A stretch of 64,000 nt of DNA, taken from contig NZ_SNUA01000018.1 of assembly GCF_004360225.1 (NCBI RefSeq), positions 1-64,000 of the forward strand, given 5' to 3'. Below, in pieces: positions 1 through 64,000 of the stretch. This stretch comes from Alcanivorax sp. 24 (GTDB lineage Bacteria > Pseudomonadota > Gammaproteobacteria > Pseudomonadales > Alcanivoracaceae). The position numbers were made by a program, and so were the translations under genes. The notes under the pieces are model-generated. The model saw only the letters and a program-made list of their open reading frames with translations, was not told where the DNA came from and did no database searches. Numbering within the stretch: the stretch's first letter is position 1; every line of letters begins with the position of its first letter.

Positions 1-895
1 ACCATGGAATCTCCCACAGCGGCTTCGTAGCCCATTGCTGTGGGAAGCGGCCTTGGCCGCGAATGCCCCCGGCCCGTTGGTGATTCGCTTGCCAGCAAGC
101 TTCCCACGGCGGCTTCGTAGCATGATCTGTGGGAGCCGGCCTGCTGGCTGGCACGCTAGCGTGCGGCGTCTCAGTGAGCCTGCAGGGCACCATGGAATCT
201 CCCACAAGCGGCTTCGTGGCCCATTGCTGTGGGAAGCGGCCTTGGCCGCGAATGCCCCCGGCCCGTTGGTGATTCGCTTGCCAGCAAGCTTCCCACGGCG
301 GCTTCGTAGCATGATCCGTGGGAGCCAGCTTGCTGGCTGGCCCGCTAGCGTGCGGCGTCTCAGTGAGCCTGCAGGGCACCATGGAATCTCCCACAAGCGG
401 CTTCGTGGCCCATTGCTGTGGGAAGCGCCCTTGGCCGCGAATGCCCCGCTCCGTTGGCCATTCGCTTGCCAGCAAGCTTCCCACGGCGGCTTCGTAGCAT
501 GATCCGTGGGAGCCGGCCTGCTGGCTGGCACGCTAGCGTGCGGCGTCTCAGTGAGCCTGCAGGGTACCATGGAATCTCCCACAAGCGGCTTCGTAGCCCA
601 TTGCTGTGGGAAGCGGCCTTGGCCGCGAATGCCCCGCTCCGTTGGCCATTCGCTTGCCAGCAAGCTTCCCACAGCGGCTTCGTAGCATGATCCGTGGGAG
701 CCAGCTTGCTGGCTGGCACGCTAGCGTGCGGCGTCTCAGTGAGCCTGCAGGGCACCATGGAATCTCCCACAGCGGCTTCGTAGCCCATTGCTGTGGGAAG
801 CGGCCTTGGCCGCGAATGCCCCGTTCCGTTGGCCATTCGCTTGCCAGCAAGCTTCCCACAGCGGCTTCGTAGCATGATCCGTGGGAAGCTGGCTT
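1..895. repeat. Tandem REP-like array, 188-189 bp period
   Basis: Five successive units begin at 1, 189, 378, 566 and 754, each opening with the same accatggaatctcccac segment, so the period is 188-189 bp; the last unit is incomplete. Each unit holds several REP-type palindromic pieces (cccacagcggcttcgtagc, cgcttgccagcaagcttccc, and a gctggctggcacgctagcgtgc palindrome). Units differ by scattered point changes. Open frames on both strands through this block follow the repeat period and show no ribosome site, so I do not call them genes. The array may extend left of the window. Confidence 0.93.
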
Positions 896-968
896 GCCTG
901 CCAGTGGGCTCTCGACTGCAAAAGATTCGCCAGCCCTTCTCTTCTGGCGAATCCGACTGATCCCAGAG

Positions 969-1358
969 TTAGACTTCGGAACGCGAACGTTTTGTCTTCG
1001 GCAGGTTCTGGTCGGCAGCGAGGAGGTCGATGCCGTCCAGGATCATGGAACGATCCCGGATTTCGAGAGCATCGAAGCACTTTCTTCTATAGTCTTCCGA
1101 TGTCTGGAACTTCCCCAATGCTTTTCTGAGTGGCTCCAGCACGGGATAGGCGGCTTCCGCCTTGGCAACGGCCAGCTTCCGGACAAAGGTTTTCTCCGGA
1201 CCTTCCAGATCAGCCAAGGCACCCCGGTAAGCCCAGCCACGTTCATAGCGATTGAGCATTTCCTCCAAGGTGAGGTTATGCACGTCACGCAGCTCCCAGC
1301 ACACCGCTTCCAGGAACGGAAGCCGCTCGGGCATATCGAAATTGGTTTGCTGCTGCAT
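969..1358 (-). CDS. Conserved-looking hypothetical protein, 129 aa
   Basis: A soluble, charged 129-residue protein starting MQQQTNFDMPERLPFLEAVC. The ATG is preceded by a GGCCAGG-like ribosome site. No signal peptide, membrane segment or motif that I can assign is visible; the middle (WELRDVHNLTLEEMLNRYER) looks helical and the C-terminus is basic (KTKRSRSEV). Composition fits a real protein better than the antisense frames do. It lies between the REP array and the terminator downstream of leuA, so it probably has its own promoter in 1359-1546. I do not recognise the family. Confidence 0.6.
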   Translation of the reverse strand: MQQQTNFDMPERLPFLEAVCWELRDVHNLTLEEMLNRYERGWAYRGALADLEGPEKTFVRKLAVAKAEAAYPVLEPLRKALGKFQTSEDYRRKCFDALEIRDRSMILDGIDLLAADQNLPKTKRSRSEV

Positions 1359-1723
1359 ATTCCTGGCCCTTTATTCCTAACCTTATGATGGAAAAGGGAA
1401 TTATGACCCTGCTCCGCTATTCGAGTCAGATGGCGCCTTTCGTAATCCCGGAGACGGAAGTCAACCTTCAACTGGCGGTTTAGCGAAAGCCCAAAGCGGC
1501 GTCTAATCCGTCAGATTCATAAAAAGGAGGCCAATCAGGAAGCAAGGAAAAAAGAGATGGCCGTTCTTGGGGGGGGGATTAGAACGGCCATGCTTTCAAT
1601 ACCTGAAAGAAGGGGTCTCACTGATTGGCACCCGTTGGGGGCGGGTGTGACCGAATCCTTGGTCGCCAGCGAGGTCTCTACTCTCTCATAAGTGCGGGTA
1701 ACTGTGTGTAAAATGCCTATAAA
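1359..1723. other. Intergenic region downstream of leuA
   Basis: No gene is supported in this 365-bp stretch. It holds the terminator-like hairpin at 1547-1591 and, left of it, the presumed promoter of the small gene at 969-1358. The bases between 1593 and 1723 are the 3' untranslated part of leuA on the minus strand, and I see nothing else in them. Confidence 0.6.
1547..1591 (-). terminator. Rho-independent terminator with a poly-C/G loop
   Basis: Perfect 11-bp arms ATGGCCGTTCT (1557-1567) and AGAACGGCCAT (1581-1591). On the minus strand the stem is followed by TCTCTTTTTT, as expected for an intrinsic terminator of leuA, whose stop lies about 130 bp upstream. The loop contains a run of nine G (plus strand), an unusual homopolymer. 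Confidence 0.75.
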
Positions 1724-3436
1724 TCAGTTTTCTAGTGTTATGCGTGTCACATTTTGGCGGCTTCCCATGGCCAACCATCCTTTACCCATCGCCCGGTTGA
1801 GGGCACGGATCAGAGCCTGAAGGGAGGCGGTGAACACATTCTGGTCCCGGGCCACGCCAAACAGCTGCCGGGTGCCCACCCGGATTTCCACGTAGGCATA
1901 AGCCTCCGAGTCGGCACCGTCACCGGCGGAATGCTGATGGTAGTCGGCGATGTCGCAGGTCAGCCCCAACCGGGCGCAGGCATCCACCAATGCTGATAAT
2001 GGTCCGTTGCCGCTGCCTTGCAGGGTGAATTCGCCTTCCGGCGTTTGCAGGGCGCCACGCAGACGCGCTTGGCCGTCGGCGGTGGTCACCACCGGATCCC
2101 GCAGCGCCAGAGGGGCTGCTTCGAACAGGTACTCCTTGCGGAAGCACTCGAGAATCATGTCGCCGGTGATTTCGCGGCCGGTTTGGTCGGCGATCAGTTG
2201 CACCGCGGTACTGAACTCCATTTGCAGACGGCGGGGCAGAGTGATGCCGTGCTGTTCCATCAGATAGGCCACGCCGCCTTTGCCGGATTGGCTGTTGACG
2301 CGGATCACCGCTTCATAGCTGCGTCCCAGGTCCGCCGGGTCCACCGGCAGATAGGGCACTTCCCAAAATCCTTGCGGATTGCTGGCGCGGGCGGCGAAGC
2401 CTTTTTTGATGGCGTCCTGGTGGGAGCCGGAGAAGGCGGTGAAAACCAGATCGCCGGAATAGGGGTGGCGTGGATGCACCGGCAACTGGTTGCAGTATTC
2501 CACTTCCCGCTGGGTGTGGTGGATGTCGGAGAAATCCAGGCCCGGGCTGACGCCGGCGGCGTACAGGTTCATGGCCAGGTTGAGCAGGTCCAGATTACCA
2601 GTGCGCTCGCCGTTGCCGAACAAGGTGCCCTCGACCCGCTCGGCGCCGGCCAACAATGCCAGCTCCGCGCTGGATACGCCGGTGCCGCGATCATTGTGCG
2701 GGTGCACGCTGATGATGACGCTGTCCCGCCGGGAAACGTGGCGGCAAAACCACTCGATCTGGTCGGCGAACACGTTGGCGGTGGCGACTTCCACGGTGGT
2801 GGGCAGATTGAGGATCATCTTGTGCCGTGGCGTGGGTTCCATCACGTCCATGACCGCCTCGCAGATTTCCAGAGCGAAATCCTGCTCGGTGAAGCAGAAG
2901 GTCTCCGGGGAGTATTGGAAAGTCCAGTCGGTGTCCGGATAGCGTGCCATCTGCTCCCGGATCCGCCGGGTGGCTTGGGTGGCGATGTCGATGCAGCCCT
3001 GGCGGTCCACATTGAACACCACTTCACGAAACACTGGCGCGGTGGCGTTATAGACGTGGACGATGGCGCGGGGCACGCCTTGCAGTGCCTCGAAAGTGCG
3101 CTCAATGAGATCCTCCCGGGCCTGGGTCATCACCTGGATGGTGACGTCGTCGGGGATGGCGTTGGTCTCGATCAGCTCGCGCACGTAGTCGTAGTCGATC
3201 TGCGAGGCCGCTGGGAAGCCCACCTCGATTTCCTTGAAGCCGGTACGTACCAGCAAGTCGAAGAAACGCCGCTTGCGCTCCAGGCTCATGGGATCGATCA
3301 ACGCCTGGTTGCCGTCGCGCATGTCCACGCTGCACCAGACCGGCGGGTGCCGCTGGACCCGGTCGGGCCACTGGCGGTCCGGCAGCTGGACGGTCTGGAA
3401 CGGGCGGTATTTGCTGGACGGGTCCTTCAGCATCAT
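1724..3436 (-). CDS. leuA: 2-isopropylmalate synthase LeuA
   Basis: Catalyses condensation of acetyl-CoA with 2-oxoisovalerate to 2-isopropylmalate, the first committed step of leucine synthesis, in the cytoplasm. The 570-aa length and N-terminus ([18 protein letters not shown]) fit the long LeuA type of pseudomonads and actinobacteria. The DRE-TIM catalytic start is visible at VDMRDGNQ (residues 37-44), the metal-binding HPHNDRG near residue 245, and a C-terminal allosteric-type regulatory domain follows. The start ATG has AGGAG upstream and overlaps the stop of the GntR gene by 4 bp (ATGA), so the two are co-translated. A hairpin terminator lies downstream. No leader peptide is visible, so control may come from the GntR protein. 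Confidence 0.97.
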
Positions 3437-4173
3437 TTTGATTCTCCTGCTATTCGGGGGGCATCACCCGCTGGTGATGCCGCGTTGTCCTGATCCGCCA
3501 GGTAGTGACGGATGGCGTGTTCGGCCTGGCTCAGATGGCGGCGTAGCCGTGCCAGGGCACGGCTCTCATCGCCACTCCGCGCGGCATCGAGCAGGGCTTC
3601 GTGGTCGTCGTGGGCCTGGTGGCCGGTGCCCATGGCGGAAAGATGGAAGCGCAAGAAGCGTTCCTCCTGCGCCAGTTCCTGCTCGATCAGGTACAGCAGA
3701 CGGGCGTTGCCGGCCCGCCGGTAGAGCGCCATATGGAACTCCCGGTTGAGACGGGCGAGGGTGGCGCTGTCCCTGGCACGTCGCAGGGCGGTCAGACAGG
3801 CGGAGGCTTCGGCCAGGTCGGTATCGCTCAGATGCGGCAAGGACAGACGCAGTGCTTCGGGCTCCAACAGCAGGCGCACGCCGTAGGTATCCATGGCGTC
3901 CTGGTTGATCAGTGCGGTTACCACGGCACCTTTGTACGGCTGGATGTGCAGCAGCCCCTGGGACTCCAGCCGGCGCAGGGCCTCACGCACCGGCATGCGG
4001 CTGACGCCGAACAGGGTGGCGATCTCTTCCTGGCGCAGCGGGGTTTCCGGGGGGATGCGACCATCCATGATGGCCTCACGCAGCGCGCTTTCGATCACGT
4101 CCCGGGCCAGATGAGCCGGGGTCTCGGTGGGGGTGAAGACACCGGAGAGCGTGGGAATGGGTTTGCGGGGCAC
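3433..4173 (-). CDS. GntR family regulator, FCD (FadR) subfamily
   Basis: A 246-aa transcription factor with an N-terminal winged helix ([28 protein letters not shown], about residues 47-74) and an all-helical FCD ligand-binding domain (about 100-225). The start is GTG at 4171-4173, preceded by GAGGTG. The ribosome site touches the large palindrome at 4181-4211, which suggests autorepression. The stop overlaps the leuA start, so regulator and leuA form one operon. The ligand cannot be told from sequence; an intermediate of branched-chain or organic-acid metabolism is a reasonable guess. Confidence 0.93.
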
Positions 4174-4180
4174 AATGCAC

Positions 4181-4211
4181 CTCTAAATTGGATCCTGGAT
4201 CCAATTTAGAG
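4181..4211 (-). promoter_or_regulatory. Perfect 31-bp palindromic operator of the GntR gene
   Basis: Two perfect 15-bp arms (CTCTAAATTGGATCC and its exact complement) flank one central base. The core TTGGATCC..GGATCCAA resembles operators of FCD-type GntR proteins. It ends 7 bp before the GTG start of the regulator, a position suited to blocking transcription and ribosome loading of the gntR-leuA operon. Confidence 0.85.
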
Positions 4212-4256
4212 TATGACGGTAAGGCGGTGCTGTAAATAGATGGGGCGTGTTTTGCG

Positions 4257-4330
4257 TTCGCTGGCAAGCCAGCTTCCCACAGCGGCTCCGTAGCGCTTTC
4301 TGTCTGTGGGAAGCTGCCTTGGCAGCGAAT
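4257..4330. repeat. REP-like inverted pair
   Basis: Convergent copies of the local REP sequence: ttcgctggcaagccagcttcccacag and ctgtgggaagctgccttggcagcgaa, between the GntR operator and the 3' end of the endonuclease gene. The arms are imperfect complements, so the transcript could fold into a hairpin. Confidence 0.85.
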
Positions 4331-4357
4331 ATCCGAACGTTAGGGCTATGCCGCGAT

Positions 4358-5311
4358 TCAGCGGCAGTTCCCGGCCTTGCGGTAGCCGGCGGCGCGGGCG
4401 GCGGCTTCGCTGTCGAAGTCCACCCGGTTACCGGGTTTCATGGCGTTATAGCTGGGGCAGCCCTGGGGCAGATGGTAGACCTTGCTATTGCGGTTGCCAT
4501 GGATCGGGCCCGTGGATCGGGTGCTTTCGGTGCTGGCTGGTGTCTGACTGGCACTGGCCACGGAGGAGACCAGGCCTTCGCCGCTGTTGCGGTGGTTCAG
4601 CGTCCAGCGTTGTTCGCCGGTAACGAACGGATTGGAGTGTCCCATGATCGTGGCGATGCGCCGGTCCCGCTGGTGTTCCCAGGCGGATACCGGATGGCTT
4701 CGGTCCCAGGCCATCAAGAGCCGTTGCTGCTGTTTGCTCAGGCGCAGGTCGTATCGGTCGGCCATGTAGAAATAGACGCGGGCGACCTGGCCGCGCAGTG
4801 CCGGCGGCGGTTGCGCGGTACGGTGTTTGAAATCGACCTTGAAATCGCAGGCGCCGTATTGGGCCGCCACGTTCCGAACCGGGCCAAAGTTGTAATTGCT
4901 GCGATCCCCGTTGACCTCGCCCACCACCGGGGTGAGGTTGTGCATGTCCGCTTCCATGACCCGGAACACGGGATCCTCCGATACGCAGTTGCGGCGCCCG
5001 CCGTTTTGCCAGCACTGACGTTGGCGGCCAAAGTTGGAGGCGGGAACGATATGTTCCCATTCAATGCGCGCGGCCCGGTTGGCCTGGGCGCGCACCTGAT
5101 AACCGCATTCCCGCAGATGTACGCGGCCGCCGGTGCGGCCGGTCCAGTCCCAGGTGCATTGGCAGTAGGCGTCGCCGACCTGATTGCGATCGTTGTAAAC
5201 ATGATCACGCAGTTCTTTTTTTGCTTCGGCGAAGTGTTGTGGCGCGGCCAGAGCGGATAAGGTGAAAAGACAAACGAAGAGAGCGGGGAGCCCGCGTTTC
5301 AATAATGCCAT
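4358..5311 (-). CDS. Exported endonuclease I family nuclease with C-terminal Ada-like metal-binding domain
   Basis: A 317-aa protein beginning MALLKRGLPALFVCLFTLSALAA, a clear Sec signal peptide. The body is an endonuclease I/Dns-type domain (about residues 25-225) with the active-site region WEHIVPASNFG, the DMHNLTPVVGEVN motif and paired cysteines. A proline/serine/threonine linker follows, then a 45-residue tail (HGNRNSKVYHLPQGCPSY ... AGYRKAGNC) that resembles the Ada zinc-binding fold attached to several nucleases. Likely role: periplasmic or secreted DNA degradation. An upstream TTG would add two residues; I prefer the ATG. It is a single gene, with REP pairs on both sides. Confidence 0.93.
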   Translation of the reverse strand: MALLKRGLPALFVCLFTLSALAAPQHFAEAKKELRDHVYNDRNQVGDAYCQCTWDWTGRTGGRVHLRECGYQVRAQANRAARIEWEHIVPASNFGRQRQCWQNGGRRNCVSEDPVFRVMEADMHNLTPVVGEVNGDRSNYNFGPVRNVAAQYGACDFKVDFKHRTAQPPPALRGQVARVYFYMADRYDLRLSKQQQRLLMAWDRSHPVSAWEHQRDRRIATIMGHSNPFVTGEQRWTLNHRNSGEGLVSSVASASQTPASTESTRSTGPIHGNRNSKVYHLPQGCPSYNAMKPGNRVDFDSEAAARAAGYRKAGNCR

Positions 5312-5407
5312 TAACAAAAATGCCTTGTTTTACAGCGTGAAGTGAGCGGCGCGCAGTATAGCGACTTGACCGGCGGGGGAAAGGAAAATGCGCGGTGGTA
5401 AGGGACT

Positions 5408-5506
5408 ACGAAGCCGCTGTGGGAAGCTGGCTTGCCAGCGAACCGGGCCTGGGGATATCAACTTGCGCCGATTCGCTGGCAAGCCAGCTTCCCACAGTGG
5501 CTTCGT
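5408..5506. repeat. REP-like inverted pair, 35-nt arms
   Basis: Arms 5408-5442 and 5472-5506 are complementary except for one position (ACGAAGCCGCTGTGGG... against its partner). It separates the divergent endonuclease and lipoprotein genes. Confidence 0.9.
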
Positions 5507-5599
5507 CGGATCGGTAAGCGGATCAGCGTTGTGCGCCCGGTATGGTTCGTATTCATGAGAGGGTGCTATAGTCCGGCCAGCACTGATCACGGAGGTTCT

Positions 5600-6415
5600 A
5601 TGAAAGGCACATCCCGATGCCGTGGTGCTCTGCTGGTGGCCGTCGCCACGGTGGCACTGACCGCCTGTTCCGAGCCCACTATTGATGGCGGTTCGGAACA
5701 GGCGCTGCAAACGTCCATCGCCCAGGTCCGTGATGGTTTGCCGCCGGAGCAGGCCGACCGATTCGAGCAAGCGCTGCAGGTGATCGCCTCGGATAAAGCG
5801 AATTTCGCCGCCTCCGTGAAAGGCGACCCGCAAGACGTGGAAGAAATTCTGCGGCTCGCTCTGAATGGCAAGACCGGCAAGGCGGTGATCGCCCAGGCGG
5901 ATCGCATTCAACAGGCCCGGGAACAGGCCCGCCGTGACAAGGCGGAGCAAGAAATTCAGGCCCTGGAAGCGGAGAAAGCGAAAGCGGATCAGGATCAGGC
6001 GGCGTTGTCCCGATTCCAGGTGGCCTCGGCGAATTTCTTCATGAAGGACCGCAAGATGTTCGGCAAGGAACCGGTGATTGAGCTGTCGGTGGTGAACGGT
6101 ACCGACAAGCCGGTGTCCCGTGCGCATTTCCAGGGACGTTTCATCAGTCCGGATCGCAGCGTGCCCTGGTTCGACGAGGATTTCAGCTACGAGATTCCTG
6201 GTGGCCTGGAGCCGGGGGAAAAAGCCAGCTGGAGTCTCTCGCCGAGCCGTTTTGGCCCTTGGGGGGAACCGGATGTTCCCGAGGACGCCAAATTCAGTGT
6301 CACGGTGGTGGGGCTGGATGGCGCGGAAGGGGAGCCGCTGTTTGAGGAACACGAGTTCAGCGAAACCGCGGGCCAGCGTCTGGCGGAGCTGAAGGAACGA
6401 TACCGGGCGGAATAA
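5600..6415 (+). CDS. DUF6694-like lipoprotein, 271 aa
   Basis: The ATG at 5600 has GGAGG 5-9 bases upstream. The product begins MKGTSRCRGALLVAVATVALTAC, a lipoprotein signal with lipobox LTAC. The segment after the cysteine (SEPTIDGGSEQALQTSIAQVRDGLP) matches what I remember of the DUF6694 lipoprotein family. An alanine/glutamate-rich region at about residues 100-140 is predicted coiled coil, and the C-terminal half looks like a beta-rich domain. No enzymatic motif is visible. It ends 6 bp from the convergent end of the DUF2149 gene. An in-frame extension upstream to 5432 crosses the REP pair and is not used. Confidence 0.85.
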   Translation: MKGTSRCRGALLVAVATVALTACSEPTIDGGSEQALQTSIAQVRDGLPPEQADRFEQALQVIASDKANFAASVKGDPQDVEEILRLALNGKTGKAVIAQADRIQQAREQARRDKAEQEIQALEAEKAKADQDQAALSRFQVASANFFMKDRKMFGKEPVIELSVVNGTDKPVSRAHFQGRFISPDRSVPWFDEDFSYEIPGGLEPGEKASWSLSPSRFGPWGEPDVPEDAKFSVTVVGLDGAEGEPLFEEHEFSETAGQRLAELKERYRAE

Positions 6416-6421
6416 CCCGGT

Positions 6422-6730
6422 TCAGTCCTCCGGCACATAGATCATGCGCCCGTCATCGAGACGGTAAGTAACGCCGGCCCGGGACCCTTGGCCCTGGCCG
6501 ACTTCGCCGTTGGACTCGTAGCGTGTCAGTTCCTGCCCGTCCTTGATGGTGATGCGCATGTCGGCGTCGCCCGGGTTTTCCACCACCACCACCTTGTCCC
6601 GCGAGAACGGGCTCAGTGGGTTTTGCGCGATGGTCACCATCAGAATGCCGATGATGACCAGGAACAGGTCGATCAGGTTGATCACCGAGAGCATCGGATC
6701 GTTGGCGTCTTCGTCGTCGAGAAAACGCAT
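6422..6730 (-). CDS. DUF2149 protein, ExbD-like motor subunit
   Basis: A 102-aa protein, last gene of the receptor-CobN operon, starting one base inside the stop of the ExbB-like gene (TGATG). It has one membrane segment near the N-terminus (about residues 14-36). This segment contains NLIDLFLVIIGILMVT, which aligns naturally with the ExbD membrane helix where an aspartate carries protons; here it is Asp21. A short hydrophilic periplasmic-type domain follows. Inference: partner of the ExbB-like protein in a proton-driven motor. The family is named DUF2149 from memory of its association with CobN-type chelatases. A longer frame reaching 7009 is antisense-like and rejected. Confidence 0.88.
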   Translation of the reverse strand: MRFLDDEDANDPMLSVINLIDLFLVIIGILMVTIAQNPLSPFSRDKVVVVENPGDADMRITIKDGQELTRYESNGEVGQGQGSRAGVTYRLDDGRMIYVPED

Positions 6731-7230
6731 CAGAGTCCGCCTTCCTGTTGCCGCTGTTTTTCCAGCTCGCGCAGGTCCTGCAACAGCCAGCGCCGACGCA
6801 CGGTGAGAATGAAAAAGCAGAGGCTCGCTGCCAGCAGAGCCAGGATCACGGCGGAGAACGCGGCGACCATATTGCGGCCGACGCTTTCGGCGTCGTTGTT
6901 GCCAAGGGCCAGCAGCGCCGGCCCCATGGGAATCATGGTGGCGATCAACCCGAGCATGGGGGCGGTGCGCGAGACGATGCGCAGCCACTCCAGCCGGCGC
7001 AGGATCCATAATTCCAGATCATCGCTGTGCGGCATTGAGTCGTGCCGCCGGGCAAACGCGAACAACCCGCCGGCCTGGCCGCCCCGGCGGCGTTGCCAGG
7101 CTTCCATCAGGAAAGCGCCAAACGTCACCAACGCATAGGCCAGGGCGAGGGCGATAAGGATCAGCACCGGCGCCAGAAAAAGACGGGACACGGTGTAAAG
7201 CAGGGTTTCGATGTCGGCAAAAGCGGTCAT
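6730..7230 (-). CDS. MotA/TolQ/ExbB-type proton channel protein
   Basis: A 166-aa membrane protein, start ATG at 7230, overlapping the cobN-like stop by 4 bp (ATGA). There are three predicted membrane segments: about 13-36, 87-110 and 118-143. The second contains RTAPMLGLIATMIPMG, which resembles the TAPLLGLLGTV stretch of ExbB/TolQ, and an arginine-rich loop follows the last helix. With the DUF2149 protein it should form an ExbBD-like stator in the inner membrane. Being locked between the CobN gene and DUF2149 by overlaps argues it serves the chelatase or receptor of this operon and not general TonB. Confidence 0.9.
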   Translation of the reverse strand: MTAFADIETLLYTVSRLFLAPVLILIALALAYALVTFGAFLMEAWQRRRGGQAGGLFAFARRHDSMPHSDDLELWILRRLEWLRIVSRTAPMLGLIATMIPMGPALLALGNNDAESVGRNMVAAFSAVILALLAASLCFFILTVRRRWLLQDLRELEKQRQQEGGL

Positions 7231-10200
7231 GTGTTTCTCTGGATTCGATTTTCCGGGAGCGGTGAACGGGTAAGCGGGGAGCGGGCTTGCCACAGAGCGC
7301 CGGCGCCAATCAGAAGCAGCATCAAGCTAAAGGCCCAGAGCAGCGGGGGAGCGTCGTCCGGGGATTCAGCGGCGACCGCCTCCATGACCTGTCCCTGAAC
7401 CGCCTGGGGCTCATTGGCGTCGTTGGCCGAGGGCGGCTGCGCCGGGTTGGGGGTGGCATCAGCGTCCGGTTTGGCGCCGCCATCAAGCCCGAAGCCCCGT
7501 GCCATGTCGGCGATGAAGCGGCGGGTCATTTCCGCGCCGGTGTCCACCTCGAACTGCTCCGACAGGGTTTGCCAGCGTTGCGCCAGTTGACGGCGGGTTT
7601 GCTCGGAAGCGTCCCAGTAGCCCTTGCGGATGGCCTCGGCCATGCGTTCCAGCATTTGTGCCTGGGCGGTGGGATTGTGCTGCTCGAACCACTCGTTGGT
7701 GCCCAGTTCACGGCTGTCGGTCACGTAGGTATCGAACAGCGACTGCCACTGGTCGTCGCGCACGGTACTGGGATCCATGGCCTGCCAGCCGAACAGATTG
7801 TTGGTGGCGTTGAGGACCTGCAGGGTGCCGGCGTAACCTTCCTGCTGCATGGCGCCGATCCATTGCGGGTTGAGATAGCGCACGCGCAGTTCGTCGGACA
7901 GGAACCGCTCCAGGCCGGCGGTGTTCACATCGCCGCTGCGCAGGTCGGAGATCAGCAGTTGGGGCGCCTCACCGTCCAGATGCCGGATCGCCGACGACAG
8001 CCCACCGAGAAACTCGAACGGATGGTCGGTGGAGAGTACGCCGTGCAGGTTTGATGACCGCGACATGATCGCGGCCTGGGCGCCGCTCAACTGTTGCGCC
8101 AGCAGATTGGTGTCGCCGGGCAGGTCGGCCTGGCCGTTAGTGCCATAGGCGTGGCGGTTGCTGGCCAGAAAGCGGCGGGCGAGGTCGTCGTCGTCGTCCC
8201 ATTCGGTGGAACGCAAGGCCAGATCGGGGACTCCGGTGCCGTACTCCCCCGGCGCGCTGGAGAAAAGGCGATAACCGGCGGCCCGTGCCGCCTGATCGGA
8301 GGACAGGCCCTGTTCCGTCAGGACCGAGGCGATGCGCCGGCTGTTGGCGGCGATCGGGTTGTCGGGCTCGTCCAGTTTGGCGAGGCGCTGCAGGGCGTCA
8401 TCGAGCAGCGACATGAAGCTGTCGAACTGATCGCGATAGACGCCGGTGACCTGCACCACCACATCGGTACGCGGGCGGCCCAGTTGCTTCCGGGGAATGA
8501 TCTCCAGATTCGTGACGGTGCCTGAACGGTCCCACACCGGTTGCAGACCCAGGGCGTGCAGGATTTGCGCTTCGGTGACGCCGAAGTGCCGGATCGCCTC
8601 CGACGACCACAGGCTGAACGCCAGCTTGGTCGGCCACTGGCCGTCGTGTTCGGCGCGGAAGGCGTCGAGCAACTGCCGATAGGCGTCGGCGCCGGCGTCG
8701 TAGGCGGCCCGGGAGGGAATCTTGTCCGCTTCGAAGGCAAACAGGTTGCGGCCGCTGGTGGTGTCCGGATTGCGGATCGGATCGCCGCCGGCGCCGGGGG
8801 CGACGAACCGTCCGGCCAGGCCGGCGAGCAGGGCCTGGTTTTCCTGCGTGTCCTGCAACTGTCGGTCCCGTTGCCGCGCTTCACGGGCGAATTCCGCCAA
8901 GTCTTCGGGCAGGTCGTCGCCGCTGTCCGCTTGCAGCATGCGTTTGACGGTCTGGTAGGGCAGGGTTTCGGTCAGCTGATTGTGATCGGCGGCGAACAAC
9001 TCGTTTCTGTCCACGCCAAGCGCGCTATAGAACGGCTCGCCGAGCTGTTGCATCAGGGTGCTGATGCGGTGGGCCTCGGCGGCGGGCTGGCCAAAGGTGT
9101 GCAGCCCCAACGGCATCGCCGTGCGCGCCAGCTCGTGCATGTGGTCGTGCAGGTGATGGAAAAAGCCTTCGAAATCCTGATCGATGCGCGCCGCACTCCA
9201 GCCGATGTCGTCGTGCAGATGCGCGGTGACGGCGGCATCACGAATCCGGGCCCGGAGCTGATCGTGCACGCCGCCGTCGTCCACCTGCTGGTATTCGTGT
9301 ATCAACTGATGCAGGTCGCGCAGTTGATCGTACAGGCCGGCCGGCGCGAACGGTGGCGTCTGGTGGCTGATGGTGACGGCGCGGCCGCGCCGCTTGGCCT
9401 GAATGGCTTCGCCGACGTTGTCCTGAATATAGGGATAGAACACGGGCAGAGCGCCCACCGCCAGCCACGGATAATCGCTGGCGGCGAGCCCGCGGTCCTT
9501 GCCCGGCAGCCATTCCTGAGTGCCGTGGGTGCCGAGGTGAATCAGCGCATCGGCGCCGTATTGGCGTTGCAGGTACAGGTAGCTGGCCAGATAACGGTGG
9601 GCCGGTACGCTGGCGGTGTCGTGGTAATGGGCGTAAGGATCGGCGCCGCGCGGCGGTTGGGGCATCACCAGCAGATGGCCGAGCCGCCAGCGTGGAATGA
9701 CGAAATAGCGCCGGCCGTCGATCTCGCGCACCGCCGGGTCCTGCGTTGGATCGCCGGTTTCCAGCAGCGCGTCCCGGCGCGATGGCGGCAGTGAAGCCAG
9801 CCAGCGTCGGTAGTCCTCTACCGGAAGCTGCGCCGCCAGATCGTCTTCGAGCAAGGCCTCCAGGGGCTCGCTGCCGTACAATCCTCCGAGCAGGCGTTGG
9901 CCGGTGGCGATCACTTGCTCCTCGTTGACCGGCTCGCCCACCGCGTAGCCGTCCGCGGCCAGCGCCGCCTGGATCGAGACCAGACTGAGCGGCACATTCA
10001 GATTCGAGGCGCCCAGATTTTTCTCGCCAGCGGGGTAATTCCAGTACATCAACGCCAGTTTCTTGTCGGCCGCCGGCGTATGTCGAAGCGCCACCAGTTT
10101 TTTCAGCTTGGCGATCAGCGCGTCGGCCTGCTCGGGCAGCAGGTCATCGACGCCGTTGGTGGTGGCGGAGAGCACGGTGGGGTCGCTGATGCCCCAGCCT

Positions 10201-11162
10201 TCCGGCGTGGCCAGAAACACCGCCGTGGTACGGGGCGGCACGCCGCTGGCCGCGTCTGGCCAGTCGGCGTCCTCACCGTCGCGGAAGCGCAGCGTCTGGA
10301 TCACCGGGATGTCGAGATCCAGGAAGTCCTGGCTGCGCGCCTTGCCATCGCGCAGGTGGGTCAGGTTCACCAAGGCGTCCGCCTCCGCGCCGTTGAGCAG
10401 GCTGCTCAGACTTGTTCCGTCAGCGCCGTCGAACCAGAGCACCACGGGCAACAGATTCGCCGCCTCCGTCCGTTGAATCAGCGCGTCTATCTCCCGGGTC
10501 AGCATGTCGGCGACCACGCCCCGGTGAATGACAAAGGCGACACGGCCATTGGCGCTCTGTTTATGCGCGCCGAGGTACCAGCTCAAATAGGCTTTCGCGG
10601 TTTTGAAAACGTGCGGTGCGTCAGGATGGTAAAAGCCGGTGGCGGGCAGCGCCCTGGCGGTTTCCAGCAGGGTGGTGGCGGGGCGGGCACCGTCGTTCAC
10701 CGCGCGGATCAGGGCAAAGAAACGGTGGAAATTCTGCTCGCCGCCGGCGGCGTACAGCGACGTCAACGCGCCGCCGTAACGATCGTCCAGGTGTGTCCAG
10801 AGCGGCCGTCCGCCACCGATGATCAGCCGGGGCTGTTGGTCCGCCGCGAGGTTGTCGACGATGCCGCTGACCCGGGCGCGGTCATTGGGACGCGGCACGT
10901 CCAGGACCAGCCAGGACGCGGTGGCGACCGCCTCGCGCAGTGCCGGCTCGGAAGCCGTGTCGATATTCAGGTGGGTCAGGGTGAGTTCCTGTTCCGTGGC
11001 GAAGGGCTGCAATTGCTGGAACTTTTCCGCTGAGACAAAGCCGTTGTGCAGCACCAGGACCACCGGTGTGGCGGCGGCGGAACGATTGGGCATGGTCAAC
11101 AGTACGGCGACCCATAAACCGCACAGCATCAACCATGAGGACGGCGACGTTGATCGACTCAT
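7227..11162 (-). CDS. Exported, membrane-anchored CobN-like metallochelatase
   Basis: A 1311-aa member of the CobN/magnesium-chelatase large-subunit family. Landmarks: HLGTHGTQEWLPGKD near residue 547 and the CobN body from about 120 to 1230. Unlike cytoplasmic CobN it begins with a hydrophobic signal (WLMLCGLWVAVLLTMP) and ends with a membrane helix (LLWAFSLMLLLIGAGALW) after a low-complexity linker. The catalytic body should therefore sit in the periplasm, anchored to the inner membrane. No CobS, CobT or cobalamin synthesis gene is nearby. Related operons from memory are Pseudomonas PA1922-PA1925 (zinc-starvation induced) and the Bacteroidetes HmuS haem dechelatase. It overlaps the genes on both sides. 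The substrate is open: zinc chelate, haem or corrinoid. Confidence 0.93.
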   Translation of the reverse strand: MSRSTSPSSWLMLCGLWVAVLLTMPNRSAAATPVVLVLHNGFVSAEKFQQLQPFATEQELTLTHLNIDTASEPALREAVATASWLVLDVPRPNDRARVSGIVDNLAADQQPRLIIGGGRPLWTHLDDRYGGALTSLYAAGGEQNFHRFFALIRAVNDGARPATTLLETARALPATGFYHPDAPHVFKTAKAYLSWYLGAHKQSANGRVAFVIHRGVVADMLTREIDALIQRTEAANLLPVVLWFDGADGTSLSSLLNGAEADALVNLTHLRDGKARSQDFLDLDIPVIQTLRFRDGEDADWPDAASGVPPRTTAVFLATPEGWGISDPTVLSATTNGVDDLLPEQADALIAKLKKLVALRHTPAADKKLALMYWNYPAGEKNLGASNLNVPLSLVSIQAALAADGYAVGEPVNEEQVIATGQRLLGGLYGSEPLEALLEDDLAAQLPVEDYRRWLASLPPSRRDALLETGDPTQDPAVREIDGRRYFVIPRWRLGHLLVMPQPPRGADPYAHYHDTASVPAHRYLASYLYLQRQYGADALIHLGTHGTQEWLPGKDRGLAASDYPWLAVGALPVFYPYIQDNVGEAIQAKRRGRAVTISHQTPPFAPAGLYDQLRDLHQLIHEYQQVDDGGVHDQLRARIRDAAVTAHLHDDIGWSAARIDQDFEGFFHHLHDHMHELARTAMPLGLHTFGQPAAEAHRISTLMQQLGEPFYSALGVDRNELFAADHNQLTETLPYQTVKRMLQADSGDDLPEDLAEFAREARQRDRQLQDTQENQALLAGLAGRFVAPGAGGDPIRNPDTTSGRNLFAFEADKIPSRAAYDAGADAYRQLLDAFRAEHDGQWPTKLAFSLWSSEAIRHFGVTEAQILHALGLQPVWDRSGTVTNLEIIPRKQLGRPRTDVVVQVTGVYRDQFDSFMSLLDDALQRLAKLDEPDNPIAANSRRIASVLTEQGLSSDQAARAAGYRLFSSAPGEYGTGVPDLALRSTEWDDDDDLARRFLASNRHAYGTNGQADLPGDTNLLAQQLSGAQAAIMSRSSNLHGVLSTDHPFEFLGGLSSAIRHLDGEAPQLLISDLRSGDVNTAGLERFLSDELRVRYLNPQWIGAMQQEGYAGTLQVLNATNNLFGWQAMDPSTVRDDQWQSLFDTYVTDSRELGTNEWFEQHNPTAQAQMLERMAEAIRKGYWDASEQTRRQLAQRWQTLSEQFEVDTGAEMTRRFIADMARGFGLDGGAKPDADATPNPAQPPSANDANEPQAVQGQVMEAVAAESPDDAPPLLWAFSLMLLLIGAGALWQARSPLTRSPLPENRIQRNT

Positions 11163-13114
11163 CAGAACGTCGCCGTCAGGCCGACAAAGTAGCGCCGTCC
11201 TTCGTCGGCGCGGTCATAGAGATCAGGGTCGTCATTGGCCAGACGCTCATCAGTGAGGTTTTCGACACCGGCGTGCAGGCTGATTTCTCGGCTGAAGGCG
11301 TAGTCCACGTAGCTGTACAGTAGGGTGCGATCAGGACGGTCGCGCTCGGTTTCGGAGCGGTACTGGGAGCCGACGTACTCGGCGCGGAAGCGGGTGCTGA
11401 TCCGGTCGGTGGTGTCCCAGATGAGCGTGGTGTTGGCGCGATGGCGGGAGCGGTCCGCCAGGCGCTCGTCGTTGGTACGGTCGCGGGCATCCAGATAGGT
11501 ATAGTTGGCTTCCAGCCGCCAGCGCTCAAGCAGAACCACCGCGGCGGTCAGCTCCAGTCCGCGCAGGCGCGCCTTGGCGATGTTGTCGTATTCCAGACAG
11601 ACGTAACCGGGCTCGAAGCAGGTCGGCTGGCGCACGGTTTCGATCAGGTTGCGCACATCGTTGTGGAACAGGGTGGCGCCGGTGGACCAGCGCTGCTGGT
11701 TGTAAGTGGCGCCCAGTTCAAAGGAACGATTGGTTTCCGGTTCCAGGTCCGGGTTGCCGCGAATGATGCCGCGCCCGCCCATGGCCGCCCGGGACTCGAA
11801 TTCCGGTGACAGTTGTTTCAGGGTCGGTGCCTTGAAGCCGTGACCGGCGCCGGCCTTGAAGGTCAGCCGGTCGGTGGGGTGGAACATCAGGTAGGCCCGT
11901 GGGCTGGTTTCCCAACCGAAGTCCTGATGACGATCGAAGCGGCTGCCGAGCACCAGCTCCCATTTGTCGCCAAGAAAGATCTCATCCTGGGCGAAGGCGG
12001 CATAGTGGGTCAGGTCGTCTTCGCCTTTGCTGTTGATGTTGGGGTCTTCCAGTTCCTCGCGGCGCATCTCGCTGCCCACGGTGAATTTATGGGTGTCGGC
12101 GACGATCCAGCCGACGCGGCCGTCGAGCACGGTGTCGGTGAACCGGTTGGGGCCGGTGGTATCCGCGCCGTCACTGCGGTAAGTCTCACGATCCAGGGTG
12201 CCGCGATAGAGGCGGACCTGACTGTTGCCCCAGCCCCAATCGCCTCGGTGGGAGAGAGAATAACGGCGGCGCTGCACGTCATTGTCGGATTGGTAGGGGC
12301 TGGCTCGGCTGCTGCCGCGAACGCCTTCCAGAGTCTCGTTGCCGGCGTCCACGGAGAGATCGACGCGCTGATAGGGGGCCGGTGTCCAGGTCAAACCCAC
12401 ATGGCCACTAGTGGCGCGTTGTTCGTCCAGGGCGGTGAGTTCGGGGTCGGCGGCGTCGAGCAGGGCGTCGCGACGGCGGTATTCACCCCAGACGTTAACG
12501 CCCAATGTGCCCGGTAGCAGCGGCCCGCCGGCATAGAAGCCGCCTTTGTAGTGATTGCCGTCCAGGCCGTGATCGCTGATCAGGGCCTGGCTGCTGAACG
12601 AGCCCTGCCATTGGTCGGTGGCGGAACGGGGAATGATATTGACCACACCGCCCAGCGCTTCCGAACCGTACAGCGACGACATCGGGCCACGGACCACTTC
12701 CACCCGCTCAATCGCTTCCACCGGCATCCAGCCCAACTCGAAGTCCGAGTGGGCGATGGCGGAGGCGGAGCTGTTGATGCGTTGTCCGTCGATCAGCACC
12801 AGGGTGTGTTCGGAACTCATGCCCCGGATCGAGATGCCGCGCCTGCCCAGACCGACGCTCTCCACATCGATACCGACGGCACTCCGGACCGCATCGGAGA
12901 GATCGTGAACGGGCCGTTGGCGCAGATCATCGCCATCGATCACCGATACGCTGGCGGGGGTATCCGCTTCGTTCCGTTCCGAGGTCGTGGCGGTGACCAC
13001 GATGGCCGGCAATGTGGCGGTTTGATGGTGCGGCGTGGACTCCTCGCCGATGGCCGGGTTGGCGGTGACAATGGCGGAGAGCGGCACAAGGGATACCAGC
13101 GAACGTGGAAACAT
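11162..13114 (-). CDS. TonB-dependent outer-membrane receptor, CirA/BtuB-like
   Basis: A 650-aa receptor starting at ATG 13114 (MFPRSLVSLVPLSAIVTANPA), with GTGAGG upstream; a longer frame to 13168 lacks a ribosome site. After the signal peptide comes a TonB box (AIVVTAT), the plug domain (about residues 40-150, with IRGMSSEHTLVLIDGQRIN and VEVVRGPMSSLYGSEALGGVVNII) and a 22-strand-type barrel ending YFVGLTATF. Its stop overlaps the cobN-like start by one base, so the four genes form one operon. A Zur-like box lies about 130 bp upstream. The ligand is unknown; the setting suggests a metal chelate, probably zinc-related. Confidence 0.95.
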   Translation of the reverse strand: MFPRSLVSLVPLSAIVTANPAIGEESTPHHQTATLPAIVVTATTSERNEADTPASVSVIDGDDLRQRPVHDLSDAVRSAVGIDVESVGLGRRGISIRGMSSEHTLVLIDGQRINSSASAIAHSDFELGWMPVEAIERVEVVRGPMSSLYGSEALGGVVNIIPRSATDQWQGSFSSQALISDHGLDGNHYKGGFYAGGPLLPGTLGVNVWGEYRRRDALLDAADPELTALDEQRATSGHVGLTWTPAPYQRVDLSVDAGNETLEGVRGSSRASPYQSDNDVQRRRYSLSHRGDWGWGNSQVRLYRGTLDRETYRSDGADTTGPNRFTDTVLDGRVGWIVADTHKFTVGSEMRREELEDPNINSKGEDDLTHYAAFAQDEIFLGDKWELVLGSRFDRHQDFGWETSPRAYLMFHPTDRLTFKAGAGHGFKAPTLKQLSPEFESRAAMGGRGIIRGNPDLEPETNRSFELGATYNQQRWSTGATLFHNDVRNLIETVRQPTCFEPGYVCLEYDNIAKARLRGLELTAAVVLLERWRLEANYTYLDARDRTNDERLADRSRHRANTTLIWDTTDRISTRFRAEYVGSQYRSETERDRPDRTLLYSYVDYAFSREISLHAGVENLTDERLANDDPDLYDRADEGRRYFVGLTATF

Positions 13115-13243
13115 CGGAGCCTCACGAGAAGGGCGCCAGGTGGCGCCAAAAATGAATAAGGGCGGCAAGGGCTCTGTTCCTCCCCCGAGGAAAGAGCCGG
13201 GTGGACCGGTTCCAAGGGTGGTTCCGAATCCGAATTTAAATTA

Positions 13244-13258
13244 TGTTATATCATAACA
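13244..13258. promoter_or_regulatory. Zur-like operator shared by receptor operon and dksA2
   Basis: TGTTATATCATAACA is an inverted repeat with perfect 6-bp arms and a 3-bp centre. It differs at one position from the gammaproteobacterial Zur consensus TGTTATAnTATAACA as I remember it. It sits in AT-rich DNA in the 185-bp gap between the divergent receptor operon (minus) and the zinc-free DksA gene (plus, ATG 42 bp away). Both genes belong to classes known to be Zur-repressed in Pseudomonas, which strengthens the call. Confidence 0.8.
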
Positions 13259-13299
13259 ATTAAGAAACCAACACCATCCTTCCTGAACAGGAGTGCCTC

Positions 13300-13749
13300 A
13301 TGTCTGAAGCTACCGCCACGTCTTCCATGGACCGGCCGCCGACGGAAGCGGCGCTGCGGCGGATGCCCAAACGTGACTACATGAACCGGCGGCAACAGAT
13401 GTTCTTCCGGCAGCGTTTACTGGCGATGAGAGAGGCGATTGAAGCGGATCTGGCCACTTACCGCCTGGCGTTGCAGTCCGATGAGCGGCAACCGGACGCC
13501 TTTGATCTGGCCAGCGCGGAGGAGGACCGGCGCTATCTTTTGAGGACCATTGAGCGCAACGTCGGGCTGCTGAAAAAAGTGGACGGTGCCTTACGACGGC
13601 TGGCTACCGGCGATTATGGTTACTGCCTGGAAAGCGGCGAACCGATCGGTATCGAGCGGCTGCTGGCCAGACCGACGGCGGAGTATTCCATCGACGTGAA
13701 AGCGCGCCAGGAAAGCCGGGAGAGGCATTACGTTCATCACCGTTCGTGA
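13300..13749 (+). CDS. dksA2: DksA2: zinc-independent DksA/TraR-family RNA polymerase factor
   Basis: A 149-aa DksA paralogue that binds the RNA polymerase secondary channel with ppGpp. The coiled-coil tip keeps the acidic motif (DAFDLA, residues 67-72, a DxxDxA pattern). The globular domain has lost the zinc finger: canonical CxxC...CxxC is reduced to C109, with S112, S130 and V133 in place of the other three cysteines (GYCLESGEPIGIERL and YSIDVK). That is the signature of DksA2, which in Pseudomonas replaces DksA during zinc starvation. The ATG follows ACAGGAG. The Zur-like box 42 bp upstream fits. Confidence 0.93.
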   Translation: MSEATATSSMDRPPTEAALRRMPKRDYMNRRQQMFFRQRLLAMREAIEADLATYRLALQSDERQPDAFDLASAEEDRRYLLRTIERNVGLLKKVDGALRRLATGDYGYCLESGEPIGIERLLARPTAEYSIDVKARQESRERHYVHHRS

Positions 13750-13872
13750 TCGGAGCAAAAATCCCTTTTGATTCGGCCTCCCGCTTTGTAATCGCGAACG
13801 CATGTGGGGCGCGACGATTTCCTACAGACCTCCCTTGCTCGTTTGCTAGTCTGACCCCAATTACCTCGGTTA

Positions 13873-14075
13873 AGAGCCTGTTCACGATCTTTACGCCGCC
13901 GCGCCGGAGTTCCCTTCTCTCCTGGTGGAAAGTGTCGTCAGGTCGTGATTTCGATTGTGCTATGTAGTCCGTCTACATGAACAAGCGTAATCACGGCCTG
14001 GCGGAAAAATACCCGGAGGGCACAGGGGGGCCGGCCCTTCGGGTTGCGCTGGCGTAGAGATCGTGAACAGGCTCT
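13873..14075. mobile_element. MITE-like element, copy 1 (internally deleted)
   Basis: 203 bp bounded by inverted ends AGAGCCTGTTCACGATCT and AGATCGTGAACAGGCTCT. It matches copy 2 at 24419-24717 almost base for base but lacks 96 internal bases, so it is a deletion derivative. The centre holds a long imperfect stem around ATGTAGtccgtCTACAT. There is no coding capacity. It fills most of the 433-bp gap between dksA2 and higB; the remainder of the gap holds only the palindrome at 14136-14158. Confidence 0.88.
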
Positions 14076-14135
14076 AAGGAACTCTGATGTCCCAATGCTC
14101 CATGGATGAAGAGTTCAGTGACTGAGCATCTTGCC

Positions 14136-14158
14136 AATTATAGCAATTTGCTATAATT
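14136..14158 (+). promoter_or_regulatory. Palindromic operator/promoter of the HigBA pair
   Basis: A 23-bp perfect palindrome: 11-bp arms AATTATAGCAA and TTGCTATAATT around one T, 26 bp before higB. The right arm includes a TATAAT -10 sequence. This fits autorepression by the HigA antitoxin. Confidence 0.8.
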
Positions 14159-14183
14159 TGGTTTCGTAGCTTCAAGGAAGATC

Positions 14184-14471
14184 ATGCACATCATCACACA
14201 GAAGCGAATCTGGGAGGCCAGGGAGAAGTGGCCGCGGGCATCCACGGCGCTGGATACATGGTACCGACTGATGAAGGTCAGCGAACCCAAGGACTTCGCG
14301 GCGATGAAGAGCATCTTCCCGGCGACCGACAAAGTAGGGTGCCATCATGTGTTCGACATCGGTGGCAACAAGATCCGTTTGATCGCCGTCGTTCACTACC
14401 GCTTCAAGCGGGTTTACATTCGCGCCATTCTCGATCACCGCGAGTACGACAAAGGCCAATGGAAGGAGTAA
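14184..14471 (+). CDS. higB: HigB-type toxin (RelE superfamily mRNA interferase)
   Basis: A 95-aa basic protein beginning MHIITQKRIWEAREKWPRA. The pattern KVGCHHVFDIGGNKIRLIAVVHYRFKRVYIRAILDHREYDKGQW is typical of HigB toxins that cleave ribosome-bound mRNA. It precedes its antitoxin gene by 3 bp, the toxin-first order characteristic of higBA. GGAAG lies before the ATG. The operator is the palindrome just upstream. Confidence 0.92.
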   Translation: MHIITQKRIWEAREKWPRASTALDTWYRLMKVSEPKDFAAMKSIFPATDKVGCHHVFDIGGNKIRLIAVVHYRFKRVYIRAILDHREYDKGQWKE

Positions 14472-14474
14472 TCC

Positions 14475-14882
14475 ATGACCGCTATTCTTGATCAAGCCGC
14501 CATGCACTGGGCTCACATTGCGCCATTGCTTGATGAGCCGGAGAACGAGGCGGATTACGATGCCAAGGTCGAGGCGCTGGATGAGCTGCTCGACGTCATT
14601 GGGGACGACGAGCAGCACCCCCTGGCGAGTCTGGCCGCGCGCCTGGGGGATGTCATCAAGGCCTACGATGAAACGCACTGCCCGATGCCTGATGTGGCGG
14701 GCATTGATGTGCTGCGTTACCTGATGCGGGAGCATGGGGTAAACCAGAGTCAGTTGCCGGAAATCGGGGCTCAGTCCGTGGTCTCTTCCATTCTTTCCGG
14801 CGGACGAACGCTCAACTGGCGCCAGATTTGCGCCCTGTCCGAGCGATTCGGCGTTCCCACCGATGCCTTCAAGGACCGATAG
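14475..14882 (+). CDS. higA: HigA-type antitoxin with helix-turn-helix
   Basis: A 135-aa acidic protein. The N-terminal half (DEPENEADYDAKVEALDELLDVIGDDEQHPL) is the toxin-binding segment; the C-terminal half has an XRE-like helix-turn-helix (VNQSQLPEIGAQSVVSSILSGGRTLNWRQICALSERFGV, about residues 88-126). It neutralises HigB and should bind the palindrome at 14136-14158. The gene starts 3 bp after the higB stop, with GGAGTAATCC before the ATG. Confidence 0.92.
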   Translation: MTAILDQAAMHWAHIAPLLDEPENEADYDAKVEALDELLDVIGDDEQHPLASLAARLGDVIKAYDETHCPMPDVAGIDVLRYLMREHGVNQSQLPEIGAQSVVSSILSGGRTLNWRQICALSERFGVPTDAFKDR

Positions 14883-15002
14883 CGTTGGCTACCCGGAAGC
14901 AAGGCAATCTGAAGGGGGCTGAACGCGAAACACGTATTTGATGTGAAAAAAGCGTGTAAAAACGTAAATGGAGCTGCAAAGGGAACGTAAAGATGGCCAA
15001 AG

Positions 15003-15815
15003 ATGCACTACACTGCCGTTTACGATAAAGGAGGGTTGATTCGCTGGGACGCGGTTGAATCGTCAATCTGTCGCAGGGCCGGTGTGATCCCGGTGGGCGG
15101 CGAAACGAGGACCATCACGTCAATGATTGAGTACTTTGCCCCGGACGAACATCCGCGCGGTTTCGTCGGGTTCCTGGTGACTGCCCGTATCGAGGGGCAC
15201 ACCCGAAAAGCAACCTTTTCCACTCAAACAGCGTCATCCCAGGATAAATCCAACCTTTGGGTCCGATACCAATGGCTGAGTGCCGTGGGAATGGACCTGG
15301 AATGGAAAATCGAGAAGCGGGAACGACAGTACCAGAAATTCGTGACCACTGACCATCCCGAAACAGAGCCGGGCCGGGGTTTGGGCGTCCACGGGCTCAC
15401 CGCTGCCTTTTATGCGTCGGGCGATTCGTGGATTCCCGCCTTTGCCGTGGCGCGCCATCCGGACCTGCTGGGTCGTCCACAAGCGGATCGGCGCTTCACT
15501 TTCGAACAGGCTCCGTATTCCGAGGTTTGGCGGGAAGCTGTCACGTTCTGGGCGGAGGAGCACGCCATCGAGGAGGCCGACCGGGAGCGCTTGTTGGCCC
15601 AGGTCCCGGAGCCGGCTTTGTTTTCGGCCTTGCGGCGGCGAATGAATGATGAAGGGAACGACGTTCCCACGGAGGCGCTGTCCTCGGTATTCCGCGAACA
15701 GCGCGAGGCACTGGCGGCCACGAGAGCGCCGGCACAGGCTTTGGAAGCCGCGCTCATGGATGATCTGAACGATTGGCGGCGTCGCCACAAAAAGCACAGG
15801 GACAGCGCCGCCTGA
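15003..15815 (+). CDS. Unrecognised protein, 270 aa
   Basis: Reads MHYTAVYDKGGLIRWDAVES onward. The N-terminal half looks beta-rich; the C-terminal third is helical and charged and ends in a basic tail (DWRRRHKKHRDSAA). No signal peptide or membrane helix is visible. The ribosome site is poor (AAGGGAACGTAAAGATGGCCAAAG), and an out-of-frame ATG ten bases upstream hits a stop soon after. It stands alone between the toxin-antitoxin pair and the Fur-box sigma factor. I cannot assign a family; codon usage resembles the neighbours. It could be part of a small acquired islet with higBA. Confidence 0.65.
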   Translation: MHYTAVYDKGGLIRWDAVESSICRRAGVIPVGGETRTITSMIEYFAPDEHPRGFVGFLVTARIEGHTRKATFSTQTASSQDKSNLWVRYQWLSAVGMDLEWKIEKRERQYQKFVTTDHPETEPGRGLGVHGLTAAFYASGDSWIPAFAVARHPDLLGRPQADRRFTFEQAPYSEVWREAVTFWAEEHAIEEADRERLLAQVPEPALFSALRRRMNDEGNDVPTEALSSVFREQREALAATRAPAQALEAALMDDLNDWRRRHKKHRDSAA

Positions 15816-15972
15816 CCCCGCCCTGACATAACGCAAGATGCCGACACTGAAGCCCGAGCGCCAAATGAGGTTGGGGAAAGCCGAAGCTGGCTCGTCTAAG
15901 CCTGGGCCAGGAACGGGGCCCTGACGCGGTTTTCCGCGGAAGATCAGGCTCAAGCCGTGACTGGACGCACAA

Positions 15973-15991
15973 AATGATAATGAATATCATT
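15973..15991 (+). promoter_or_regulatory. Fur-type box upstream of the FecI-like sigma factor
   Basis: AATGATAATGAATATCATT has perfect 7-bp arms (AATGATA, TATCATT) around five bases, close to the 19-bp Fur consensus of alternating GATAAT units. It lies 31 bp before the GTG start of the sigma gene, so iron-replete cells would repress the signalling genes. Confidence 0.85.
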
Positions 15992-16022
15992 GTCAACTCG
16001 AATGGCGAGCTGAGGGTTAACC

Positions 16023-16520
16023 GTGAGGCAGGGCGCGCTGCTGGAGGCGTACCAGCAACATAGAGAAGACCTGCTCGGTTTTTTAACCCGGCGCCTGCGC
16101 TGTCATTTCACCGCCGCGGATCTGCTCCAGGAACTGTATCTGCGTCTGGTTCAAGCGGAGAGCCAGGGGCCGGTCCTCAACAGGAGGGCTTATCTGTACC
16201 GGATGGCGGCCAATCTGGCCACCGATCACATCCGGGTGGAAAGCCGCCGCCGTGAGATCCTGGAACAGAACCATCAGCCCGAGGACCTTCTCGAGACCCG
16301 CGGACCCGAGCGTAATTGTATGGCCGACGAGACCTTGCGGCGTCTCCAGGACGCGCTGCAAGATTTGCCGGAACGTAGCCGGCACATTTTCTTTGCCAAC
16401 CGGTTCGAAGGCAAAACCCAGCAGCAGATCGCGAAAGAGTTGGGGGTTTCCACCACCACGGTGGAGAATCATATTCGCCGGGTGTTCGAACATCTGGCGA
16501 AAATTCGTGATCAACGCTGA
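16023..16520 (+). CDS. FecI-like ECF sigma factor
   Basis: A 165-aa extracytoplasmic-function sigma factor. Region 2 is at residues 5-75 (LLEAYQQHREDLLGFLTRRL ... YLYRMAANLATDHIR) and region 4 near the C-terminus (LQDLPERSRHIFFANRFEGKTQQQIAKELGVSTTTVENHIRRVFEHLAKIR). Such factors transcribe the cognate receptor operon when FecR relays ligand binding. The start is GTG at 16023, with GAGGG 6-10 bases upstream. The Fur-type box is immediately before it. FecR and receptor genes follow on the same strand. Confidence 0.94.
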   Translation: MRQGALLEAYQQHREDLLGFLTRRLRCHFTAADLLQELYLRLVQAESQGPVLNRRAYLYRMAANLATDHIRVESRRREILEQNHQPEDLLETRGPERNCMADETLRRLQDALQDLPERSRHIFFANRFEGKTQQQIAKELGVSTTTVENHIRRVFEHLAKIRDQR

Positions 16521-16639
16521 GCAAAAAGCCGAAAATCGAATGGAAAAGTTGGGCAGGCCGGGCACCGGCTCGTCCTACCGGATATAGGGCCGGACTTTCC
16601 GGTGTAACACCGGGCTTGCGAAAGATCCTGGACGGGTTA

Positions 16640-17587
16640 ATGACTTCGACGGACAACAATACAGACAGCGGGGTGATCGCGGAAACCGCCCGTCATTGGG
16701 TGATCCGAACCGCTTCGGGCTCGATGGATCAAAGTGAACAGGAGCGGCTTCACCGCTGGCTGGCCGCCGATCTCCGTCATCGCCGGGCCTTTGAACGTGA
16801 ACAGCAATTCTGGGAAGATCTGGCGGCGCTGGAGGCGGACATGCGCCCGGCACCAAAGGTGACGGCGTTGCCGGTTCGTCGACGCCGCTTTCTGTCTCTG
16901 GCCGCCGCCGCCAGTGTCGCGCTGGTGATGATGGTGCTGGCGTTGCGGCCGCAGGGTGACTTTCATACCGCGCCGGGCGAAATCCGGACCGTCGCCCTGG
17001 AAGACGGTTCTCGTATGATTCTGGACACTGACTCCGCCGTGGATGTGCATTATGACGCCGGGCGGAGGCGTATTGAGTTGCGACACGGCCGGGCCTGGTT
17101 TGAGGTGGTTCCCAATAAGCAGAGGCCGTTTCAGGTCTGGTCGCAAGGTGGTATGGCACAAGCGGTGGGGACGGCTTACCAGGTTGAGGACCGTGGCCGC
17201 TCGGCTTTGGTGACCGTGACTCACGGCGCGGTGTTGGTGCGCTCGCCGGAACAGGGTAGTGGCCACGGGGTAACCGTCCATGCCGGACAGGCCGTGGCCT
17301 ATGATCAAGGGCAGGCGCCGTCCGCGTCGTCGAACGCGGATGTCACCGCTGCTCTGTTATGGACCCGCGGCAGGCTGGAGCTGGATGATTTGCCGCTGGA
17401 CGAAGTGGTGGCGGTGATTCAACGTTATCACCCCGGCAAGGTGCTCTTGCTTGACGCTGACGCCGGCCGCCGCCGCGTATCGGCGATGCTGTCCGTGGCC
17501 GAACTCGATAAAGGTCTGGATGCCCTGGCGGAAAGCCAGGGGCTGACCCTTCGCCGGCTGACGCCTTATCTGACGCTCCTTTACTGA
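16640..17587 (+). CDS. FecR-family anti-sigma/sigma regulator
   Basis: A 315-aa inner-membrane protein from ATG 16640 (an in-frame TTG lies at 16616). A cytoplasmic N-terminal helical domain (ARHWVIRTASGSMDQSEQERLHRWLAADLRHRRAFE) binds the sigma factor. One membrane helix spans about residues 84-102 (FLSLAAAASVALVMMVLAL). The periplasmic FecR domain follows (GEIRTVALEDGSRMILDTDSAVDV, then RRIELRHGRAWFEVV), ending in an STN-like segment that contacts the receptor signalling domain. It transmits the haem or siderophore-bound state from the receptor to the sigma factor. Confidence 0.94.
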   Translation: MTSTDNNTDSGVIAETARHWVIRTASGSMDQSEQERLHRWLAADLRHRRAFEREQQFWEDLAALEADMRPAPKVTALPVRRRRFLSLAAAASVALVMMVLALRPQGDFHTAPGEIRTVALEDGSRMILDTDSAVDVHYDAGRRRIELRHGRAWFEVVPNKQRPFQVWSQGGMAQAVGTAYQVEDRGRSALVTVTHGAVLVRSPEQGSGHGVTVHAGQAVAYDQGQAPSASSNADVTAALLWTRGRLELDDLPLDEVVAVIQRYHPGKVLLLDADAGRRRVSAMLSVAELDKGLDALAESQGLTLRRLTPYLTLLY

Positions 17588-17763
17588 TTTGCCTTGAAAT
17601 CGCGTGTGGACATTGATGTCCGCACCGGGCGATGACCGCGTGTGCTCTCTTTGTCTGGCAAGAAAATAAAAAAATACGATTGGGAATGAAACTCATTTGC
17701 TCGTCCTAGTTGTCAGTAGCGTGTTTGATCGCGCGGCACAGATAACAGGACGGAGTAAGCAGA

Positions 17764-20331
17764 GTGTCAGGCTCGAAGTTTTCCGCTTTTACCCATCGCC
17801 GTTATAACACGGTGTGCTGGATTCTATCGGTGGCCCTGACGGGCCCAGTGACGGTGGTCAGAGCCGAGGAGGGGCGTGTCCAAGTAGTGGCGGCGGAAGC
17901 GCGGCTGACATTCGATATTCCGGCCCAGAGCCTGGAGTCGGCGTTGAAGTTGTTTACCCGTCAATCCGGTGGGCAGTTGATCTACGGTGCGCTGGATCTG
18001 TCTCCATACCATGCGCCGGCCGTGCAGGGGAGTATGACCTACGGTGACGCTCTGTCCCGTTTGCTCTCCGCTTCGGAAATAGAATTCCGTCTGCGGGACG
18101 GTAACGTGGCGGTGCTTCGCGAGCGCCGGGATCAGTCCGCCGAGGAGGTCAATACCCTGCAGCGGGTGGATGTGGTGGGCACCTTCGACGAGGAGCGGGA
18201 ACACATCTATCAGACGCCGGGTGCCGCCGGTGTGGTGACCCGGGAACAGATCGACCGTCTGCCGCCGCGCAACACCTCGGACGTGGTGGAAAATGTCTCC
18301 GGCGTGTTCACCTCGCAAAGCCGCCAGAACCCGGGCGTGTCGGTGAACGTGCGTGGCATGCAGGATTTCGGCCGGGTCACGGTGATGGTGGACGGTGCCC
18401 GCCAGAACTTCCAGAAAAGTGGCCACGGTTCCAACGGCCTGGTCTACGTGGACCCGGAGTTGCTGTCCGGCGTGGACGTATTCAAGGGGCCGGTGTCCAC
18501 CGCCGGTGGCGCCGGCAGCATCGCCGGCACGGTGAACTTCAAAACGCTGGACGCGGACGATCTGCTGGAGAACGGTGAGCGCGCCGGCGGGCGCCTGAAT
18601 CTTAACAGCGGCGACAACGGCTACCATTTCGCCGGCAGCCTGGCCGCCGCCTTTCGTCCCTCCGACAATTTCGATATGACCGCCGCCATCAGCCGCAAGA
18701 ACCTGGGCGACTACGAACGCGGCCGCCGCGGGCTTCCGGATGACACACCGGATTACTTGCACGGCGTCAGTCAGTTCACCGGTCAGGAGCAGTGGTCCGG
18801 CCTGTTCAAGACGCGCTGGCGGTTCGCGCCGGATCAGTCCCTGGAGCTGAGCTATGTGGGCATGCGCGCGGACTACAGCGAGAGCTATCAGGACACCAGC
18901 TTGCAGGACCAGCAGCGCGGCGAAAACGAGGCGCACACCGATACGCTCAGCGCTCATTACCATCACGGCGGCGGTGATAACCTGCTGCTTGATCTGGATG
19001 CCAGCCTTTACTACACCCTGACCCGGGTGAACGAGGCCCGACGCGGGTCCAATTTCTACGACGATTTCGCGGTGGAGTACGAGACCAATACCGTGGGTGG
19101 CACGCTCGCCAACCGGTCGGTGTTTCCGTTCTCCGGGTTTGATCTGGCGTTGGATTACGGCACCGAGTTCTACTACGACTGGACCGATCCCCAGGCCCAG
19201 TCCCGATCCAACGACTCGCAAAGCTCCACGGAATGGTTTACCGGCGCCACCCCGGAAGGGGAGCGCTGGGTCACCAGTGCCTTCACCGAGGCGACCTTTC
19301 AGCATCAGGACTGGCTGAAGCTGATCGCCGGCCTGCGCTATGACTGGTATCAGATCGAGGGTAATGGGCGCGTTTTCAACGGTCTCATTCCCAATCCGGA
19401 AGGCGTGCGCCCCAGCTATACGCGCATCTACACCAATTTCGACGTGGAGCGTCACGCCGGCGACTTCGCGCCCAAACTGACCCTGTCCCTGTCGCCGTAC
19501 CGCTGGCTGGAAGTCTATGGCTCCTATGGCCAAGGGTTGCGCCCGCCGGCGATTACCGAATCCCTGCTGTCCGGCGCCCATGTGGGCAACATGTTCTATT
19601 ACTACCCCAATCCCGGGCTGGAGGAAGAGCGCTCGCGCAACTGGGAAGTGGGCGCCAACCTGAAATGGGACGGCCTGCTGGCCCGCGGCGATACCCTGCG
19701 CACCAAGATCGCCTGGTTCGATTCCACGGTGGAAAACTACATGGTGCAGGGCGCCATCATGACACCGGTGGACGAGGCCCAGCCGGTGGGGTTCAGCGGC
19801 TTCGCCTTCGTCAACCTGGACGATGACGTGCGCTTCCGGGGCCTGGAGGTGGAAGCCGACTACGACGCCGGCTGGGTATTCGGTGGCGTCTCCTACACCC
19901 GCATGCTGATCGACATGGGCGAGGGCGGCTACGACCCCTTTCCCCTGGGCAGCGTCTATGGCTATCCGGACACGGTGTTCGGCGAACCCGGTGGCTACAA
20001 CGGCGGCGCCGTCTGGTATGTGCTGCCGCCCCGGCAGCGCGTACTCGCGAACCTGGGCTTCCGGCTGTTCGACCGCAAGCTGACCCTGGGATCGAGATTT
20101 CGCTACGAACGCACCTCCAAAACACCGCCCATCGGTGGCTGGGTGTCCGGCAGTGCGGTGGACTCCTGGCGCACCTGGGATCTGTGGAGCAGCTACGAGC
20201 TGACCGACAACGCCACCCTGCGGCTGTCGGTGAATAACCTGCGCGACACCTACTACACCGAGATGAACGGCGGCAGCTACCAGGTCGGTACCGGCCGCAC
20301 CGTGATCGGCGGTATTTCCCTTCGATTCTGA
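17764..20331 (+). CDS. HasR-like TonB-dependent haem/haemophore-type receptor with signalling domain
   Basis: An 855-aa outer-membrane transducer, start GTG with GGAG upstream. In order: signal peptide (about 1-34), secretin/TonB N-terminal signalling domain (about 46-118, LTFDIPAQSLESALKLFTRQSGGQLIY), TonB box region (RVDVVGTF, about 136-143), plug (to about 265) and barrel. In the barrel, LRPPAITES and NPGLEEERSRNWEVG sit where haem receptors carry FRAP and NPNL boxes. It ends TVIGGISLRF. With FecI and FecR it forms a Has/Fec-type surface-signalling system. No HasA haemophore or haem ABC transporter is in the window. The exact ligand (haem, haemoglobin, haemophore) is inference. Confidence 0.93.
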   Translation: MSGSKFSAFTHRRYNTVCWILSVALTGPVTVVRAEEGRVQVVAAEARLTFDIPAQSLESALKLFTRQSGGQLIYGALDLSPYHAPAVQGSMTYGDALSRLLSASEIEFRLRDGNVAVLRERRDQSAEEVNTLQRVDVVGTFDEEREHIYQTPGAAGVVTREQIDRLPPRNTSDVVENVSGVFTSQSRQNPGVSVNVRGMQDFGRVTVMVDGARQNFQKSGHGSNGLVYVDPELLSGVDVFKGPVSTAGGAGSIAGTVNFKTLDADDLLENGERAGGRLNLNSGDNGYHFAGSLAAAFRPSDNFDMTAAISRKNLGDYERGRRGLPDDTPDYLHGVSQFTGQEQWSGLFKTRWRFAPDQSLELSYVGMRADYSESYQDTSLQDQQRGENEAHTDTLSAHYHHGGGDNLLLDLDASLYYTLTRVNEARRGSNFYDDFAVEYETNTVGGTLANRSVFPFSGFDLALDYGTEFYYDWTDPQAQSRSNDSQSSTEWFTGATPEGERWVTSAFTEATFQHQDWLKLIAGLRYDWYQIEGNGRVFNGLIPNPEGVRPSYTRIYTNFDVERHAGDFAPKLTLSLSPYRWLEVYGSYGQGLRPPAITESLLSGAHVGNMFYYYPNPGLEEERSRNWEVGANLKWDGLLARGDTLRTKIAWFDSTVENYMVQGAIMTPVDEAQPVGFSGFAFVNLDDDVRFRGLEVEADYDAGWVFGGVSYTRMLIDMGEGGYDPFPLGSVYGYPDTVFGEPGGYNGGAVWYVLPPRQRVLANLGFRLFDRKLTLGSRFRYERTSKTPPIGGWVSGSAVDSWRTWDLWSSYELTDNATLRLSVNNLRDTYYTEMNGGSYQVGTGRTVIGGISLRF

Positions 20332-20356
20332 ACCGATTCCGCAAGAGGACAGAACC

Positions 20357-22174
20357 ATGAAAGCAAGATGGCAAACCCCCGCGGCGCTGGCACTGTGCGG
20401 CGTCGTGTCCCTGACCCAGGCCGCCGACGGCGATTTCACGCCGAACGTGATTGTCGATTTCACCGGGGCCGCCGGCGAATTTCGCGGTAAGCGCCCGGAG
20501 GCGCCGCCGCTGCTGGGCGCGGATGGCCGACTCTATGGCGTCACCTTCGATAGCGGCGAGCCGGGTGCTGGTGACTATTCCGTTATCACTCAAGGGGTGT
20601 ATTACAGCCTCGATCCGGATGCCGAGTCACCGGACTACCAATACCAGTTATTGGGTTCCGCCATCGGTTCGCCCTTGAGCACCCTGGTGGCGCGTAGTTC
20701 CGGCGGTTTCCTGGTAGGCAGTTCCCGCGCCGAGGATGTGGATGGCATTTCTTCCGACGGTCAGGCCGGCTGGAATGGCATTGGTGCCCTGGCGGAACTC
20801 AATGGTGAACTGCCGCTGCAGGCGGAACGCATCGTCGTGCCGGCCGGCTTCGAGGACGCGGACGCCGCTGATATGAAGGCGCGTGGCCAGATGGCGGTGG
20901 ACGGTGACGACAATGTCTATTTCTCAAGCGGCGGCCATCTTTGGCGGCTCGGCGCGGATAATACCCTGGGCGTGCTGGCCGAACTACAGGATGAACGTTT
21001 CTTCGTGGAAAAGATTGGCAATCAGAATTTTCACCGGTTCGGCCAACGGGTGGTGGCGCTGGTGTGGAGCGAGGCGGATCAGGCCTTGTACGGCGTGACC
21101 AGCGGCGGCAGTGGCGCGAACGCCGGCGGCGATCCTGGTGAGGTGGAGGCGGGCGATCCGTCGGGCACCGTATTCCGCATCGACGCGGATCAGCTGAGCG
21201 GCGGTGACACCACCGAGCCCGTTTTGCTCTACACCCTGTCGGATTCGTTGCACGGCAATCCGTCGGTCAGCGACGCGGGCTTCACCGGCCTGGTGGAAGA
21301 CGGTGCCTGGCTGTACGGCGTCACCACCGAAATCGCCTGGCGAATCAGGAAGGACGATCCCGCCAGTTTCACGGTGCTGCACCGGTTCCAGGATGAGGGG
21401 GGCGCGGCGCCCCGGGGCGCTTTGGCCCGGGCCGCCGACGGCAACATTTACGGCACCACCGAATTCGATTACAGCCAGGACGATGGTCGGGGTGGCGCCG
21501 GCGGGCCCGGCACCCTGTATCGCATCGTTACCGGTGAAGCGGCGGATCGCGCCGATGACACTCTGGAATTCCTGCATACCTTCGACGCCGCCACCGAGGG
21601 CAGCGCGCCCATGGGCCTGTCCGCCGGCGATATCCGCGCCGATGGTGACGGCGGTCAGATGCAACGCCTGTTCGGCGTGACCCAGGGCGACGCGGCCAAT
21701 GGCGAAGGCGGCATCTTCAGCGTGGACGTCCCTCTGCAAGCGCCGGCCATCACGGACTTCTCGGTAACCCCGGCCACCGTCACCGTGGGCGATGACCAGG
21801 CGCCGATGCTGTCCTGGAGCACCACCGGCCTGTACGGAGACAGCGCCTGTGTGATCGATGCCGGCGATTCCGCCGACTACGCCGCGCTCGCCGACGAGAG
21901 CCGCGCCGCCAGCGGCGGCCTTGAACTGGTCCCGCCCGGTCAGTATGGCACCGTCACCTTTACCTTGACGTGCACCGCCGTCGACGGCGAGACCACCGTG
22001 GACGACACCGCGACCCTGACCGTGGCCCGCGCTGAAGACGGTGCCGGAGAGGGCGACGGTGATGATAGCAGCGGCGGTGGTTCGTCCGGCGGTGGTGGTG
22101 GCGCGGGCGCCTTGCTGCTGGGCCTGCTGGCATCGGCGGGCCTGATGCGCCGCCGCCGGGCCAGCCAACGCTGA
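20357..22174 (+). CDS. Secreted GloVer-repeat protein with GlyGly-CTERM-like tail (1)
   Basis: 605 aa: a signal peptide (ALALCGVVSLTQA), then repeats built on G-x-L-x-x-x-x-D-G-x-[IL]-Y-G-[VT]-T (LLGADGRLYGVTFD, LARAADGNIYGTTEF), the GloVer tandem repeat that should form a propeller-like fold. An Ig-like domain with two cysteines follows (about 470-560). The end is GGSSGGGGGAGALLLGLLASAGLMRRRR, a glycine-rich stretch, membrane helix and arginines as in GlyGly-CTERM proteins cleaved by rhombosortase. It begins 25 bp after the receptor stop with GAGGAC upstream, so it is in the receptor operon. Function unknown; a surface ligand-binding role is inferred from context. Confidence 0.88.
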   Translation: MKARWQTPAALALCGVVSLTQAADGDFTPNVIVDFTGAAGEFRGKRPEAPPLLGADGRLYGVTFDSGEPGAGDYSVITQGVYYSLDPDAESPDYQYQLLGSAIGSPLSTLVARSSGGFLVGSSRAEDVDGISSDGQAGWNGIGALAELNGELPLQAERIVVPAGFEDADAADMKARGQMAVDGDDNVYFSSGGHLWRLGADNTLGVLAELQDERFFVEKIGNQNFHRFGQRVVALVWSEADQALYGVTSGGSGANAGGDPGEVEAGDPSGTVFRIDADQLSGGDTTEPVLLYTLSDSLHGNPSVSDAGFTGLVEDGAWLYGVTTEIAWRIRKDDPASFTVLHRFQDEGGAAPRGALARAADGNIYGTTEFDYSQDDGRGGAGGPGTLYRIVTGEAADRADDTLEFLHTFDAATEGSAPMGLSAGDIRADGDGGQMQRLFGVTQGDAANGEGGIFSVDVPLQAPAITDFSVTPATVTVGDDQAPMLSWSTTGLYGDSACVIDAGDSADYAALADESRAASGGLELVPPGQYGTVTFTLTCTAVDGETTVDDTATLTVARAEDGAGEGDGDDSSGGGSSGGGGGAGALLLGLLASAGLMRRRRASQR

Positions 22175-22192
22175 ATCCCTTGTTGATTTATC

Positions 22193-22214
22193 GGACCGGG
22201 CCCATGCCCGGTCC
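22193..22214 (+). terminator. Hairpin between the two GloVer genes (attenuator-like)
   Basis: GGACCGGGC (22193-22201), loop CCAT, GCCCGGTCC (22206-22214), then CTGTTTGTCTTT. The stem is strong but the T tract is interrupted. It may reduce transcription into the second GloVer gene, whose ribosome site follows directly. Confidence 0.55.
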
Positions 22215-22238
22215 CTGTTTGTCTTTCAGGAAACGTCT

Positions 22239-24419
22239 ATGAACGTGCTTCGATTGCTGCCGGCCCTGACGTCCGGTCTGTTGCTGGCCGCGCCCGCTGG
22301 CGCGGCGGAGGATGTCACCTTCACCACCATTACGTCCCTGCATTATTTCGCCGATGCCAACGGTGAAGGGACGGAAGATCAACCCAAGGGCTGGCCGCCG
22401 GCGCAAACACCGCTGGCCCCGCCGTTGTTCAGTCTCACCGAGAACAGTCAGTATTTGCTGCTGCCGGTGGAGCGCGCGCGGGCTGATTCATATGGCGCTC
22501 TGCTTCGCTCGCCGGCGGTCGCTTCTCACTATCAGGTGGAGGGCCCGAAAACGGAGATGGGCATCGAACCGGAAACGATGACCGTGCAACGGGCCGATGG
22601 CTCCACTTTCCAGGCGAGCTCCGATTACCGCCTGCTGGGCAATTATGTTCAGCGCAACAATGGCGATGTGATTGGTATTGTGGTTCCGCCGATGGGCCGC
22701 TTCCAATACGCTTCGCCGCCCAACCCCAATAGCGCGGCTTTCAGCACTGAACTGTTTACCGATGGTGCGTTGCAGGGAGGGGCGCTGTACCGACTGGACA
22801 GCGATGGAAACTACGCGACGCTGCTGGAAGCCAGTATCGGCGTATTGCACGCGCCGGTGGGCTATCTGCTGCACGATCCCGATTCCGATGTGGTCTATGG
22901 CATCGACGAAGGTCCGCAGGGCAACGGACGCCTCTTCCGGCTGTGGCCCGACAACCGGGTCGATATTCTTTACACCTTCGCCAACCAGACTGGCCGGGAT
23001 CAGTTGCCCAACGGGGTGATCCTCGGCGAGGACGGGATGCTATATGGCCTGTTGGGGTACGACCGGGGCATGCCGTACCGGCCTGGTACCCTGACTGATC
23101 CGCAGACCGAGGTGGGCGCGGTGTACCGGCTGGACCCGGCCGATCCCGATGGCGGCATCGACATCCTGCACACCTTTACCCTGACGGAGGGCGAGATCAA
23201 TGTCGCCAATCCGGGCCGTCGCCGCTGGTTACAGGGCTCCACAGGCTACCATTCCGATCAACAGGGCGATGAGCAGCTTTCCACGGTACCGGTGCTGTCT
23301 CATCTGGTGGCCGGGCCGGACGGTTGGCTCTATGGGGGCACCGCTGTTGGAGAATGCCAGGTCTGGGTGGAAAACAGCTTCTGGGGCGACGACCGTGCCC
23401 AGTCCGCCCCCCTGTGTGGCTGGAACATCAGCCTCACCAACAGCCTGAGGTACTACGTGTTCCGACGGCAGAGCGGTACCACACCCTATATCTACAACAG
23501 TAATGGCTATCCAGACTATCCGAATGGCGTCACCGAATGGCCCTATGGTATTCAGCATCCTTTCTATGATGGACCGCGTCCCTACGGTGCTCTCTACCGG
23601 GTCAACAAGGACACTGGCGAATTCCAGTTGCTGCACGAATTCGACTACGACGACGGCGCTTCACCACGCGGGCCCATGGCATTGGGGCCGGACGGCAATA
23701 TCTACGGCACCACGCTGACCGGCGGGACGCTGCGCGAGTTCGAGAAAACCAACGGCCAGGTTCACAAGTCCCGCAACGGCATCCTGTACCGCATCGATCC
23801 CACCGCCATCCAGGTGGACGATGACGGCAAGGTCACCGCCGACGGCTTCGAGCTGCTGCGCGACTTCACCTACAACCAGGAAGGCAACACCCCCATCGGC
23901 GTGGTGCGGGGCACGGATGACCGACTGTACGGCGCCTCGCTGTACGGCGGCCAGGAATTCGTGCGCGGCGCCAGCAACACCACCGCGCCGTACGACGACT
24001 ACGGCACCCTGTTCGTGGTGGATACCTCCGGCACCGCCATCGAGGGCTCGGTGGTGCTTACCGCCACGCCGCCGGTGATCCAACTGGGCGAAACCAGCGA
24101 ACTGACCTGGACTGGCAACGGCGTGGAGAACTGCCAGGCCAGCTCCGGGCTGGACGCCTGGAATGGAACCCTGGCGCCGTCCGGCAGCATCGACGTTTCT
24201 CCGGCGGCGGGCAACTACTACCTGTCCATCGCCTGCGAGGACCAGAACACTGGCCGTTCGGTGTCCGATACCAGCGTGCTGCGGGTGGACATGGAATCGG
24301 AAACCGAAGATGGCAACAGCGTCAGCTATGGTAACGGCGGGGGCAGCCTGGGAGTCGGGGGGTTGGTGATGCTATTGGGCGTTGCCTTGCTGCGCCGCCG
24401 CATTCGACGAACGGGCTAA
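22239..24419 (+). CDS. Secreted GloVer-repeat protein with GlyGly-CTERM-like tail (2)
   Basis: A 726-aa paralogue of the preceding protein. Signal peptide (LLPALTSGLLLAAPAGA), GloVer-type repeats (GVILGEDGMLYGLLG, LVAGPDGWLYGGTA, MALGPDGNIYGTTLTGG, VVRGTDDRLYGASLYGG, each followed by a LYRID-like strand), then an Ig-like domain (about 605-690) with paired cysteines. The tail GNGGGSLGVGGLVMLLGVALLRRRIRR has the glycine-helix-arginine architecture. Its TAA stop shares its last base with the first base of MITE copy 2. Length and insertions differ from protein 1, so the pair diverged long ago. Function unknown. Confidence 0.88.
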   Translation: MNVLRLLPALTSGLLLAAPAGAAEDVTFTTITSLHYFADANGEGTEDQPKGWPPAQTPLAPPLFSLTENSQYLLLPVERARADSYGALLRSPAVASHYQVEGPKTEMGIEPETMTVQRADGSTFQASSDYRLLGNYVQRNNGDVIGIVVPPMGRFQYASPPNPNSAAFSTELFTDGALQGGALYRLDSDGNYATLLEASIGVLHAPVGYLLHDPDSDVVYGIDEGPQGNGRLFRLWPDNRVDILYTFANQTGRDQLPNGVILGEDGMLYGLLGYDRGMPYRPGTLTDPQTEVGAVYRLDPADPDGGIDILHTFTLTEGEINVANPGRRRWLQGSTGYHSDQQGDEQLSTVPVLSHLVAGPDGWLYGGTAVGECQVWVENSFWGDDRAQSAPLCGWNISLTNSLRYYVFRRQSGTTPYIYNSNGYPDYPNGVTEWPYGIQHPFYDGPRPYGALYRVNKDTGEFQLLHEFDYDDGASPRGPMALGPDGNIYGTTLTGGTLREFEKTNGQVHKSRNGILYRIDPTAIQVDDDGKVTADGFELLRDFTYNQEGNTPIGVVRGTDDRLYGASLYGGQEFVRGASNTTAPYDDYGTLFVVDTSGTAIEGSVVLTATPPVIQLGETSELTWTGNGVENCQASSGLDAWNGTLAPSGSIDVSPAAGNYYLSIACEDQNTGRSVSDTSVLRVDMESETEDGNSVSYGNGGGSLGVGGLVMLLGVALLRRRIRRTG

Positions 24420-24717
24420 GAGCCTGTTCACGATCTTTACGCCGCCGCGCCGGAGTTCCCTTCTCTCCTGGTGGAAAGTGTCGTCAGGTCGTGATTTCGA
24501 TTGTGCTATGTAGTCCGTCTACATGAACAAGCGTAATCGCGGCCTGGCGGAAAAATACCCGGAGGGCACAGGGGGGGCGGCCCTTCGGGTTGCGCTGGAA
24601 AAGCCGCCAGACGACGCCCCGGCCTTTGCCTTTGGCCCCAAAAGCCTGCAGTCCGTGACGCCCTCTGGCGGCTTTTCCAGCAGCAACGCGGTGGCGTAAA
24701 GATCGTGAACAGGTTCT
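24419..24717. mobile_element. MITE-like element, copy 2 (full length)
   Basis: 299 bp with 25-bp inverted ends (AGAGCCTGTTCACGATCTTT... against AGAACCTGTTCACGATCTTT... on the other strand), one mismatch. It includes an inner perfect 15-bp inverted repeat, GGAAAAGCCGCCAGA (24597-24611) and its complement (24664-24678), within the segment missing from copy 1. It has no transposase. It forms the 3' edge of the second GloVer gene on one side and the 3' end of azlD on the other. Confidence 0.9.
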
Positions 24718-25169
24718 AAGGCCAGTGGCGGTTCCGGGATCGCCGGTGCCGCCGCTTCGAGGGCGCGCGGATATTGATCGCCGGTTGCGGTTGTCTCGAC
24801 CGGGAAAGCCAGGCCGGGGACGATGTATTGCACCAACAGCATATGGAAGGCGGTACCACCAAGAATGGAAAGCAATACATTGCGCTTGATAAGGTGCAGT
24901 AACACGACCACCAGCGATGACAGCAACAGAGGCAGGCCGTTGTTGTTCCAGACTAATATCGCGCCATGATCAGTGTGGGCGAACAGGCGCAGGTCGCGTA
25001 ACGAATAGACCACCAGAATGGTCATGATGGCAGCGGGCAGATAGCGCCCCAGGTGTTCCAGCAACGGCTGATCACGGTGACGCGACAGCGCGACGAACGG
25101 CAGAGCGCGGGAAGCCAGTGACGCCAGAGCCGCCACGGCAATCCCTGCGAAAATACCTTCCGGGCTCAT
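24519..25169 (-). CDS. azlD: AzlD-like branched-chain amino acid export subunit with element-derived tail
   Basis: The first ~105 residues (from MSPEGIFAGIAVAALASL) are a normal four-helix AzlD protein, partner of AzlC in branched-chain amino acid export. The frame then runs on for about 110 residues, the last ~66 of which (from about 24717 downward) are encoded by MITE copy 2 (LLEKPPEGVTDCRLLGPKAK ... [12 protein letters not shown]). AzlD proteins are usually near 105-110 aa, so the native stop appears lost or displaced by the insertion. The start overlaps the azlC stop by 4 bp. The tail is hydrophilic and probably not functional. Confidence 0.8.
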   Translation of the reverse strand: MSPEGIFAGIAVAALASLASRALPFVALSRHRDQPLLEHLGRYLPAAIMTILVVYSLRDLRLFAHTDHGAILVWNNNGLPLLLSSLVVVLLHLIKRNVLLSILGGTAFHMLLVQYIVPGLAFPVETTATGDQYPRALEAAAPAIPEPPLALEPVHDLYATALLLEKPPEGVTDCRLLGPKAKAGASSGGFSSATRRAAPPVPSGYFSARPRLRLFM

Positions 25170-25861
25170 GATCGCATCACCTCCTTGTCCCGGTTTCGCT
25201 GATAATCCCACAGCAACACCAGGCAGGCGCCACCGATCGCCGCCACTAACAGATGTTCCGGGGGCAGTAGCAGCATCGCGCCCGCGGAACAGAGTAAGCC
25301 GATGACAAACGGTGCGGCACGGCGAACTTTGCACATCAGTTCCAGCGTCAGGACGATGAACAGGGCCGTCAAAGCGAATTCCATGCCCGTGCTGTCAAAC
25401 CGCACCAAGTCGCCAATAGCGGCACCGGACGCCGTCCCGAGCAGCCACCAGCCCTGATTCAAGACGCTGATGCGCGCGGCCACGGCGGGATCGCGCGCCT
25501 CCGGCACGCTGCTTAGCAGCGAATAGGTTTCGTCGGTCAGCGCGTAAATCAAATAGAGTTTGCGGGCCCCGGCGCCGGCGAAGCGCCCGAGCAGCGACAA
25601 ACCGTAGAACAGATGCCGGCAACTGAGCAGAAAGATGGCCACGCCGATTTCCGTCAGCGATGCCTGGGCGGCCAGCAAGGTCAACAACAGAAACTGGCTG
25701 GCGCCGGAATAGATCGCCACCGACATCAGCACGGCAATCCACCATGGGTGGCCCATTTGCACGCATAACACGCCAAAAGCAATACCTAATGGAATGTAAC
25801 CCAGCATGACCGGAGTGGTCAGCCTGGCGGCGTGGCGCCAGAGCGCGATTGGTGAAGACAT
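25166..25861 (-). CDS. azlC: AzlC family branched-chain amino acid exporter
   Basis: A 231-aa inner-membrane protein with about seven hydrophobic segments and the family pattern LGYIPLGIAFGVL ... YSGASQFLLLTLLAA ... LSCRHLFYGLSLL ... ALTDETYSLL. With AzlD it exports valine, leucine, isoleucine or analogues. First gene of the two-gene operon; its stop and the azlD start overlap (ATGA). The intergenic space to queH (25862-25978) contains an 11-bp ATGATAATCAT palindrome that may mark the promoter region. Confidence 0.93.
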   Translation of the reverse strand: MSSPIALWRHAARLTTPVMLGYIPLGIAFGVLCVQMGHPWWIAVLMSVAIYSGASQFLLLTLLAAQASLTEIGVAIFLLSCRHLFYGLSLLGRFAGAGARKLYLIYALTDETYSLLSSVPEARDPAVAARISVLNQGWWLLGTASGAAIGDLVRFDSTGMEFALTALFIVLTLELMCKVRRAAPFVIGLLCSAGAMLLLPPEHLLVAAIGGACLVLLWDYQRNRDKEVMRS

Positions 25862-25978
25862 TCAAGAAATAGTGTCAGGGCTGAAGAGGCGAAGCGGACA
25901 TGATAATCATCCGGTGGTTACATGGCGCCGATTGGGGTGGGACACGCACATCGCCGCGCGCTGTTGTGGCGGGCAGGC

Positions 25979-26644
25979 TCAGGTGTCTTCCATACCATAA
26001 TATTGAACGCCAATCCGGATGCGGTCGCGTCCCTGGGCACGGCGATGCCGGTTGGTGTCCCGCAAGGAGTAGACACAGCCACAGTATTCCTGCTGATAGA
26101 ACTTCTCACGTTTACTGATTTCGACCATACGATTGGCGCCACCCTTTTTGCGCCAGTTGTAATCCCAGTATTGCAGGCCTGGATAAGGCGCGGCAGCCCG
26201 GTGGCCGCAATCGTTGATCTGCGCCATGTTCTTCCAGCGCGAAATGCCCAGCGAGCTGCTGATTACCTTGAAACCATGTTCATGGGCGTACAGCGCGGTA
26301 CGCTCGAAACGCATGTCGAAGCACATGGTACAGCGCGCGCCTCGTTCTGGTTCGTCCTCCAGTCCCTTGGCGCGTTCAAACCAATTATCGGTGTCGTAGT
26401 CAGCATCCACGAAAGGTACATTGTGTTTATCCGCAAAGCGTATGTTCTCCTCTTTGCGAATCAAGTATTCCTTCACCGGGTGAATATTGGGGTTGTAAAA
26501 GAACACGGTGTATTCGATGCCCGAGGCATGCAGCGCTTCCATGACTTCACCAGAGCACGGAGCGCAGCAGGAATGCAACAATAACCGGCATTGGCCATCG
26601 GGTAGAGCCAGAGGGGGGCGTTGTATGGGGGAAATCTCGTTCAT
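25979..26644 (-). CDS. queH: Epoxyqueuosine reductase QueH
   Basis: A 221-aa enzyme from ATG 26644 (AAGGAAATCGCC upstream). It performs the last step of queuosine synthesis, reducing epoxyqueuosine in tRNA, with an iron-sulfur cluster. The signature [18 protein letters not shown] is at residues 21-38, followed by [18 protein letters not shown] and cysteine pairs in [10 protein letters not shown] and EYCGCVYSL. QueH is the non-orthologous alternative to QueG. A longer frame to 26734 lacks a ribosome site. The tRNA-Thr gene lies about 100 bp upstream on the same strand. Confidence 0.95.
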
Positions 26645-26748
26645 GGCGATTTCCTTCAAAGCACCTTGCAACAGTCGGGAGGGTGCATCCCCGCTGACTT
26701 CAAACAGACTCGGATGGCGGAGAGATGGAAGCACTGGAGCTGCGCGAA

Positions 26749-26824
<76 letters not shown>

Positions 26825-26882
26825 ATGGATCCTGTATCGGCGCGGTAGTTTAGCAGGAATGGAGGCGGAGACAAGGGCGGGA

Positions 26883-27581
26883 TCAGTCGGAGCGGGGTTC
26901 GAAGCGGTAGCCGACGCCGGGCTCGGTGTGGAGGTAGGTGGGTGCCACGGGATCGTCGCCGAGTTTTTGCCGCAGGCGGCCGATGAGGATACGCAGGTAG
27001 TGGTTGTCATGCTGATGGCTTTCGCCCCAGACCTGGCGCAGCAATTGTTGTTGGGTAATGACCCGGTCGGCGTTGCCGATGAGCATACCGAGGACGCTGA
27101 ACTCCTTGGGGGTGAGTTTCACCGGGGTACCCGCCAGTTCCACCTGGTGGCGGGCGAGGTCGAAACGCAGGTGGCCATCGTCGTATTCATTGAGGGGGCC
27201 GCCGGTGTCGTTGCTGTGGCCGAGGTGGCGGCGCACCCGGGCGAGAAATTCCTGAACACCAAAGGGTTTGGTGACATAGTCGTTGGCGCCGTGGTCCAGG
27301 GCCCGGACTTTTTCGCCTTCATCATCGCGTACTGAAAGAATGATGACCGGGACGGTACTGATTTCCCGGATTCGTGCGAGCACCTCCTGGCCGTCCAGAT
27401 CGGGTAGTCCCAGGTCCAGCACGATCAGGGCGGGCTGGCTGGTACGGGCCAGAGCCAGGCCGTCGCCACCGGTGGCGGCTTCATTCACCTGGTAGCCTTC
27501 GGTTTGCAGGCTGATGCGGAGAAATCGACGGATCCGCACTTCGTCGTCGATGATCAGAATGCCGCCGGCGGCATTAGACAT
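26883..27581 (-). CDS. kdpE: KdpE response regulator
   Basis: A 232-aa OmpR-type regulator. The receiver domain has phospho-acceptor Asp56 (ALIVLDLGLPDLDG), acidic pair DDE at 12-14 and the switch lysine in TKPFG. The C-terminal winged helix ends VGYRFEPRSD. It activates kdpFABC on potassium limitation or osmotic stress after phosphorylation by KdpD. It overlaps the kdpD stop by 8 bp, last gene of the locus. Confidence 0.96.
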   Translation of the reverse strand: MSNAAGGILIIDDEVRIRRFLRISLQTEGYQVNEAATGGDGLALARTSQPALIVLDLGLPDLDGQEVLARIREISTVPVIILSVRDDEGEKVRALDHGANDYVTKPFGVQEFLARVRRHLGHSNDTGGPLNEYDDGHLRFDLARHQVELAGTPVKLTPKEFSVLGMLIGNADRVITQQQLLRQVWGESHQHDNHYLRILIGRLRQKLGDDPVAPTYLHTEPGVGYRFEPRSD

Positions 27582-30216
27582 GGCTCGTTCCTTCGGGCTG
27601 TTGTTCCATCAAGGGCAAGGTTATCACGATGTGCGCGCCACCGCCGTTGATCGGCGGCAGGGCCTCAATGGTGCCGCCATGGGCGCCGACCATGCCCCGG
27701 CAGATGGCGAGGCCCAGGCCGCTGCCGTAGGGGCCCCGGTCACCGTCGCCGCCAGTGAAGAACATGTCGAAAACCTTCTCTCGTTGATGCTCTGGAATAC
27801 CCGGTCCCTGATCGCTGATTTCGACCACGATACGGCCAGTGTCGGCCCGGGCGGTGAGGGTGATTTCGCCGCCGGGGGGAGAGAATTTCGCGGCGTTCTC
27901 GATCAGATTCACCAGAGCCTGCTCGATGAGCGCGGGATGTACGAACAGCAGGGGTAAGTCCGCGTCCACTTGCCGGTGCAGTGTCAGACTGGCGGTAAGC
28001 GGCGCGGTGCGTTTCAACGCCGCGGCGATCAGGTCCGCCGGCGCGATCCAGTCCCGTGCCAGCTTCAGAGTGCCATGGCCGAGCCGGGTCATATCCAGCA
28101 GATTCTGAATATAGCTGTTCAGCCGGTGTCCCTCGTTGAGGATGGCGTCGAGCAGTTCCCGGCGATGTTCTTCACTGAGCAGTGAGGCCTGGTCGCGCAA
28201 ACTGCTGGCGGCGCCGATCATGGACGACAGTGGGGTACGCAGGTCATGGGAAATGGAGGAGAGCAGGGCCGAGCGCAGCCGTTCGGTTTCCTCGGCGACC
28301 CGGGACGCTTCCAGAGTGGCGCTTAGCTGGACTCGCCATAATGCCAGGGCAACCTGATTGGCCAGCGTTTCCAGATGGCTGAGCACGGCGGCGTCCACGT
28401 CGCCCAGGGATCGGGTGTCGAGGATTAACACACCGAAACTCTGATCACGAAAACGCAGTGGCATGACACGCTGGAGCAGGTTGCCCAGAGTGTCACTGCC
28501 TTGCCCGGCGTGTTTGCCGCTTTCCAGGGCCCATTGGGCGGCACTGCGCAGAGCACCGTCGAGGTCGGCGTTGCGGTCCAGCTCCTGTGCTGGCACCACC
28601 TGGATCCGGCTATCGAATTCCCGGCTCAGGTAAGCCTCGGCTTCGCGCCGGACATCCTGAAGGCCGGTGGCTTCGCCCAACCGGCGGCTCAGCGTCAGCA
28701 GTGAGCGGTTATGATCGCCGATCCGGCGCAGGTTGACGATCTGGTTTCTGAGGCGACTGGCCAGCCGCCCGGTGACCAGGGCGATAACCAGAAAGAACGC
28801 CACGGTGAGAATGTCCTGGGTATGATAAATGGCCAGGCTGTAATACGGCTCGGTGAAGAAAAAGTTGTAGGTGAGCAGGCTGAGCACGGCGGCGAAGGTG
28901 GCGGCGCGCATGCCGGTACGGCTGGCCACCAGCAGGACACCGGTAAGAAAGATCAGCGACAGATTCGGCAAGGCCAGGAAATGATCCGCCACCGTAGCGG
29001 CCAATACGCTCGCCGCCACCACCGACAGTGCCAGCCACAACTGCCGCGCCGGTGGCCAACCCGGTGCGCGCCAGCGCCGACGGTGACGGGGCGGTGCGTT
29101 GGCGATACAGGTCAGCTCGAAGTCCTGCCCCCGTCGCATCAGTTTCTGACTCAGGGTGCGGCCGAATAAGCCGGCCAGCGGACGGTGGCGGCTGCGGCCG
29201 AATACGATGCCGGTGACGTTGTGATGGCGGGCATGATTCAGAGCCATGCCGACCACATCGTGGCCATGCAGGGTCACGATGTCTCCGCCCAATTGCTCAG
29301 TGAGCCGGAATACCGCTTCCAGGTTCTGCTTTTGCGTATCGGGTGGTGATTGCCCGGTGTCCACCCAAAGGGTACTCCAGGGCGCCCGACGCCGTTGCGC
29401 CATGCGCGCGGCGGCGCGCACCACCGCTTTGTCGTTGCCGCGCCCGTCCACCAAGACCAGCAGACGCGGGCGTACCGGCCAGGGGCCATCGACACCCTGG
29501 CTGGCCATGGTGGTGAACACGTCGTGATCGATACGATTGGCCACGGTCTGCAGCGCGAGTTCGCGCAACGCGGTTAGATTGCCCCGGTTGAAGAAGTGAT
29601 CCATGGCCGCCCGGGCCTGTTCCGGCACATACACCTTGCCCTGGCGCAGCCGTTCCAGCAGTTGATCCGGTGGCAGATCCACCAGCATCAGATCGCGGGC
29701 CGATTGAACCAGGGCGTCGGGTATGGTTTCACGCATGCGCACGCCCGTGATGCGGGCAATGTGGTCATTGAGACTTTCCAGGTGCTGGACGTTGACCGTG
29801 GTCCACACGTCGATGCCGGCGGCGAGCAGGTCCTCGATGTCCTGATAGCGGCGCGGGTGCAGACTGCCGGGAAGGTTCCGGTGCGCGAGTTCGTCCACCA
29901 GAATCAGCGGAGGGTGTTGTTGCAATGCCCCTTGCAGATCGAACTCATGAAAGTCGCGTCCTCGATATTGGATCGGACGTAACGGCAGGCGCGGCAGGTC
30001 GGCGCAAAGCGCCTCGGTTTCTGCGCGGCCGTGGGATTCGATCACGCCCAGCAGCACCGGCTGGCCCTGACGGGCAAGTTCCCGGGCGGCTTGCAGCATG
30101 GCGTAGGTCTTGCCCACGCCGGGCGCCGCGCCGATAAAGATTTTCAGGCGGCCCCGGCTGGCGTCGTCGCTGACCGCCAGCAGGGCGTCCGGGTCCGGTG
30201 TGGTCGGGGCTTTCAT
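27574..30216 (-). CDS. kdpD: KdpD sensor histidine kinase
   Basis: 880 aa from ATG 30216, which overlaps the porin stop by 4 bp; ATG 30225 and a TTG at 30231 are alternatives. In order: KdpD N-terminal domain with Walker A GAAPGVGKT (residues 29-37) and HPRRYQDIEDLL, a Usp-like domain (about 245-370), four membrane helices (about 390-490), a GAF-like region, the His box SSISHDLRTPLSSM near residue 655 and the ATPase domain (ENAAKFSPPGG, DQGPGI, GSGLGLAI). It senses K+ limitation and phosphorylates KdpE. Length matches the E. coli protein. Confidence 0.96.
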   Translation of the reverse strand: MKAPTTPDPDALLAVSDDASRGRLKIFIGAAPGVGKTYAMLQAARELARQGQPVLLGVIESHGRAETEALCADLPRLPLRPIQYRGRDFHEFDLQGALQQHPPLILVDELAHRNLPGSLHPRRYQDIEDLLAAGIDVWTTVNVQHLESLNDHIARITGVRMRETIPDALVQSARDLMLVDLPPDQLLERLRQGKVYVPEQARAAMDHFFNRGNLTALRELALQTVANRIDHDVFTTMASQGVDGPWPVRPRLLVLVDGRGNDKAVVRAAARMAQRRRAPWSTLWVDTGQSPPDTQKQNLEAVFRLTEQLGGDIVTLHGHDVVGMALNHARHHNVTGIVFGRSRHRPLAGLFGRTLSQKLMRRGQDFELTCIANAPPRHRRRWRAPGWPPARQLWLALSVVAASVLAATVADHFLALPNLSLIFLTGVLLVASRTGMRAATFAAVLSLLTYNFFFTEPYYSLAIYHTQDILTVAFFLVIALVTGRLASRLRNQIVNLRRIGDHNRSLLTLSRRLGEATGLQDVRREAEAYLSREFDSRIQVVPAQELDRNADLDGALRSAAQWALESGKHAGQGSDTLGNLLQRVMPLRFRDQSFGVLILDTRSLGDVDAAVLSHLETLANQVALALWRVQLSATLEASRVAEETERLRSALLSSISHDLRTPLSSMIGAASSLRDQASLLSEEHRRELLDAILNEGHRLNSYIQNLLDMTRLGHGTLKLARDWIAPADLIAAALKRTAPLTASLTLHRQVDADLPLLFVHPALIEQALVNLIENAAKFSPPGGEITLTARADTGRIVVEISDQGPGIPEHQREKVFDMFFTGGDGDRGPYGSGLGLAICRGMVGAHGGTIEALPPINGGGAHIVITLPLMEQQPEGTSHV

Positions 30217-30887
30217 AGGCTCCATTGCCAACTGAGCACCAGCCGTGGCCGGTTGCGATGGCGGTCGTCGTCGGCGTTATTGCTCTCGACACCGAGGCTG
30301 AGAACGCCGTGCTCGGCCAGATCACGGCTCACCGCCAGGGCCAGATGCTGGTAGTCACCGTCATCATCGGTGGCGTCCTTCACGTGGCCCACCGTCCAGG
30401 AAACGCCGTAGTCGTCCGACACCGGATAAGTACCACCCAGGGCCAGATACTGATCGTGGGTGCGGCCATCGCCGTCCTCTTTCCAAACAGTGAGCGCATA
30501 GCGTACCTGCAGTGCATCCGGACCCACGGTGATCAACCCTTCACCGATATCGCTATCCTGTTCCGCCAGCGGGTAGGCGTAGTAGATCAGGCCCACGTCC
30601 ATTGGCAACGGCCCGGCTTTGAAGCGCCGGCCCATGGTCAAATCCATCTCGTAACCAGCGTCCTCGCCATCGTCAATGGTGGAGAACCAGGCACCGGCGT
30701 AGCCGCCGCCAGTATGCCGGGTTTCGACCCCGGCCTGTAGCGCCGGGCGGTCATCGCTTTGCGTTTTGCCCCGCCACAGATAGTTGCTGGTGAGGGTGAT
30801 GTCGGCATCGGCTTGCCAGTCCGCCGAGGCGGGTACCGCCAGAGTGCAGAGAAACAGGGACAGCGGTGTGCGGCTCAAGAGCTTCAT
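30213..30887 (-). CDS. TorF-type putative outer-membrane porin inside the kdp operon
   Basis: 224 aa with a signal peptide (LSRTPLSLFLCTLAVPASA) and a beta-barrel body; TLTSNYLWRGKTQSDDRPALQAGVE near the mature N-terminus is the hallmark of the TorF/Gcw_chp family, and the last residue pattern SWQWSL has a terminal aromatic-rich strand. Its start overlaps the kdpC stop by 4 bp (ATGA) and its stop overlaps the kdpD start by 4 bp, so it is translationally locked in the operon. Likely role: outer-membrane passage linked to potassium uptake or osmotic stress. That is inference from position; canonical kdp operons lack it. Confidence 0.9.
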   Translation of the reverse strand: MKLLSRTPLSLFLCTLAVPASADWQADADITLTSNYLWRGKTQSDDRPALQAGVETRHTGGGYAGAWFSTIDDGEDAGYEMDLTMGRRFKAGPLPMDVGLIYYAYPLAEQDSDIGEGLITVGPDALQVRYALTVWKEDGDGRTHDQYLALGGTYPVSDDYGVSWTVGHVKDATDDDGDYQHLALAVSRDLAEHGVLSLGVESNNADDDRHRNRPRLVLSWQWSL

Positions 30888-31477
30888 GGGTTGGTGGCCT
30901 CCGCTGCATCCAGTGCCAGATTGAGAGTGAGGACATTGACGTAGGTCGGACCGAACACACCCAGGAAAGGCGCCCGGGTGTGCGAGGCGATGCTTTGCTT
31001 CACCTGCTCAAGCGCCAGACCACGCGCCGTCGCCACCCGGGGGGCTTGCAGCGCGGCGGCTTCCGGACTGATATGTGGATCGATACCGGAACCGGAGGCG
31101 GTTACCAGATCCACCGGCAGTTTCTCGACGGGAACGTTTTCCTGACGGGACAGGGCGGCGGCGTCCCGCGTTACCCGTTCACGCAATTCGGGGTTGCTCG
31201 GCGCCAGATTGGAGCCGGACACCCCGGTGGGATCGTAGTCGGCGGCGGAAGGACGCGGGTGGAAATAGCGCGGCTCGCTGAAGGGCTGCGCCGCCAGTTG
31301 CGAGCCCACCGCCTCGCCGTTCAGATAGACGAGGCTGCCGCGGGCCTGTTCAGGAAACAGCGTTTGTCCGAGCAGTGTGCTGATCAGCGGGTAAAGACCG
31401 CCGCATAACAGCATCAGAACCACGGACAGGCGCAAAGCCGAAAACCAGGAGGTGGCGGTTAGAGTACGGGAATTCAT
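30884..31477 (-). CDS. kdpC: KdpC, potassium-transporting ATPase C chain
   Basis: A 197-aa protein from ATG 31477 with AGGAG upstream; an in-frame GTG at 31483 is less likely. One N-terminal membrane helix (LSVVLMLLCGGLYPLISTLLG) and a periplasmic domain with FPEQARGSLVYLNGEAVGS, YFHPRPSAADYDPTGVSGSNL and GSGIDPHISPEAA, all diagnostic of KdpC. It stabilises ATP binding by KdpB. The gene starts 8 bp after the kdpB stop. Confidence 0.97.
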   Translation of the reverse strand: MNSRTLTATSWFSALRLSVVLMLLCGGLYPLISTLLGQTLFPEQARGSLVYLNGEAVGSQLAAQPFSEPRYFHPRPSAADYDPTGVSGSNLAPSNPELRERVTRDAAALSRQENVPVEKLPVDLVTASGSGIDPHISPEAAALQAPRVATARGLALEQVKQSIASHTRAPFLGVFGPTYVNVLTLNLALDAAEATNP

Positions 31478-31485
31478 GATCACTC

Positions 31486-33501
31486 CTAGAGCATCCAGGC
31501 CAGAGCCAGGTCGATAAGTTTGATGGCGGGGAACGGCAGCAGCAGGCCGCCGAGGCCGAAGATCAACAGATTGCGGCGCAGGGTGGCGTCGGCGCTGCCG
31601 GGGCGCACCCGCACGCCGCGCAGAGCGAACGGAATCAGTGCCGGGATAATCAGGGCGTTGAACAGCACCGCCGAAAGAATCGCACTGTCCGGGCTGTGCA
31701 ACTCCAGCAGATTCAAGGCGCCCAGGTTGGGCAGTGCCACCACGAACAAAGCCGGCAAAATAACGAAGTACTTGGCCACGTCGTTGGCCAGGGAGAAGGT
31801 GGTCAGAGCGCCACGGGTGATCAGCAGCTGCTTGCCGATTTCCACCACTTCCAGCAATTTGCCGGGATCGGAGTCCAGATCCACGATATTGCCGGCTTCC
31901 TTGGCGGCCTGGGTGCCGGAGTTCATGGCCAGACCCAGATCCGCCTGGGCCAGGGCGGGGGCGTCGTTGGTGCCGTCGCCCATCATCGCCACCAGCCTGC
32001 CTTTGCGTTGTTCTTCGCGGATCAGTGCCAACTTGCGTTCCGGTGTGGCTTCGGCCACCACGTCATCGACCCCGGCCTCGGCGCCGATGGCGGCGGCGGT
32101 GAGCGGGTTATCGCCGGTGATCATGACGGTGCGAACACCGGCTTCGCGCAAGCGGGCGAAACGCTCCCGGATTCCCGGCTTGATCACATCGGACAGCGCG
32201 ATGACGCCGAGCACTTGATGGTTCTCCGCCACCACCAGCGGCGTGGCGCCTTTGCTGGCAACCTGTTCCACCAGGCCGTCAGTGGTTCGCGGATAGTGGC
32301 CGCCCTGTTCCTCGACGAAGCGGCGAATGGCGTCAGTGGCCCCCTTGCGCACTTGCCGTCCTTCCGGCAGGTCGGCGCCGGACAGTCGGGTATGAGCGGA
32401 GAATTCGATGAAGTCGGCGTGTTCGTTGGCCGCCACGGTGGTGCCCTGGTCCAGGGCCAGAGTGAGAATCGAACGGCCTTCCGGGGTGGGATCGGCGAAG
32501 GAGGCGAGGCAGGCGGCTTCCCTTAGCGCGCTTTGCTCAACGCCGGGCAGGGGTAGAAACGCGGTGGCGCGGCGGTCGCCCAGGGTGATGGTGCCGGTCT
32601 TGTCCAGCAGCAGGGTGTCGATGCTGCCCGCCACTTCCACCGCCTTACCGGATTTGGCCACCAGATTGGCGCGCAGGGCGCGTTCCATGCCGGCGATGCC
32701 GATGGCCGGCAACAGGCCGCCGATGGTGGTGGGGATCAGACAGACCAGCAAGGCCACCAGCAACGGCACGCTCAGCGGCGCGCCGAGAAAATCGCCCATT
32801 GGCACCAAGGCGGTGACCACCACCAGAAAGATCAAGGTCATCGCCGCCAGCAGTACCGACAGCGCCAGTTCATTGGGCGTGCGTTGACGTTTGGCGCTTT
32901 CCACCAGGGCGATCATGCGATCCAGCAGGGAGTCGCCGGGATCATTGCTGACCTTGATCACGATGCGGTCGGTGAGCACCTTGGTGCCGGCGCTGACACC
33001 GCTGTTATCGGTGCCGGCTTCGCGTAGCACCGGGGCGGATTCGCCGGTGATGGCGGACTCGTTGATGGTGGCGGCGCCCTCGACGATGTCACCGTCGGCG
33101 GGAATCAGTTCACCCGCTTCCACCTCGATCAGGTCACCCCGGCGCAAAGCATCGGCGCTGATTTCGTCGATTCCGCCATTGGCGCCCCGGCGCCGGGCAG
33201 TCAGGTTCTGCCGGGTTGCACGCAAACTGTTGGCGTGGGCACGACCACGGGATTCGGCCAGGGCCTCGGCGCCGTTGGCGAACAACACGGTGGCCAGCAG
33301 AATCAGGAACAGCACCATTTCCAAACGCCAGGGCAATCCCTGGCTGTAGTGCCACAGTGCGAACGCGAAGGTGACCACGGTGCCGATGGCGACCACCATC
33401 ATCACCGGGTTGCGCGCCAATGCCCACGGTGCCAGCCGTTTGCAGGATTCCAGAAACAGCGGGAAAGGCTTGATGCCGCTCAGCAGAGAACGGGAACTCA
33501 T
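31486..33501 (-). CDS. kdpB: KdpB, P-type ATPase catalytic subunit
   Basis: 671 aa from ATG 33501. The phosphorylation motif [10 protein letters not shown] has Asp near residue 300; the actuator loop TGESAPV and the hinge [21 protein letters not shown] and [18 protein letters not shown] are intact. About seven membrane helices. It hydrolyses ATP to drive KdpA. A longer frame to 33663 would translate MITE copy 3 and is rejected. The native start follows AGGAGTTGTCATC. The element separates it from kdpA by 288 bp. Confidence 0.97.
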
Positions 33502-33515
33502 GATGACAACTCCTG

Positions 33516-33798
33516 AGAGCCTGTTTGAGATCCATCCGCCATCGCGTTGCCGATGAAAAAGTCGCCAGGCAAGGCGGGGACTGCAGGCTCTAGTGGTTCT
33601 AAAGTCAAAGTGCGCAACGCAACGGGCGCCTTTTTCAGCGGCAACCCGGAGGGCCGGGCCCACTTTCTTTAGGTGGAGAGTGCCGCCAGGCCGCGATTAC
33701 GCTTGTTTATGTAGAATGACTACATCGCACAATCGGAATCACGACCTGGCGACAAAATGAACTCCGGCGCGATGGTGTATAGATCACAATCAGGCCCT
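33516..33798. mobile_element. MITE-like element, copy 3 (diverged, reversed)
   Basis: Reversed relative to copies 1 and 2; ends AGAGCCTGTTTGAGATC (33516) and, on the minus strand, AGGGCCTGATTGTGATC (ending 33798). It shares the CGCGCCGGAGTTC, GTCGTGATTCCGATTGTG, GTAATCGCGGCCTGGCGG and CCTGCAGTCC blocks with copy 2, with many substitutions and indels. It lies between kdpA and kdpB, and the kdpA stop codon lies inside its end. Confidence 0.82.
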
Positions 33799-35463
33799 CA
33801 GCGCTTCGGCGATGGGGCCGAGCACCAGCGCGGGTAAAAAGCTCAACAGAGCGAACAGCACGATGACGCCGAGGGTGAGCACGGCGAAGGTGGGGGTATC
33901 CACATTCAGCGTTCCCCGGCTTTGCGCGCTGGGGCGTTTGCCAGCCAGGGAGGCGGCGATGGCCAGAGGCGCCAGCATGGGAATAAAACGGCCGCCCATC
34001 AGTGCCAGAGCGCAGCTCAGATTCCACCAGACGCTGTCATCGCCCAGCCCTTCAAAACCGGAGCCGTTGTTGGCGAACGCACTGGTGTATTCGTAGAGCA
34101 CCTGACTGAGGCCATGGGGACCGGGATTGCTGGTGCCGGCCCAGCCGGGCACGGCCAGGGTGATCGCGGTGAGCCCGAGAATCAGAATCGGCTGCAACAG
34201 CAGGGCCAGGCTGGCGAGTTTCATTTCCCGGGTTTCCAGCGGCCGTCCGAGGAACGATGGCGCCCGGCCGATCATCAGAGAACCTATGAAGGCGGCCACG
34301 AACATGAACAACAGATAGCCGATCAAGCCGACGCCGATGCCGCCGAATGTGACGTTGAGGAACATGTTCATCAGCTCGCTCATGCCACCCAACGGATTAA
34401 AGGAATCGTGCATACCGTTCACCGAGCCGTTGGAGGTTTGTGTGGTCCAACTGCCCCAAAGTGCGGTGAGGTCGGTGCCGAAGCGCACTTCCTTGCCTTC
34501 CATGTTGGGCCCCTGGATGCCGGTGACGGCCACCGCCGCATTGGGTTGGCGTTCGGAAAACACGTTCAATGACGTGGAGACCAGGGACAGACCAAGCATC
34601 ACCCCCGCCACGCACCAGCCGAGCCGGTGGCGCCGGGCCATGAAGCCGAGCATGAACACCAGGGCCATGGGAATCAGCATCAGTGCGCTGGTTTCCACCA
34701 GGTTGGAAAAAAACGTGGGGTTTTCCAGAGGCACAGAGCTGTTGGGACCGAACCAGCCGCCGCCGTTGGTTCCAAGCTGTTTGATCGCCACCATCGCCGC
34801 CACCGGGCCAAGCGGTATGGTTTGCGTGGTGCCCTCCTGCAGGGTGCTGACTTCAGTGGCGCCCTGGTAGGTGCTGGGCACGCCCTGGCTGGCGAGCAGC
34901 AGGGAGGTGATCAGCGACAAGGGCAGCATCACCCACAGCACTGAACGGAGCAGGTCGCGGTGGAAGTTGCCCACGGACACGGTTTCCCCGGGTTGGGTAT
35001 TGCTGAACAGGGTGCGCAGGATTGCCACCAGGGTCGCCAGGCCCGCCGCCGGTGTTACCACTTGCAAGGTCACGATGCCGAGCGTGTGGGCGAAATAGGA
35101 CAATTGCGCCTGACCGGAATAGTGCTGCTGGTTGGTGTTGGTGAGGAAGGAAATCACCGTGTGCAGCGCCAGATCCCAGGACATGTTGGGAATATGATCG
35201 GGGTTCAGCGGCAGCCATTGCTGCATGCTGAGAACAAGAAAAATGACGATCGCCAGAAGCAGGTGCAGCTTGAGCAGCGCACGGGCGTAATCGCTCCAGG
35301 ACATGCCAGCGTTCGGATTGACGCCAGCCAGACGCAACAGCCCGTTTTCAACCGTGGCAATACCTGGTGAGATGAATCGCTCGCCGAACAGCCAGCTCAG
35401 GTAACGCCCTAGCGGCCATGCCAGGCCGAGGGTGACGAGGTAGATGAGAGCCACCTCCTTCAT
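33790..35463 (-). CDS. kdpA: KdpA, potassium-translocating subunit
   Basis: 557 aa from ATG 35463 with AAACGG upstream and a 4-bp overlap with the micro-ORF. About ten membrane segments. Selectivity-filter loops are intact: TNTNQQHYSG, TNGGGWFGPNSS and ANNGSGFEG. The last two residues and the stop (AGG GCC TGA) lie inside the inverted end of MITE copy 3, so the original 3' end may have been altered, though the length matches the E. coli protein (557). Confidence 0.97.
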   Translation of the reverse strand: MKEVALIYLVTLGLAWPLGRYLSWLFGERFISPGIATVENGLLRLAGVNPNAGMSWSDYARALLKLHLLLAIVIFLVLSMQQWLPLNPDHIPNMSWDLALHTVISFLTNTNQQHYSGQAQLSYFAHTLGIVTLQVVTPAAGLATLVAILRTLFSNTQPGETVSVGNFHRDLLRSVLWVMLPLSLITSLLLASQGVPSTYQGATEVSTLQEGTTQTIPLGPVAAMVAIKQLGTNGGGWFGPNSSVPLENPTFFSNLVETSALMLIPMALVFMLGFMARRHRLGWCVAGVMLGLSLVSTSLNVFSERQPNAAVAVTGIQGPNMEGKEVRFGTDLTALWGSWTTQTSNGSVNGMHDSFNPLGGMSELMNMFLNVTFGGIGVGLIGYLLFMFVAAFIGSLMIGRAPSFLGRPLETREMKLASLALLLQPILILGLTAITLAVPGWAGTSNPGPHGLSQVLYEYTSAFANNGSGFEGLGDDSVWWNLSCALALMGGRFIPMLAPLAIAASLAGKRPSAQSRGTLNVDTPTFAVLTLGVIVLFALLSFLPALVLGPIAEALRA

Positions 35464-35540
35464 AGCCGTTTCTCCAATTCCAGAAAGGTGAAACACACGC
35501 CAAACAGTGCAATGAGGATGACGATGCCGAGCAGGATCAT
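35460..35540 (-). CDS. 26-aa hydrophobic micro-protein between kdpF and kdpA
   Basis: An ORF of 26 codons encoding one hydrophobic helix and a charged tail (MILLGIVILIALFGVCFTFL, then ELEKRL). It begins two bases after the kdpF stop and its TGA overlaps the kdpA ATG (ATGA), the coupling seen at other junctions of this operon. The kdpF 3' end supplies GGAG before its ATG. A second KdpF-like single-span peptide is the simplest reading; it may only serve to couple translation of kdpA. Confidence 0.7.
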   Translation of the reverse strand: MILLGIVILIALFGVCFTFLELEKRL

Positions 35541-35542
35541 GA

Positions 35543-35614
35543 TCAGAATTTCTCCGGCCAGAGCAGGGTGGCCAGCAGATACGCGGCGATCCCCAGAACG
35601 ATGAGTAACAACAT
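35543..35614 (-). CDS. kdpF: KdpF, small membrane subunit
   Basis: A 23-residue peptide MLLLIVLGIAAYLLATLLWP plus EKF: one membrane helix and the YLL..L..PEKF ending typical of KdpF. It stabilises the KdpABC complex. First gene of the kdp operon; the candidate KdpE sites lie 50-120 bp upstream. The ATG at 35614 has ATCCGTTCC upstream, a weak ribosome site. Confidence 0.88.
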   Translation of the reverse strand: MLLLIVLGIAAYLLATLLWPEKF

Positions 35615-35665
35615 GGAACGGATCCTTGCTATCGCTGATGGAAGATGGGGGGAAGCGTACGAGCG

Positions 35666-35729
35666 AGGGGCGTAAAAAATCGATTCAGAGAAAATCAAAG
35701 GAGCATAAAAAAGGCGTAAAAATCGCCTT
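35666..35729 (-). promoter_or_regulatory. kdp: Candidate KdpE-binding region of the kdp promoter
   Basis: On the minus strand there are two direct repeats, CGATTTTTACGCC (within 35713-35727) and CGATTTTTTACGCC (35669-35682), separated by AT-rich DNA. The second continues into CCTCGCTCG and resembles the T-rich-ACACCCCG site of the E. coli kdp promoter as I remember it. The first is also inside an AAGGCG/CGCCTT inverted repeat. Function inferred from position. Confidence 0.5.
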
Positions 35730-35768
35730 GGAGGGGGCTTGTCTATTGGTCTTGGAGATATGAATTCA

Positions 35769-35850
35769 CACTGCATTCGCTGCCAAGGCAGCTTCCCACA
35801 GAGGGGCTACGAAGCCGCTGTGGGAAGCTGCCTTGGCAGCGAATACAGTG
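35769..35850. repeat. REP-like inverted pair, 33-nt arms
   Basis: Arms 35769-35801 and 35818-35850 are complementary with one mismatch (CACTGCATTCGCTGCC... against its partner). They lie between the kdp promoter and the 3' end of the thioesterase gene; the rest of the 309-bp gap is the kdp promoter. Confidence 0.92.
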
Positions 35851-35923
35851 CGTGTAAGCAAGGCAGGCCGGCAACTGTGGAACCCCAGTGGCTTACGAGC
35901 CGCGATTCAGGAGGGATCGGCTT

Positions 35924-36343
35924 TCAGCCTTTCGGGTAAAGCACCATCTGGGTACAACGGAACAGAGCGATGACCTTGCCGCTGTCCTGGTGACGCACTT
36001 CCGCGTCCCAAAGTTGCGTGGTGCGGCCCAGGTGAACGGCCTTGGCCTCGCAGGTCACGACACCTTCGCGGGCGGTGCCGATGAAGTTGCTTTTCAGTTC
36101 CACCGTGGTGAAGCTGATGGCGCCTTCCGGCAGCGAAGTCTGGCAGCCGAAACCGCAGGCGGAGTCCGCCAGGGCGATCACCGAGGCGGCATGCAGATAA
36201 CCGTTGGGCGCCAGGTGATGACGGGCCACACTGAAGTGTCCGCGTATCAGGCCGCGCTCGGCGGTGTCCCATTGGAGCCCCATGTAGCCGGGCAGGAAGC
36301 CGGCCTGGCGTTGGGTGATCTGGTCGTTCTGGTTTTCGTTCAT
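35924..36343 (-). CDS. PaaI/YigI-family hotdog thioesterase
   Basis: A 139-aa hotdog-fold protein from ATG 36343. HHLAPNGYLHAASVIALADSACGFGC carries the HGG-like loop of PaaI-type thioesterases (here NGYLHAA), with the catalytic acidic position in ALADS, and EGAISFTTVELKSNFIGTAREG forms the central sheet. It should hydrolyse an acyl- or aryl-CoA. The start overlaps the MFS gene stop by 4 bp, so the two are one operon. The longer frame to 36739 is antisense-like and not used. Confidence 0.9.
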   Translation of the reverse strand: MNENQNDQITQRQAGFLPGYMGLQWDTAERGLIRGHFSVARHHLAPNGYLHAASVIALADSACGFGCQTSLPEGAISFTTVELKSNFIGTAREGVVTCEAKAVHLGRTTQLWDAEVRHQDSGKVIALFRCTQMVLYPKG

Positions 36344-37602
36344 GTTTCTTTTTCCAAAGCAGGGGTTGAACAGGACGGCGCGGCGCGTACTTTCGGGATC
36401 CGGGTCATGATCGCGGCGGCAAGAATGTTGGTGGCGATACTGGCAAGAATGGGCACCGTGTAGCTGTGGCTCAGGTCGAAAATATAGCCGGCGGCGGTGG
36501 GACCGATGAGGGTTCCCAGGGCCACGCTGGTGTAAAGCACACCGATGATACTGCTGATATGGCGTCCTCCAAAGTAGTCCATGGCGAGTGCCGGTATCAG
36601 GGCGACGAAGCCGCCGTAAAACACACCGAATACGAAACCGAACAACGACAGTCCCCAAAAGTCCCGGGAAAACAGCCAGATCAAAAGAGACAGTGCCATG
36701 CCCATGAACATGGCCATCAGGGTGATTTGACGTCCCCATTTGTCCGCCAGGCTGCCCAGAAGAAAACGGCCAGCGGTGCTGCCGATGCCGACGGCGCCCA
36801 GCAGCAAGGCGGCGGACGCGGAATCAATACCGTGGTCGCGGGCGTAGGGCACCAGGTGCACGAATGGCACGAACAGGCCGAAGGACGCAACCAGGCCCGC
36901 GGCGTACAGCAGAATGAACCGCTTTGAGCGGATCGCCTCGCCGACCCGCATACCGTCGGAGACGCTGCCTGGCGGCGGGGCGGGATCGCCATCGGGATGG
37001 AGCCCGCGGTCACGCGGGTCGTTCTGGATCAGCAGTGACAGTATCAGTCCGAGAACCAGAGTGATCGCGCCGATCAGCAGGTAGCTCTGGCGCCAGCCCA
37101 GGGCTTCGATCAGGAGCGCGGCGATGGGGGGCATGAACAGGGTGCCGACGCCGATACCGCTCACCGCCAGCCCGGAAGCGAAGCCCCGGCGCCGGGAGAA
37201 CCAGCGCTGTACCGCGCCCACCGCCGGCACATAGGAAAAGCCGACACCCAGCCCGACACCGAGCCCGTAGGCCAGATACACCTCCATCAGGTTGCGGGCC
37301 AGCCCGGCCAGCATTAAACCGGCGCCGGTGAACAGCATGCCGATGATTGCCATGGTGCGTGAACCCCAGCGATCCGCCAGGGGGCCGCTGATAACGCCCA
37401 ACGCGAAATAAAGAAAACCAGCCAGAGAGAAGACCAGGGACACGGAGCCACGTGAGGCTTCGAAATCGGTTTGCAGCGCGTCGACGAAGGCGCTGAAGGT
37501 ATAGGCGCTGCCGAAGCCGAGGAAGGTAACGGCGAAAGCACCACCGACCACATACCAGCCGGGAAAAAGGCGGGAAGGTGGTGTTGGGGTTGGCGTGGGC
37601 AC
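36340..37602 (-). CDS. MFS transporter, oxalate/formate- or monocarboxylate-type
   Basis: 420 aa, about twelve membrane helices. Loop motifs GPLADRWGSRTMAIIGMLF (between helices 2 and 3), RWFSRRRGFASGLAVSGIGVGTLFMPP and GSLADKWGRQITLM are typical of the OFA/monocarboxylate branch of the major facilitator superfamily. A proline/threonine-rich N-terminus (MPTPTPTPP) precedes the first helix. It is co-translated with the hotdog thioesterase, suggesting uptake of a carboxylate that is activated to CoA. Substrate unknown. Confidence 0.9.
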   Translation of the reverse strand: MPTPTPTPPSRLFPGWYVVGGAFAVTFLGFGSAYTFSAFVDALQTDFEASRGSVSLVFSLAGFLYFALGVISGPLADRWGSRTMAIIGMLFTGAGLMLAGLARNLMEVYLAYGLGVGLGVGFSYVPAVGAVQRWFSRRRGFASGLAVSGIGVGTLFMPPIAALLIEALGWRQSYLLIGAITLVLGLILSLLIQNDPRDRGLHPDGDPAPPPGSVSDGMRVGEAIRSKRFILLYAAGLVASFGLFVPFVHLVPYARDHGIDSASAALLLGAVGIGSTAGRFLLGSLADKWGRQITLMAMFMGMALSLLIWLFSRDFWGLSLFGFVFGVFYGGFVALIPALAMDYFGGRHISSIIGVLYTSVALGTLIGPTAAGYIFDLSHSYTVPILASIATNILAAAIMTRIPKVRAAPSCSTPALEKET

Positions 37603-37808
37603 GACGGACTCCTTTGTTATTGGACTGCGGGTTATTGGACCGCGGGCCGGCTGATCAGGCCGTGTTCCATATTGGGGCAGCGGGTGTCGGGAGACAAACG
37701 GGATTTTCTAAGGCGGGAGGCATAGAAAAACTAAACATGGAAAATGGCCGGTCCGTGGCGTATGGGGCTCCGATGCTCCACGGGTTCGGGGCGCACGCTA
37801 ACACCCGA

Positions 37809-37876
37809 TTCGCGAGCAAGCTCGCCTCCCACGGTGGTTACGTAGATCTCCTGTGGGAAGCGAGCTTGCTCGCGAA
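37809..37876. repeat. REP-like inverted pair, variant family
   Basis: 24-nt arms 37809-37832 (TTCGCGAGCAAGCTCGCCTC...) and 37853-37876 with one mismatch. The stem sequence (GCGAGCAAGCTCGC) differs from the GCTGGCAAGC form elsewhere in the window. It sits in the 333-bp gap between the MFS gene start and msrB; I see no gene in the remainder. Confidence 0.88.
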
Positions 37877-37935
37877 GACAGCGCGAATGTCACCAAGATC
37901 ACCGTAGAGGGAGTGGGCTAGTGAGCCCCGATTTT

Positions 37936-38364
37936 TCAACCGACTTTGAACACCAATGACGCCGAGTTCAGGCAGTGACGTTCGCCGGTCGGGGGCGGGC
38001 CATCGGGGAACGCATGTCCCAGATGACCATCGCAGCGGGCACAACGGATCTCGGTGCGGGTCATGCCGTGGCTGTGGTCCTCCAGGCGGCGGATATGGGT
38101 GTCGTCCACCGGTTGATAAAAGCTCGGCCAGCCGGTGCCGGAATCGAACTTGGTGGCGGAGTGGAACAAGGGCAGATCACACAGCTTGCAGTGATAAACG
38201 CCGTCTTCCTTATTGTCCAGCAGTCCGCCGCAGAACGGTGGTTCGGTGCCCTGGTTTAGCAGGATGCGCCGCTCTTCCGGGGTGAGAGCGGCGGCTCGCT
38301 GTTGTTTTTCCAGGTCGGTCAGCGGTGTCAGGTCGTGGCCGCTGGGGGACAAATGCTCGCTCAT
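37936..38364 (-). CDS. msrB: Peptide-methionine (R)-S-oxide reductase MsrB
   Basis: 142 aa, cytoplasmic repair enzyme. Zinc ligands C59/C62 (HCKLC) and C108/C111 (CARC), GTGWPSF at 76-82, catalytic Cys131 in RHCLNSASL. It reduces the R form of methionine sulfoxide using thioredoxin. It starts 5 bp after the msrA stop; the two genes form an operon. Confidence 0.97.
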
Positions 38365-38369
38365 GATGT

Positions 38370-39002
38370 TCAGTCCGCCTCCGGAGTTCTGAGGGTGTCG
38401 GGAAAGGCCGTTCGCAGTTTTTCTACTTTCGGGTGCGCCACGTGGGTGATGTACGGCTGGGTAGGGTGACGCCGTGCGAAATCCTGGTGGTAGTCCTCCG
38501 CCGGATAAAACGTATCCAGCGGCTCCAGGGTGGTAACAATGGGCGCGATGAAGGCGCCGGCCTGATTGAGTTGATGAATATAGGCGGCGGCCGCTTGTCG
38601 CTCCGGTTCGCTTTGATAAAAGATGGCGGAGCGGTATTGCGGGCCGCGATCATTGCCTTGCCGGTCCTTCTGCGTGGGATCGTGGGCCACGGCGAAGAAC
38701 AGTTTGAGTAACTCGCCGTAACGGATCACCGCCGGGTCATAGCGGATCTCGATGGCCTCGGCGTGACCGGTGCGGCCGGTGCAGACCGCTTCGTAATTGG
38801 CGTGTTCCGCGTCGCCACCGGCGTAGCCGGAGATGACCGAATGGACCCCGTTCAGCTGTAAGAACACAGCCTCGGTGCACCAGAAACAACCGCCGGCGAG
38901 GATGGCGCGACCCGGGTCCTGATCCCGTGGCAGAGCCTCGGCGGGGTCGGGGAAGCGTTCCGGGTGCAGGGCCAGGCTGGTTCCGGGTATGACTGCGCTC
39001 AT
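38370..39002 (-). CDS. msrA: Peptide-methionine (S)-S-oxide reductase MsrA
   Basis: 210 aa. The active-site motif GCFWC is at residues 38-42 with the catalytic cysteine at 39; [17 protein letters not shown] and AEDYHQDF follow. It reduces the S form of methionine sulfoxide. First gene of the msrA-msrB operon, complementary in stereospecificity to MsrB. No signal peptide, so cytoplasmic. Confidence 0.97.
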
Positions 39003-39048
39003 TGTGGGACTCCTCGTTCGCCTCTTCGTGATGGATCGGCTCCAGCGC

Positions 39049-39699
39049 TTATTTGGGGATCAGGCCGCGATCGGTCAATACCTGATGCAGAGCGCGGCAC
39101 TGACTGCGCGCGATGGCCTTACGGTTATTGGCTTCATGAGTTCGTGCCACGCCGGTCCACAGAGGGCGGCCGCTTTTGTCGAAAAACTCCGCCTCATAAC
39201 TCTGTTGCGCATCCGGCTCCTTGGGTTTTTCCAGTTTGCCGCCGATACCAATCCGCCAAGTGGGTTCCTGGCGCATGTCGCTGTTGATCGGGTTGAGATC
39301 CCGGGACTCGGTCATGCGGGGCGGCGCCAGCAGCAGAGCGGTCAGATCGACGATCAGGGCGCGGTCGTAGGGTTGATCGTGCAACCAGCGCAGCAAGCCC
39401 TGCTTGCCGCCATCTTCATACCATATCGGTCGTACCTGATGGGCCAGATGCACCGACAGGGCACTACCCTGGAAAATGGGCTGGCACACTTCTTCCCAGA
39501 CACGCCGGGTGGCCGGCTCCGGGCTCTGTGCCACCAGCAGTAAGGAGCGCGCCGGGGAGGGCGCCGTGTCCTGGCTGTGGCGGGTGGTGATCTCAGTGGT
39601 GCTGGCACAACCGGCCAACACCAGCAGGGCGGCCGGCGCGACGATCCAGCGCCGGGTCCGGAACAGAAAACGTGATAATCGGGACGAAGGAAAACTCAC
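39049..39699 (-). CDS. Putative lipoprotein, 216 aa
   Basis: N-terminus with arginines then a hydrophobic run and lipobox LAGC (residues 28-31 region: APAALLVLAGCASTTE). The mature part has no motif known to me; RSLLLVAQSPEPATRRVWEEVC and RALIVDLTALLLAPPR suggest an alpha/beta fold. Codon usage matches the neighbours. It lies between msrA and the ceramidase gene on the same strand, with gaps of about 46 and 52 bp, so it could be cotranscribed. Function unknown. Confidence 0.8.
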   Translation of the reverse strand: MSFPSSRLSRFLFRTRRWIVAPAALLVLAGCASTTEITTRHSQDTAPSPARSLLLVAQSPEPATRRVWEEVCQPIFQGSALSVHLAHQVRPIWYEDGGKQGLLRWLHDQPYDRALIVDLTALLLAPPRMTESRDLNPINSDMRQEPTWRIGIGGKLEKPKEPDAQQSYEAEFFDKSGRPLWTGVARTHEANNRKAIARSQCRALHQVLTDRGLIPK

Positions 39700-39751
39700 C
39701 GAATACTCTCCTGTTGGCGCCTGACGATAAGGTCATGTCAGTGTAGCCGCT

Positions 39752-41767
39752 TCAGAAGATCGGGGACACCAGACGTGGCGCCGCTCCGGCGAGAATGTGA
39801 AGGGCTCGACCACCGGATTGTCCGGGTTCCGGCGGCGTGTACCAGCGCACCTCATAGAGTGCGCCGTCCTCGCCCTGGTCTTCCAGCAACAACAGCTGAA
39901 GGTCGCCGCTGTCGTCGTCCACCAGCATTCCGCCACTGGTTTCATCCAGTATTGCCAACAGGGGTTGGTGCAGCGGCAGCGCCGCGGCCGGTTCACCGTG
40001 GAAACGCCAGCGCCAGTAGCTCTCGTGGGTGGTGTCGCCCGTCATATAACGGGCCTTGCCCTGCCATTGCCGGGACCAGGTGCGGGAGGGCGGCGGTTCG
40101 GGCCAGTAGCGGTGACTGCGCAACACGAAAGTGGCGTGGCCCGGGTGCTGGTTCTGATTGCCTTGCCGGAACAGGTCGTCACTGAGCCGCGCACTCTGGG
40201 CACTGAGAAAATCCACGGTATGGGGGCCGTAGAGGGTGTGACCGCCCTCGTAGTACTGGGCGCTGTATTCGGCTTCGGTGGTGGCGTAGCCGAAATAGCC
40301 GTTGGCCAGGCTGCTGATGACCACGGTCCAGTCCGGATCCGGTAGCGTCGCGTCGACCGCTTCGCGGATCCGGTTGCCGCTTTCCAGAGTGATTTCCCAC
40401 GGCAGAGCCACCAGCACCAGGTCGTTGATGCGCAGGACCTGGAACAAAGCTCGATGCGGGTAGCGTGCCGGTGCCAGAGCCAGTTGCAGCTTGGACAGCA
40501 TCCATTGTTTCACGCCCTGACAACCGTCGGTGAACAGCGTGCGTGGCCAGCCTTCCTGCAAGTAGGGCAAATAGGAAATCGGAAATACTTCATCGCCGTT
40601 GGCGGCGCCGGCCACGGCGGCACCGATGATCGGGCGCTCGCACAGGCCGTGGCGCTGGTCGTCGTCGAGTGCGAGCAGATCCAGTTCCCGGCTCGCCACG
40701 GCAGTGTGCAGGTCGTCCCGCAGTTCATTTTCCAACTGATGGAACAGGGCGTTGGCCTGTTTTCCCAGGGCGGTGCCGATTCGGCGTGCCTCGCGGTCGC
40801 CGCGTAACCCGGCTGCCCAGGCGGGATTGTTGTCGCCGTGGGTGGCTTGGACCGTGCCGTGCACGAACCGCCAGGGCAACGGCTTGACGGTGGGCTCGAT
40901 ACCTTGCGCCAACCAGTGCCAGACGTCGGCGTGGTAGGGACGGGTAAAGGCGGGAATAGCGGTGCCGTGAATCGAAAACAGGGTCAGAGCGCCGGCTGGA
41001 TAAAAGTGGCCGTCATCGGCCATCAGGTCGATGCGCAGCTGGCTCATCCTCGGGTTCACCGCTTCGTGCGCCAGCTCTTCGGTCCATTGTTGTTCCGGGA
41101 TCCGGTGGTTGCGGGCCCAGGCTCCCAGGGAACGGTTGCGGGTCAGTCCCCATACCTCGCTTTGCCCGCTGGCGAAACGGGCCGGGCGGCGAGCGCGATA
41201 GGCTTCAATCACCGCCTGGCTGATGCGCTCGGCGAGAAATTCGAACAACGCCGGGTCGAATCCGGGCTTCTGGCTGCCGAATACGTTATAGAAATCGCTG
41301 CCCAGATACTGGCCCGGGCCGGAGTGGGTGTGAGTGACCAACAGGCTGAGGGCGTGCGCGGGAACGTCGGTGGTAGCGGCGATACGCTCCGCCACCGCGT
41401 ACTGCAGCGGCAGCGATCCGGCCCCAAGGTCCAGTTGCACCAGGGCCATGGGGGGCTGGCCGGCGCCATGCAGATAAAAGGCGCGGGCTTTCAGGCGAGT
41501 ACGGAACCCGTTGGCGCTGCGGGCCCAGGCGGAGTAGCCGAACTTGGGCAGGCCGATGGCCGGTGTGATGTCCACTTCGGCCACGCCGGCCAGATTGCCG
41601 TCCTGGACGGCGGAGGGCCGCGGGGCCGGGATATCGAAGTCCAGGGTGATGCTGGGGTAGAAAAAAAACGGCCAGGCGGCATGAAGCACAGTGCCAAGAG
41701 CGATCAGCAGCACCAACAGCAATAGCCGGGGCAGGGTCAGCAAGCGGCGTAACGAACGAGAGATCAT
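39752..41767 (-). CDS. Neutral ceramidase-like amidase, membrane-anchored or exported
   Basis: 671 aa from ATG 41767. The N-terminus LLTLPRLLLLVLLIALGTVLHAAW is a signal or anchor helix. The neutral/alkaline ceramidase domain begins GVAEVDITPAIGLPKFGYS (about residues 58-76), with the zinc-binding THTHSGPGQY motif and FSIHGTAIP, HGDNNPAW later. Such enzymes cleave the amide bond of ceramides or related N-acyl lipids outside the cytoplasm. The start has only a weak ribosome site; the upstream frame to 42076 is AT-rich promoter DNA and not used. The substrate in a bacterium without known sphingolipids is open. Confidence 0.88.
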   Translation of the reverse strand: MISRSLRRLLTLPRLLLLVLLIALGTVLHAAWPFFFYPSITLDFDIPAPRPSAVQDGNLAGVAEVDITPAIGLPKFGYSAWARSANGFRTRLKARAFYLHGAGQPPMALVQLDLGAGSLPLQYAVAERIAATTDVPAHALSLLVTHTHSGPGQYLGSDFYNVFGSQKPGFDPALFEFLAERISQAVIEAYRARRPARFASGQSEVWGLTRNRSLGAWARNHRIPEQQWTEELAHEAVNPRMSQLRIDLMADDGHFYPAGALTLFSIHGTAIPAFTRPYHADVWHWLAQGIEPTVKPLPWRFVHGTVQATHGDNNPAWAAGLRGDREARRIGTALGKQANALFHQLENELRDDLHTAVASRELDLLALDDDQRHGLCERPIIGAAVAGAANGDEVFPISYLPYLQEGWPRTLFTDGCQGVKQWMLSKLQLALAPARYPHRALFQVLRINDLVLVALPWEITLESGNRIREAVDATLPDPDWTVVISSLANGYFGYATTEAEYSAQYYEGGHTLYGPHTVDFLSAQSARLSDDLFRQGNQNQHPGHATFVLRSHRYWPEPPPSRTWSRQWQGKARYMTGDTTHESYWRWRFHGEPAAALPLHQPLLAILDETSGGMLVDDDSGDLQLLLLEDQGEDGALYEVRWYTPPEPGQSGGRALHILAGAAPRLVSPIF

Positions 41768-42041
41768 GGTGAGAGAGCGCGGAAAAAGCGCATCGGCGTA
41801 GTTATCATTTTTATTGGCACGAAAGTGCAAAATATATCTGCAATTTACTCTTAAAGCAATACATAAGCCGAGCGGCGTACATAACGATACAAATCGATAC
41901 GACTTTGTGATGTTGTGAAATGGGACAGAGAAGTTCTCAACACTATTCCAACCGGTTTTCACCGGATCCCTGTTTTTTTTAAGCCCTTCAATTATTCCAA
42001 TGATTGCACTGTAACCCGTTGATACCCGAGGGGGAAAGACG

Positions 42042-43127
42042 ATGAAAGCAATCTGGAAGCTGTCCACGCTGGGCATGGCCGTGGCTTTGGCCAGCCATGC
42101 CGCCGTGGCTCAGGAGCGCGAATACGTAGAACAGGCAAAACCCAATCAGTACATCGGTGGCATGGCGCATTACATCGATGTGGATGAGGATTGGCAGGCC
42201 GGTGACCGTGGGGCGGGCGGCACCATCTTCTACGGCCGCAAGCTTACTGATCATATCTGGTGGGAGTCCGAAGCCGGGGCCTATGGTCTCGAGTCCGATA
42301 TCGACAACGGCCAGGACTTCTATCAATACCCGGTGACTACGGGTCTGGCCTTCACCCTGGGTGACCGCACCGGTTTCACCCCTTACATGGTCATGGCCGT
42401 TGGTGGTATCTACAACGACGTCTACATCGACGATGACGACGGCTGGGACTTCCACGCCAACGCTGGTCTGGGCGCGGTGACCGGGCCACTGTTCAACAAC
42501 GGCCTGAAAGTTCGTGCCGAAGCCCGTTACCTGTATAACGATTTCGACGGCACCGGTGATTCCGCCGGCGATGGCGGCTTCGGTGATTACCGCTATTCCG
42601 TGGGTCTGGAAGTGCCGATGGGTTACACCAAGGTGGTGGAAAAAACCCGGGTGGAAACCAAGCAGGTAGCGGTGCAACAGCCGGTGATCGATTCCGATGG
42701 CGACGGCGTGCCGGATAACCTGGATCAGTGTCCGGATACCATGCCGGGCGCCAAAGTGGATGGCAAAGGCTGTCTGCTGGTGAACCAGACCGTGACCTTC
42801 AACAACATCAACTTCGAGTTCGATTCCGCTGAACTCACCGTTTCCTCTCGCCCGTTGGTATCGCGCATTGCCCGTTCTCTGACCGCGGAAAACAACAACA
42901 TCCGCGTGGAAGTGGCCGGTCATACCGACAGCGTTGGTTCCGCCCAGTACAACGAAGGTCTGTCCCAGCGCCGCGCCGATTCCGTGCGTAACTATCTGGT
43001 TCGTGAAGGTGTGGACAGCAGCCGCGTCACGGCCCGCGGTTACGGCGAGAGCCAGCCCATTGCCGATAACGACTCCGCGTCCGGTCGCGCTATGAACCGC
43101 CGCGTTGAATTTCATGTGACTGAGTAG
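42042..43127 (+). CDS. OmpA-family outer-membrane protein with TSP3 linker
   Basis: 361 aa. Signal peptide ([18 protein letters not shown]), an eight-strand OmpA-like barrel (about 25-200), a calcium-binding thrombospondin type 3 segment ([28 protein letters not shown], about 218-245), then the peptidoglycan-binding OmpA C-terminal domain with [30 protein letters not shown]. It anchors the outer membrane to the cell wall. Strong ribosome site (GAGGGGGAAAG). The 274-bp AT-rich upstream region contains its promoter. The next gene is 19 bp downstream. Confidence 0.96.
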
Positions 43128-43146
43128 TAAGAGGAGGGATCTCGAG

Positions 43147-44556
43147 ATGTCACGTTTAAAAACGATCAGCCTGTTGCTGTTGGTGGCCGTGCTCGGCCTC
43201 GGCGGCTTGTACGGCTGTAAATCCAGTGGTGGCAGCAGCGGTGGTGGTGACCCCACCCCCAACGTCCAGGACGACGATAACGACGGTATCCCCAACAATG
43301 AGGATAACTGTCCGCAAATGCCCAACAATGATCAGCGTGATGAGGACGGCGATGGCATCGGTGACGTCTGTGATGACGATATCGATGGCGACGAAGTGGA
43401 CAATGATGACGACAACTGTCCATGGGTGCCGAACGAAGATCAGTTGGACTCCGACGATGACGGTATCGGTGACGCGTGCGATGCCAACAACGATGACGAC
43501 GGTGACGGCTTCGACGACGGCGAGGATAACTGCCCGAATACGCCCAACCCGACCCAGTCGGACATCGATAACGATGGTATCGGCGACGCCTGTGATGACG
43601 ACATCGACGGTGACGGCATCCCCAATGGGGAGGACAACTGCCCCTACGTGGCCAACCACGATCAGCTGGACACCGATGGTGACGGCGTAGGCGATGCCTG
43701 CACCGGTGACAAGGACGGTGACGATGTGCCCGACGAGCAGGACAACTGCCCGATCGTGCCCAACACCGACCAGGCGGATCTTGACCAGGACGGTATCGGC
43801 GATGTCTGTGATGACGACCGCGACGGTGACGGCGTGGAAAACGGTCATGACGACTGCCCGGACGTAGCCGGTCCCGCCAGCAACAACGGCTGCCCGGTGG
43901 ATGATCCCACCGACACCGATGGTGACGGCATCCCCGATGACCAGGACAACTGTCCCACCATTCCCAACGCGGATCAGGCCGACAGTGACGGTGATGGCAT
44001 CGGCGACGTGTGTGACGACGCTGGGTTCACCTGTAACGATGTCAGTAACTATCAGCCGCTGCTGGCCAGCGACGGGTTCCTGGCGGACGGTTCCGCCGTG
44101 GGCATTTGCATCAGCTGCGGTATCTCCGACGCGGGCAATATGATCGATGGTCAGGACAACTCCTTCGCCACTTTGAATGTGACGGCGGCTTTGATTTACG
44201 GTGGTGCTGATGCATTGGTTTACGACGGTCCCGTGATCTCCGGGGTTAATCGTGCCGGCTTCGTGGTTTCCAAGCCCAATTCACCCCTGCTTAACCTGAG
44301 CCTGCTCGGCAACTTCGTCACCCTGACGTTCTTTAATAACGACACGGAAGTGGCGGAAACCACCGCGGATGGTGGCCTGCTTGGTCTGGAACTGTTGGGC
44401 TTCGGCACCGGTGATGGCAGCCAGCGTTTCCTGTCCACGCAGTTGGATCCGTCCCTGGAGTTCAACCGCGTTCGACTGCGCTACGCGGGTTTGCTCAACG
44501 TCAATGATTCCTTGAGGATTCACCGTGTTTGTGCCGGTACCGACCCGGCGCTCTGA
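43147..44556 (+). CDS. Thrombospondin type 3 repeat lipoprotein
   Basis: 469 aa with a lipoprotein signal ([15 protein letters not shown], Cys near residue 25). Residues about 40-295 hold seven TSP3 calcium-binding units of the form DxDxDGIPNxxDNCP.xPNxDQxDxDxDGIGDxCD, extremely rich in Asp. The last ~170 residues form a separate domain ([21 protein letters not shown] ... [24 protein letters not shown]) with no family I recognise, resembling a beta-sandwich. It lies 19 bp after the OmpA gene with GAGGAGG upstream, so the two are cotranscribed and share TSP3 chemistry. Likely a surface-exposed, calcium-rigidified stalk or adhesin. Confidence 0.9.
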
Positions 44557-44587
44557 TCCATAACTTTCTCCTTTCAGGCGAACTGAT

Positions 44588-44613
44588 GGGGCGCGAAAGC
44601 GCCCCTTTTTTTT
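44588..44613 (+). terminator. Strong rho-independent terminator of the ompA-TSP3 operon
   Basis: GGGGCGC, loop GAAA, GCGCCCC, then eight T (44588-44613). Stem and T tract are perfect; it starts 31 bp after the TSP3 stop codon. Confidence 0.95.
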
Positions 44614-44694
44614 GTTCATCGCGGTTTAGCGGGACAGGGTCGCTCCGGCGGGGGCTCCCGTATTACTCGGTTATCTCGAAGACATTCATTCAGA

Positions 44695-45360
44695 GGGGGC
44701 TACAGCGCCGCTGTGGGAAGCGGCCCGGGCGGCGCTCCGCTTGGCCGCGAATGCCCTGGGCCGGTGGCGATTCGCTTGCAAGCAAGCTTCCCACAGCGGC
44801 TTCGTGGCATGATCCGTGGGAGCCCAGCTTGCTGGCGAATTCCGGCTCTCTGGTGTTGGGATATTCGCTTGCCAGCAAGCTTCCCACAGCGGTTTCGTGG
44901 CGGATCCGTGGGAGACCAGCTTGCTGGCGAATTCCGGCTCTCTGGTGTTGGGATATTCGCTTGCCAGCAAGCTTCCCACAGCGGCTTCGTGGCGGATCCG
45001 TGGGAGACCAGCTTGCTGGCGAATTCCGGCCCTTTGGTGTTGGGATATTCGCTTGCAAGCAAGCTTCCCACAGCGGCTTCGTGGCGGATCCGTGGGAGAC
45101 CAGCTTGCTGGCGAATTCCGGCTCTCTGGTGTTGGGATATTCGCTTGCCAGCAAGCTTCCCACAGCGGTTTCGTGGCGGATCCGTGGGAGACCAGCTTGC
45201 TGGCGAATTCCGGCCCTCCGGTGTTGGGATATTCGCTTGCAAGCAAGCTTCCCACAGCGGCTTCGTGGCGGATCCGTGGGAGCCCAGCTTGCTGGCGAAT
45301 GCGGTCTCTGGTGTGAGGGATTCGCTTGCCGACACGCTCCCACAGCGGCTTCGTGGTTCT
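44695..45360. repeat. Tandem REP-like array, exact 92-bp period
   Basis: Units start with atattcgcttgc at 44861, 44953, 45045, 45137 and 45229, exactly 92 bp apart, with degenerate flanking units on both sides. Each unit contains two opposed REP pieces (ttcgcttgccagcaagcttcccacag and gtgggagaccagcttgctggcgaat). Units alternate cag/aag in the stem and ctctctg/ccctttg/ccctccg in the spacer. Open frames crossing it in several registers are artefacts of the period. It fills the gap between the TSP3 gene and the MltF-like gene. Confidence 0.95.
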
Positions 45361-45515
45361 GCCTGTTGGGAGGGACGCCGCTTTTCCGAAAAAAAAGTAA
45401 AATGCCCGCTGAATTCCCGCTCATGATGTGATCCGGATACTGGTATCGGCGATACTGGCTCACCTAACAATGGCCTGATGTTTTTGGGTTACGGCAACGG
45501 TGGTGGGAGAGCGGG

Positions 45516-47585
45516 ATGCACCGAGCAGGGCGCGTGTGGTTTTGGCTGTGGCTTTGTTTGTTGGGGCTGACGGCTTGTTCTGATTCGGTGGAGGGGCCCT
45601 TCCGCAATTACACCGAAACCGGCGATCTGGCGGACATTCAAGAGCACGGTGTGTTGCGGCTGCTGGCGCCGCGTTTCGATGCCGAGGAGGAGTTTGTCTG
45701 GGAGGGGGTGCCCACCAGCGAATACCGCCTTGAAGCGGAAGCCCTGGCTGAATCATTGGGGCTTAAGCCGCGCTGGGTGTACGCGGATGATTACGCCGAA
45801 TTGTCGGTGATGCTCAACGCCGGGCAGGCGGATCTCATTGTCACCCATTACAGCCGTACCGACCAGCGCCGTGAGCGGTTGTCGTTCTGCACGCCTCTGG
45901 CCGTGGTGCGGGAAGTGCTGGTGCTGCCAGCGGATCGGGTGGGTATGTCGGTGGCGGACCTGGGGCCGCTCATTATTGCCGCGCCACGCGGTACTGCTTA
46001 TCTGGAAACCGCTCAGAATCTGGCCCGCCGCCATGACAATATTGAAGTGGACTGGGTCAGCGGAGCGCTGTCCGAAGATGAGCTGCTGCGAGGCATAACG
46101 CGGGGACAGTACGACGCGGTGATCATGGACGAGCCTTTGTTCAACGCCTTGTCCATCGACTACCCCGAGCTGCGTTCCGGGCCGGTGGTACAGCCGCGAA
46201 GGGCGATTGCCTGGGCGGTACGCAAAGGCAACCCGGACCTGCGTGAAGCGGTGAACCGCTACATTGTCGCCCATCGTATCAAAGCGTCCGAGCAGGAACC
46301 GGAACAGCGTGATTGGCCTGCTATCCTTAACAGCGGGGTGTTGCGGGTGATCACCTCCAACAACCCGGCCAGTTACTTCATGTGGCGCGGTGAGTTGATG
46401 GGGTTCGACTACGATCTGATTCGTGATTTTGCCCAGCGTTATGATCTGCGGCTGAGCATGGTGGTGCGCGACGGCCCGGAGCAAATGCTGGCTGCCTTGG
46501 AAAACGGAGAAGGGGATGTGATCGCCGCTTCCATGACGGTCACGCCGGCGCGGCGCGGCAAAGGGTGGCATTACTCCCAACCCTACCTGGAAGTACATGA
46601 ACAAATTATCGGGCCGGCCTCGGCGCCGCCTTTCAAGGATCTGTCGGAGCTAGCCGGGCGAACCGTGACGGTGGCCGCCGGCAGCGCTTTCTTGGAGACC
46701 CTGCGTGCGTTGCAGAACGACGGTATCGGGGTGGAAATTGAAGTACGCCAGAATGTTTCTTCGGAAATTCTGATGGACCGGGTGGCGAAAGGGGAGCTGG
46801 ATCTGACCATCGCCGACAGTCACCTGGTGTCCATGGAGAAGGGCTACCGGGATGACCTGAACGTGCTCTGGACCCTGCGCCAACCCCGGCGGATTGCCTG
46901 GGGTTTGCGGGAACGCCAACCGCAACTGCGCCATCAGCTGAACGACTATATTAAACGCGTGCGCGAGGGCCGGTTCTATCGCACCACCTTTGAGCGGTAC
47001 TTCCAGGGACAACCCACGCCGTCTTCCCTCACCGCTGAAAGAGTGGAACCGGGAAAACCGATCTCGGCCTATGACGATCTGGTGCGCGAACAAGCACTCA
47101 AGCACGGTTTCGACTGGTTAATGGTCACCGCCCAGATGTACCAGGAAAGCCATTTTGATCCGGAAGTCCGTTCGTTTTCCGGCGCCGAAGGATTGATGCA
47201 GGTGATGCCGTTGACCGCGCGTCAACTGGGTTACGAAAATCTGGCCGATCCGGTTCAAGGCATTGGCGCCGGTGTCGCTTATCTGAACTGGCTGGAGGGC
47301 CGTTTCCCGGCCCATCTGGATCTGGCGGAAAAAACCTATTTTGGACTGGCTGCCTACAACGCCGGGTACGGCCATGTGGAAGACGCGCGCCGGCTGGCGC
47401 AACGACTTGGCAAGGATCCTGACCGCTGGTTTGGCAATGTGGAGGAGGCCATGGCGCTGCTGTCCCACCCGCGCTATGCCCGTCAGGCCCGCTACGGCTA
47501 TGTGAGGGGGCAGGAAACCGTGCAATACGTACGCGACATCCGCGCCCGCTACCTGGGGTATTTGAGCGCAACAGAAAAGCAGTGA
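45516..47585 (+). CDS. MltF-like membrane-bound lytic transglycosylase with two binding-protein domains
   Basis: 689 aa. Lipoprotein signal (LWLCLLGLTACSDS, lipobox LTAC), then two extracellular solute-binding family 3 modules in tandem (about 40-260 and 270-500; GVLRLLAPRFDAEEE and GVLRVITSNNPASYFMWRGELMGFDYDLIRDFA). The SLT transglycosylase domain follows (about 520-660) with catalytic Glu544 in YQESHFDP and GLMQVMPLTARQLG, AAYNAGYGHVEDARRL. MltF of E. coli has only one binding module. It cleaves peptidoglycan and may be allosterically controlled by muropeptides. A palindromic module follows its stop. Confidence 0.93.
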   Translation: MHRAGRVWFWLWLCLLGLTACSDSVEGPFRNYTETGDLADIQEHGVLRLLAPRFDAEEEFVWEGVPTSEYRLEAEALAESLGLKPRWVYADDYAELSVMLNAGQADLIVTHYSRTDQRRERLSFCTPLAVVREVLVLPADRVGMSVADLGPLIIAAPRGTAYLETAQNLARRHDNIEVDWVSGALSEDELLRGITRGQYDAVIMDEPLFNALSIDYPELRSGPVVQPRRAIAWAVRKGNPDLREAVNRYIVAHRIKASEQEPEQRDWPAILNSGVLRVITSNNPASYFMWRGELMGFDYDLIRDFAQRYDLRLSMVVRDGPEQMLAALENGEGDVIAASMTVTPARRGKGWHYSQPYLEVHEQIIGPASAPPFKDLSELAGRTVTVAAGSAFLETLRALQNDGIGVEIEVRQNVSSEILMDRVAKGELDLTIADSHLVSMEKGYRDDLNVLWTLRQPRRIAWGLRERQPQLRHQLNDYIKRVREGRFYRTTFERYFQGQPTPSSLTAERVEPGKPISAYDDLVREQALKHGFDWLMVTAQMYQESHFDPEVRSFSGAEGLMQVMPLTARQLGYENLADPVQGIGAGVAYLNWLEGRFPAHLDLAEKTYFGLAAYNAGYGHVEDARRLAQRLGKDPDRWFGNVEEAMALLSHPRYARQARYGYVRGQETVQYVRDIRARYLGYLSATEKQ

Positions 47586-47589
47586 GGCG

Positions 47590-47796
47590 GAGTTGACAGT
47601 TGATAGTGGACAGTTGACAGCGCAAGAACTAAACAATCTGTTCTTTAGCCGCTGCGGGAGCCAGCTTGCTGGCGAATATTGCTAAACGTCTCAGTGACAT
47701 CATTCGCCAGCAAGCTGGCTCCCGCAGCGGCTAAAGATCGGGCCTTTTTGTCTTTTTCTTTCTCGCTGTCAACTGTCCACTATCAACTGTCAACTC
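47590..47796. repeat. Nested palindrome: heptamer arrays outside, REP arms inside
   Basis: Outer arms 47590-47622 and 47764-47796 are perfect 33-nt complements, each made of four heptamers (AGTTGAC, AGTTGAT, AGTGGAC, AGTTGAC). Inner arms 47644-47677 and 47702-47735 are perfect 34-nt complements of REP type (TTTAGCCGCTGCGGGAGCC...). It fills the space between two convergent genes, so it could act as a bidirectional terminator. Confidence 0.95.
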
Positions 47797-47799
47797 CAT

Positions 47800-48708
47800 T
47801 CACAGATTGGCCAGCCACTGCAGCAGAGTCTGCCGCACTTCCGGGGCGCAGTAGTCGTTGAGGATCTCGTGGCGGCCGGTGGGGCAGTCGAGCCGTTCCA
47901 GGTGCTGATGGCGGCGTTTCAGGATGTGTTCCAGGCGGTCCATGCCTTTGCCCTTGTTGCTCATCGGGTCCTGACGGCCGCCCAGCAGTAGTATTGGTAG
48001 CAGAGAGGGCAGGCGCGCCAGTTGCTCGCCGGATTGGATTTGCGCCAGCGCCGAGATCAGTGCCAGCCAGGTGCTGGTGGTGCACTCAAAGCCACAGGCG
48101 GGATCGGCGATGTAGGCGTCCACCTGATCCTGGTCGGAGCTGAGCCAGTCGAAATCGGTGCGGGCGTCGGCGATGCTGGCGGCCCAGGTCTGGAAGGTCA
48201 TCTTGTGCACCAGGGGACTGTGGCCACGAACGCCATGGCGGCGGCGCTGCCAGCCCATCAATAGCGTCATGGCACGGTAAAACCACGGGGAATGGCTGTC
48301 ACTGCCGCACAACACCAGGCCTCCCAGTTGCTCCGGGGCCTGTTCGGCGGCGGCCAGGGCCAGGAATGAGCCCATGCTGTGGCCCCCCAGCACCAGCGGT
48401 CCCCGCTCCGGCTTCACCTGCGCCATTACCCGCAGGACATCGTCGATGACCTTGTCCCAGCCGTCCTCGTCGGCGAAGTGTCCCTGGGGGGCGTCGTCGT
48501 CGATACTGGTGCCGTGACCACGATGATCCGGGCAATACAAATTCCAGCCATGCTCATTCAGGGTCTCCCCCAGAGCGCCGTAGCGGCCACCGTGTTCCGC
48601 CATGCCGTGCAGCCAGACCAGTGTGCCGACGGCGTCCTGCGCCGGCCAGTGATGCACCCCGATAACGTGGTTATCGGCGGCGGTGATGGACAGCTGCTGT
48701 TTGGACAT
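47800..48708 (-). CDS. Alpha/beta hydrolase, lysophospholipase/monoacylglycerol lipase type
   Basis: 302 aa from ATG 48708 (AAAGGGGGTCGCC upstream). VWLHGMAEHGGRYGALGETL, CPDHRGHGTS and the nucleophile elbow GGHSMGSFLAL define the serine hydrolase_4/monoglyceride lipase group. Acid in LLGGRQDPMSN, histidine in PTGRHEILND. No signal peptide. It is divergent from the M61 peptidase gene and convergent with the MltF-like gene. Probable substrate: monoacylglycerols or lysophospholipids. Confidence 0.92.
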   Translation of the reverse strand: MSKQQLSITAADNHVIGVHHWPAQDAVGTLVWLHGMAEHGGRYGALGETLNEHGWNLYCPDHRGHGTSIDDDAPQGHFADEDGWDKVIDDVLRVMAQVKPERGPLVLGGHSMGSFLALAAAEQAPEQLGGLVLCGSDSHSPWFYRAMTLLMGWQRRRHGVRGHSPLVHKMTFQTWAASIADARTDFDWLSSDQDQVDAYIADPACGFECTTSTWLALISALAQIQSGEQLARLPSLLPILLLGGRQDPMSNKGKGMDRLEHILKRRHQHLERLDCPTGRHEILNDYCAPEVRQTLLQWLANL

Positions 48709-48820
48709 GGCGACCCCCTTTGTGAGTGGCACGAACATGCGGCATCCCTTTGGTTTCGTCAAGACGGGGCTGTATCATGGGGTTTTCCCGCCGTCCTTGT
48801 TTCGCTATTCGGGAGCAACC

Positions 48821-50614
48821 TTGATTCGCTATCAGATTTGTCCGGTCCATCCGCAGGCCCATATTTTTGAAATCACCCTGACCGTGGACCGGCCGACGCC
48901 GGAAGGCCAGGCCCTGACCATGCCATCGTGGATTCCCGGCAGTTACATGATCCGCGATTTCGCCCGGCACCTGGTGTCGCTGGACGCCCGGGCCGGAGAC
49001 CGGCCGTTGGCGGTGGCCAAGATCGACAAGCAGACCTGGCAATTGCCGCCGGTGGACGGTCCGGTGACCGTGACCTACCGGGTCTACGCCTGGGATCTGT
49101 CGGTGCGCGGCGCCCATCTGGACACCACCCATGGCTACTTCAACGGTCCTTGCGTGTTCCTGGCGGCCATGGGGCACGAGGATCAACCCTGCGAAGTGAC
49201 CATCCAGGCGCCGGCGGGAGCGGAGTTCGCCACCTGGCGCCTGGCCACGGGCATGCCGCGGCTGTCCGGCGCGGAACTGGACTTCGGTGTCTTCAAGGCG
49301 GACAACTACGACGCGCTGATCGACTATCCGGTGGAGATGGGGCACTTTGAGCACGCCCGCTTCGAGGCCCGCGGCGTGCCCCATGATGTGGTGCTCACCG
49401 GCCGTTTCCGCGTTGATCTGGAGCGTCTGTGCCGGGACCTGAAGCCGATCTGCGAGCATCATATCAGGCTGTTCGGTGAACCGGCGCCGGTGGACCGGTA
49501 TCTGTTCATGACCCTGGTGACCGATGGGTATGGTGGTCTTGAACACCGCAACTCCACCAGTCTGATGAGTCCCCGTGGTGATTTGCCGCTGCCCACCGAC
49601 GGACCCCGCCAGGTGCGCGACGGTTATCGCAGCTACCTGGGATTGTGCAGCCACGAATACTTCCACACCTGGAACATCAAGCGGATCAAACCGGAGGCGT
49701 TCACGCCTTTTGATCTGAGCCAGGAGGTTCATACCGAACTGCTGTGGGCGTTCGAGGGCATCACCAGCTACTACGATGATTTGGCTCTGGCGCGCACCGG
49801 GCTGATTTCGCCGGACAGCTATCTGGAACTGGTCGGCCAGACCCTGACCCGGGTACAGCGCGGACAAGGGCGGCTCAAGCAGACCGTGACCGAGTCCAGT
49901 TTCGATGCGTGGACACGCTTCTATAAGCAGGACGAGAACGCGCCCAACGCCATCGTCAGTTATTACGCCAAGGGCTCGTTGGTGGCTCTGGCGCTGGATC
50001 TCACCCTGCGCGAGCGTAGCGATGAGCAGGTGACGCTGGATGATTTGATGCGGCTGCTGTGGCAACGCTACGGCGAGGACAGCGGCGGCGTGCCGGAGCG
50101 GGGCATTCAGGCCCTGGCCGAGGAACTGTTGGGTGAAAGGCTGGATGAGTTCTTCCAACTGGCGCTGTACAGCACCGAGGATCTGCCGTTGGCCCCGCTG
50201 CTGGCCGCGCGCGGGGTGGTGTTGCATTGGCGCCCCGCCAGTGGTCATGGCGACAACGGCGGCAAGCCGGCCAAAGGCCCGGTGCCCGTGCATCTTGGCC
50301 TGCGCGCCAGCACCGATCCGCTCGGCGCGCGGGTGCAGGTGGTGTACGAACAGGGCGCGGCGATGGCCGCCGGGCTTTCCGCCGGCGACGTGATCATTGC
50401 CGTGGACGGCATCAAAACCGACGCTGCCGGACTGGACAGTCGTTTGCAGGGCTACCAGGAAGGCGAGGTCGTGGAGGTTCACGTATTCCGCCGCGACGAG
50501 CTGCTGCGTTTTCGTGTCACCCTGGCCCCATCGGAAGCCTCCACCGCTTACCTGACCCTGGCCCAGGGCGGGCTCACCGACAAGGGCAGGGCGTGGCTGC
50601 TGAATAGCAGTTGA
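48821..50614 (+). CDS. M61 family glycyl-aminopeptidase-like metalloprotease with PDZ domain
   Basis: 597 aa if TTG 48821 is used (GGGAGCAACC just before it); ATG 48737 would extend into the divergent hydrolase promoter. Beta-rich N-terminal domain (about 1-165), catalytic domain with the zinc motif HEYFHTWN (His278, Glu279, His282) and the downstream glutamate in WAFEGITSYYDDL, then a PDZ domain (about 485-570; GARVQVVYEQGAAMAAGLSAGDVIIAVDG). No signal peptide, so probably cytoplasmic. The stop codon lies inside the first heptamer of the repeat at 50609. Confidence 0.9.
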   Translation: MIRYQICPVHPQAHIFEITLTVDRPTPEGQALTMPSWIPGSYMIRDFARHLVSLDARAGDRPLAVAKIDKQTWQLPPVDGPVTVTYRVYAWDLSVRGAHLDTTHGYFNGPCVFLAAMGHEDQPCEVTIQAPAGAEFATWRLATGMPRLSGAELDFGVFKADNYDALIDYPVEMGHFEHARFEARGVPHDVVLTGRFRVDLERLCRDLKPICEHHIRLFGEPAPVDRYLFMTLVTDGYGGLEHRNSTSLMSPRGDLPLPTDGPRQVRDGYRSYLGLCSHEYFHTWNIKRIKPEAFTPFDLSQEVHTELLWAFEGITSYYDDLALARTGLISPDSYLELVGQTLTRVQRGQGRLKQTVTESSFDAWTRFYKQDENAPNAIVSYYAKGSLVALALDLTLRERSDEQVTLDDLMRLLWQRYGEDSGGVPERGIQALAEELLGERLDEFFQLALYSTEDLPLAPLLAARGVVLHWRPASGHGDNGGKPAKGPVPVHLGLRASTDPLGARVQVVYEQGAAMAAGLSAGDVIIAVDGIKTDAAGLDSRLQGYQEGEVVEVHVFRRDELLRFRVTLAPSEASTAYLTLAQGGLTDKGRAWLLNSS

Positions 50615-50689
50615 CAGTTGATAGTTGACAGTTGACAGCGGAAAAAAGGTCATCTTTAGCCGCTGTGGGAAGCTGGCTTGCCAGCGAAT
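50609..50689. repeat. Heptamer array plus single REP
   Basis: Four heptamers AGTTGAC, AGTTGAT, AGTTGAC, AGTTGAC (50609-50636), then AGCG, a short spacer and one REP arm (50655-50689, TTTAGCCGCTGTGGGAAGC...). Same order of parts as each half of the module at 47590-47796. Confidence 0.92.
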
Positions 50690-50728
50690 GGGCGTGTCAG
50701 CGTGCCCGTCCTCGACCGTGAGACACCG

Positions 50729-50757
50729 GCGGTCCTTTTCATACCGAAAAGGACCGC
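50729..50757 (+). promoter_or_regulatory. Hairpin in the hrpA leader
   Basis: GCGGTCCTTTTC (50729-50740), loop ATACC, GAAAAGGACCGC (50746-50757): a perfect 12-bp stem ending 24 bp before the hrpA start. No T tract follows, so it is not a typical terminator; it may protect or regulate the mRNA 5' end. Confidence 0.55.
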
Positions 50758-50781
50758 GATCTCTCTCCGAATTCGTGAGTT

Positions 50782-53700
50782 ATGACTGACCTTTCCCTGA
50801 AGGATTTACAGCGTCGTCTTGATGAAGCGCGCGGCGCCGATCGCGGCCGCTTGCGCAAGCGCCTGGAAGGCTTGCGCCGCCGTCCCAATGAAGCGGTGCG
50901 GACCAAGGTGGCGTTGGCGATCGAGGCTTCGGTGGCGGATCGTCAACGGCGCGCCTCGTTGGTGTCCGAACTACGCTGGCCGGACCTGCCGGTGGTGCAT
51001 CACCGTGAGGAACTGGCCGAGGCGATTCGCGATCATCAGGTGGTGGTGGTGGCCGGCGAAACCGGTTCCGGCAAAACCACCCAATTGCCAAAAATCTGTC
51101 TGCAGCTGGGGCGGGGGGTGGACGGCTACATCGGCCATACCCAGCCCCGCCGCCTGGCGGCCCGCTCCGTGGCCGCGCGTTTGGCCGAGGAGCTCGATAC
51201 CCGGGTAGGCGGACTGGTCGGCTACAAGGTCCGGTTCGCCGAACAAGTCGGCGCGGACAGTCTGATCAAACTGATGACCGACGGCATGTTGCTCAGCGAG
51301 ATCCAGCATGACCGCCAGTTGCGCCAATATGACACCCTGATCATCGACGAGGCTCATGAGCGCAGCCTCAATATCGATTTCCTGCTCGGCTACCTCAAAC
51401 AATTGTTGCCGCGCCGCCCGGATCTGAAGGTGATCATCACCTCGGCCACCATCGACCATCGCCGTTTCGCTGATCATTTTAACGGCGCGCCGGTGTTCGA
51501 GGTGTCCGGCCGCACCTATCCCGTGGATATTCGATACTGCCCGCCGGAAGGAGAGCGGGAACTGGGCTGGCAGGTGGAGGAGGTGCTACGGCGGATCGAT
51601 AGCGAGGAGCGCCGTGACGGCCGCCCGGTGGCCCGTGACGTGCTGGTGTTCCTCAGCGGTGAGCGGGAAATCCGCGATGTACACCATCATCTCAAACGCT
51701 GCGATTTCCGTGATACCGAGTTATTGCCGTTGTACGCCCGGCTCAGCGCCGCCGAGCAGCAACGGGTATTCTCCCCGCACCGTGGCCGCCGGATCGTGCT
51801 GAGCACTAATGTGGCGGAAACCTCGCTGACGGTACCGGGCATCCGCTACGTGATTGACGCCGGCACCGCCCGTATCAGCCGCTACAGCGTTCACTCCAAG
51901 GTTCAGCGGCTGCCGGTGGAACCGGTATCCCAGGCCAGCGCCGACCAGCGTTCCGGACGCAGCGGCCGGATCATGCCGGGGATTGCCTACCGTTTGTACA
52001 GCGAGGACGACTTCATCAACCGTCCGGCGTTCACCGATCCGGAAATCCAGCGTACCAACCTGGCGGCGGTGATCCTGCGGATGGCGGACCTGGGGCTGGG
52101 CCGGGTGGAGGATTTCCCGTTCATGGAGCCGCCGGATGGCCGTTTCATCCGGGACGGTTATCGCCTGTTGGAAGAACTGGGCGCGTTGGACGGCGAGCGC
52201 CGGCCCACCGCCCTGGGCAAACAGTTGGCCCGGTTTCCACTGGACCCGACGCTGGCGCGCATGCTGGTGGCGGCAGCGGAGAAAAAGGCGCTGCGCGAGG
52301 TGCTGCCGATCGTCGCCGCGCTGGCGGTGCAGGATCCGCGCGAGCGTCCACGCGAAAAACAACAACAGGCGGATCAGGCTCACCAGCCGTTCCAGGACAA
52401 GGAATCGGATTTCCTCTGGTTCTGGAACCTCTGGCAATGGGCGGAACAGCAGCGAGAGGAACTCAGTCGCGGCCAGTTCGAGAAACTGCTCAAAAAGACT
52501 TTTCTGGCGCCGTCACGGATGCGCGAATGGCGGGACACGCACCGTCAATTGCTGCTGCTGGCGAAGCAGGAAGGCTGGGTGCTCAACGACAGCCCGGCCG
52601 AGCATGAGGCTATCCACCGCTCGCTGCTCAGCGGCTTGCTGGGCAACGTGATGATGCGAGGCGAGGAGGGCGAGTGGCTCTCCACCCGCAATCGCAAACC
52701 GCTGATCTGGCCGGGGTCGGCGCTGAGTAAATCCGCTGGCAAGAAGAACGGAGCGCGCTGGCTGATGGCGGCGGAGCAGGTGGAAACCAGCCGCTTGTTC
52801 GCCCGTTGCGTGGCCAGGGTGGAACCGGGCTGGATCGAGGCGGAAGCCGCCCATCTGGTGAAACGTCAGTATTATGAGCCGCACTGGTCGAAACGGCGCG
52901 GCTGTGTGATGGCGCGGGAGCAGGTCAATCTGTTTGGCTTGATCCTGGCGTCCGGACGGCGGGTGCATTACGGCCCGATGGAGCCGGAGCTGGCGCGGGA
53001 ACTGATGATCCGTGAAGGGCTGGTGGCGGGGCAGCTCAGTCGTGAACCGGCCTTCGTCAAGGCCAACCGGGAACGGTTGGAAACGCTGGAGGAGATGGAG
53101 CACAAGCTGCGCCGGCGTGACATTCTCGCCGACGAGCAGACCCGCTTCGAGTTCTATGACCAGCGGTTGCCGGCATCGCTGTATACCCTCACTCACCTGG
53201 AGACCTGGTACCGCAAGCACGCTTCGGAAGCGGAACGTCAGGCTCTGATCATGGACGACGACGTGCTGCTCTCACGCACACCGCAATGGCAGCGTGACGC
53301 TTTCCCCGATGAACTGACGGTGGACGCCATGCGCCTGCCGTTGGAATACAGTTTCGACCCCACCGGGCAGCGCGATGGCGTGACCTTGGTGGTGCCGCTG
53401 GCGGTATTGAACCAGATTCCGGAAGAACGGTTGGCCTGGCTGGTACCGGGATTGTTGCGGGAAAAACTGGAGGCGCTGTTGCGTGGCCTGCCCAAGTCGC
53501 GCCGCCGGCATTTCGTGCCAGTGCCGGATTACGTCAATGCGCTGATGGAAGCGTTGACACCGGATCAGCCGTTGCTGCCGGCGATGACCCGGGAATTGCA
53601 ACGCATGGCCGGCGTGAGGGTGGAGCAGGAGGAATGGCGCGAGGATCAGTTGCCGGATTACCTGCGCATGAATTTGCGTGTGATGGACCGCGATGACGTG

Positions 53701-54645
53701 GTGGTGGAAGGCCGCGATCCGGCGGATCTGCGCCAACGCCTGCGGGGCCGGACGCCGGCACCCGGCGAAGCGATGGAAGAGCCGCCTGCTCAGGAAAGCC
53801 GGGAATGGGATTTCGGCGCGGTGCCGGCATGTCATGAACAGCAACGCGGCGGTATTGTCCTGCGCCGCTACCCGGGGCTGAGGGATCTGGAGGACCGGGT
53901 TCGGCTTGAGCATTTCGATGACGCTGATGAGGCCGCCTGGCACCATGGTTATGGTTGCGCCCGTCTGGTGCTGCTGCGGCTGCCGGATCAACTCAAATCG
54001 CTGAAACGTCAGGCCGGCACGGCGGTTGGCTGGCAAAAGCTGAAAAGCGAAAAGAGTGCGATGGCGCGGCAGGCGCTGGAGCAGGTGATGTTGCGGACCG
54101 CCGCGGACCACTTCCGCTTCCATGCCGAGCCAGTGCGGGATCAGAGTGCGTTTCGCCAGCGTCTGGATGCTGGCCGTGGCGATTTCGTACCGGCGGCGGA
54201 ACGGGCTGTTCGCCACTGGGGCGAGGTGTTCGCCTGCTATCGCGGCATCATGACTCGATTGGAAAAGGGGTTTCCGCTGGCCTGGGCCCATGCCCATCGG
54301 GATTTGAAAACGCAGCTCGCGACGTTGTTCGAAACGGATTTTCTGTTGTCCGTGCCCGGCGAGTGGTTGTCGGAGTACCCTCGATATCTGAGCGCCATCG
54401 AGCAACGCCTTGACAAGATGGGCGGGCAGTTGGGGCGTGACCGGGCGCAGGTGGCGGAACTGGAGGCGTTCTGGGAAAAGTACAGCCGTCGGGCCGGGGA
54501 AACGCCGCGGTGGCGCTTGCCTGAACCGCTGGCGCTGTTCCGCTGGATGCTGGAAGAATACCGGGTGAGCCTGTTCGCCCAGACTTTGGGCACCCGTATG
54601 CCGGTGTCGGCCAAGCGCTTGAACCGGCAGTGGGAAGCCTGCTGA
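50782..54645 (+). CDS. hrpA: ATP-dependent RNA helicase HrpA (DEAH box)
   Basis: 1287 aa, matching the length of E. coli HrpA (1300). Walker A GETGSGKTTQLPK near residue 91, DEAH at about 188-191, SATID (motif III), SGEREIRDV, STNVAETSLTVPGIRYVID and QRSGRSGR (motif VI), then the helicase-associated and DUF3418 C-terminal domains. It resolves stalled ribosomes on mRNA in E. coli. It begins with an ATG at 50782 and a weak ribosome site; a hairpin lies just upstream. Single gene. Confidence 0.96.
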   Translation: MTDLSLKDLQRRLDEARGADRGRLRKRLEGLRRRPNEAVRTKVALAIEASVADRQRRASLVSELRWPDLPVVHHREELAEAIRDHQVVVVAGETGSGKTTQLPKICLQLGRGVDGYIGHTQPRRLAARSVAARLAEELDTRVGGLVGYKVRFAEQVGADSLIKLMTDGMLLSEIQHDRQLRQYDTLIIDEAHERSLNIDFLLGYLKQLLPRRPDLKVIITSATIDHRRFADHFNGAPVFEVSGRTYPVDIRYCPPEGERELGWQVEEVLRRIDSEERRDGRPVARDVLVFLSGEREIRDVHHHLKRCDFRDTELLPLYARLSAAEQQRVFSPHRGRRIVLSTNVAETSLTVPGIRYVIDAGTARISRYSVHSKVQRLPVEPVSQASADQRSGRSGRIMPGIAYRLYSEDDFINRPAFTDPEIQRTNLAAVILRMADLGLGRVEDFPFMEPPDGRFIRDGYRLLEELGALDGERRPTALGKQLARFPLDPTLARMLVAAAEKKALREVLPIVAALAVQDPRERPREKQQQADQAHQPFQDKESDFLWFWNLWQWAEQQREELSRGQFEKLLKKTFLAPSRMREWRDTHRQLLLLAKQEGWVLNDSPAEHEAIHRSLLSGLLGNVMMRGEEGEWLSTRNRKPLIWPGSALSKSAGKKNGARWLMAAEQVETSRLFARCVARVEPGWIEAEAAHLVKRQYYEPHWSKRRGCVMAREQVNLFGLILASGRRVHYGPMEPELARELMIREGLVAGQLSREPAFVKANRERLETLEEMEHKLRRRDILADEQTRFEFYDQRLPASLYTLTHLETWYRKHASEAERQALIMDDDVLLSRTPQWQRDAFPDELTVDAMRLPLEYSFDPTGQRDGVTLVVPLAVLNQIPEERLAWLVPGLLREKLEALLRGLPKSRRRHFVPVPDYVNALMEALTPDQPLLPAMTRELQRMAGVRVEQEEWREDQLPDYLRMNLRVMDRDDVVVEGRDPADLRQRLRGRTPAPGEAMEEPPAQESREWDFGAVPACHEQQRGGIVLRRYPGLRDLEDRVRLEHFDDADEAAWHHGYGCARLVLLRLPDQLKSLKRQAGTAVGWQKLKSEKSAMARQALEQVMLRTAADHFRFHAEPVRDQSAFRQRLDAGRGDFVPAAERAVRHWGEVFACYRGIMTRLEKGFPLAWAHAHRDLKTQLATLFETDFLLSVPGEWLSEYPRYLSAIEQRLDKMGGQLGRDRAQVAELEAFWEKYSRRAGETPRWRLPEPLALFRWMLEEYRVSLFAQTLGTRMPVSAKRLNRQWEAC

Positions 54646-54663
54646 ATGGGCCCCCTGGAGCCC

Positions 54664-54734
54664 ATTCGCTTGCAAGCAAGCTTCCCACAGCGGCTGCGCA
54701 GCGCAATTTGTGGGAAGCGGCCTTGGCCGCGAAT
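54664..54734. repeat. REP-like inverted pair
   Basis: Opposed copies ttcgcttgcaagcaagcttcccacag and tgtgggaagcggccttggccgcgaa, 19 bp after the hrpA stop. The arms are imperfect complements. Confidence 0.85.
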
Positions 54735-54869
54735 AGTCCGAAGTTCCCGGATGGGAGAGTAATCAACCCGCTTTCGAAACATCGGTTTTGCGCCCACGGG
54801 GCTGAATCCGGATAATGACATCATTTACTGTCGCGGCGCCCGATGCGCCTTTGCAGAGAGGACAGGTTA

Positions 54870-56000
54870 GTGACCCAATCCGTAGTGATCAGCGGAACCG
54901 GACTGTGGACCCCGCAGCAGTCCATAAGCAACGACGAGCTGGTGGCGTCGTTCAACAGATACGTGCAGCTCTATAACGAAAGCAACGCTGCCGCCATCGA
55001 GGCCGGTGAACTGGAGGCCCTGAGTCCTTCCAGCACCGGGTTCATCGAGAAAGCCTCGGGCATCAAACAGCGCTATGTGCTGGATAAGGAAGGGGTCCTG
55101 GATCCCGAACGGTTGTGCCCGAGTATCCCCGAGCGCTCCGATGACGAGCTCTCGGTGCAGGCGGAAATCGCCGTCAACGCCGCCCGTCAGGCACTGGAGA
55201 ACGCCAAATTGACAGCTGACGATCTGGATGCCGTGCTGGTGGCCTGCTCCAATATGCAGCGCGCCTATCCGGCCATGGCGGTGGAAGTGCAGCAGGCATT
55301 GGGCATGGAGCATGGCTGGGGCTATGACATGAACGTGGCCTGTTCCAGCGCCACCTTCGGTATCCAGGCCGCGGTGGACGCGGTGCGCAATGGCTCCGCC
55401 CGGCGCGTGCTGATGGTCAATCCGGAAATCTGTTCCGGTCACTTGGCCTGGCAGGATCGCGATTGCCACTTCATCTTTGGTGACGTGGCCACCGCGGTGA
55501 TCGTGGAGCGGGCCGAGGACGCCACCAGTGACAACCGCTGGGAGATTCTCGGCACCCGGCTGCAAACCCGGTTCTCCAACAATATCCGCAATAACTTCGG
55601 TTTCCTGAACCGGGCCGATCCGTCCGGCATCGGCGCCCGCGATAAACTGTTCCGCCAGGAAGGTCGCAAGGTGTTCAAGGAAGTCTGTCCCATGGTGGCC
55701 GAGCAGATCAGCGGCCATTTGAGCGATCTGGACCTGCCGGTGGAAGAGCTGCGTCGGATGTGGCTGCACCAGGCCAATCTGAGCATGAACCAGTTCATCG
55801 CCCGCCGGGTGCTGGGGCGCGACCCGAGCGAAGAGGAAGCGCCGGTCATTCTGGACGAGTACGCCAATACCAGCTCGGCGGGTTCCATTATTGCCTTTCA
55901 CAAGCACAACGCCGACCTGCCGGTGGACAGCAAGGGGGTGATCTGCTCCTTTGGCGCCGGTTATTCCATCGGCAGCGTGGTGGTCAAACGGGTGAAGTAA
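54870..56000 (+). CDS. Beta-ketoacyl-ACP synthase III-type (FabH-like) enzyme
   Basis: 376 aa from GTG 54870 with AGAGAGGACAGG upstream. The thiolase-fold triad is visible: Cys158 ([10 protein letters not shown]), His300 ([12 protein letters not shown]), Asn333 ([10 protein letters not shown]). It is longer than housekeeping FabH (about 317 aa), with an insert near residues 20-75, as in FabH paralogues that use longer acyl-CoA donors (for example the Pseudomonas enzymes that condense octanoyl-CoA). Likely role: priming fatty-acid synthesis from beta-oxidation products. No fab genes adjoin it. Confidence 0.9.
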
Positions 56001-56009
56001 AGAATGCGG

Positions 56010-56112
56010 GACGCTTGACGCCGGACGCTTGACGCTTAAAGGATAAAATCCAAGCTGTTTCGCGTCCGGCGTCCGGCGTCCGGCGTCCGGCGTCCGGCGT
56101 CCGGCGTCCGGC
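56010..56112. repeat. Heptamer tandem arrays in inverted arrangement
   Basis: Left arm: GACGCTT, GACGCCG, GACGCTT, GACGCTT (56010-56037). Right arm: seven perfect tandem copies of GTCCGGC (56064-56112), complementary to the GCCGGAC junction of the left arm. It lies between convergent genes. Copy number in the right arm is likely unstable. Confidence 0.95.
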
Positions 56113-56114
56113 GT

Positions 56115-57197
56115 TTAGCTCCCCGCGTCCAGAATTACCCGGCCCGCCACCTGACCTTTTTCCAGGTCTTCCACCGCTTGCGCGGCGCCTTCCAGCGGAC
56201 GGTGCTCGATATGGATTGGGGGCAGGTTCTTCTCCTTGGCGAAAACCACCAGGTCTTCCAGTTCCTTCAGTGTGCCCACGTAAGAGCCGATGATGCTTAC
56301 CGCTTTGTTGGTAATGATCGGCAATGGGTAGCGCAGTTCGCCACCGTGCAAACCCACCGGTACGTATTTGCCGCCCTTGCCGAGAAGACTCAACGCCAAT
56401 TGAGCGGTCTGCTCATTGCCGACGAAGTCCAGGGCCGCCTGCACCGTGCCCGGACAGGTTTTCGCCACCACCCGGCTCAACTTCGGCGTATTCGGATCGA
56501 AACCGTGGCGTGCACCGCTTTCCTGGGCCAACTGGCGTTTCTCCTCGGAAACGTCGATACCGATCACGTTGCCGATGCCCATGGCCTGAAGGATACGCAG
56601 CGCCATCTGGCCCAGGCCGCCGCAACCGATCACCACGATCCACTGGTCATCCGCCAGCGGCAGCACTTTGTTGATGGCGGAGAAGGTGGTCAGCCCGGAG
56701 CAGGCCAGGGTGGCGGCGTCACCGGGGTTAAGACCACTGATATCGAGCAGATAGCGGGGGTGAGGTACGACAATATGGTCAGCGTAGCCGCCCGGTTTGT
56801 TCACGCCCAGGTGCGCGGGAGCGACACACAGATTTTCCTCGCCTTTCTGGCAGGCGCCGCACTTACCACAGCCGATCCACGGATAGATCAGGCGTTGATC
56901 GCCGGGTTTGACACCGGTGACCTGATCGCCCGCCGCCACCACGGTGCCGATGACCTCGTGGCCCAGGGTAAGCGGCAACGGCATGGCGAAGTTCAGTCGC
57001 TTGTCGCCGCCCAATTCAAAATAGCCGTCATGAAGATGAACGTCGCTGTGGCAGACCCCACAGTAGTTGACCTTGAGCAGTACTTCATTGCCGGCGGGAG
57101 CGGGCAGCTCGTAGCTTTGCGGTGCGATCGGCCCGCCGAACTCCTGGAATTCGAAGCGGCGGCTGTCCGATACGCCGTTTTGTTGTTCTGCAGTCAT
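56115..57197 (-). CDS. Zinc-dependent alcohol dehydrogenase
   Basis: 360 aa, medium-chain dehydrogenase. Catalytic zinc ligands in CGVCHSDVH and GHEVIG, structural zinc four-cysteine loop CGKCGACQKGEENLC, and a Rossmann motif VVIGCGGLGQMAL. It oxidises primary alcohols with NAD(P). Start ATG 57197 with AAGGACG upstream. It is divergent from the aldehyde dehydrogenase gene across 276 bp containing two palindromes. The pair could act in sequence, alcohol to aldehyde to acid. Some members of the family act on glutathione adducts or other substrates; the exact one is open. Confidence 0.93.
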   Translation of the reverse strand: MTAEQQNGVSDSRRFEFQEFGGPIAPQSYELPAPAGNEVLLKVNYCGVCHSDVHLHDGYFELGGDKRLNFAMPLPLTLGHEVIGTVVAAGDQVTGVKPGDQRLIYPWIGCGKCGACQKGEENLCVAPAHLGVNKPGGYADHIVVPHPRYLLDISGLNPGDAATLACSGLTTFSAINKVLPLADDQWIVVIGCGGLGQMALRILQAMGIGNVIGIDVSEEKRQLAQESGARHGFDPNTPKLSRVVAKTCPGTVQAALDFVGNEQTAQLALSLLGKGGKYVPVGLHGGELRYPLPIITNKAVSIIGSYVGTLKELEDLVVFAKEKNLPPIHIEHRPLEGAAQAVEDLEKGQVAGRVILDAGS

Positions 57198-57394
57198 GGC
57201 TGGCGTCCTTGTAAGTAACGTCTTTGGGGCCGGTCACGCGGGTTGGCCGCATCGACAGGGTATTTGTATGCTGTACATCATATACGGCAAGTTGGCGGGC
57301 AGGGCTATCGTCCGAGGCGACGATTTCCACCGTGCCACCACTCATGACACCACTCATGACACTCCTCATGGTGCTTTCCGTAGTAAATTAAATA

Positions 57395-57429
57395 TACCGC
57401 GCGGTAGGCCGGCTTGACCAACCTTGGTC
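57395..57429. promoter_or_regulatory. Two palindromes in the divergent adh/aldh promoter region
   Basis: TACCGCGCGGTA (57395-57406) is a perfect 12-bp palindrome of TetR-operator style. GACCAA-CC-TTGGTC (57416-57429) is a second inverted repeat. They lie 45-80 bp before the aldehyde dehydrogenase start. The TetR-type gene downstream of aldh is the natural candidate regulator. The rest of the 57198-57473 gap shows short direct repeats (cactcatgacac) and no gene. Confidence 0.6.
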
Positions 57430-57473
57430 GAGGCCGCCGGCCAGTACTGTTCAGACTACCCACGGAGACGGCT

Positions 57474-58937
57474 ATGTCCGCTGAACTTCAGGATTCGACC
57501 TTGCTGTGTCACCAGTCACTGATCGATGGTGTCTGGTGTGACGCGCGATCCGGCCTTGCTTTTGACGTCAAGAATCCGGCCACTGGCGAGGTACTGACGC
57601 AGGTGCCGGATATGGGGGCCGTTGATGCCCGCACCGCGGTGGAGGCGGCCGGCGCTGCCTTCACCGATTGGCGCCGCCGATCGGCCAGGGAACGCATGAC
57701 GATTCTGCGTCGCTGGCATCAGGAGATCGTTGCTAATGCCGACGACCTGGCCTTGCTGCTTACCTTGGAGCAGGGCAAACCATTGGCGGAAGCCCGGGCG
57801 GAGGTGCTTTCCGGTGCCAATTTCGTCGATTGGTTCGCCGCGGAAGCGATGCGGGTGATGGGGGATATTCTGCCGCCAGCGGACAACAGCCGCCGTGAAT
57901 GGGCAACGCGCTATCCGGTCGGTGTGGTGGCGGCGATCACTCCGTGGAATTTTCCGTCCTCCATGGTCACCCGCAAAGTGGCCCCGGCTCTCGCGGCCGG
58001 CTGTACCGTGGTGCTCAAGCCGGCCGAGGACACGCCGCTGTCCGCACTGGCGTTGGCGACGCTGGCGGAGCGGGCCGGGGTGCCGGCGGGTGTCTTCAAC
58101 GTGGTTACCGCTTCCCATGGCGCGGAAGTGGGTGGAGAACTGACCGCCAATCCTCGGGTACGCAAATTGTCGTTCACCGGATCCACGGCGGTGGGTAAGT
58201 TGTTGATGGCTCAGTGCGCGGCCACGGTGAAGAAAGTCAGCCTGGAACTGGGCGGCAACGCGCCGTTCCTGGTGTTCGAGGACGCGGATCTGGACGAGGC
58301 GGTGGCCGGCGCCATCGCCATCAAGTTCTATAACACTGGTCAGACCTGCATCTGCGCCAATCGCATCATGGTGCACGAGCGCGTCTACGATGCTTTTCTG
58401 GAACGGCTTGCCCGGGCGGTGGGAACGCTGGTGTTGGGTGAGGGCACCAGGGATGGCGTGACCCAGGGGCCACTGATCAATCCGGCGGCGTTTGAAAAGG
58501 TGTCGGCTCTGGTGGACGACGCGGTATCGTCGGGTGCCACGGTGGTGACCGGCGGTGGCGGTGATGCCGGTTTGGGAGGAACCTTCTATCCGTTGACCGT
58601 TCTGGGCGATGTCACTCCGGCAATGAAGGTGTTCAATACCGAGATCTTCGGCCCGGTGGCGCCAGTATATCGGTTCAGTGATGAACAGGAGGTCATCCGG
58701 CTCGCCAATGATACCCCTTATGGACTGGCGGCCTATGCCTACACTCGGGACCTGGGGCGGATTTTCCGGCTCAACGAGCAGCTCGAATACGGCATGGTCG
58801 GCGTCAACACGCCGCGTTTCGTTTCGGAGACGGTGCCCTTTGGTGGTGTCAAGGAATCGGGAATTGGCCGTGAAGGCTCGGTGTACGGCATCGATGAATT
58901 CCTGGAAACCCGTTATTTGTGTGTGGCCGGGCTGTAG
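57474..58937 (+). CDS. NAD(P)-dependent aldehyde dehydrogenase, succinate-semialdehyde type
   Basis: 487 aa from ATG 57474 (GGAGACGGCT upstream); the frame to 57414 lacks a ribosome site. Catalytic Cys292 (GQTCICANR) and Glu258 (LELGGNAPF), cofactor region AITPWNFPSSMVTRK and FTGSTAVGK. The sequence is closest in feel to GabD-type succinate-semialdehyde dehydrogenases (LELGGNAPFLVFEDADLDEAV, ESGIGREGS). It oxidises an aldehyde to the acid. The neighbouring alcohol dehydrogenase and TetR gene suggest an inducible degradative set; assignment of the natural substrate is inference. Confidence 0.93.
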   Translation: MSAELQDSTLLCHQSLIDGVWCDARSGLAFDVKNPATGEVLTQVPDMGAVDARTAVEAAGAAFTDWRRRSARERMTILRRWHQEIVANADDLALLLTLEQGKPLAEARAEVLSGANFVDWFAAEAMRVMGDILPPADNSRREWATRYPVGVVAAITPWNFPSSMVTRKVAPALAAGCTVVLKPAEDTPLSALALATLAERAGVPAGVFNVVTASHGAEVGGELTANPRVRKLSFTGSTAVGKLLMAQCAATVKKVSLELGGNAPFLVFEDADLDEAVAGAIAIKFYNTGQTCICANRIMVHERVYDAFLERLARAVGTLVLGEGTRDGVTQGPLINPAAFEKVSALVDDAVSSGATVVTGGGGDAGLGGTFYPLTVLGDVTPAMKVFNTEIFGPVAPVYRFSDEQEVIRLANDTPYGLAAYAYTRDLGRIFRLNEQLEYGMVGVNTPRFVSETVPFGGVKESGIGREGSVYGIDEFLETRYLCVAGL

Positions 58938-59027
58938 GGGCGTGGCGGCTTGCCCGCCACTGTTTCTTCCGCCTCCCGAGACGCTGTGCTAACCTCGAAA
59001 AACCCTCATTTCTATTGGAGAAAACGC

Positions 59028-59732
59028 TTGTCAGCGGATAAAAAACGAGGCGCTAGGCAGACCTCGAACGGCGAGCAGTTGGCGGAGGCCGTGGTTGATG
59101 GCGTTCAGGATACGACACTGATCGAGACGCGTCGCAATCAGATTTGTGATGCCGCTCTGGAGCTGTTTCTGGAGAAGGGATTCGCTTCCACCACGATCCG
59201 CGATATCTGTGCCCGCTCCGGCGTCAACCAGGCCAGTATTTACGACTACATCGCCAATAAAAACGACATTCTGCGGCGTTTGCTGAACAAGCTTTGGTTT
59301 CGTCCGGATGTGCCGACCCTGGCTGAGCGTCTGGATCAAAGCGGCGACACTCGGTTCGCGGACACGGTGGCGGATTATCTGCGGGACACCTGGACCAAGA
59401 AGCGCCGGGGCACACTGCTGATCTACCGTTCGGTGCCTTATCTGCAGGAGGATGACCGCCGTGCCATGCGCGCGCGTGACCGGGCGGTAATTGAAGGACT
59501 GGCCGCGCGTTTACGTCAACGGGCGAGGTTGTCCGAGGAGGATCCTCGCGCGGAGGTGCTGGCGAACCTGATTATTTTTCTCGGCGCGTTCGCGCCGATG
59601 CGGGATTGGCTTAACAAGGAAGTGGATGACGAGGTCATCCTGCGCACGGTGTCCGCCGGGGTGGCGGCCATGCTGGATCAACTGGCGCGTGAAAATTCGA
59701 TGGGCAATCCGTCCGGCAAGGATAGCGCCTGA
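59028..59732 (+). CDS. TetR/AcrR-family regulator
   Basis: 234 aa if TTG 59028 is used, which has GGAG seven bases upstream; other starts lack ribosome sites. An unusual ~30-residue leader precedes the helix-turn-helix domain (RRNQICDAALELFLEKGFASTTIRDICARSGVNQASIYDYIANKNDIL, about residues 35-83). The C-terminal domain resembles the FabR/BetI-like TetR_C group seen with fatty-acid genes (RSVPYLQEDDRRAMRARDRAVIEGL). It follows the aldehyde dehydrogenase by 90 bp on the same strand and may control the palindromes at 57395-57429. Confidence 0.85.
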   Translation: MSADKKRGARQTSNGEQLAEAVVDGVQDTTLIETRRNQICDAALELFLEKGFASTTIRDICARSGVNQASIYDYIANKNDILRRLLNKLWFRPDVPTLAERLDQSGDTRFADTVADYLRDTWTKKRRGTLLIYRSVPYLQEDDRRAMRARDRAVIEGLAARLRQRARLSEEDPRAEVLANLIIFLGAFAPMRDWLNKEVDDEVILRTVSAGVAAMLDQLARENSMGNPSGKDSA

Positions 59733-59794
59733 CACTGGCGTGACGTGTTTTATCGCGATTTAAAGGAAAACGGCACTACCCTCCATCGTGGGTC

Positions 59795-59890
59795 GCTACA
59801 GCGCCGCTGTGGGAAGCTTGCTTGCAAGCGAATTCTGGGGTCGGAAGCCCATTCGCGTGCAAGCAAGCTTCCCACAGTGGCTTCGTAGCC
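59795..59890. repeat. REP-like inverted pair
   Basis: Opposed arms gctacagcgccgctgtgggaag... and ...cttcccacagtggcttcgtagc around a 20-bp spacer, between the convergent TetR and TRAP permease genes. The arms match over about 35 nt with several mismatches. Confidence 0.88.
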
Positions 59891-59945
59891 CCTTCCGTGC
59901 CCGCGGCATTATCGCCGCGGGCACTTTGGTTCTGGCGGTGATGAA

Positions 59946-61871
59946 TTACGCGGTCTGCGCCAGCCGGCGATTATCGTTCCAGACCAATGCCACCAGCACT
60001 GCCGAGGCGACGCCGCCGATAACGGTGGTCATCAGTCCCGGGAAGCTGAAGGCGAAGCCCGCCGCGATCAGCGGAAAACGCAGCCAGGGACGCACCCGGC
60101 CGGCGCCGAGCAGATACCCCTCCAGCCCCCCGGAGATCAACATGATGCCAATGATGATTGACGGCAGCACGTAGATCAGCGGTGTCAGATCACCCTGTAG
60201 GACCAGCGCTGGTTGAAACAGGAAAAACAGGGGCACGAAGTAGATCACCACCCCCAGGCGCATGGCGGTGAAGGAGGTTCGCATCGGTCTGCCGCCAGCG
60301 ATGGTAGCGGCCAGGAACGCAGCGGCACCTACTGGCGGTGTGATTGCGGACAGCATCGCGTAGTAAACGATAAAAAAGTGAACGGCGATAGTATTAAGGC
60401 CACCAACGTCAATGATCGCCGGTGCCAGCGTCACTGCCAGGAAAATATAGGCGACGATGGCCAAGCCGGCCATACCCATGACAAAACAGGCAAGTATTCC
60501 GAAGAGCAGAATCAGGAATATGTTGCCTCCGCCCAGACTGACCAGTCCCGAGGTAAGAGCTCCGGTGACGCCGGTGATGGTGAGTGCACTGACGACGAAG
60601 GCTATGGGGAGAATAATGGCGGCGGTTTGGGTCACCAGCACGCCGATCTGACGCAGGGTCTGGTACAGGCGCCTGGGCGTCATGCGGGTATCCTTCTGAA
60701 GGAAGGAGAGCGCGACCATGAGAATGCAGGCGTACCAGGGAGCATAATATTCCCAACGCATGTACAGCAGTCCCCAGATCAGAAATGCCAGCACGGAAAT
60801 AAACGGCCAGCCTCGCTTCAGCACTTCCCGGGTGGAGGGGAGTTGGTCGCGGGGCACGCCTTCCAGTCCCACTCGTGCGGCGTAGGCATCCACCTGTAAC
60901 AGCAGGCCAAAATAGAACAACAGGGACGGAATGATTGCTGCGATCATTATCGTGGCATAATCCACCCCAATGGTAATGGCCATTACGAAAGCAATTGCGC
61001 CCATTACTGGAGGCATCAGCACTCCGCCGGTGGAGGCGCAGGCTTCGATGGCACCTGCATAATGAGGCGGGTAGCCCACTTTTTTCATGGTTGGGATGGT
61101 GATGGAACCCGTCCCTGCAATATTAGAAAATACGGAGCCTGACAGGCTGCCAAAAAAGGCGCTGGCGACCACGGAAACTTTTGCTGGCCCCCCTCTGTAA
61201 CGCCCGAAACTGGCGTTCGCCAAGTCGATAAAGAACGCTCCCCCTCCGGTGGCGATCAGAACGCCGGCGAAAACCAGGAAGCCGAGAATGATTTCCGCTA
61301 CGATTTTTGTGGTGATCCCCATCATGCCCTCGGCGCGGAACACGTGCGCTTCGATCATACGGTCAAAGCTGTAGGGAATGCCCATTAACAGCCCGGGTAA
61401 TTGGTCGGAGATAAGCGGGTATAAACCAAGCCCGACCACTACCAACAGGAAAGGCAAGCCTCCACTGCGCCGAGCAACCTCCAGCATCAAAAGCCACATT
61501 ACCGTGCCGAGAGGTACATGACTCCAACTGGATTGGACCATGTCCCATGCGTAATTCGAGAAGTAGAAACTGATTCCCAAGGCGGCGGCCGCCCCGATCA
61601 AGTCATAAAAGGGAATCCGGGTCTGTCCGCGGCGCGCGGGAAGAGCTATGAAGGCGGCCGCCACGAAGAGGCCGATGAATAGCCAGTAGTACTGGCCTTC
61701 CAGAAGGCGGTCGCCGTTCCAGGTAACACCGAAAATATAAACTATGCCTATACCCAGACCGGCAATAGTGAGAAACACGAATAGCAAACTTTGCCAGGAA
61801 TACAGCTCGCCCAAGCGTGTGGGTTCGGCTTGCTCGGAGCTGTTCTCCAATGCTATTGATGAGTCGTTCAT
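59946..61871 (-). CDS. TRAP transporter fused permease (TAXI type, DctQM fusion)
   Basis: 641 aa from ATG 61871. About 17-18 membrane segments: an N-terminal region equivalent to the small DctQ subunit and a large DctM domain (GNIAGTGSITIPTMKKVGYPPHYAGAIEACASTGGVLMPPVMGAIAF near residue 265; TPPVGAAAFLAATIAGGRPMRT near 535). It is sodium-driven and works with TAXI periplasmic binding proteins, whose genes lie upstream. Substrate unknown; dicarboxylates such as 2-oxoglutarate or glutamate are known for the family. The nearby degradative genes make a carboxylate plausible. Confidence 0.95.
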   Translation of the reverse strand: MNDSSIALENSSEQAEPTRLGELYSWQSLLFVFLTIAGLGIGIVYIFGVTWNGDRLLEGQYYWLFIGLFVAAAFIALPARRGQTRIPFYDLIGAAAALGISFYFSNYAWDMVQSSWSHVPLGTVMWLLMLEVARRSGGLPFLLVVVGLGLYPLISDQLPGLLMGIPYSFDRMIEAHVFRAEGMMGITTKIVAEIILGFLVFAGVLIATGGGAFFIDLANASFGRYRGGPAKVSVVASAFFGSLSGSVFSNIAGTGSITIPTMKKVGYPPHYAGAIEACASTGGVLMPPVMGAIAFVMAITIGVDYATIMIAAIIPSLLFYFGLLLQVDAYAARVGLEGVPRDQLPSTREVLKRGWPFISVLAFLIWGLLYMRWEYYAPWYACILMVALSFLQKDTRMTPRRLYQTLRQIGVLVTQTAAIILPIAFVVSALTITGVTGALTSGLVSLGGGNIFLILLFGILACFVMGMAGLAIVAYIFLAVTLAPAIIDVGGLNTIAVHFFIVYYAMLSAITPPVGAAAFLAATIAGGRPMRTSFTAMRLGVVIYFVPLFFLFQPALVLQGDLTPLIYVLPSIIIGIMLISGGLEGYLLGAGRVRPWLRFPLIAAGFAFSFPGLMTTVIGGVASAVLVALVWNDNRRLAQTA

Positions 61872-61962
61872 GGTATTCCGCTCGGCAATGGAAATGGTGG
61901 TTGATCGGGGAGCGAGCACGGTGCAGAGCCGCTGCAACGGCTCTACACTGCGTTCAAGCTGA

Positions 61963-63165
61963 TCAGAGACGGGACCGGAAGCGCTCTAAACCGCTGGTGT
62001 GTTTATTCAGGATCTTGATGAAATCCGGGTTGTCCCCGCTAATCTTGATGCCTGCTTTAGCTGCTTCTTTTTGGGCTGCCTGGCGTGCTTGCATCCATTG
62101 ATCCATTTTCTTCTTGGCCGCTTCGTTCAAGGTATTGTCTTTATCGGTCCAAACACCGATTTCCTCTAAATATTTAACGGTGCCTTCATGAACTGGAAGT
62201 GGAGAGCGATCCAGATAAGTGCGGAATTGTTCCAATGACATCCGGCTGGCCATGGGATGGGAGCCTTTGTAGGCATCATAGGACTGATGGAACCATTTCA
62301 CCAAGTTGTATACAAAGTCCGCATCCGCATCCGCGGGGACACTGTATAGAAAATTAGAAGTGGCCCCGTCGATGCCACGAGCCGTGGAAACGCCGAGGCT
62401 GATCTCCGTTGGGATTAGCATGGGACGGTGCTCAAGAAACGCGCCCCAGGCTTCGGTATTATCATTATCCAGCGGTAGCCAACGGATGCTGCCGGGGGCG
62501 CCCTCCATTTCAGACATTACCGAGCTGATTGGGGAGCACCAGGCGACGTCCGCCTTTCCTTCAACCACGGAGCGACAGTTTTCGCCATAACTGCCCGCGG
62601 GCACGAATTGCAGAGTTTGTTCTATCTGTTCCGCGGAGAGGCCGAGATAGGCACCCAGCCCGTCGGTGACGGAGGAGATCATGGCGGGAGAAAACATGCC
62701 CTTGGCCACACGGTAGCCGCCATCTTTCAGATCCTCCACGGTTTGCAGTTTGGAATCTCCAGAAACAACCAATCCCCAAGGGGTATCGGTATGGTGCCAA
62801 ATGATTCGTTGTGCTACGGGTTTCGTGGTCGCATACCCGCCAACTCCTTCGATCTGATACAACATTTCGGCGCCAGCCACGGATGACACAGTGATGTCAC
62901 GGCGGTCGGTAAGGCGTCGATAACGCATGGATTCGTTATCTTCCGGTACCACCCTGACAACGGCCCCTACCTCTTTTTGCAGAATGGGAGCCCAGCCATT
63001 GGCTGATGCAAAACTGGCCGTGCCGGTGCCTGGCGTGCCGACGACCAGCAGCCTTGGCCATTCAAAATCGCTGGTTTCATTTGCGCTGGCGATCATTGGG
63101 CCTGCGGAGAGGAGCGCGATCGATAGCGCTGGGCCTAAAGCTTTGAATAGAATCGGGTGTTTCAT
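61963..63165 (-). CDS. TAXI-family TRAP substrate-binding protein (1)
   Basis: 400 aa with a signal peptide (LGPALSIALLSAGPMIASA). TAXI features: LLVVGTPGTGTASFASANGWAPILQ, LTDRRDITVSSVAGAEMLYQ, GDSKLQTVEDLKDGGYRVAKG and a late TDKDNTLNEAAKKKMDQWMQARQAA helix. It delivers its ligand to the fused permease 91 bp downstream. It is about 70% similar by eye to the partial protein at 63536, so the pair arose by duplication. Confidence 0.95.
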   Translation of the reverse strand: MKHPILFKALGPALSIALLSAGPMIASANETSDFEWPRLLVVGTPGTGTASFASANGWAPILQKEVGAVVRVVPEDNESMRYRRLTDRRDITVSSVAGAEMLYQIEGVGGYATTKPVAQRIIWHHTDTPWGLVVSGDSKLQTVEDLKDGGYRVAKGMFSPAMISSVTDGLGAYLGLSAEQIEQTLQFVPAGSYGENCRSVVEGKADVAWCSPISSVMSEMEGAPGSIRWLPLDNDNTEAWGAFLEHRPMLIPTEISLGVSTARGIDGATSNFLYSVPADADADFVYNLVKWFHQSYDAYKGSHPMASRMSLEQFRTYLDRSPLPVHEGTVKYLEEIGVWTDKDNTLNEAAKKKMDQWMQARQAAQKEAAKAGIKISGDNPDFIKILNKHTSGLERFRSRL

Positions 63166-63535
63166 CGGGTGGGTCCTTATTCTTAAAATTTATCAGTGCT
63201 CCCGGTGTCGTGGGGAGGTGATGGAGCGGTATGCTGACCGGTCCTGGGGGTATTTAGGGATGACTCAGAACGTTGGCATGACTCCCTGGGTGATCAAGAA
63301 ATATACATTTATATTTTGGAATATTGTTTTAAAAAAGACGTTCGAAGGGTAAACCGGAGATAGCCCAGGCTTCAAGGCATCTGGCGGGAATTCCATGAAA
63401 AAGTGCTCGAAAGGGCTGGAAAGCTACCGTGCGGCCCTGAAGATGCGATATTCGTCCCTTGGCCGGATTCCCATCCGGCTGCTCCTGGCCGGCAAAGAGA
63501 CATCACGGGTCAGAAGCAGCACTTGCAGGGTTTCT
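63166..63535. other. Intergenic region between the two TAXI genes
   Basis: 370 bp, no supported gene. An AT-rich block at 63290-63350 may be the promoter of the downstream TAXI gene. A 7-bp stem GCCGGAT/ATCCGGC with loop TCCC (63462-63479) follows the second TAXI gene but lacks a T tract. Minus-strand frames here are continuations of the partial gene in other registers or short and unconvincing. Confidence 0.6.
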
Positions 63536-64000
63536 TCAAAGGCGGGAGCGGAAGCCCTCCAGATCCTGGATGTGTTTGTCATGGATGTCCATGAATGATG
63601 GGTCCTCAAAGTCGATCTTGATTCCCTCTTTCCGGGCTTCTTGCAGGGCTGCCCGGCGAGCTTGTATCCACTGATCCATCTTTGTTTTGGCCTGCTCGTT
63701 CCAAATATCATCTTCAGCTTTCCATGCTCCTATTTCCCGAAGATATTTGACCGTGCCTTCGTGTACGGGCAGGGGAGTGCGGTCCAGGTAAGCACGGAAT
63801 TGCCGCAGGGACATTCGCGCGGCCATTGGGTGGGAGTCCTTGTAGGCGTCATGGGACTGGTGGAACCATTTGGCCATGTGGTAAGCGAAGTCTTCATCCA
63901 CATCCGCGGGTACGGAGTAGACGAAATTGGACGTGGCGCCGTCGACACCACGGGCGGTGGAGACCCCCAGTTCAATTTCGGTGGGGATCAGCATGGGGCG
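63536..64000 (-). CDS. TAXI-family TRAP substrate-binding protein (2), cut by the window end
   Basis: The last ~155 residues of a second TAXI binding protein; the reading frame stays open to base 64000 and the N-terminus lies beyond. It matches the C-terminus of protein 1 along its length (RPMLIPTEIELGVSTARGVDG; MSLRQFRAYLDRTPLPVHEGT; DLEGFRSRL at the end). Because the same residues precede MLIPTE in protein 1, the internal methionine at 63994 is not the start. It is upstream of protein 1 on the same strand and may share its operon. Confidence 0.93.
   Translation of the reverse strand, partial: RPMLIPTEIELGVSTARGVDGATSNFVYSVPADVDEDFAYHMAKWFHQSHDAYKDSHPMAARMSLRQFRAYLDRTPLPVHEGTVKYLREIGAWKAEDDIWNEQAKTKMDQWIQARRAALQEARKEGIKIDFEDPSFMDIHDKHIQDLEGFRSRL

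Follow-up and report, generated by a model that had tools for sequence, protein, structure and literature searches.

Organization of the locus

The window (the whole stretch of DNA that was analysed, 64,000 nucleotides) contains a Zur-like operator, TGTTATATCATAACA, at positions 13244–13258 between two divergent units. This assignment is based on the sequence itself, on its identity in congeners and on the presence of a Zur-like gene and of more boxes in the genome. The gap around the operator, from the ATG of a receptor gene (13114, minus strand) to the ATG of dksA2 (13300, plus strand), measures 185 bp, the distance already given in the initial annotation of this DNA.

On the plus strand, dksA2 (13300–13749) encodes a DksA paralogue of 149 amino acids without a zinc finger, recognized by the Pfam families DksA_N and zf-dskA_traR and by alignment with a C4 DksA. 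The motif AGGAG (13289–13293, plus strand) is its likely ribosome-binding site. One of the four finger cysteines is left in DksA2 (C109), whereas the other DksA of this genome (G000), encoded at G000:C1:558081, retains all four (CEAC, CIDC), in line with the description of DksA2 as zinc-free. The coiled-coil tip with the pattern D..D.A is needed for DksA activity; its residues D66, D69 and A71 are invariant in all 20 aligned rows.

The minus-strand operon begins with a TonB-dependent outer-membrane receptor (11162–13114; Pfam Plug and TonB_dep_Rec), which is CirA-like, CirA being its best NCBIfam match with 409.6 bits, below the cut-off of 745. It is followed by a putatively exported protein of the CobN superfamily with 1311 amino acids and a C-terminal membrane helix (7227–11162; Pfam CobN-Mg_chel), a relative of HmuS (PDB-entry 9d26), by an ExbB/MotA-type proton-channel protein similar to HmuU (6730–7230; Pfam MotA_ExbB) and by a HmuV-like DUF2149 protein (6422–6730; Pfam DUF2149) containing one helix with an invariant Asp. 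The composition is that of the receptor/CobN/ExbB/ExbD-like operon described before.

For comparison we used the best 80 of at least 506 confirmed loci in GTDB genomes that encode close relatives of this CobN protein. ExbB and DUF2149 genes are present in 79 of these 80 loci and the Asp of DUF2149 is invariant in 80 of 80 rows. The AlphaFold model of the DUF2149 protein, which is of low confidence (pLDDT 63, pTM 0.32), contains a helix at residues 12–36. ExbD has an Asp in its proton path, and the invariant Asp in the helix of DUF2149 appears to resemble it. A sequence-based comparison of DUF2149 with solved structures gave no meaningful match, to ExbD or otherwise.

The Zur-like operator and its candidate promoters

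The arms of the palindrome at 13244–13258 are perfect over 6 bp (TGTTAT/ATAACA), as noted in the initial annotation, and the 50 bp around it have a GC content of 26%, compared with 62% for the 64-kb window. From the gammaproteobacterial Zur core, which we take to be TGTTATAnTATAACA, the operator differs once (T to C at position 9). The single mismatch reported earlier is therefore true for TGTTATAnTATAACA, and there are zero mismatches to the published consensus for Pseudomonas aeruginosa, GWWAYWNNNTWHCR (PMC10393844), a loose consensus that matches 8 places in the window. When up to three mismatches were allowed, the operator was the sole place matched in the window (two strand readings of one place), with 0.21 matches expected from shuffled sequences.

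In the 4.76-Mb genome the core TGTTATANNATAACA has three exact places, one of the other two being an identical 15-mer; about 0.01 such places are expected in a random sequence of the same size with 62% GC. Up to two mismatches yielded 19 matches in the genome when each strand was counted separately, and the reversed pattern yielded 10, so that many of the two-mismatch sites are probably due to chance. The operator and the gene layout are conserved in three congeners (G006, G007 and G008), where the box is identical; the leader of dksA2 in G007 has diverged, with the operator unchanged. We consider it very probable that the operator is read by the zinc sensor Zur.

The box contains TGnTA hexamers in both directions, TGTTATATC (plus strand) and TGTTATGAT (minus strand). 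Towards dksA2, TATATC (13247–13252, plus strand; 4 of 6 positions), preceded by TGT, is a weak candidate for an extended -10 element. Towards the receptor operon, TATGAT (13250–13255, minus strand; 5 of 6 positions), also preceded by TGT, is another extended -10 candidate. Since both -10-like hexamers lie inside the operator, one Zur dimer would block both. From this arrangement we infer that the symmetric, AT-rich operator provides a -10 element for each direction; an overlap of Zur boxes with the -10 element is described as frequent (PMC10393844). A scan returned neither a sigma-70 promoter pair nor a terminator at its threshold. Overall, a single Zur operator is likely to govern both directions. 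The proposal of the initial annotation that one Zur-like box co-controls both units is thereby well supported in silico by the consensus, the Zur-like gene and the conservation.

The leader of the receptor mRNA contains a predicted stem-loop (13170–13198, minus strand), whose sequence is conserved in four genomes; the whole leader has a z-score of -2.1. An Rfam search at an E-value of 5 gave no match to the stem-loop, to a B12 riboswitch or to another known RNA at the locus.

Zinc-related genes and further boxes in the genome

The genome encodes two Fur-family proteins. The first is Fur, with 179.9 bits against a cut-off of 146. For the second, the only NCBIfam match at an E-value of 1e-10 is Zur, with a score of 131.5 bits that is below the curated cut-off of 167. 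The initial annotation had named a genome lacking Zur as evidence against its proposal; a Zur-like Fur-family gene is present. This gene is placed behind that of a ZigA-type zinc metallochaperone GTPase (703 bits, cut-off 600), and a box with one mismatch lies ahead of the zigA-zur pair.

The identical 15-mer is located 56 bp before a gene for a ZnuD-like receptor (680 bits, below the cut-off of 950), with a weakly AztD-like gene (90 bits of 400) after it. Across this box from the receptor lie the genes for threonyl- and cysteinyl-tRNA synthetase and hisI. The third exact TGTTATANNATAACA core sits at a pyrC-type dihydroorotase. HisI, PyrC, CysRS, ThrRS and DksA paralogues are named as members of Zur regulons in PMC2770081. 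Upstream of the two ZnuA-family genes no convincing box was found: one has no site with fewer than four mismatches in 3.8 kb, the other only a three-mismatch site. The expectation of other box copies in the genome was thus borne out at the ZnuD-like receptor and at zigA-zur, not at the ZnuA-family genes.

Two further two-mismatch boxes were observed. One (L022, G000:C15:110254) lies approximately 360 bp upstream of genes for a copper-binding protein of the MbnP family and a di-heme protein of the MauG type and may be due to chance. The other (L020, G000:C10:24099) is located between two adjoining TonB-receptor genes, behind an ORF of 1099 amino acids without a Pfam match.

Boxes and neighboring genes at related operons

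Boxes were counted at 71 of the 80 related loci, leaving aside six without a receptor match by our query and three with short upstream DNA. A box lies in the 600 bp upstream of the receptor gene at 33 of the 71 loci with up to one mismatch and at 44 with up to two (best 80 of at least 506), counts that would be lowered by start codons that are probably wrong for some loci (e.g. L101, L109, L147, L151). The reversed pattern and a stretch inside cobN, which served as controls, gave 0 of 71 each. At 27 of the 71 operons, drawn from the same best 80 of at least 506, there is no box with up to two mismatches in 600 bp. One of the related loci (L143) is a 4.4-kb fragment. In 35 of the 44 boxed operons the distance from the box to the receptor start is at most 200 bp, and hardly any of these operons adjoins a dksA2.

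By a raw hand count, dksA2, rpmE2, a ZigA-like or a Zur-like gene is found near 22 of the 80 loci (best 80 of at least 506), within a reach of at most about 9 kb on each side: dksA2 at 6, rpmE2 at 6, ZigA-like genes (at least 50% identity) at 12 and Zur-like genes (34–42% identity) at 9. On a FastTree of 91 CobN proteins, the linkage to dksA2 falls into four separate parts and requires at least four changes (gains or losses). The arrangement differs as well: dksA2 is divergent from the operon in Alloalcanivorax and in two strains of Stutzerimonas stutzeri, is part of the operon, as its final gene, in Halopseudomonas pelagia and Pseudomonas sp. WN033, and converges from the far end of the operon in Castellaniella defragrans. 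The DksA proteins linked in this way retain one or two of the four cysteines, and the three that were scanned all match DksA.

In S. stutzeri dksA2, with a ZigA-like gene behind it, and rpmE2-receptor-cobN lie on either side of a gap of 197–198 bp; the divergent box is exact in L135 and has one mismatch in L116. The operator is hence shared by dksA2 and the operon in two lineages, Alloalcanivorax and S. stutzeri, that are distant in the CobN tree. The rpmE2 product matches the type B L31 protein (125 bits, cut-off 86) and the copy in L160 has no cysteine. With zinc-free L31 and DksA joined to the system and an operator in common, the pattern suggests that selection ties zinc sparing to the uptake system. 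At six Stutzerimonas loci rpmE2 lies between the box and the receptor gene, and the box is 391–427 bp upstream. According to PMC10393844, P. aeruginosa seems to be alone in placing PA1922 under Zur, as judged from a scan of the 150 bp upstream of the ATG across Pseudomonas groups; a scan of this length would miss the Stutzerimonas box.

We searched 13 genomes of the genus, including that of the window. Four have both dksA2 and a cobN of this type, G011 and G012 have a 57% DksA2 match but gave none for CobN, and the only CobN of G003 belongs to a second type. The genome of the window also contains a second, distantly related operon (L075, G000:C10:59077–66000) with the order TBDT-ExbB-DUF2149-CobN, the active-site motif DHPMSAAFLGG and a two-mismatch box that starts 33 bp before the receptor ORF. 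The second-type operon of G003 is like it and likewise has a two-mismatch box upstream. The CobN proteins of the genus branch with mostly betaproteobacterial ones in the CobN tree. The cobN gene of the window is a mosaic: across positions 8000–11250 the DNA identity to G008 is 60–84% (250-base steps, approximately 3 kb), unlike the receptor and dksA2 side with 89–99%, which suggests that most of the gene has been replaced.

The CobN-like protein

A signal-like N-terminal stretch and a hydrophobic C-terminal helix were seen by eye in the window protein and in nine of nine relatives. The CobN-like protein looks exported. In a profile search against solved structures, the heme de-chelatase HmuS (9d26) ranked first with 662.8 bits, followed by ChlH (569.8) and CobN (565.7). 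A single-sequence search also placed HmuS first (429.0 versus 384.9 for CobN). When only a piece of 121 residues surrounding the second motif was compared, CobN entries (44.4, 42.3 and 39.5 bits) scored slightly higher than HmuS (37.6), and the NCBIfam CobN model NF004644 matches the protein with 1677.5 bits, above its cut-off of 1248.

HmuS strips iron from heme, an activity that uses NADH, and has the motif HFG(T/A)HG with the catalytic His-538. Here the motif reads HLGTHG; its His546 is found in 81 of 81 members of the exported family among the matches listed, and the motif is common to the whole superfamily. The second HmuS motif, LSLDHxxEFMGG with His-1209 and Glu-1212, reads LSTDHPFEFLGG, with two other residues differing (T for L and L for M). 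The corresponding His1047 and Glu1050 are each present in 79 of 81 members among the matches listed. Three solved CobN entries, including 7c6o and 9uk9, have Asp/Gln at this motif, although two of the three are alike in the stretch shown; Asp/Gln also occurs in 7 of 11 other CobN loci of the relatives, the remaining four giving no pattern match. His269 (78 of 81 among the matches listed) aligns to His-254 of the HGR neck motif of HmuS, which is partly kept, as H-L-R here and mostly as H-M-Q in the relatives.

A distinguishing mark of HmuS is a Met-rich insertion in domain IV (PMC12583661). This insertion is absent: where HmuS has residues 714–933, the window protein has 52 residues with one Met (722–773), and in 81 of 81 members among the matches listed there are 50–84 residues with at most three Met. 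No HmuY or HmuT gene is found within the operon. Because the Met-rich insertion is missing and the operon is without counterparts of HmuY and HmuT, the protein is, as judged from its sequence, HmuS-like and not HmuS. With His/Glu in the active site and HmuS as the best solved relative, the metallochelatase of the initial annotation is better read as a HmuS-like de-chelatase.

Among 85 of 88 loci with enough upstream DNA (three were left out), in a sample based on the best 80 of at least 506, a box occurs in the 3.6 kb upstream for 55 of 77 loci of the His/Glu type versus 0 of 8 of the Asp/Gln type (Fisher P = 1.2e-4 at two mismatches, 0.009 at one). We set this association aside as an argument, since there are only three phylogenetically independent pairs and a sign test is indecisive. 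In Lampropedia L152, which is of the Asp/Gln type and lacks a box, a ZigA-like gene is nevertheless close by, so that the zinc linkage does not strictly follow the active-site type. Regulation of the Asp/Gln-type relatives by cobalt or B12 was also considered; the eight loci gave only tRNAs and no cobalamin riboswitch.

Comparison with known systems

Zur control of PA1922-PA1925 and of dksA2 in P. aeruginosa is already known (PMC4542158, PMC10393844, PMC8531726). According to PMC4542158, the genes of PA1922-PA1925 for a TonB receptor, a CobN-like and an ExbD-like protein are induced by lack of zinc and have a Zur site ahead, in parallel to the receptor and CobN genes here. PA1922 is 147-fold up on loss of znuA, and the operon ranks with the most strongly responding ones of P. 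aeruginosa (PMC4542158). Both PA1922-PA1925 and dksA2 are induced in the znuA mutant, and the promoters of PA1922 and dksA2 belong to a gel-shift class that binds Zur without added metal (PMC4542158, PMC8531726). Like the DksA2 described here, which is a probable Zur target, the P. aeruginosa DksA2 (PA5536) has lost zinc-finger cysteines and is controlled by Zur (PMC4542158, PMC8531726). The arrangement is different: the neighbor of the P. aeruginosa operon is PA1921, listed as a methyltransferase, and not dksA2, which is listed elsewhere as PA5536 (PMC4542158). It forms a unit with COG0523 genes (PMC10393844), while here the operator is common to dksA2 and the uptake operon. The E-value listed for the Zur site is identical for PA1921 and PA1922 (PMC4542158), so a shared Zur site may exist in P. 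aeruginosa too. For the CobN-like protein of PA1922-PA1925, a role with cobalt or with free zinc has been proposed (PMC4542158, PMC10393844, PMC8531726, PMC13083405).

The hmuYRSTUV genes of Porphyromonas gingivalis are annotated as HmuY, receptor, CobN, hypothetical protein, MotA/TolQ/ExbB and DUF2149 (PMC10434189). The operon in the window parallels hmuR, S, U and V of this Bacteroidota system (HmuS, PDB-entry 9d26), with the HxGTHG and DH..E..GG motifs in common. It differs in having counterparts of R, S, U and V only, without HmuY, HmuT and the Met-rich insertion, in the position of the membrane helix, which is C-terminal here and N-terminal in HmuS, and in the Zur box, in place of which the hmu system has an iron/heme response. 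With the aerobic CobN proteins (7c6o, 9uk9) the protein shares the superfamily, the length and the HxGTHG motif. In contrast to them it is predicted to be exported and has His/Glu rather than Asp/Gln, and its genome is without CobS (no TIGR01650 match at an E-value of 0.001). In the portions of the open-licence literature that were available, none linked HmuS to the Zur operon or described dksA2 as sharing its operator. The word zinc is absent from the available text of the HmuS paper, and a table of PMC3668242 lists 'HmuS' as a hemin transport protein, without a tie to Zur in the excerpt at hand.

Proposed mechanism and alternative explanations

Based on these comparisons we propose the following mechanism. 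A zinc-loaded Zur dimer on the single operator would block both divergent promoters at once. When cytosolic zinc falls, Zur would leave and both units would be transcribed. DksA2 would then replace the zinc-finger DksA and thereby spare zinc, and the receptor would import a chelated metal, probably in a tetrapyrrole, for example a zinc porphyrin. In the periplasm the exported and membrane-anchored protein of the CobN superfamily would strip the metal in a HmuS-like manner, with the proton-channel pair of ExbB and DUF2149 energizing either the receptor or the enzyme. The sequence itself, the gene families, their conservation, the boxes and the residues of the active site are observed; what we infer is that Zur binds, that both promoters are used and that the protein is exported and removes a metal, as well as which metal and substrate are involved. 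A bacterium is reported to produce zinc coproporphyrin III (PMC6104308), so that a zinc porphyrin would be a sensible candidate for the substrate. Shared Zur control is probably the best overall explanation of the locus. De-chelation of zinc by the CobN-like protein is a tentative part of the scheme that may well prove wrong.

A control by Zur restricted to the dksA2 side, with the receptor operon transcribed from another promoter in its 130-nt leader, would fit the closer position of the box to dksA2 (41 bp), and the conserved stem-loop of the leader could serve such other control. We regard this as quite unlikely, because most boxed relatives carry the box close to the receptor gene (35 of 44 within 200 bp) and nearly all of these are free of dksA2, TATGAT within the box faces the receptor, and in P. 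aeruginosa Zur acts on PA1922 itself (PMC4542158, PMC8531726). It is still less probable that the palindrome is a site for Fur or another Fur-family protein, or a chance occurrence: the genome has Fur too, but the operator departs at 6 of 14 positions (hand comparison) from the Fur core, presumably TGATAATnATTATCA, and the enrichment of boxes at related operons as well as the conservation in congeners oppose chance.

The other two alternatives accept the box and concern the cargo. The operon might handle cobalt or corrinoids, as a cobaltochelatase or in cobalamin salvage, with Zur control reflecting the replacement of zinc by cobalt. The score of the NCBIfam CobN model, above its cut-off (1677.5 of 1248), points in this direction, and so do the repression of the Zur regulon by cobalt in P. 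aeruginosa (PMC13083405) and the cobalt role suggested by the authors working on that organism (PMC4542158, PMC8531726). However, behind a signal-like N-terminus the enzyme would have no ATP at hand, CobS is absent by the TIGR01650 search, the active site has His/Glu whereas the cobalt enzymes have Asp/Gln, and Rfam found no riboswitch at the locus, all of which makes a function with cobalt unlikely. A true heme-iron de-chelatase that is only incidentally under Zur would be in agreement with HmuS as the nearest solved relative and with the heme-type receptor and FecI/FecR-like regulators at 16023–20331, approximately 3–7 kb from the box. The boxes and neighboring genes are nevertheless of the zinc-starvation type, and the Met-rich insertion is missing with the HGR motif only partly kept; we consider a heme-iron function improbable as well.

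If shared Zur control is correct, sparing and scavenging of zinc would be switched on together, along with an adjustment of the stringent response. The link to HmuS makes the CobN-like family of PA1922-PA1925 testable as a remover of metal from porphyrins, and zinc porphyrins, if they are the substrate, would be an overlooked source of zinc. A wider generalization, which we offer as doubtful, is that a widespread proteobacterial, Zur-controlled system with a HmuS-like de-chelatase (receptor/ExbB/DUF2149), now annotated as cobaltochelatase, recovers zinc from porphyrin-type chelates, e.g. zinc coproporphyrin III, and has its operator in common with a zinc-free DksA in at least two lineages.

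Other features of the window

Positions 16023–24419 of the window encode a FecI-like sigma factor, a FecR-like regulator and a receptor of the heme/hemoglobin type together with two GloVer-repeat proteins with glycine-rich C-terminal tails. An endonuclease I with a C-terminal 'sunset' domain is encoded at 4361–5317 on the minus strand. At approximately 4250–5500, and on other contigs, a recurring stretch reads RWQASFPQRLRS or similar in several spurious ORFs and is probably a dispersed repeat.
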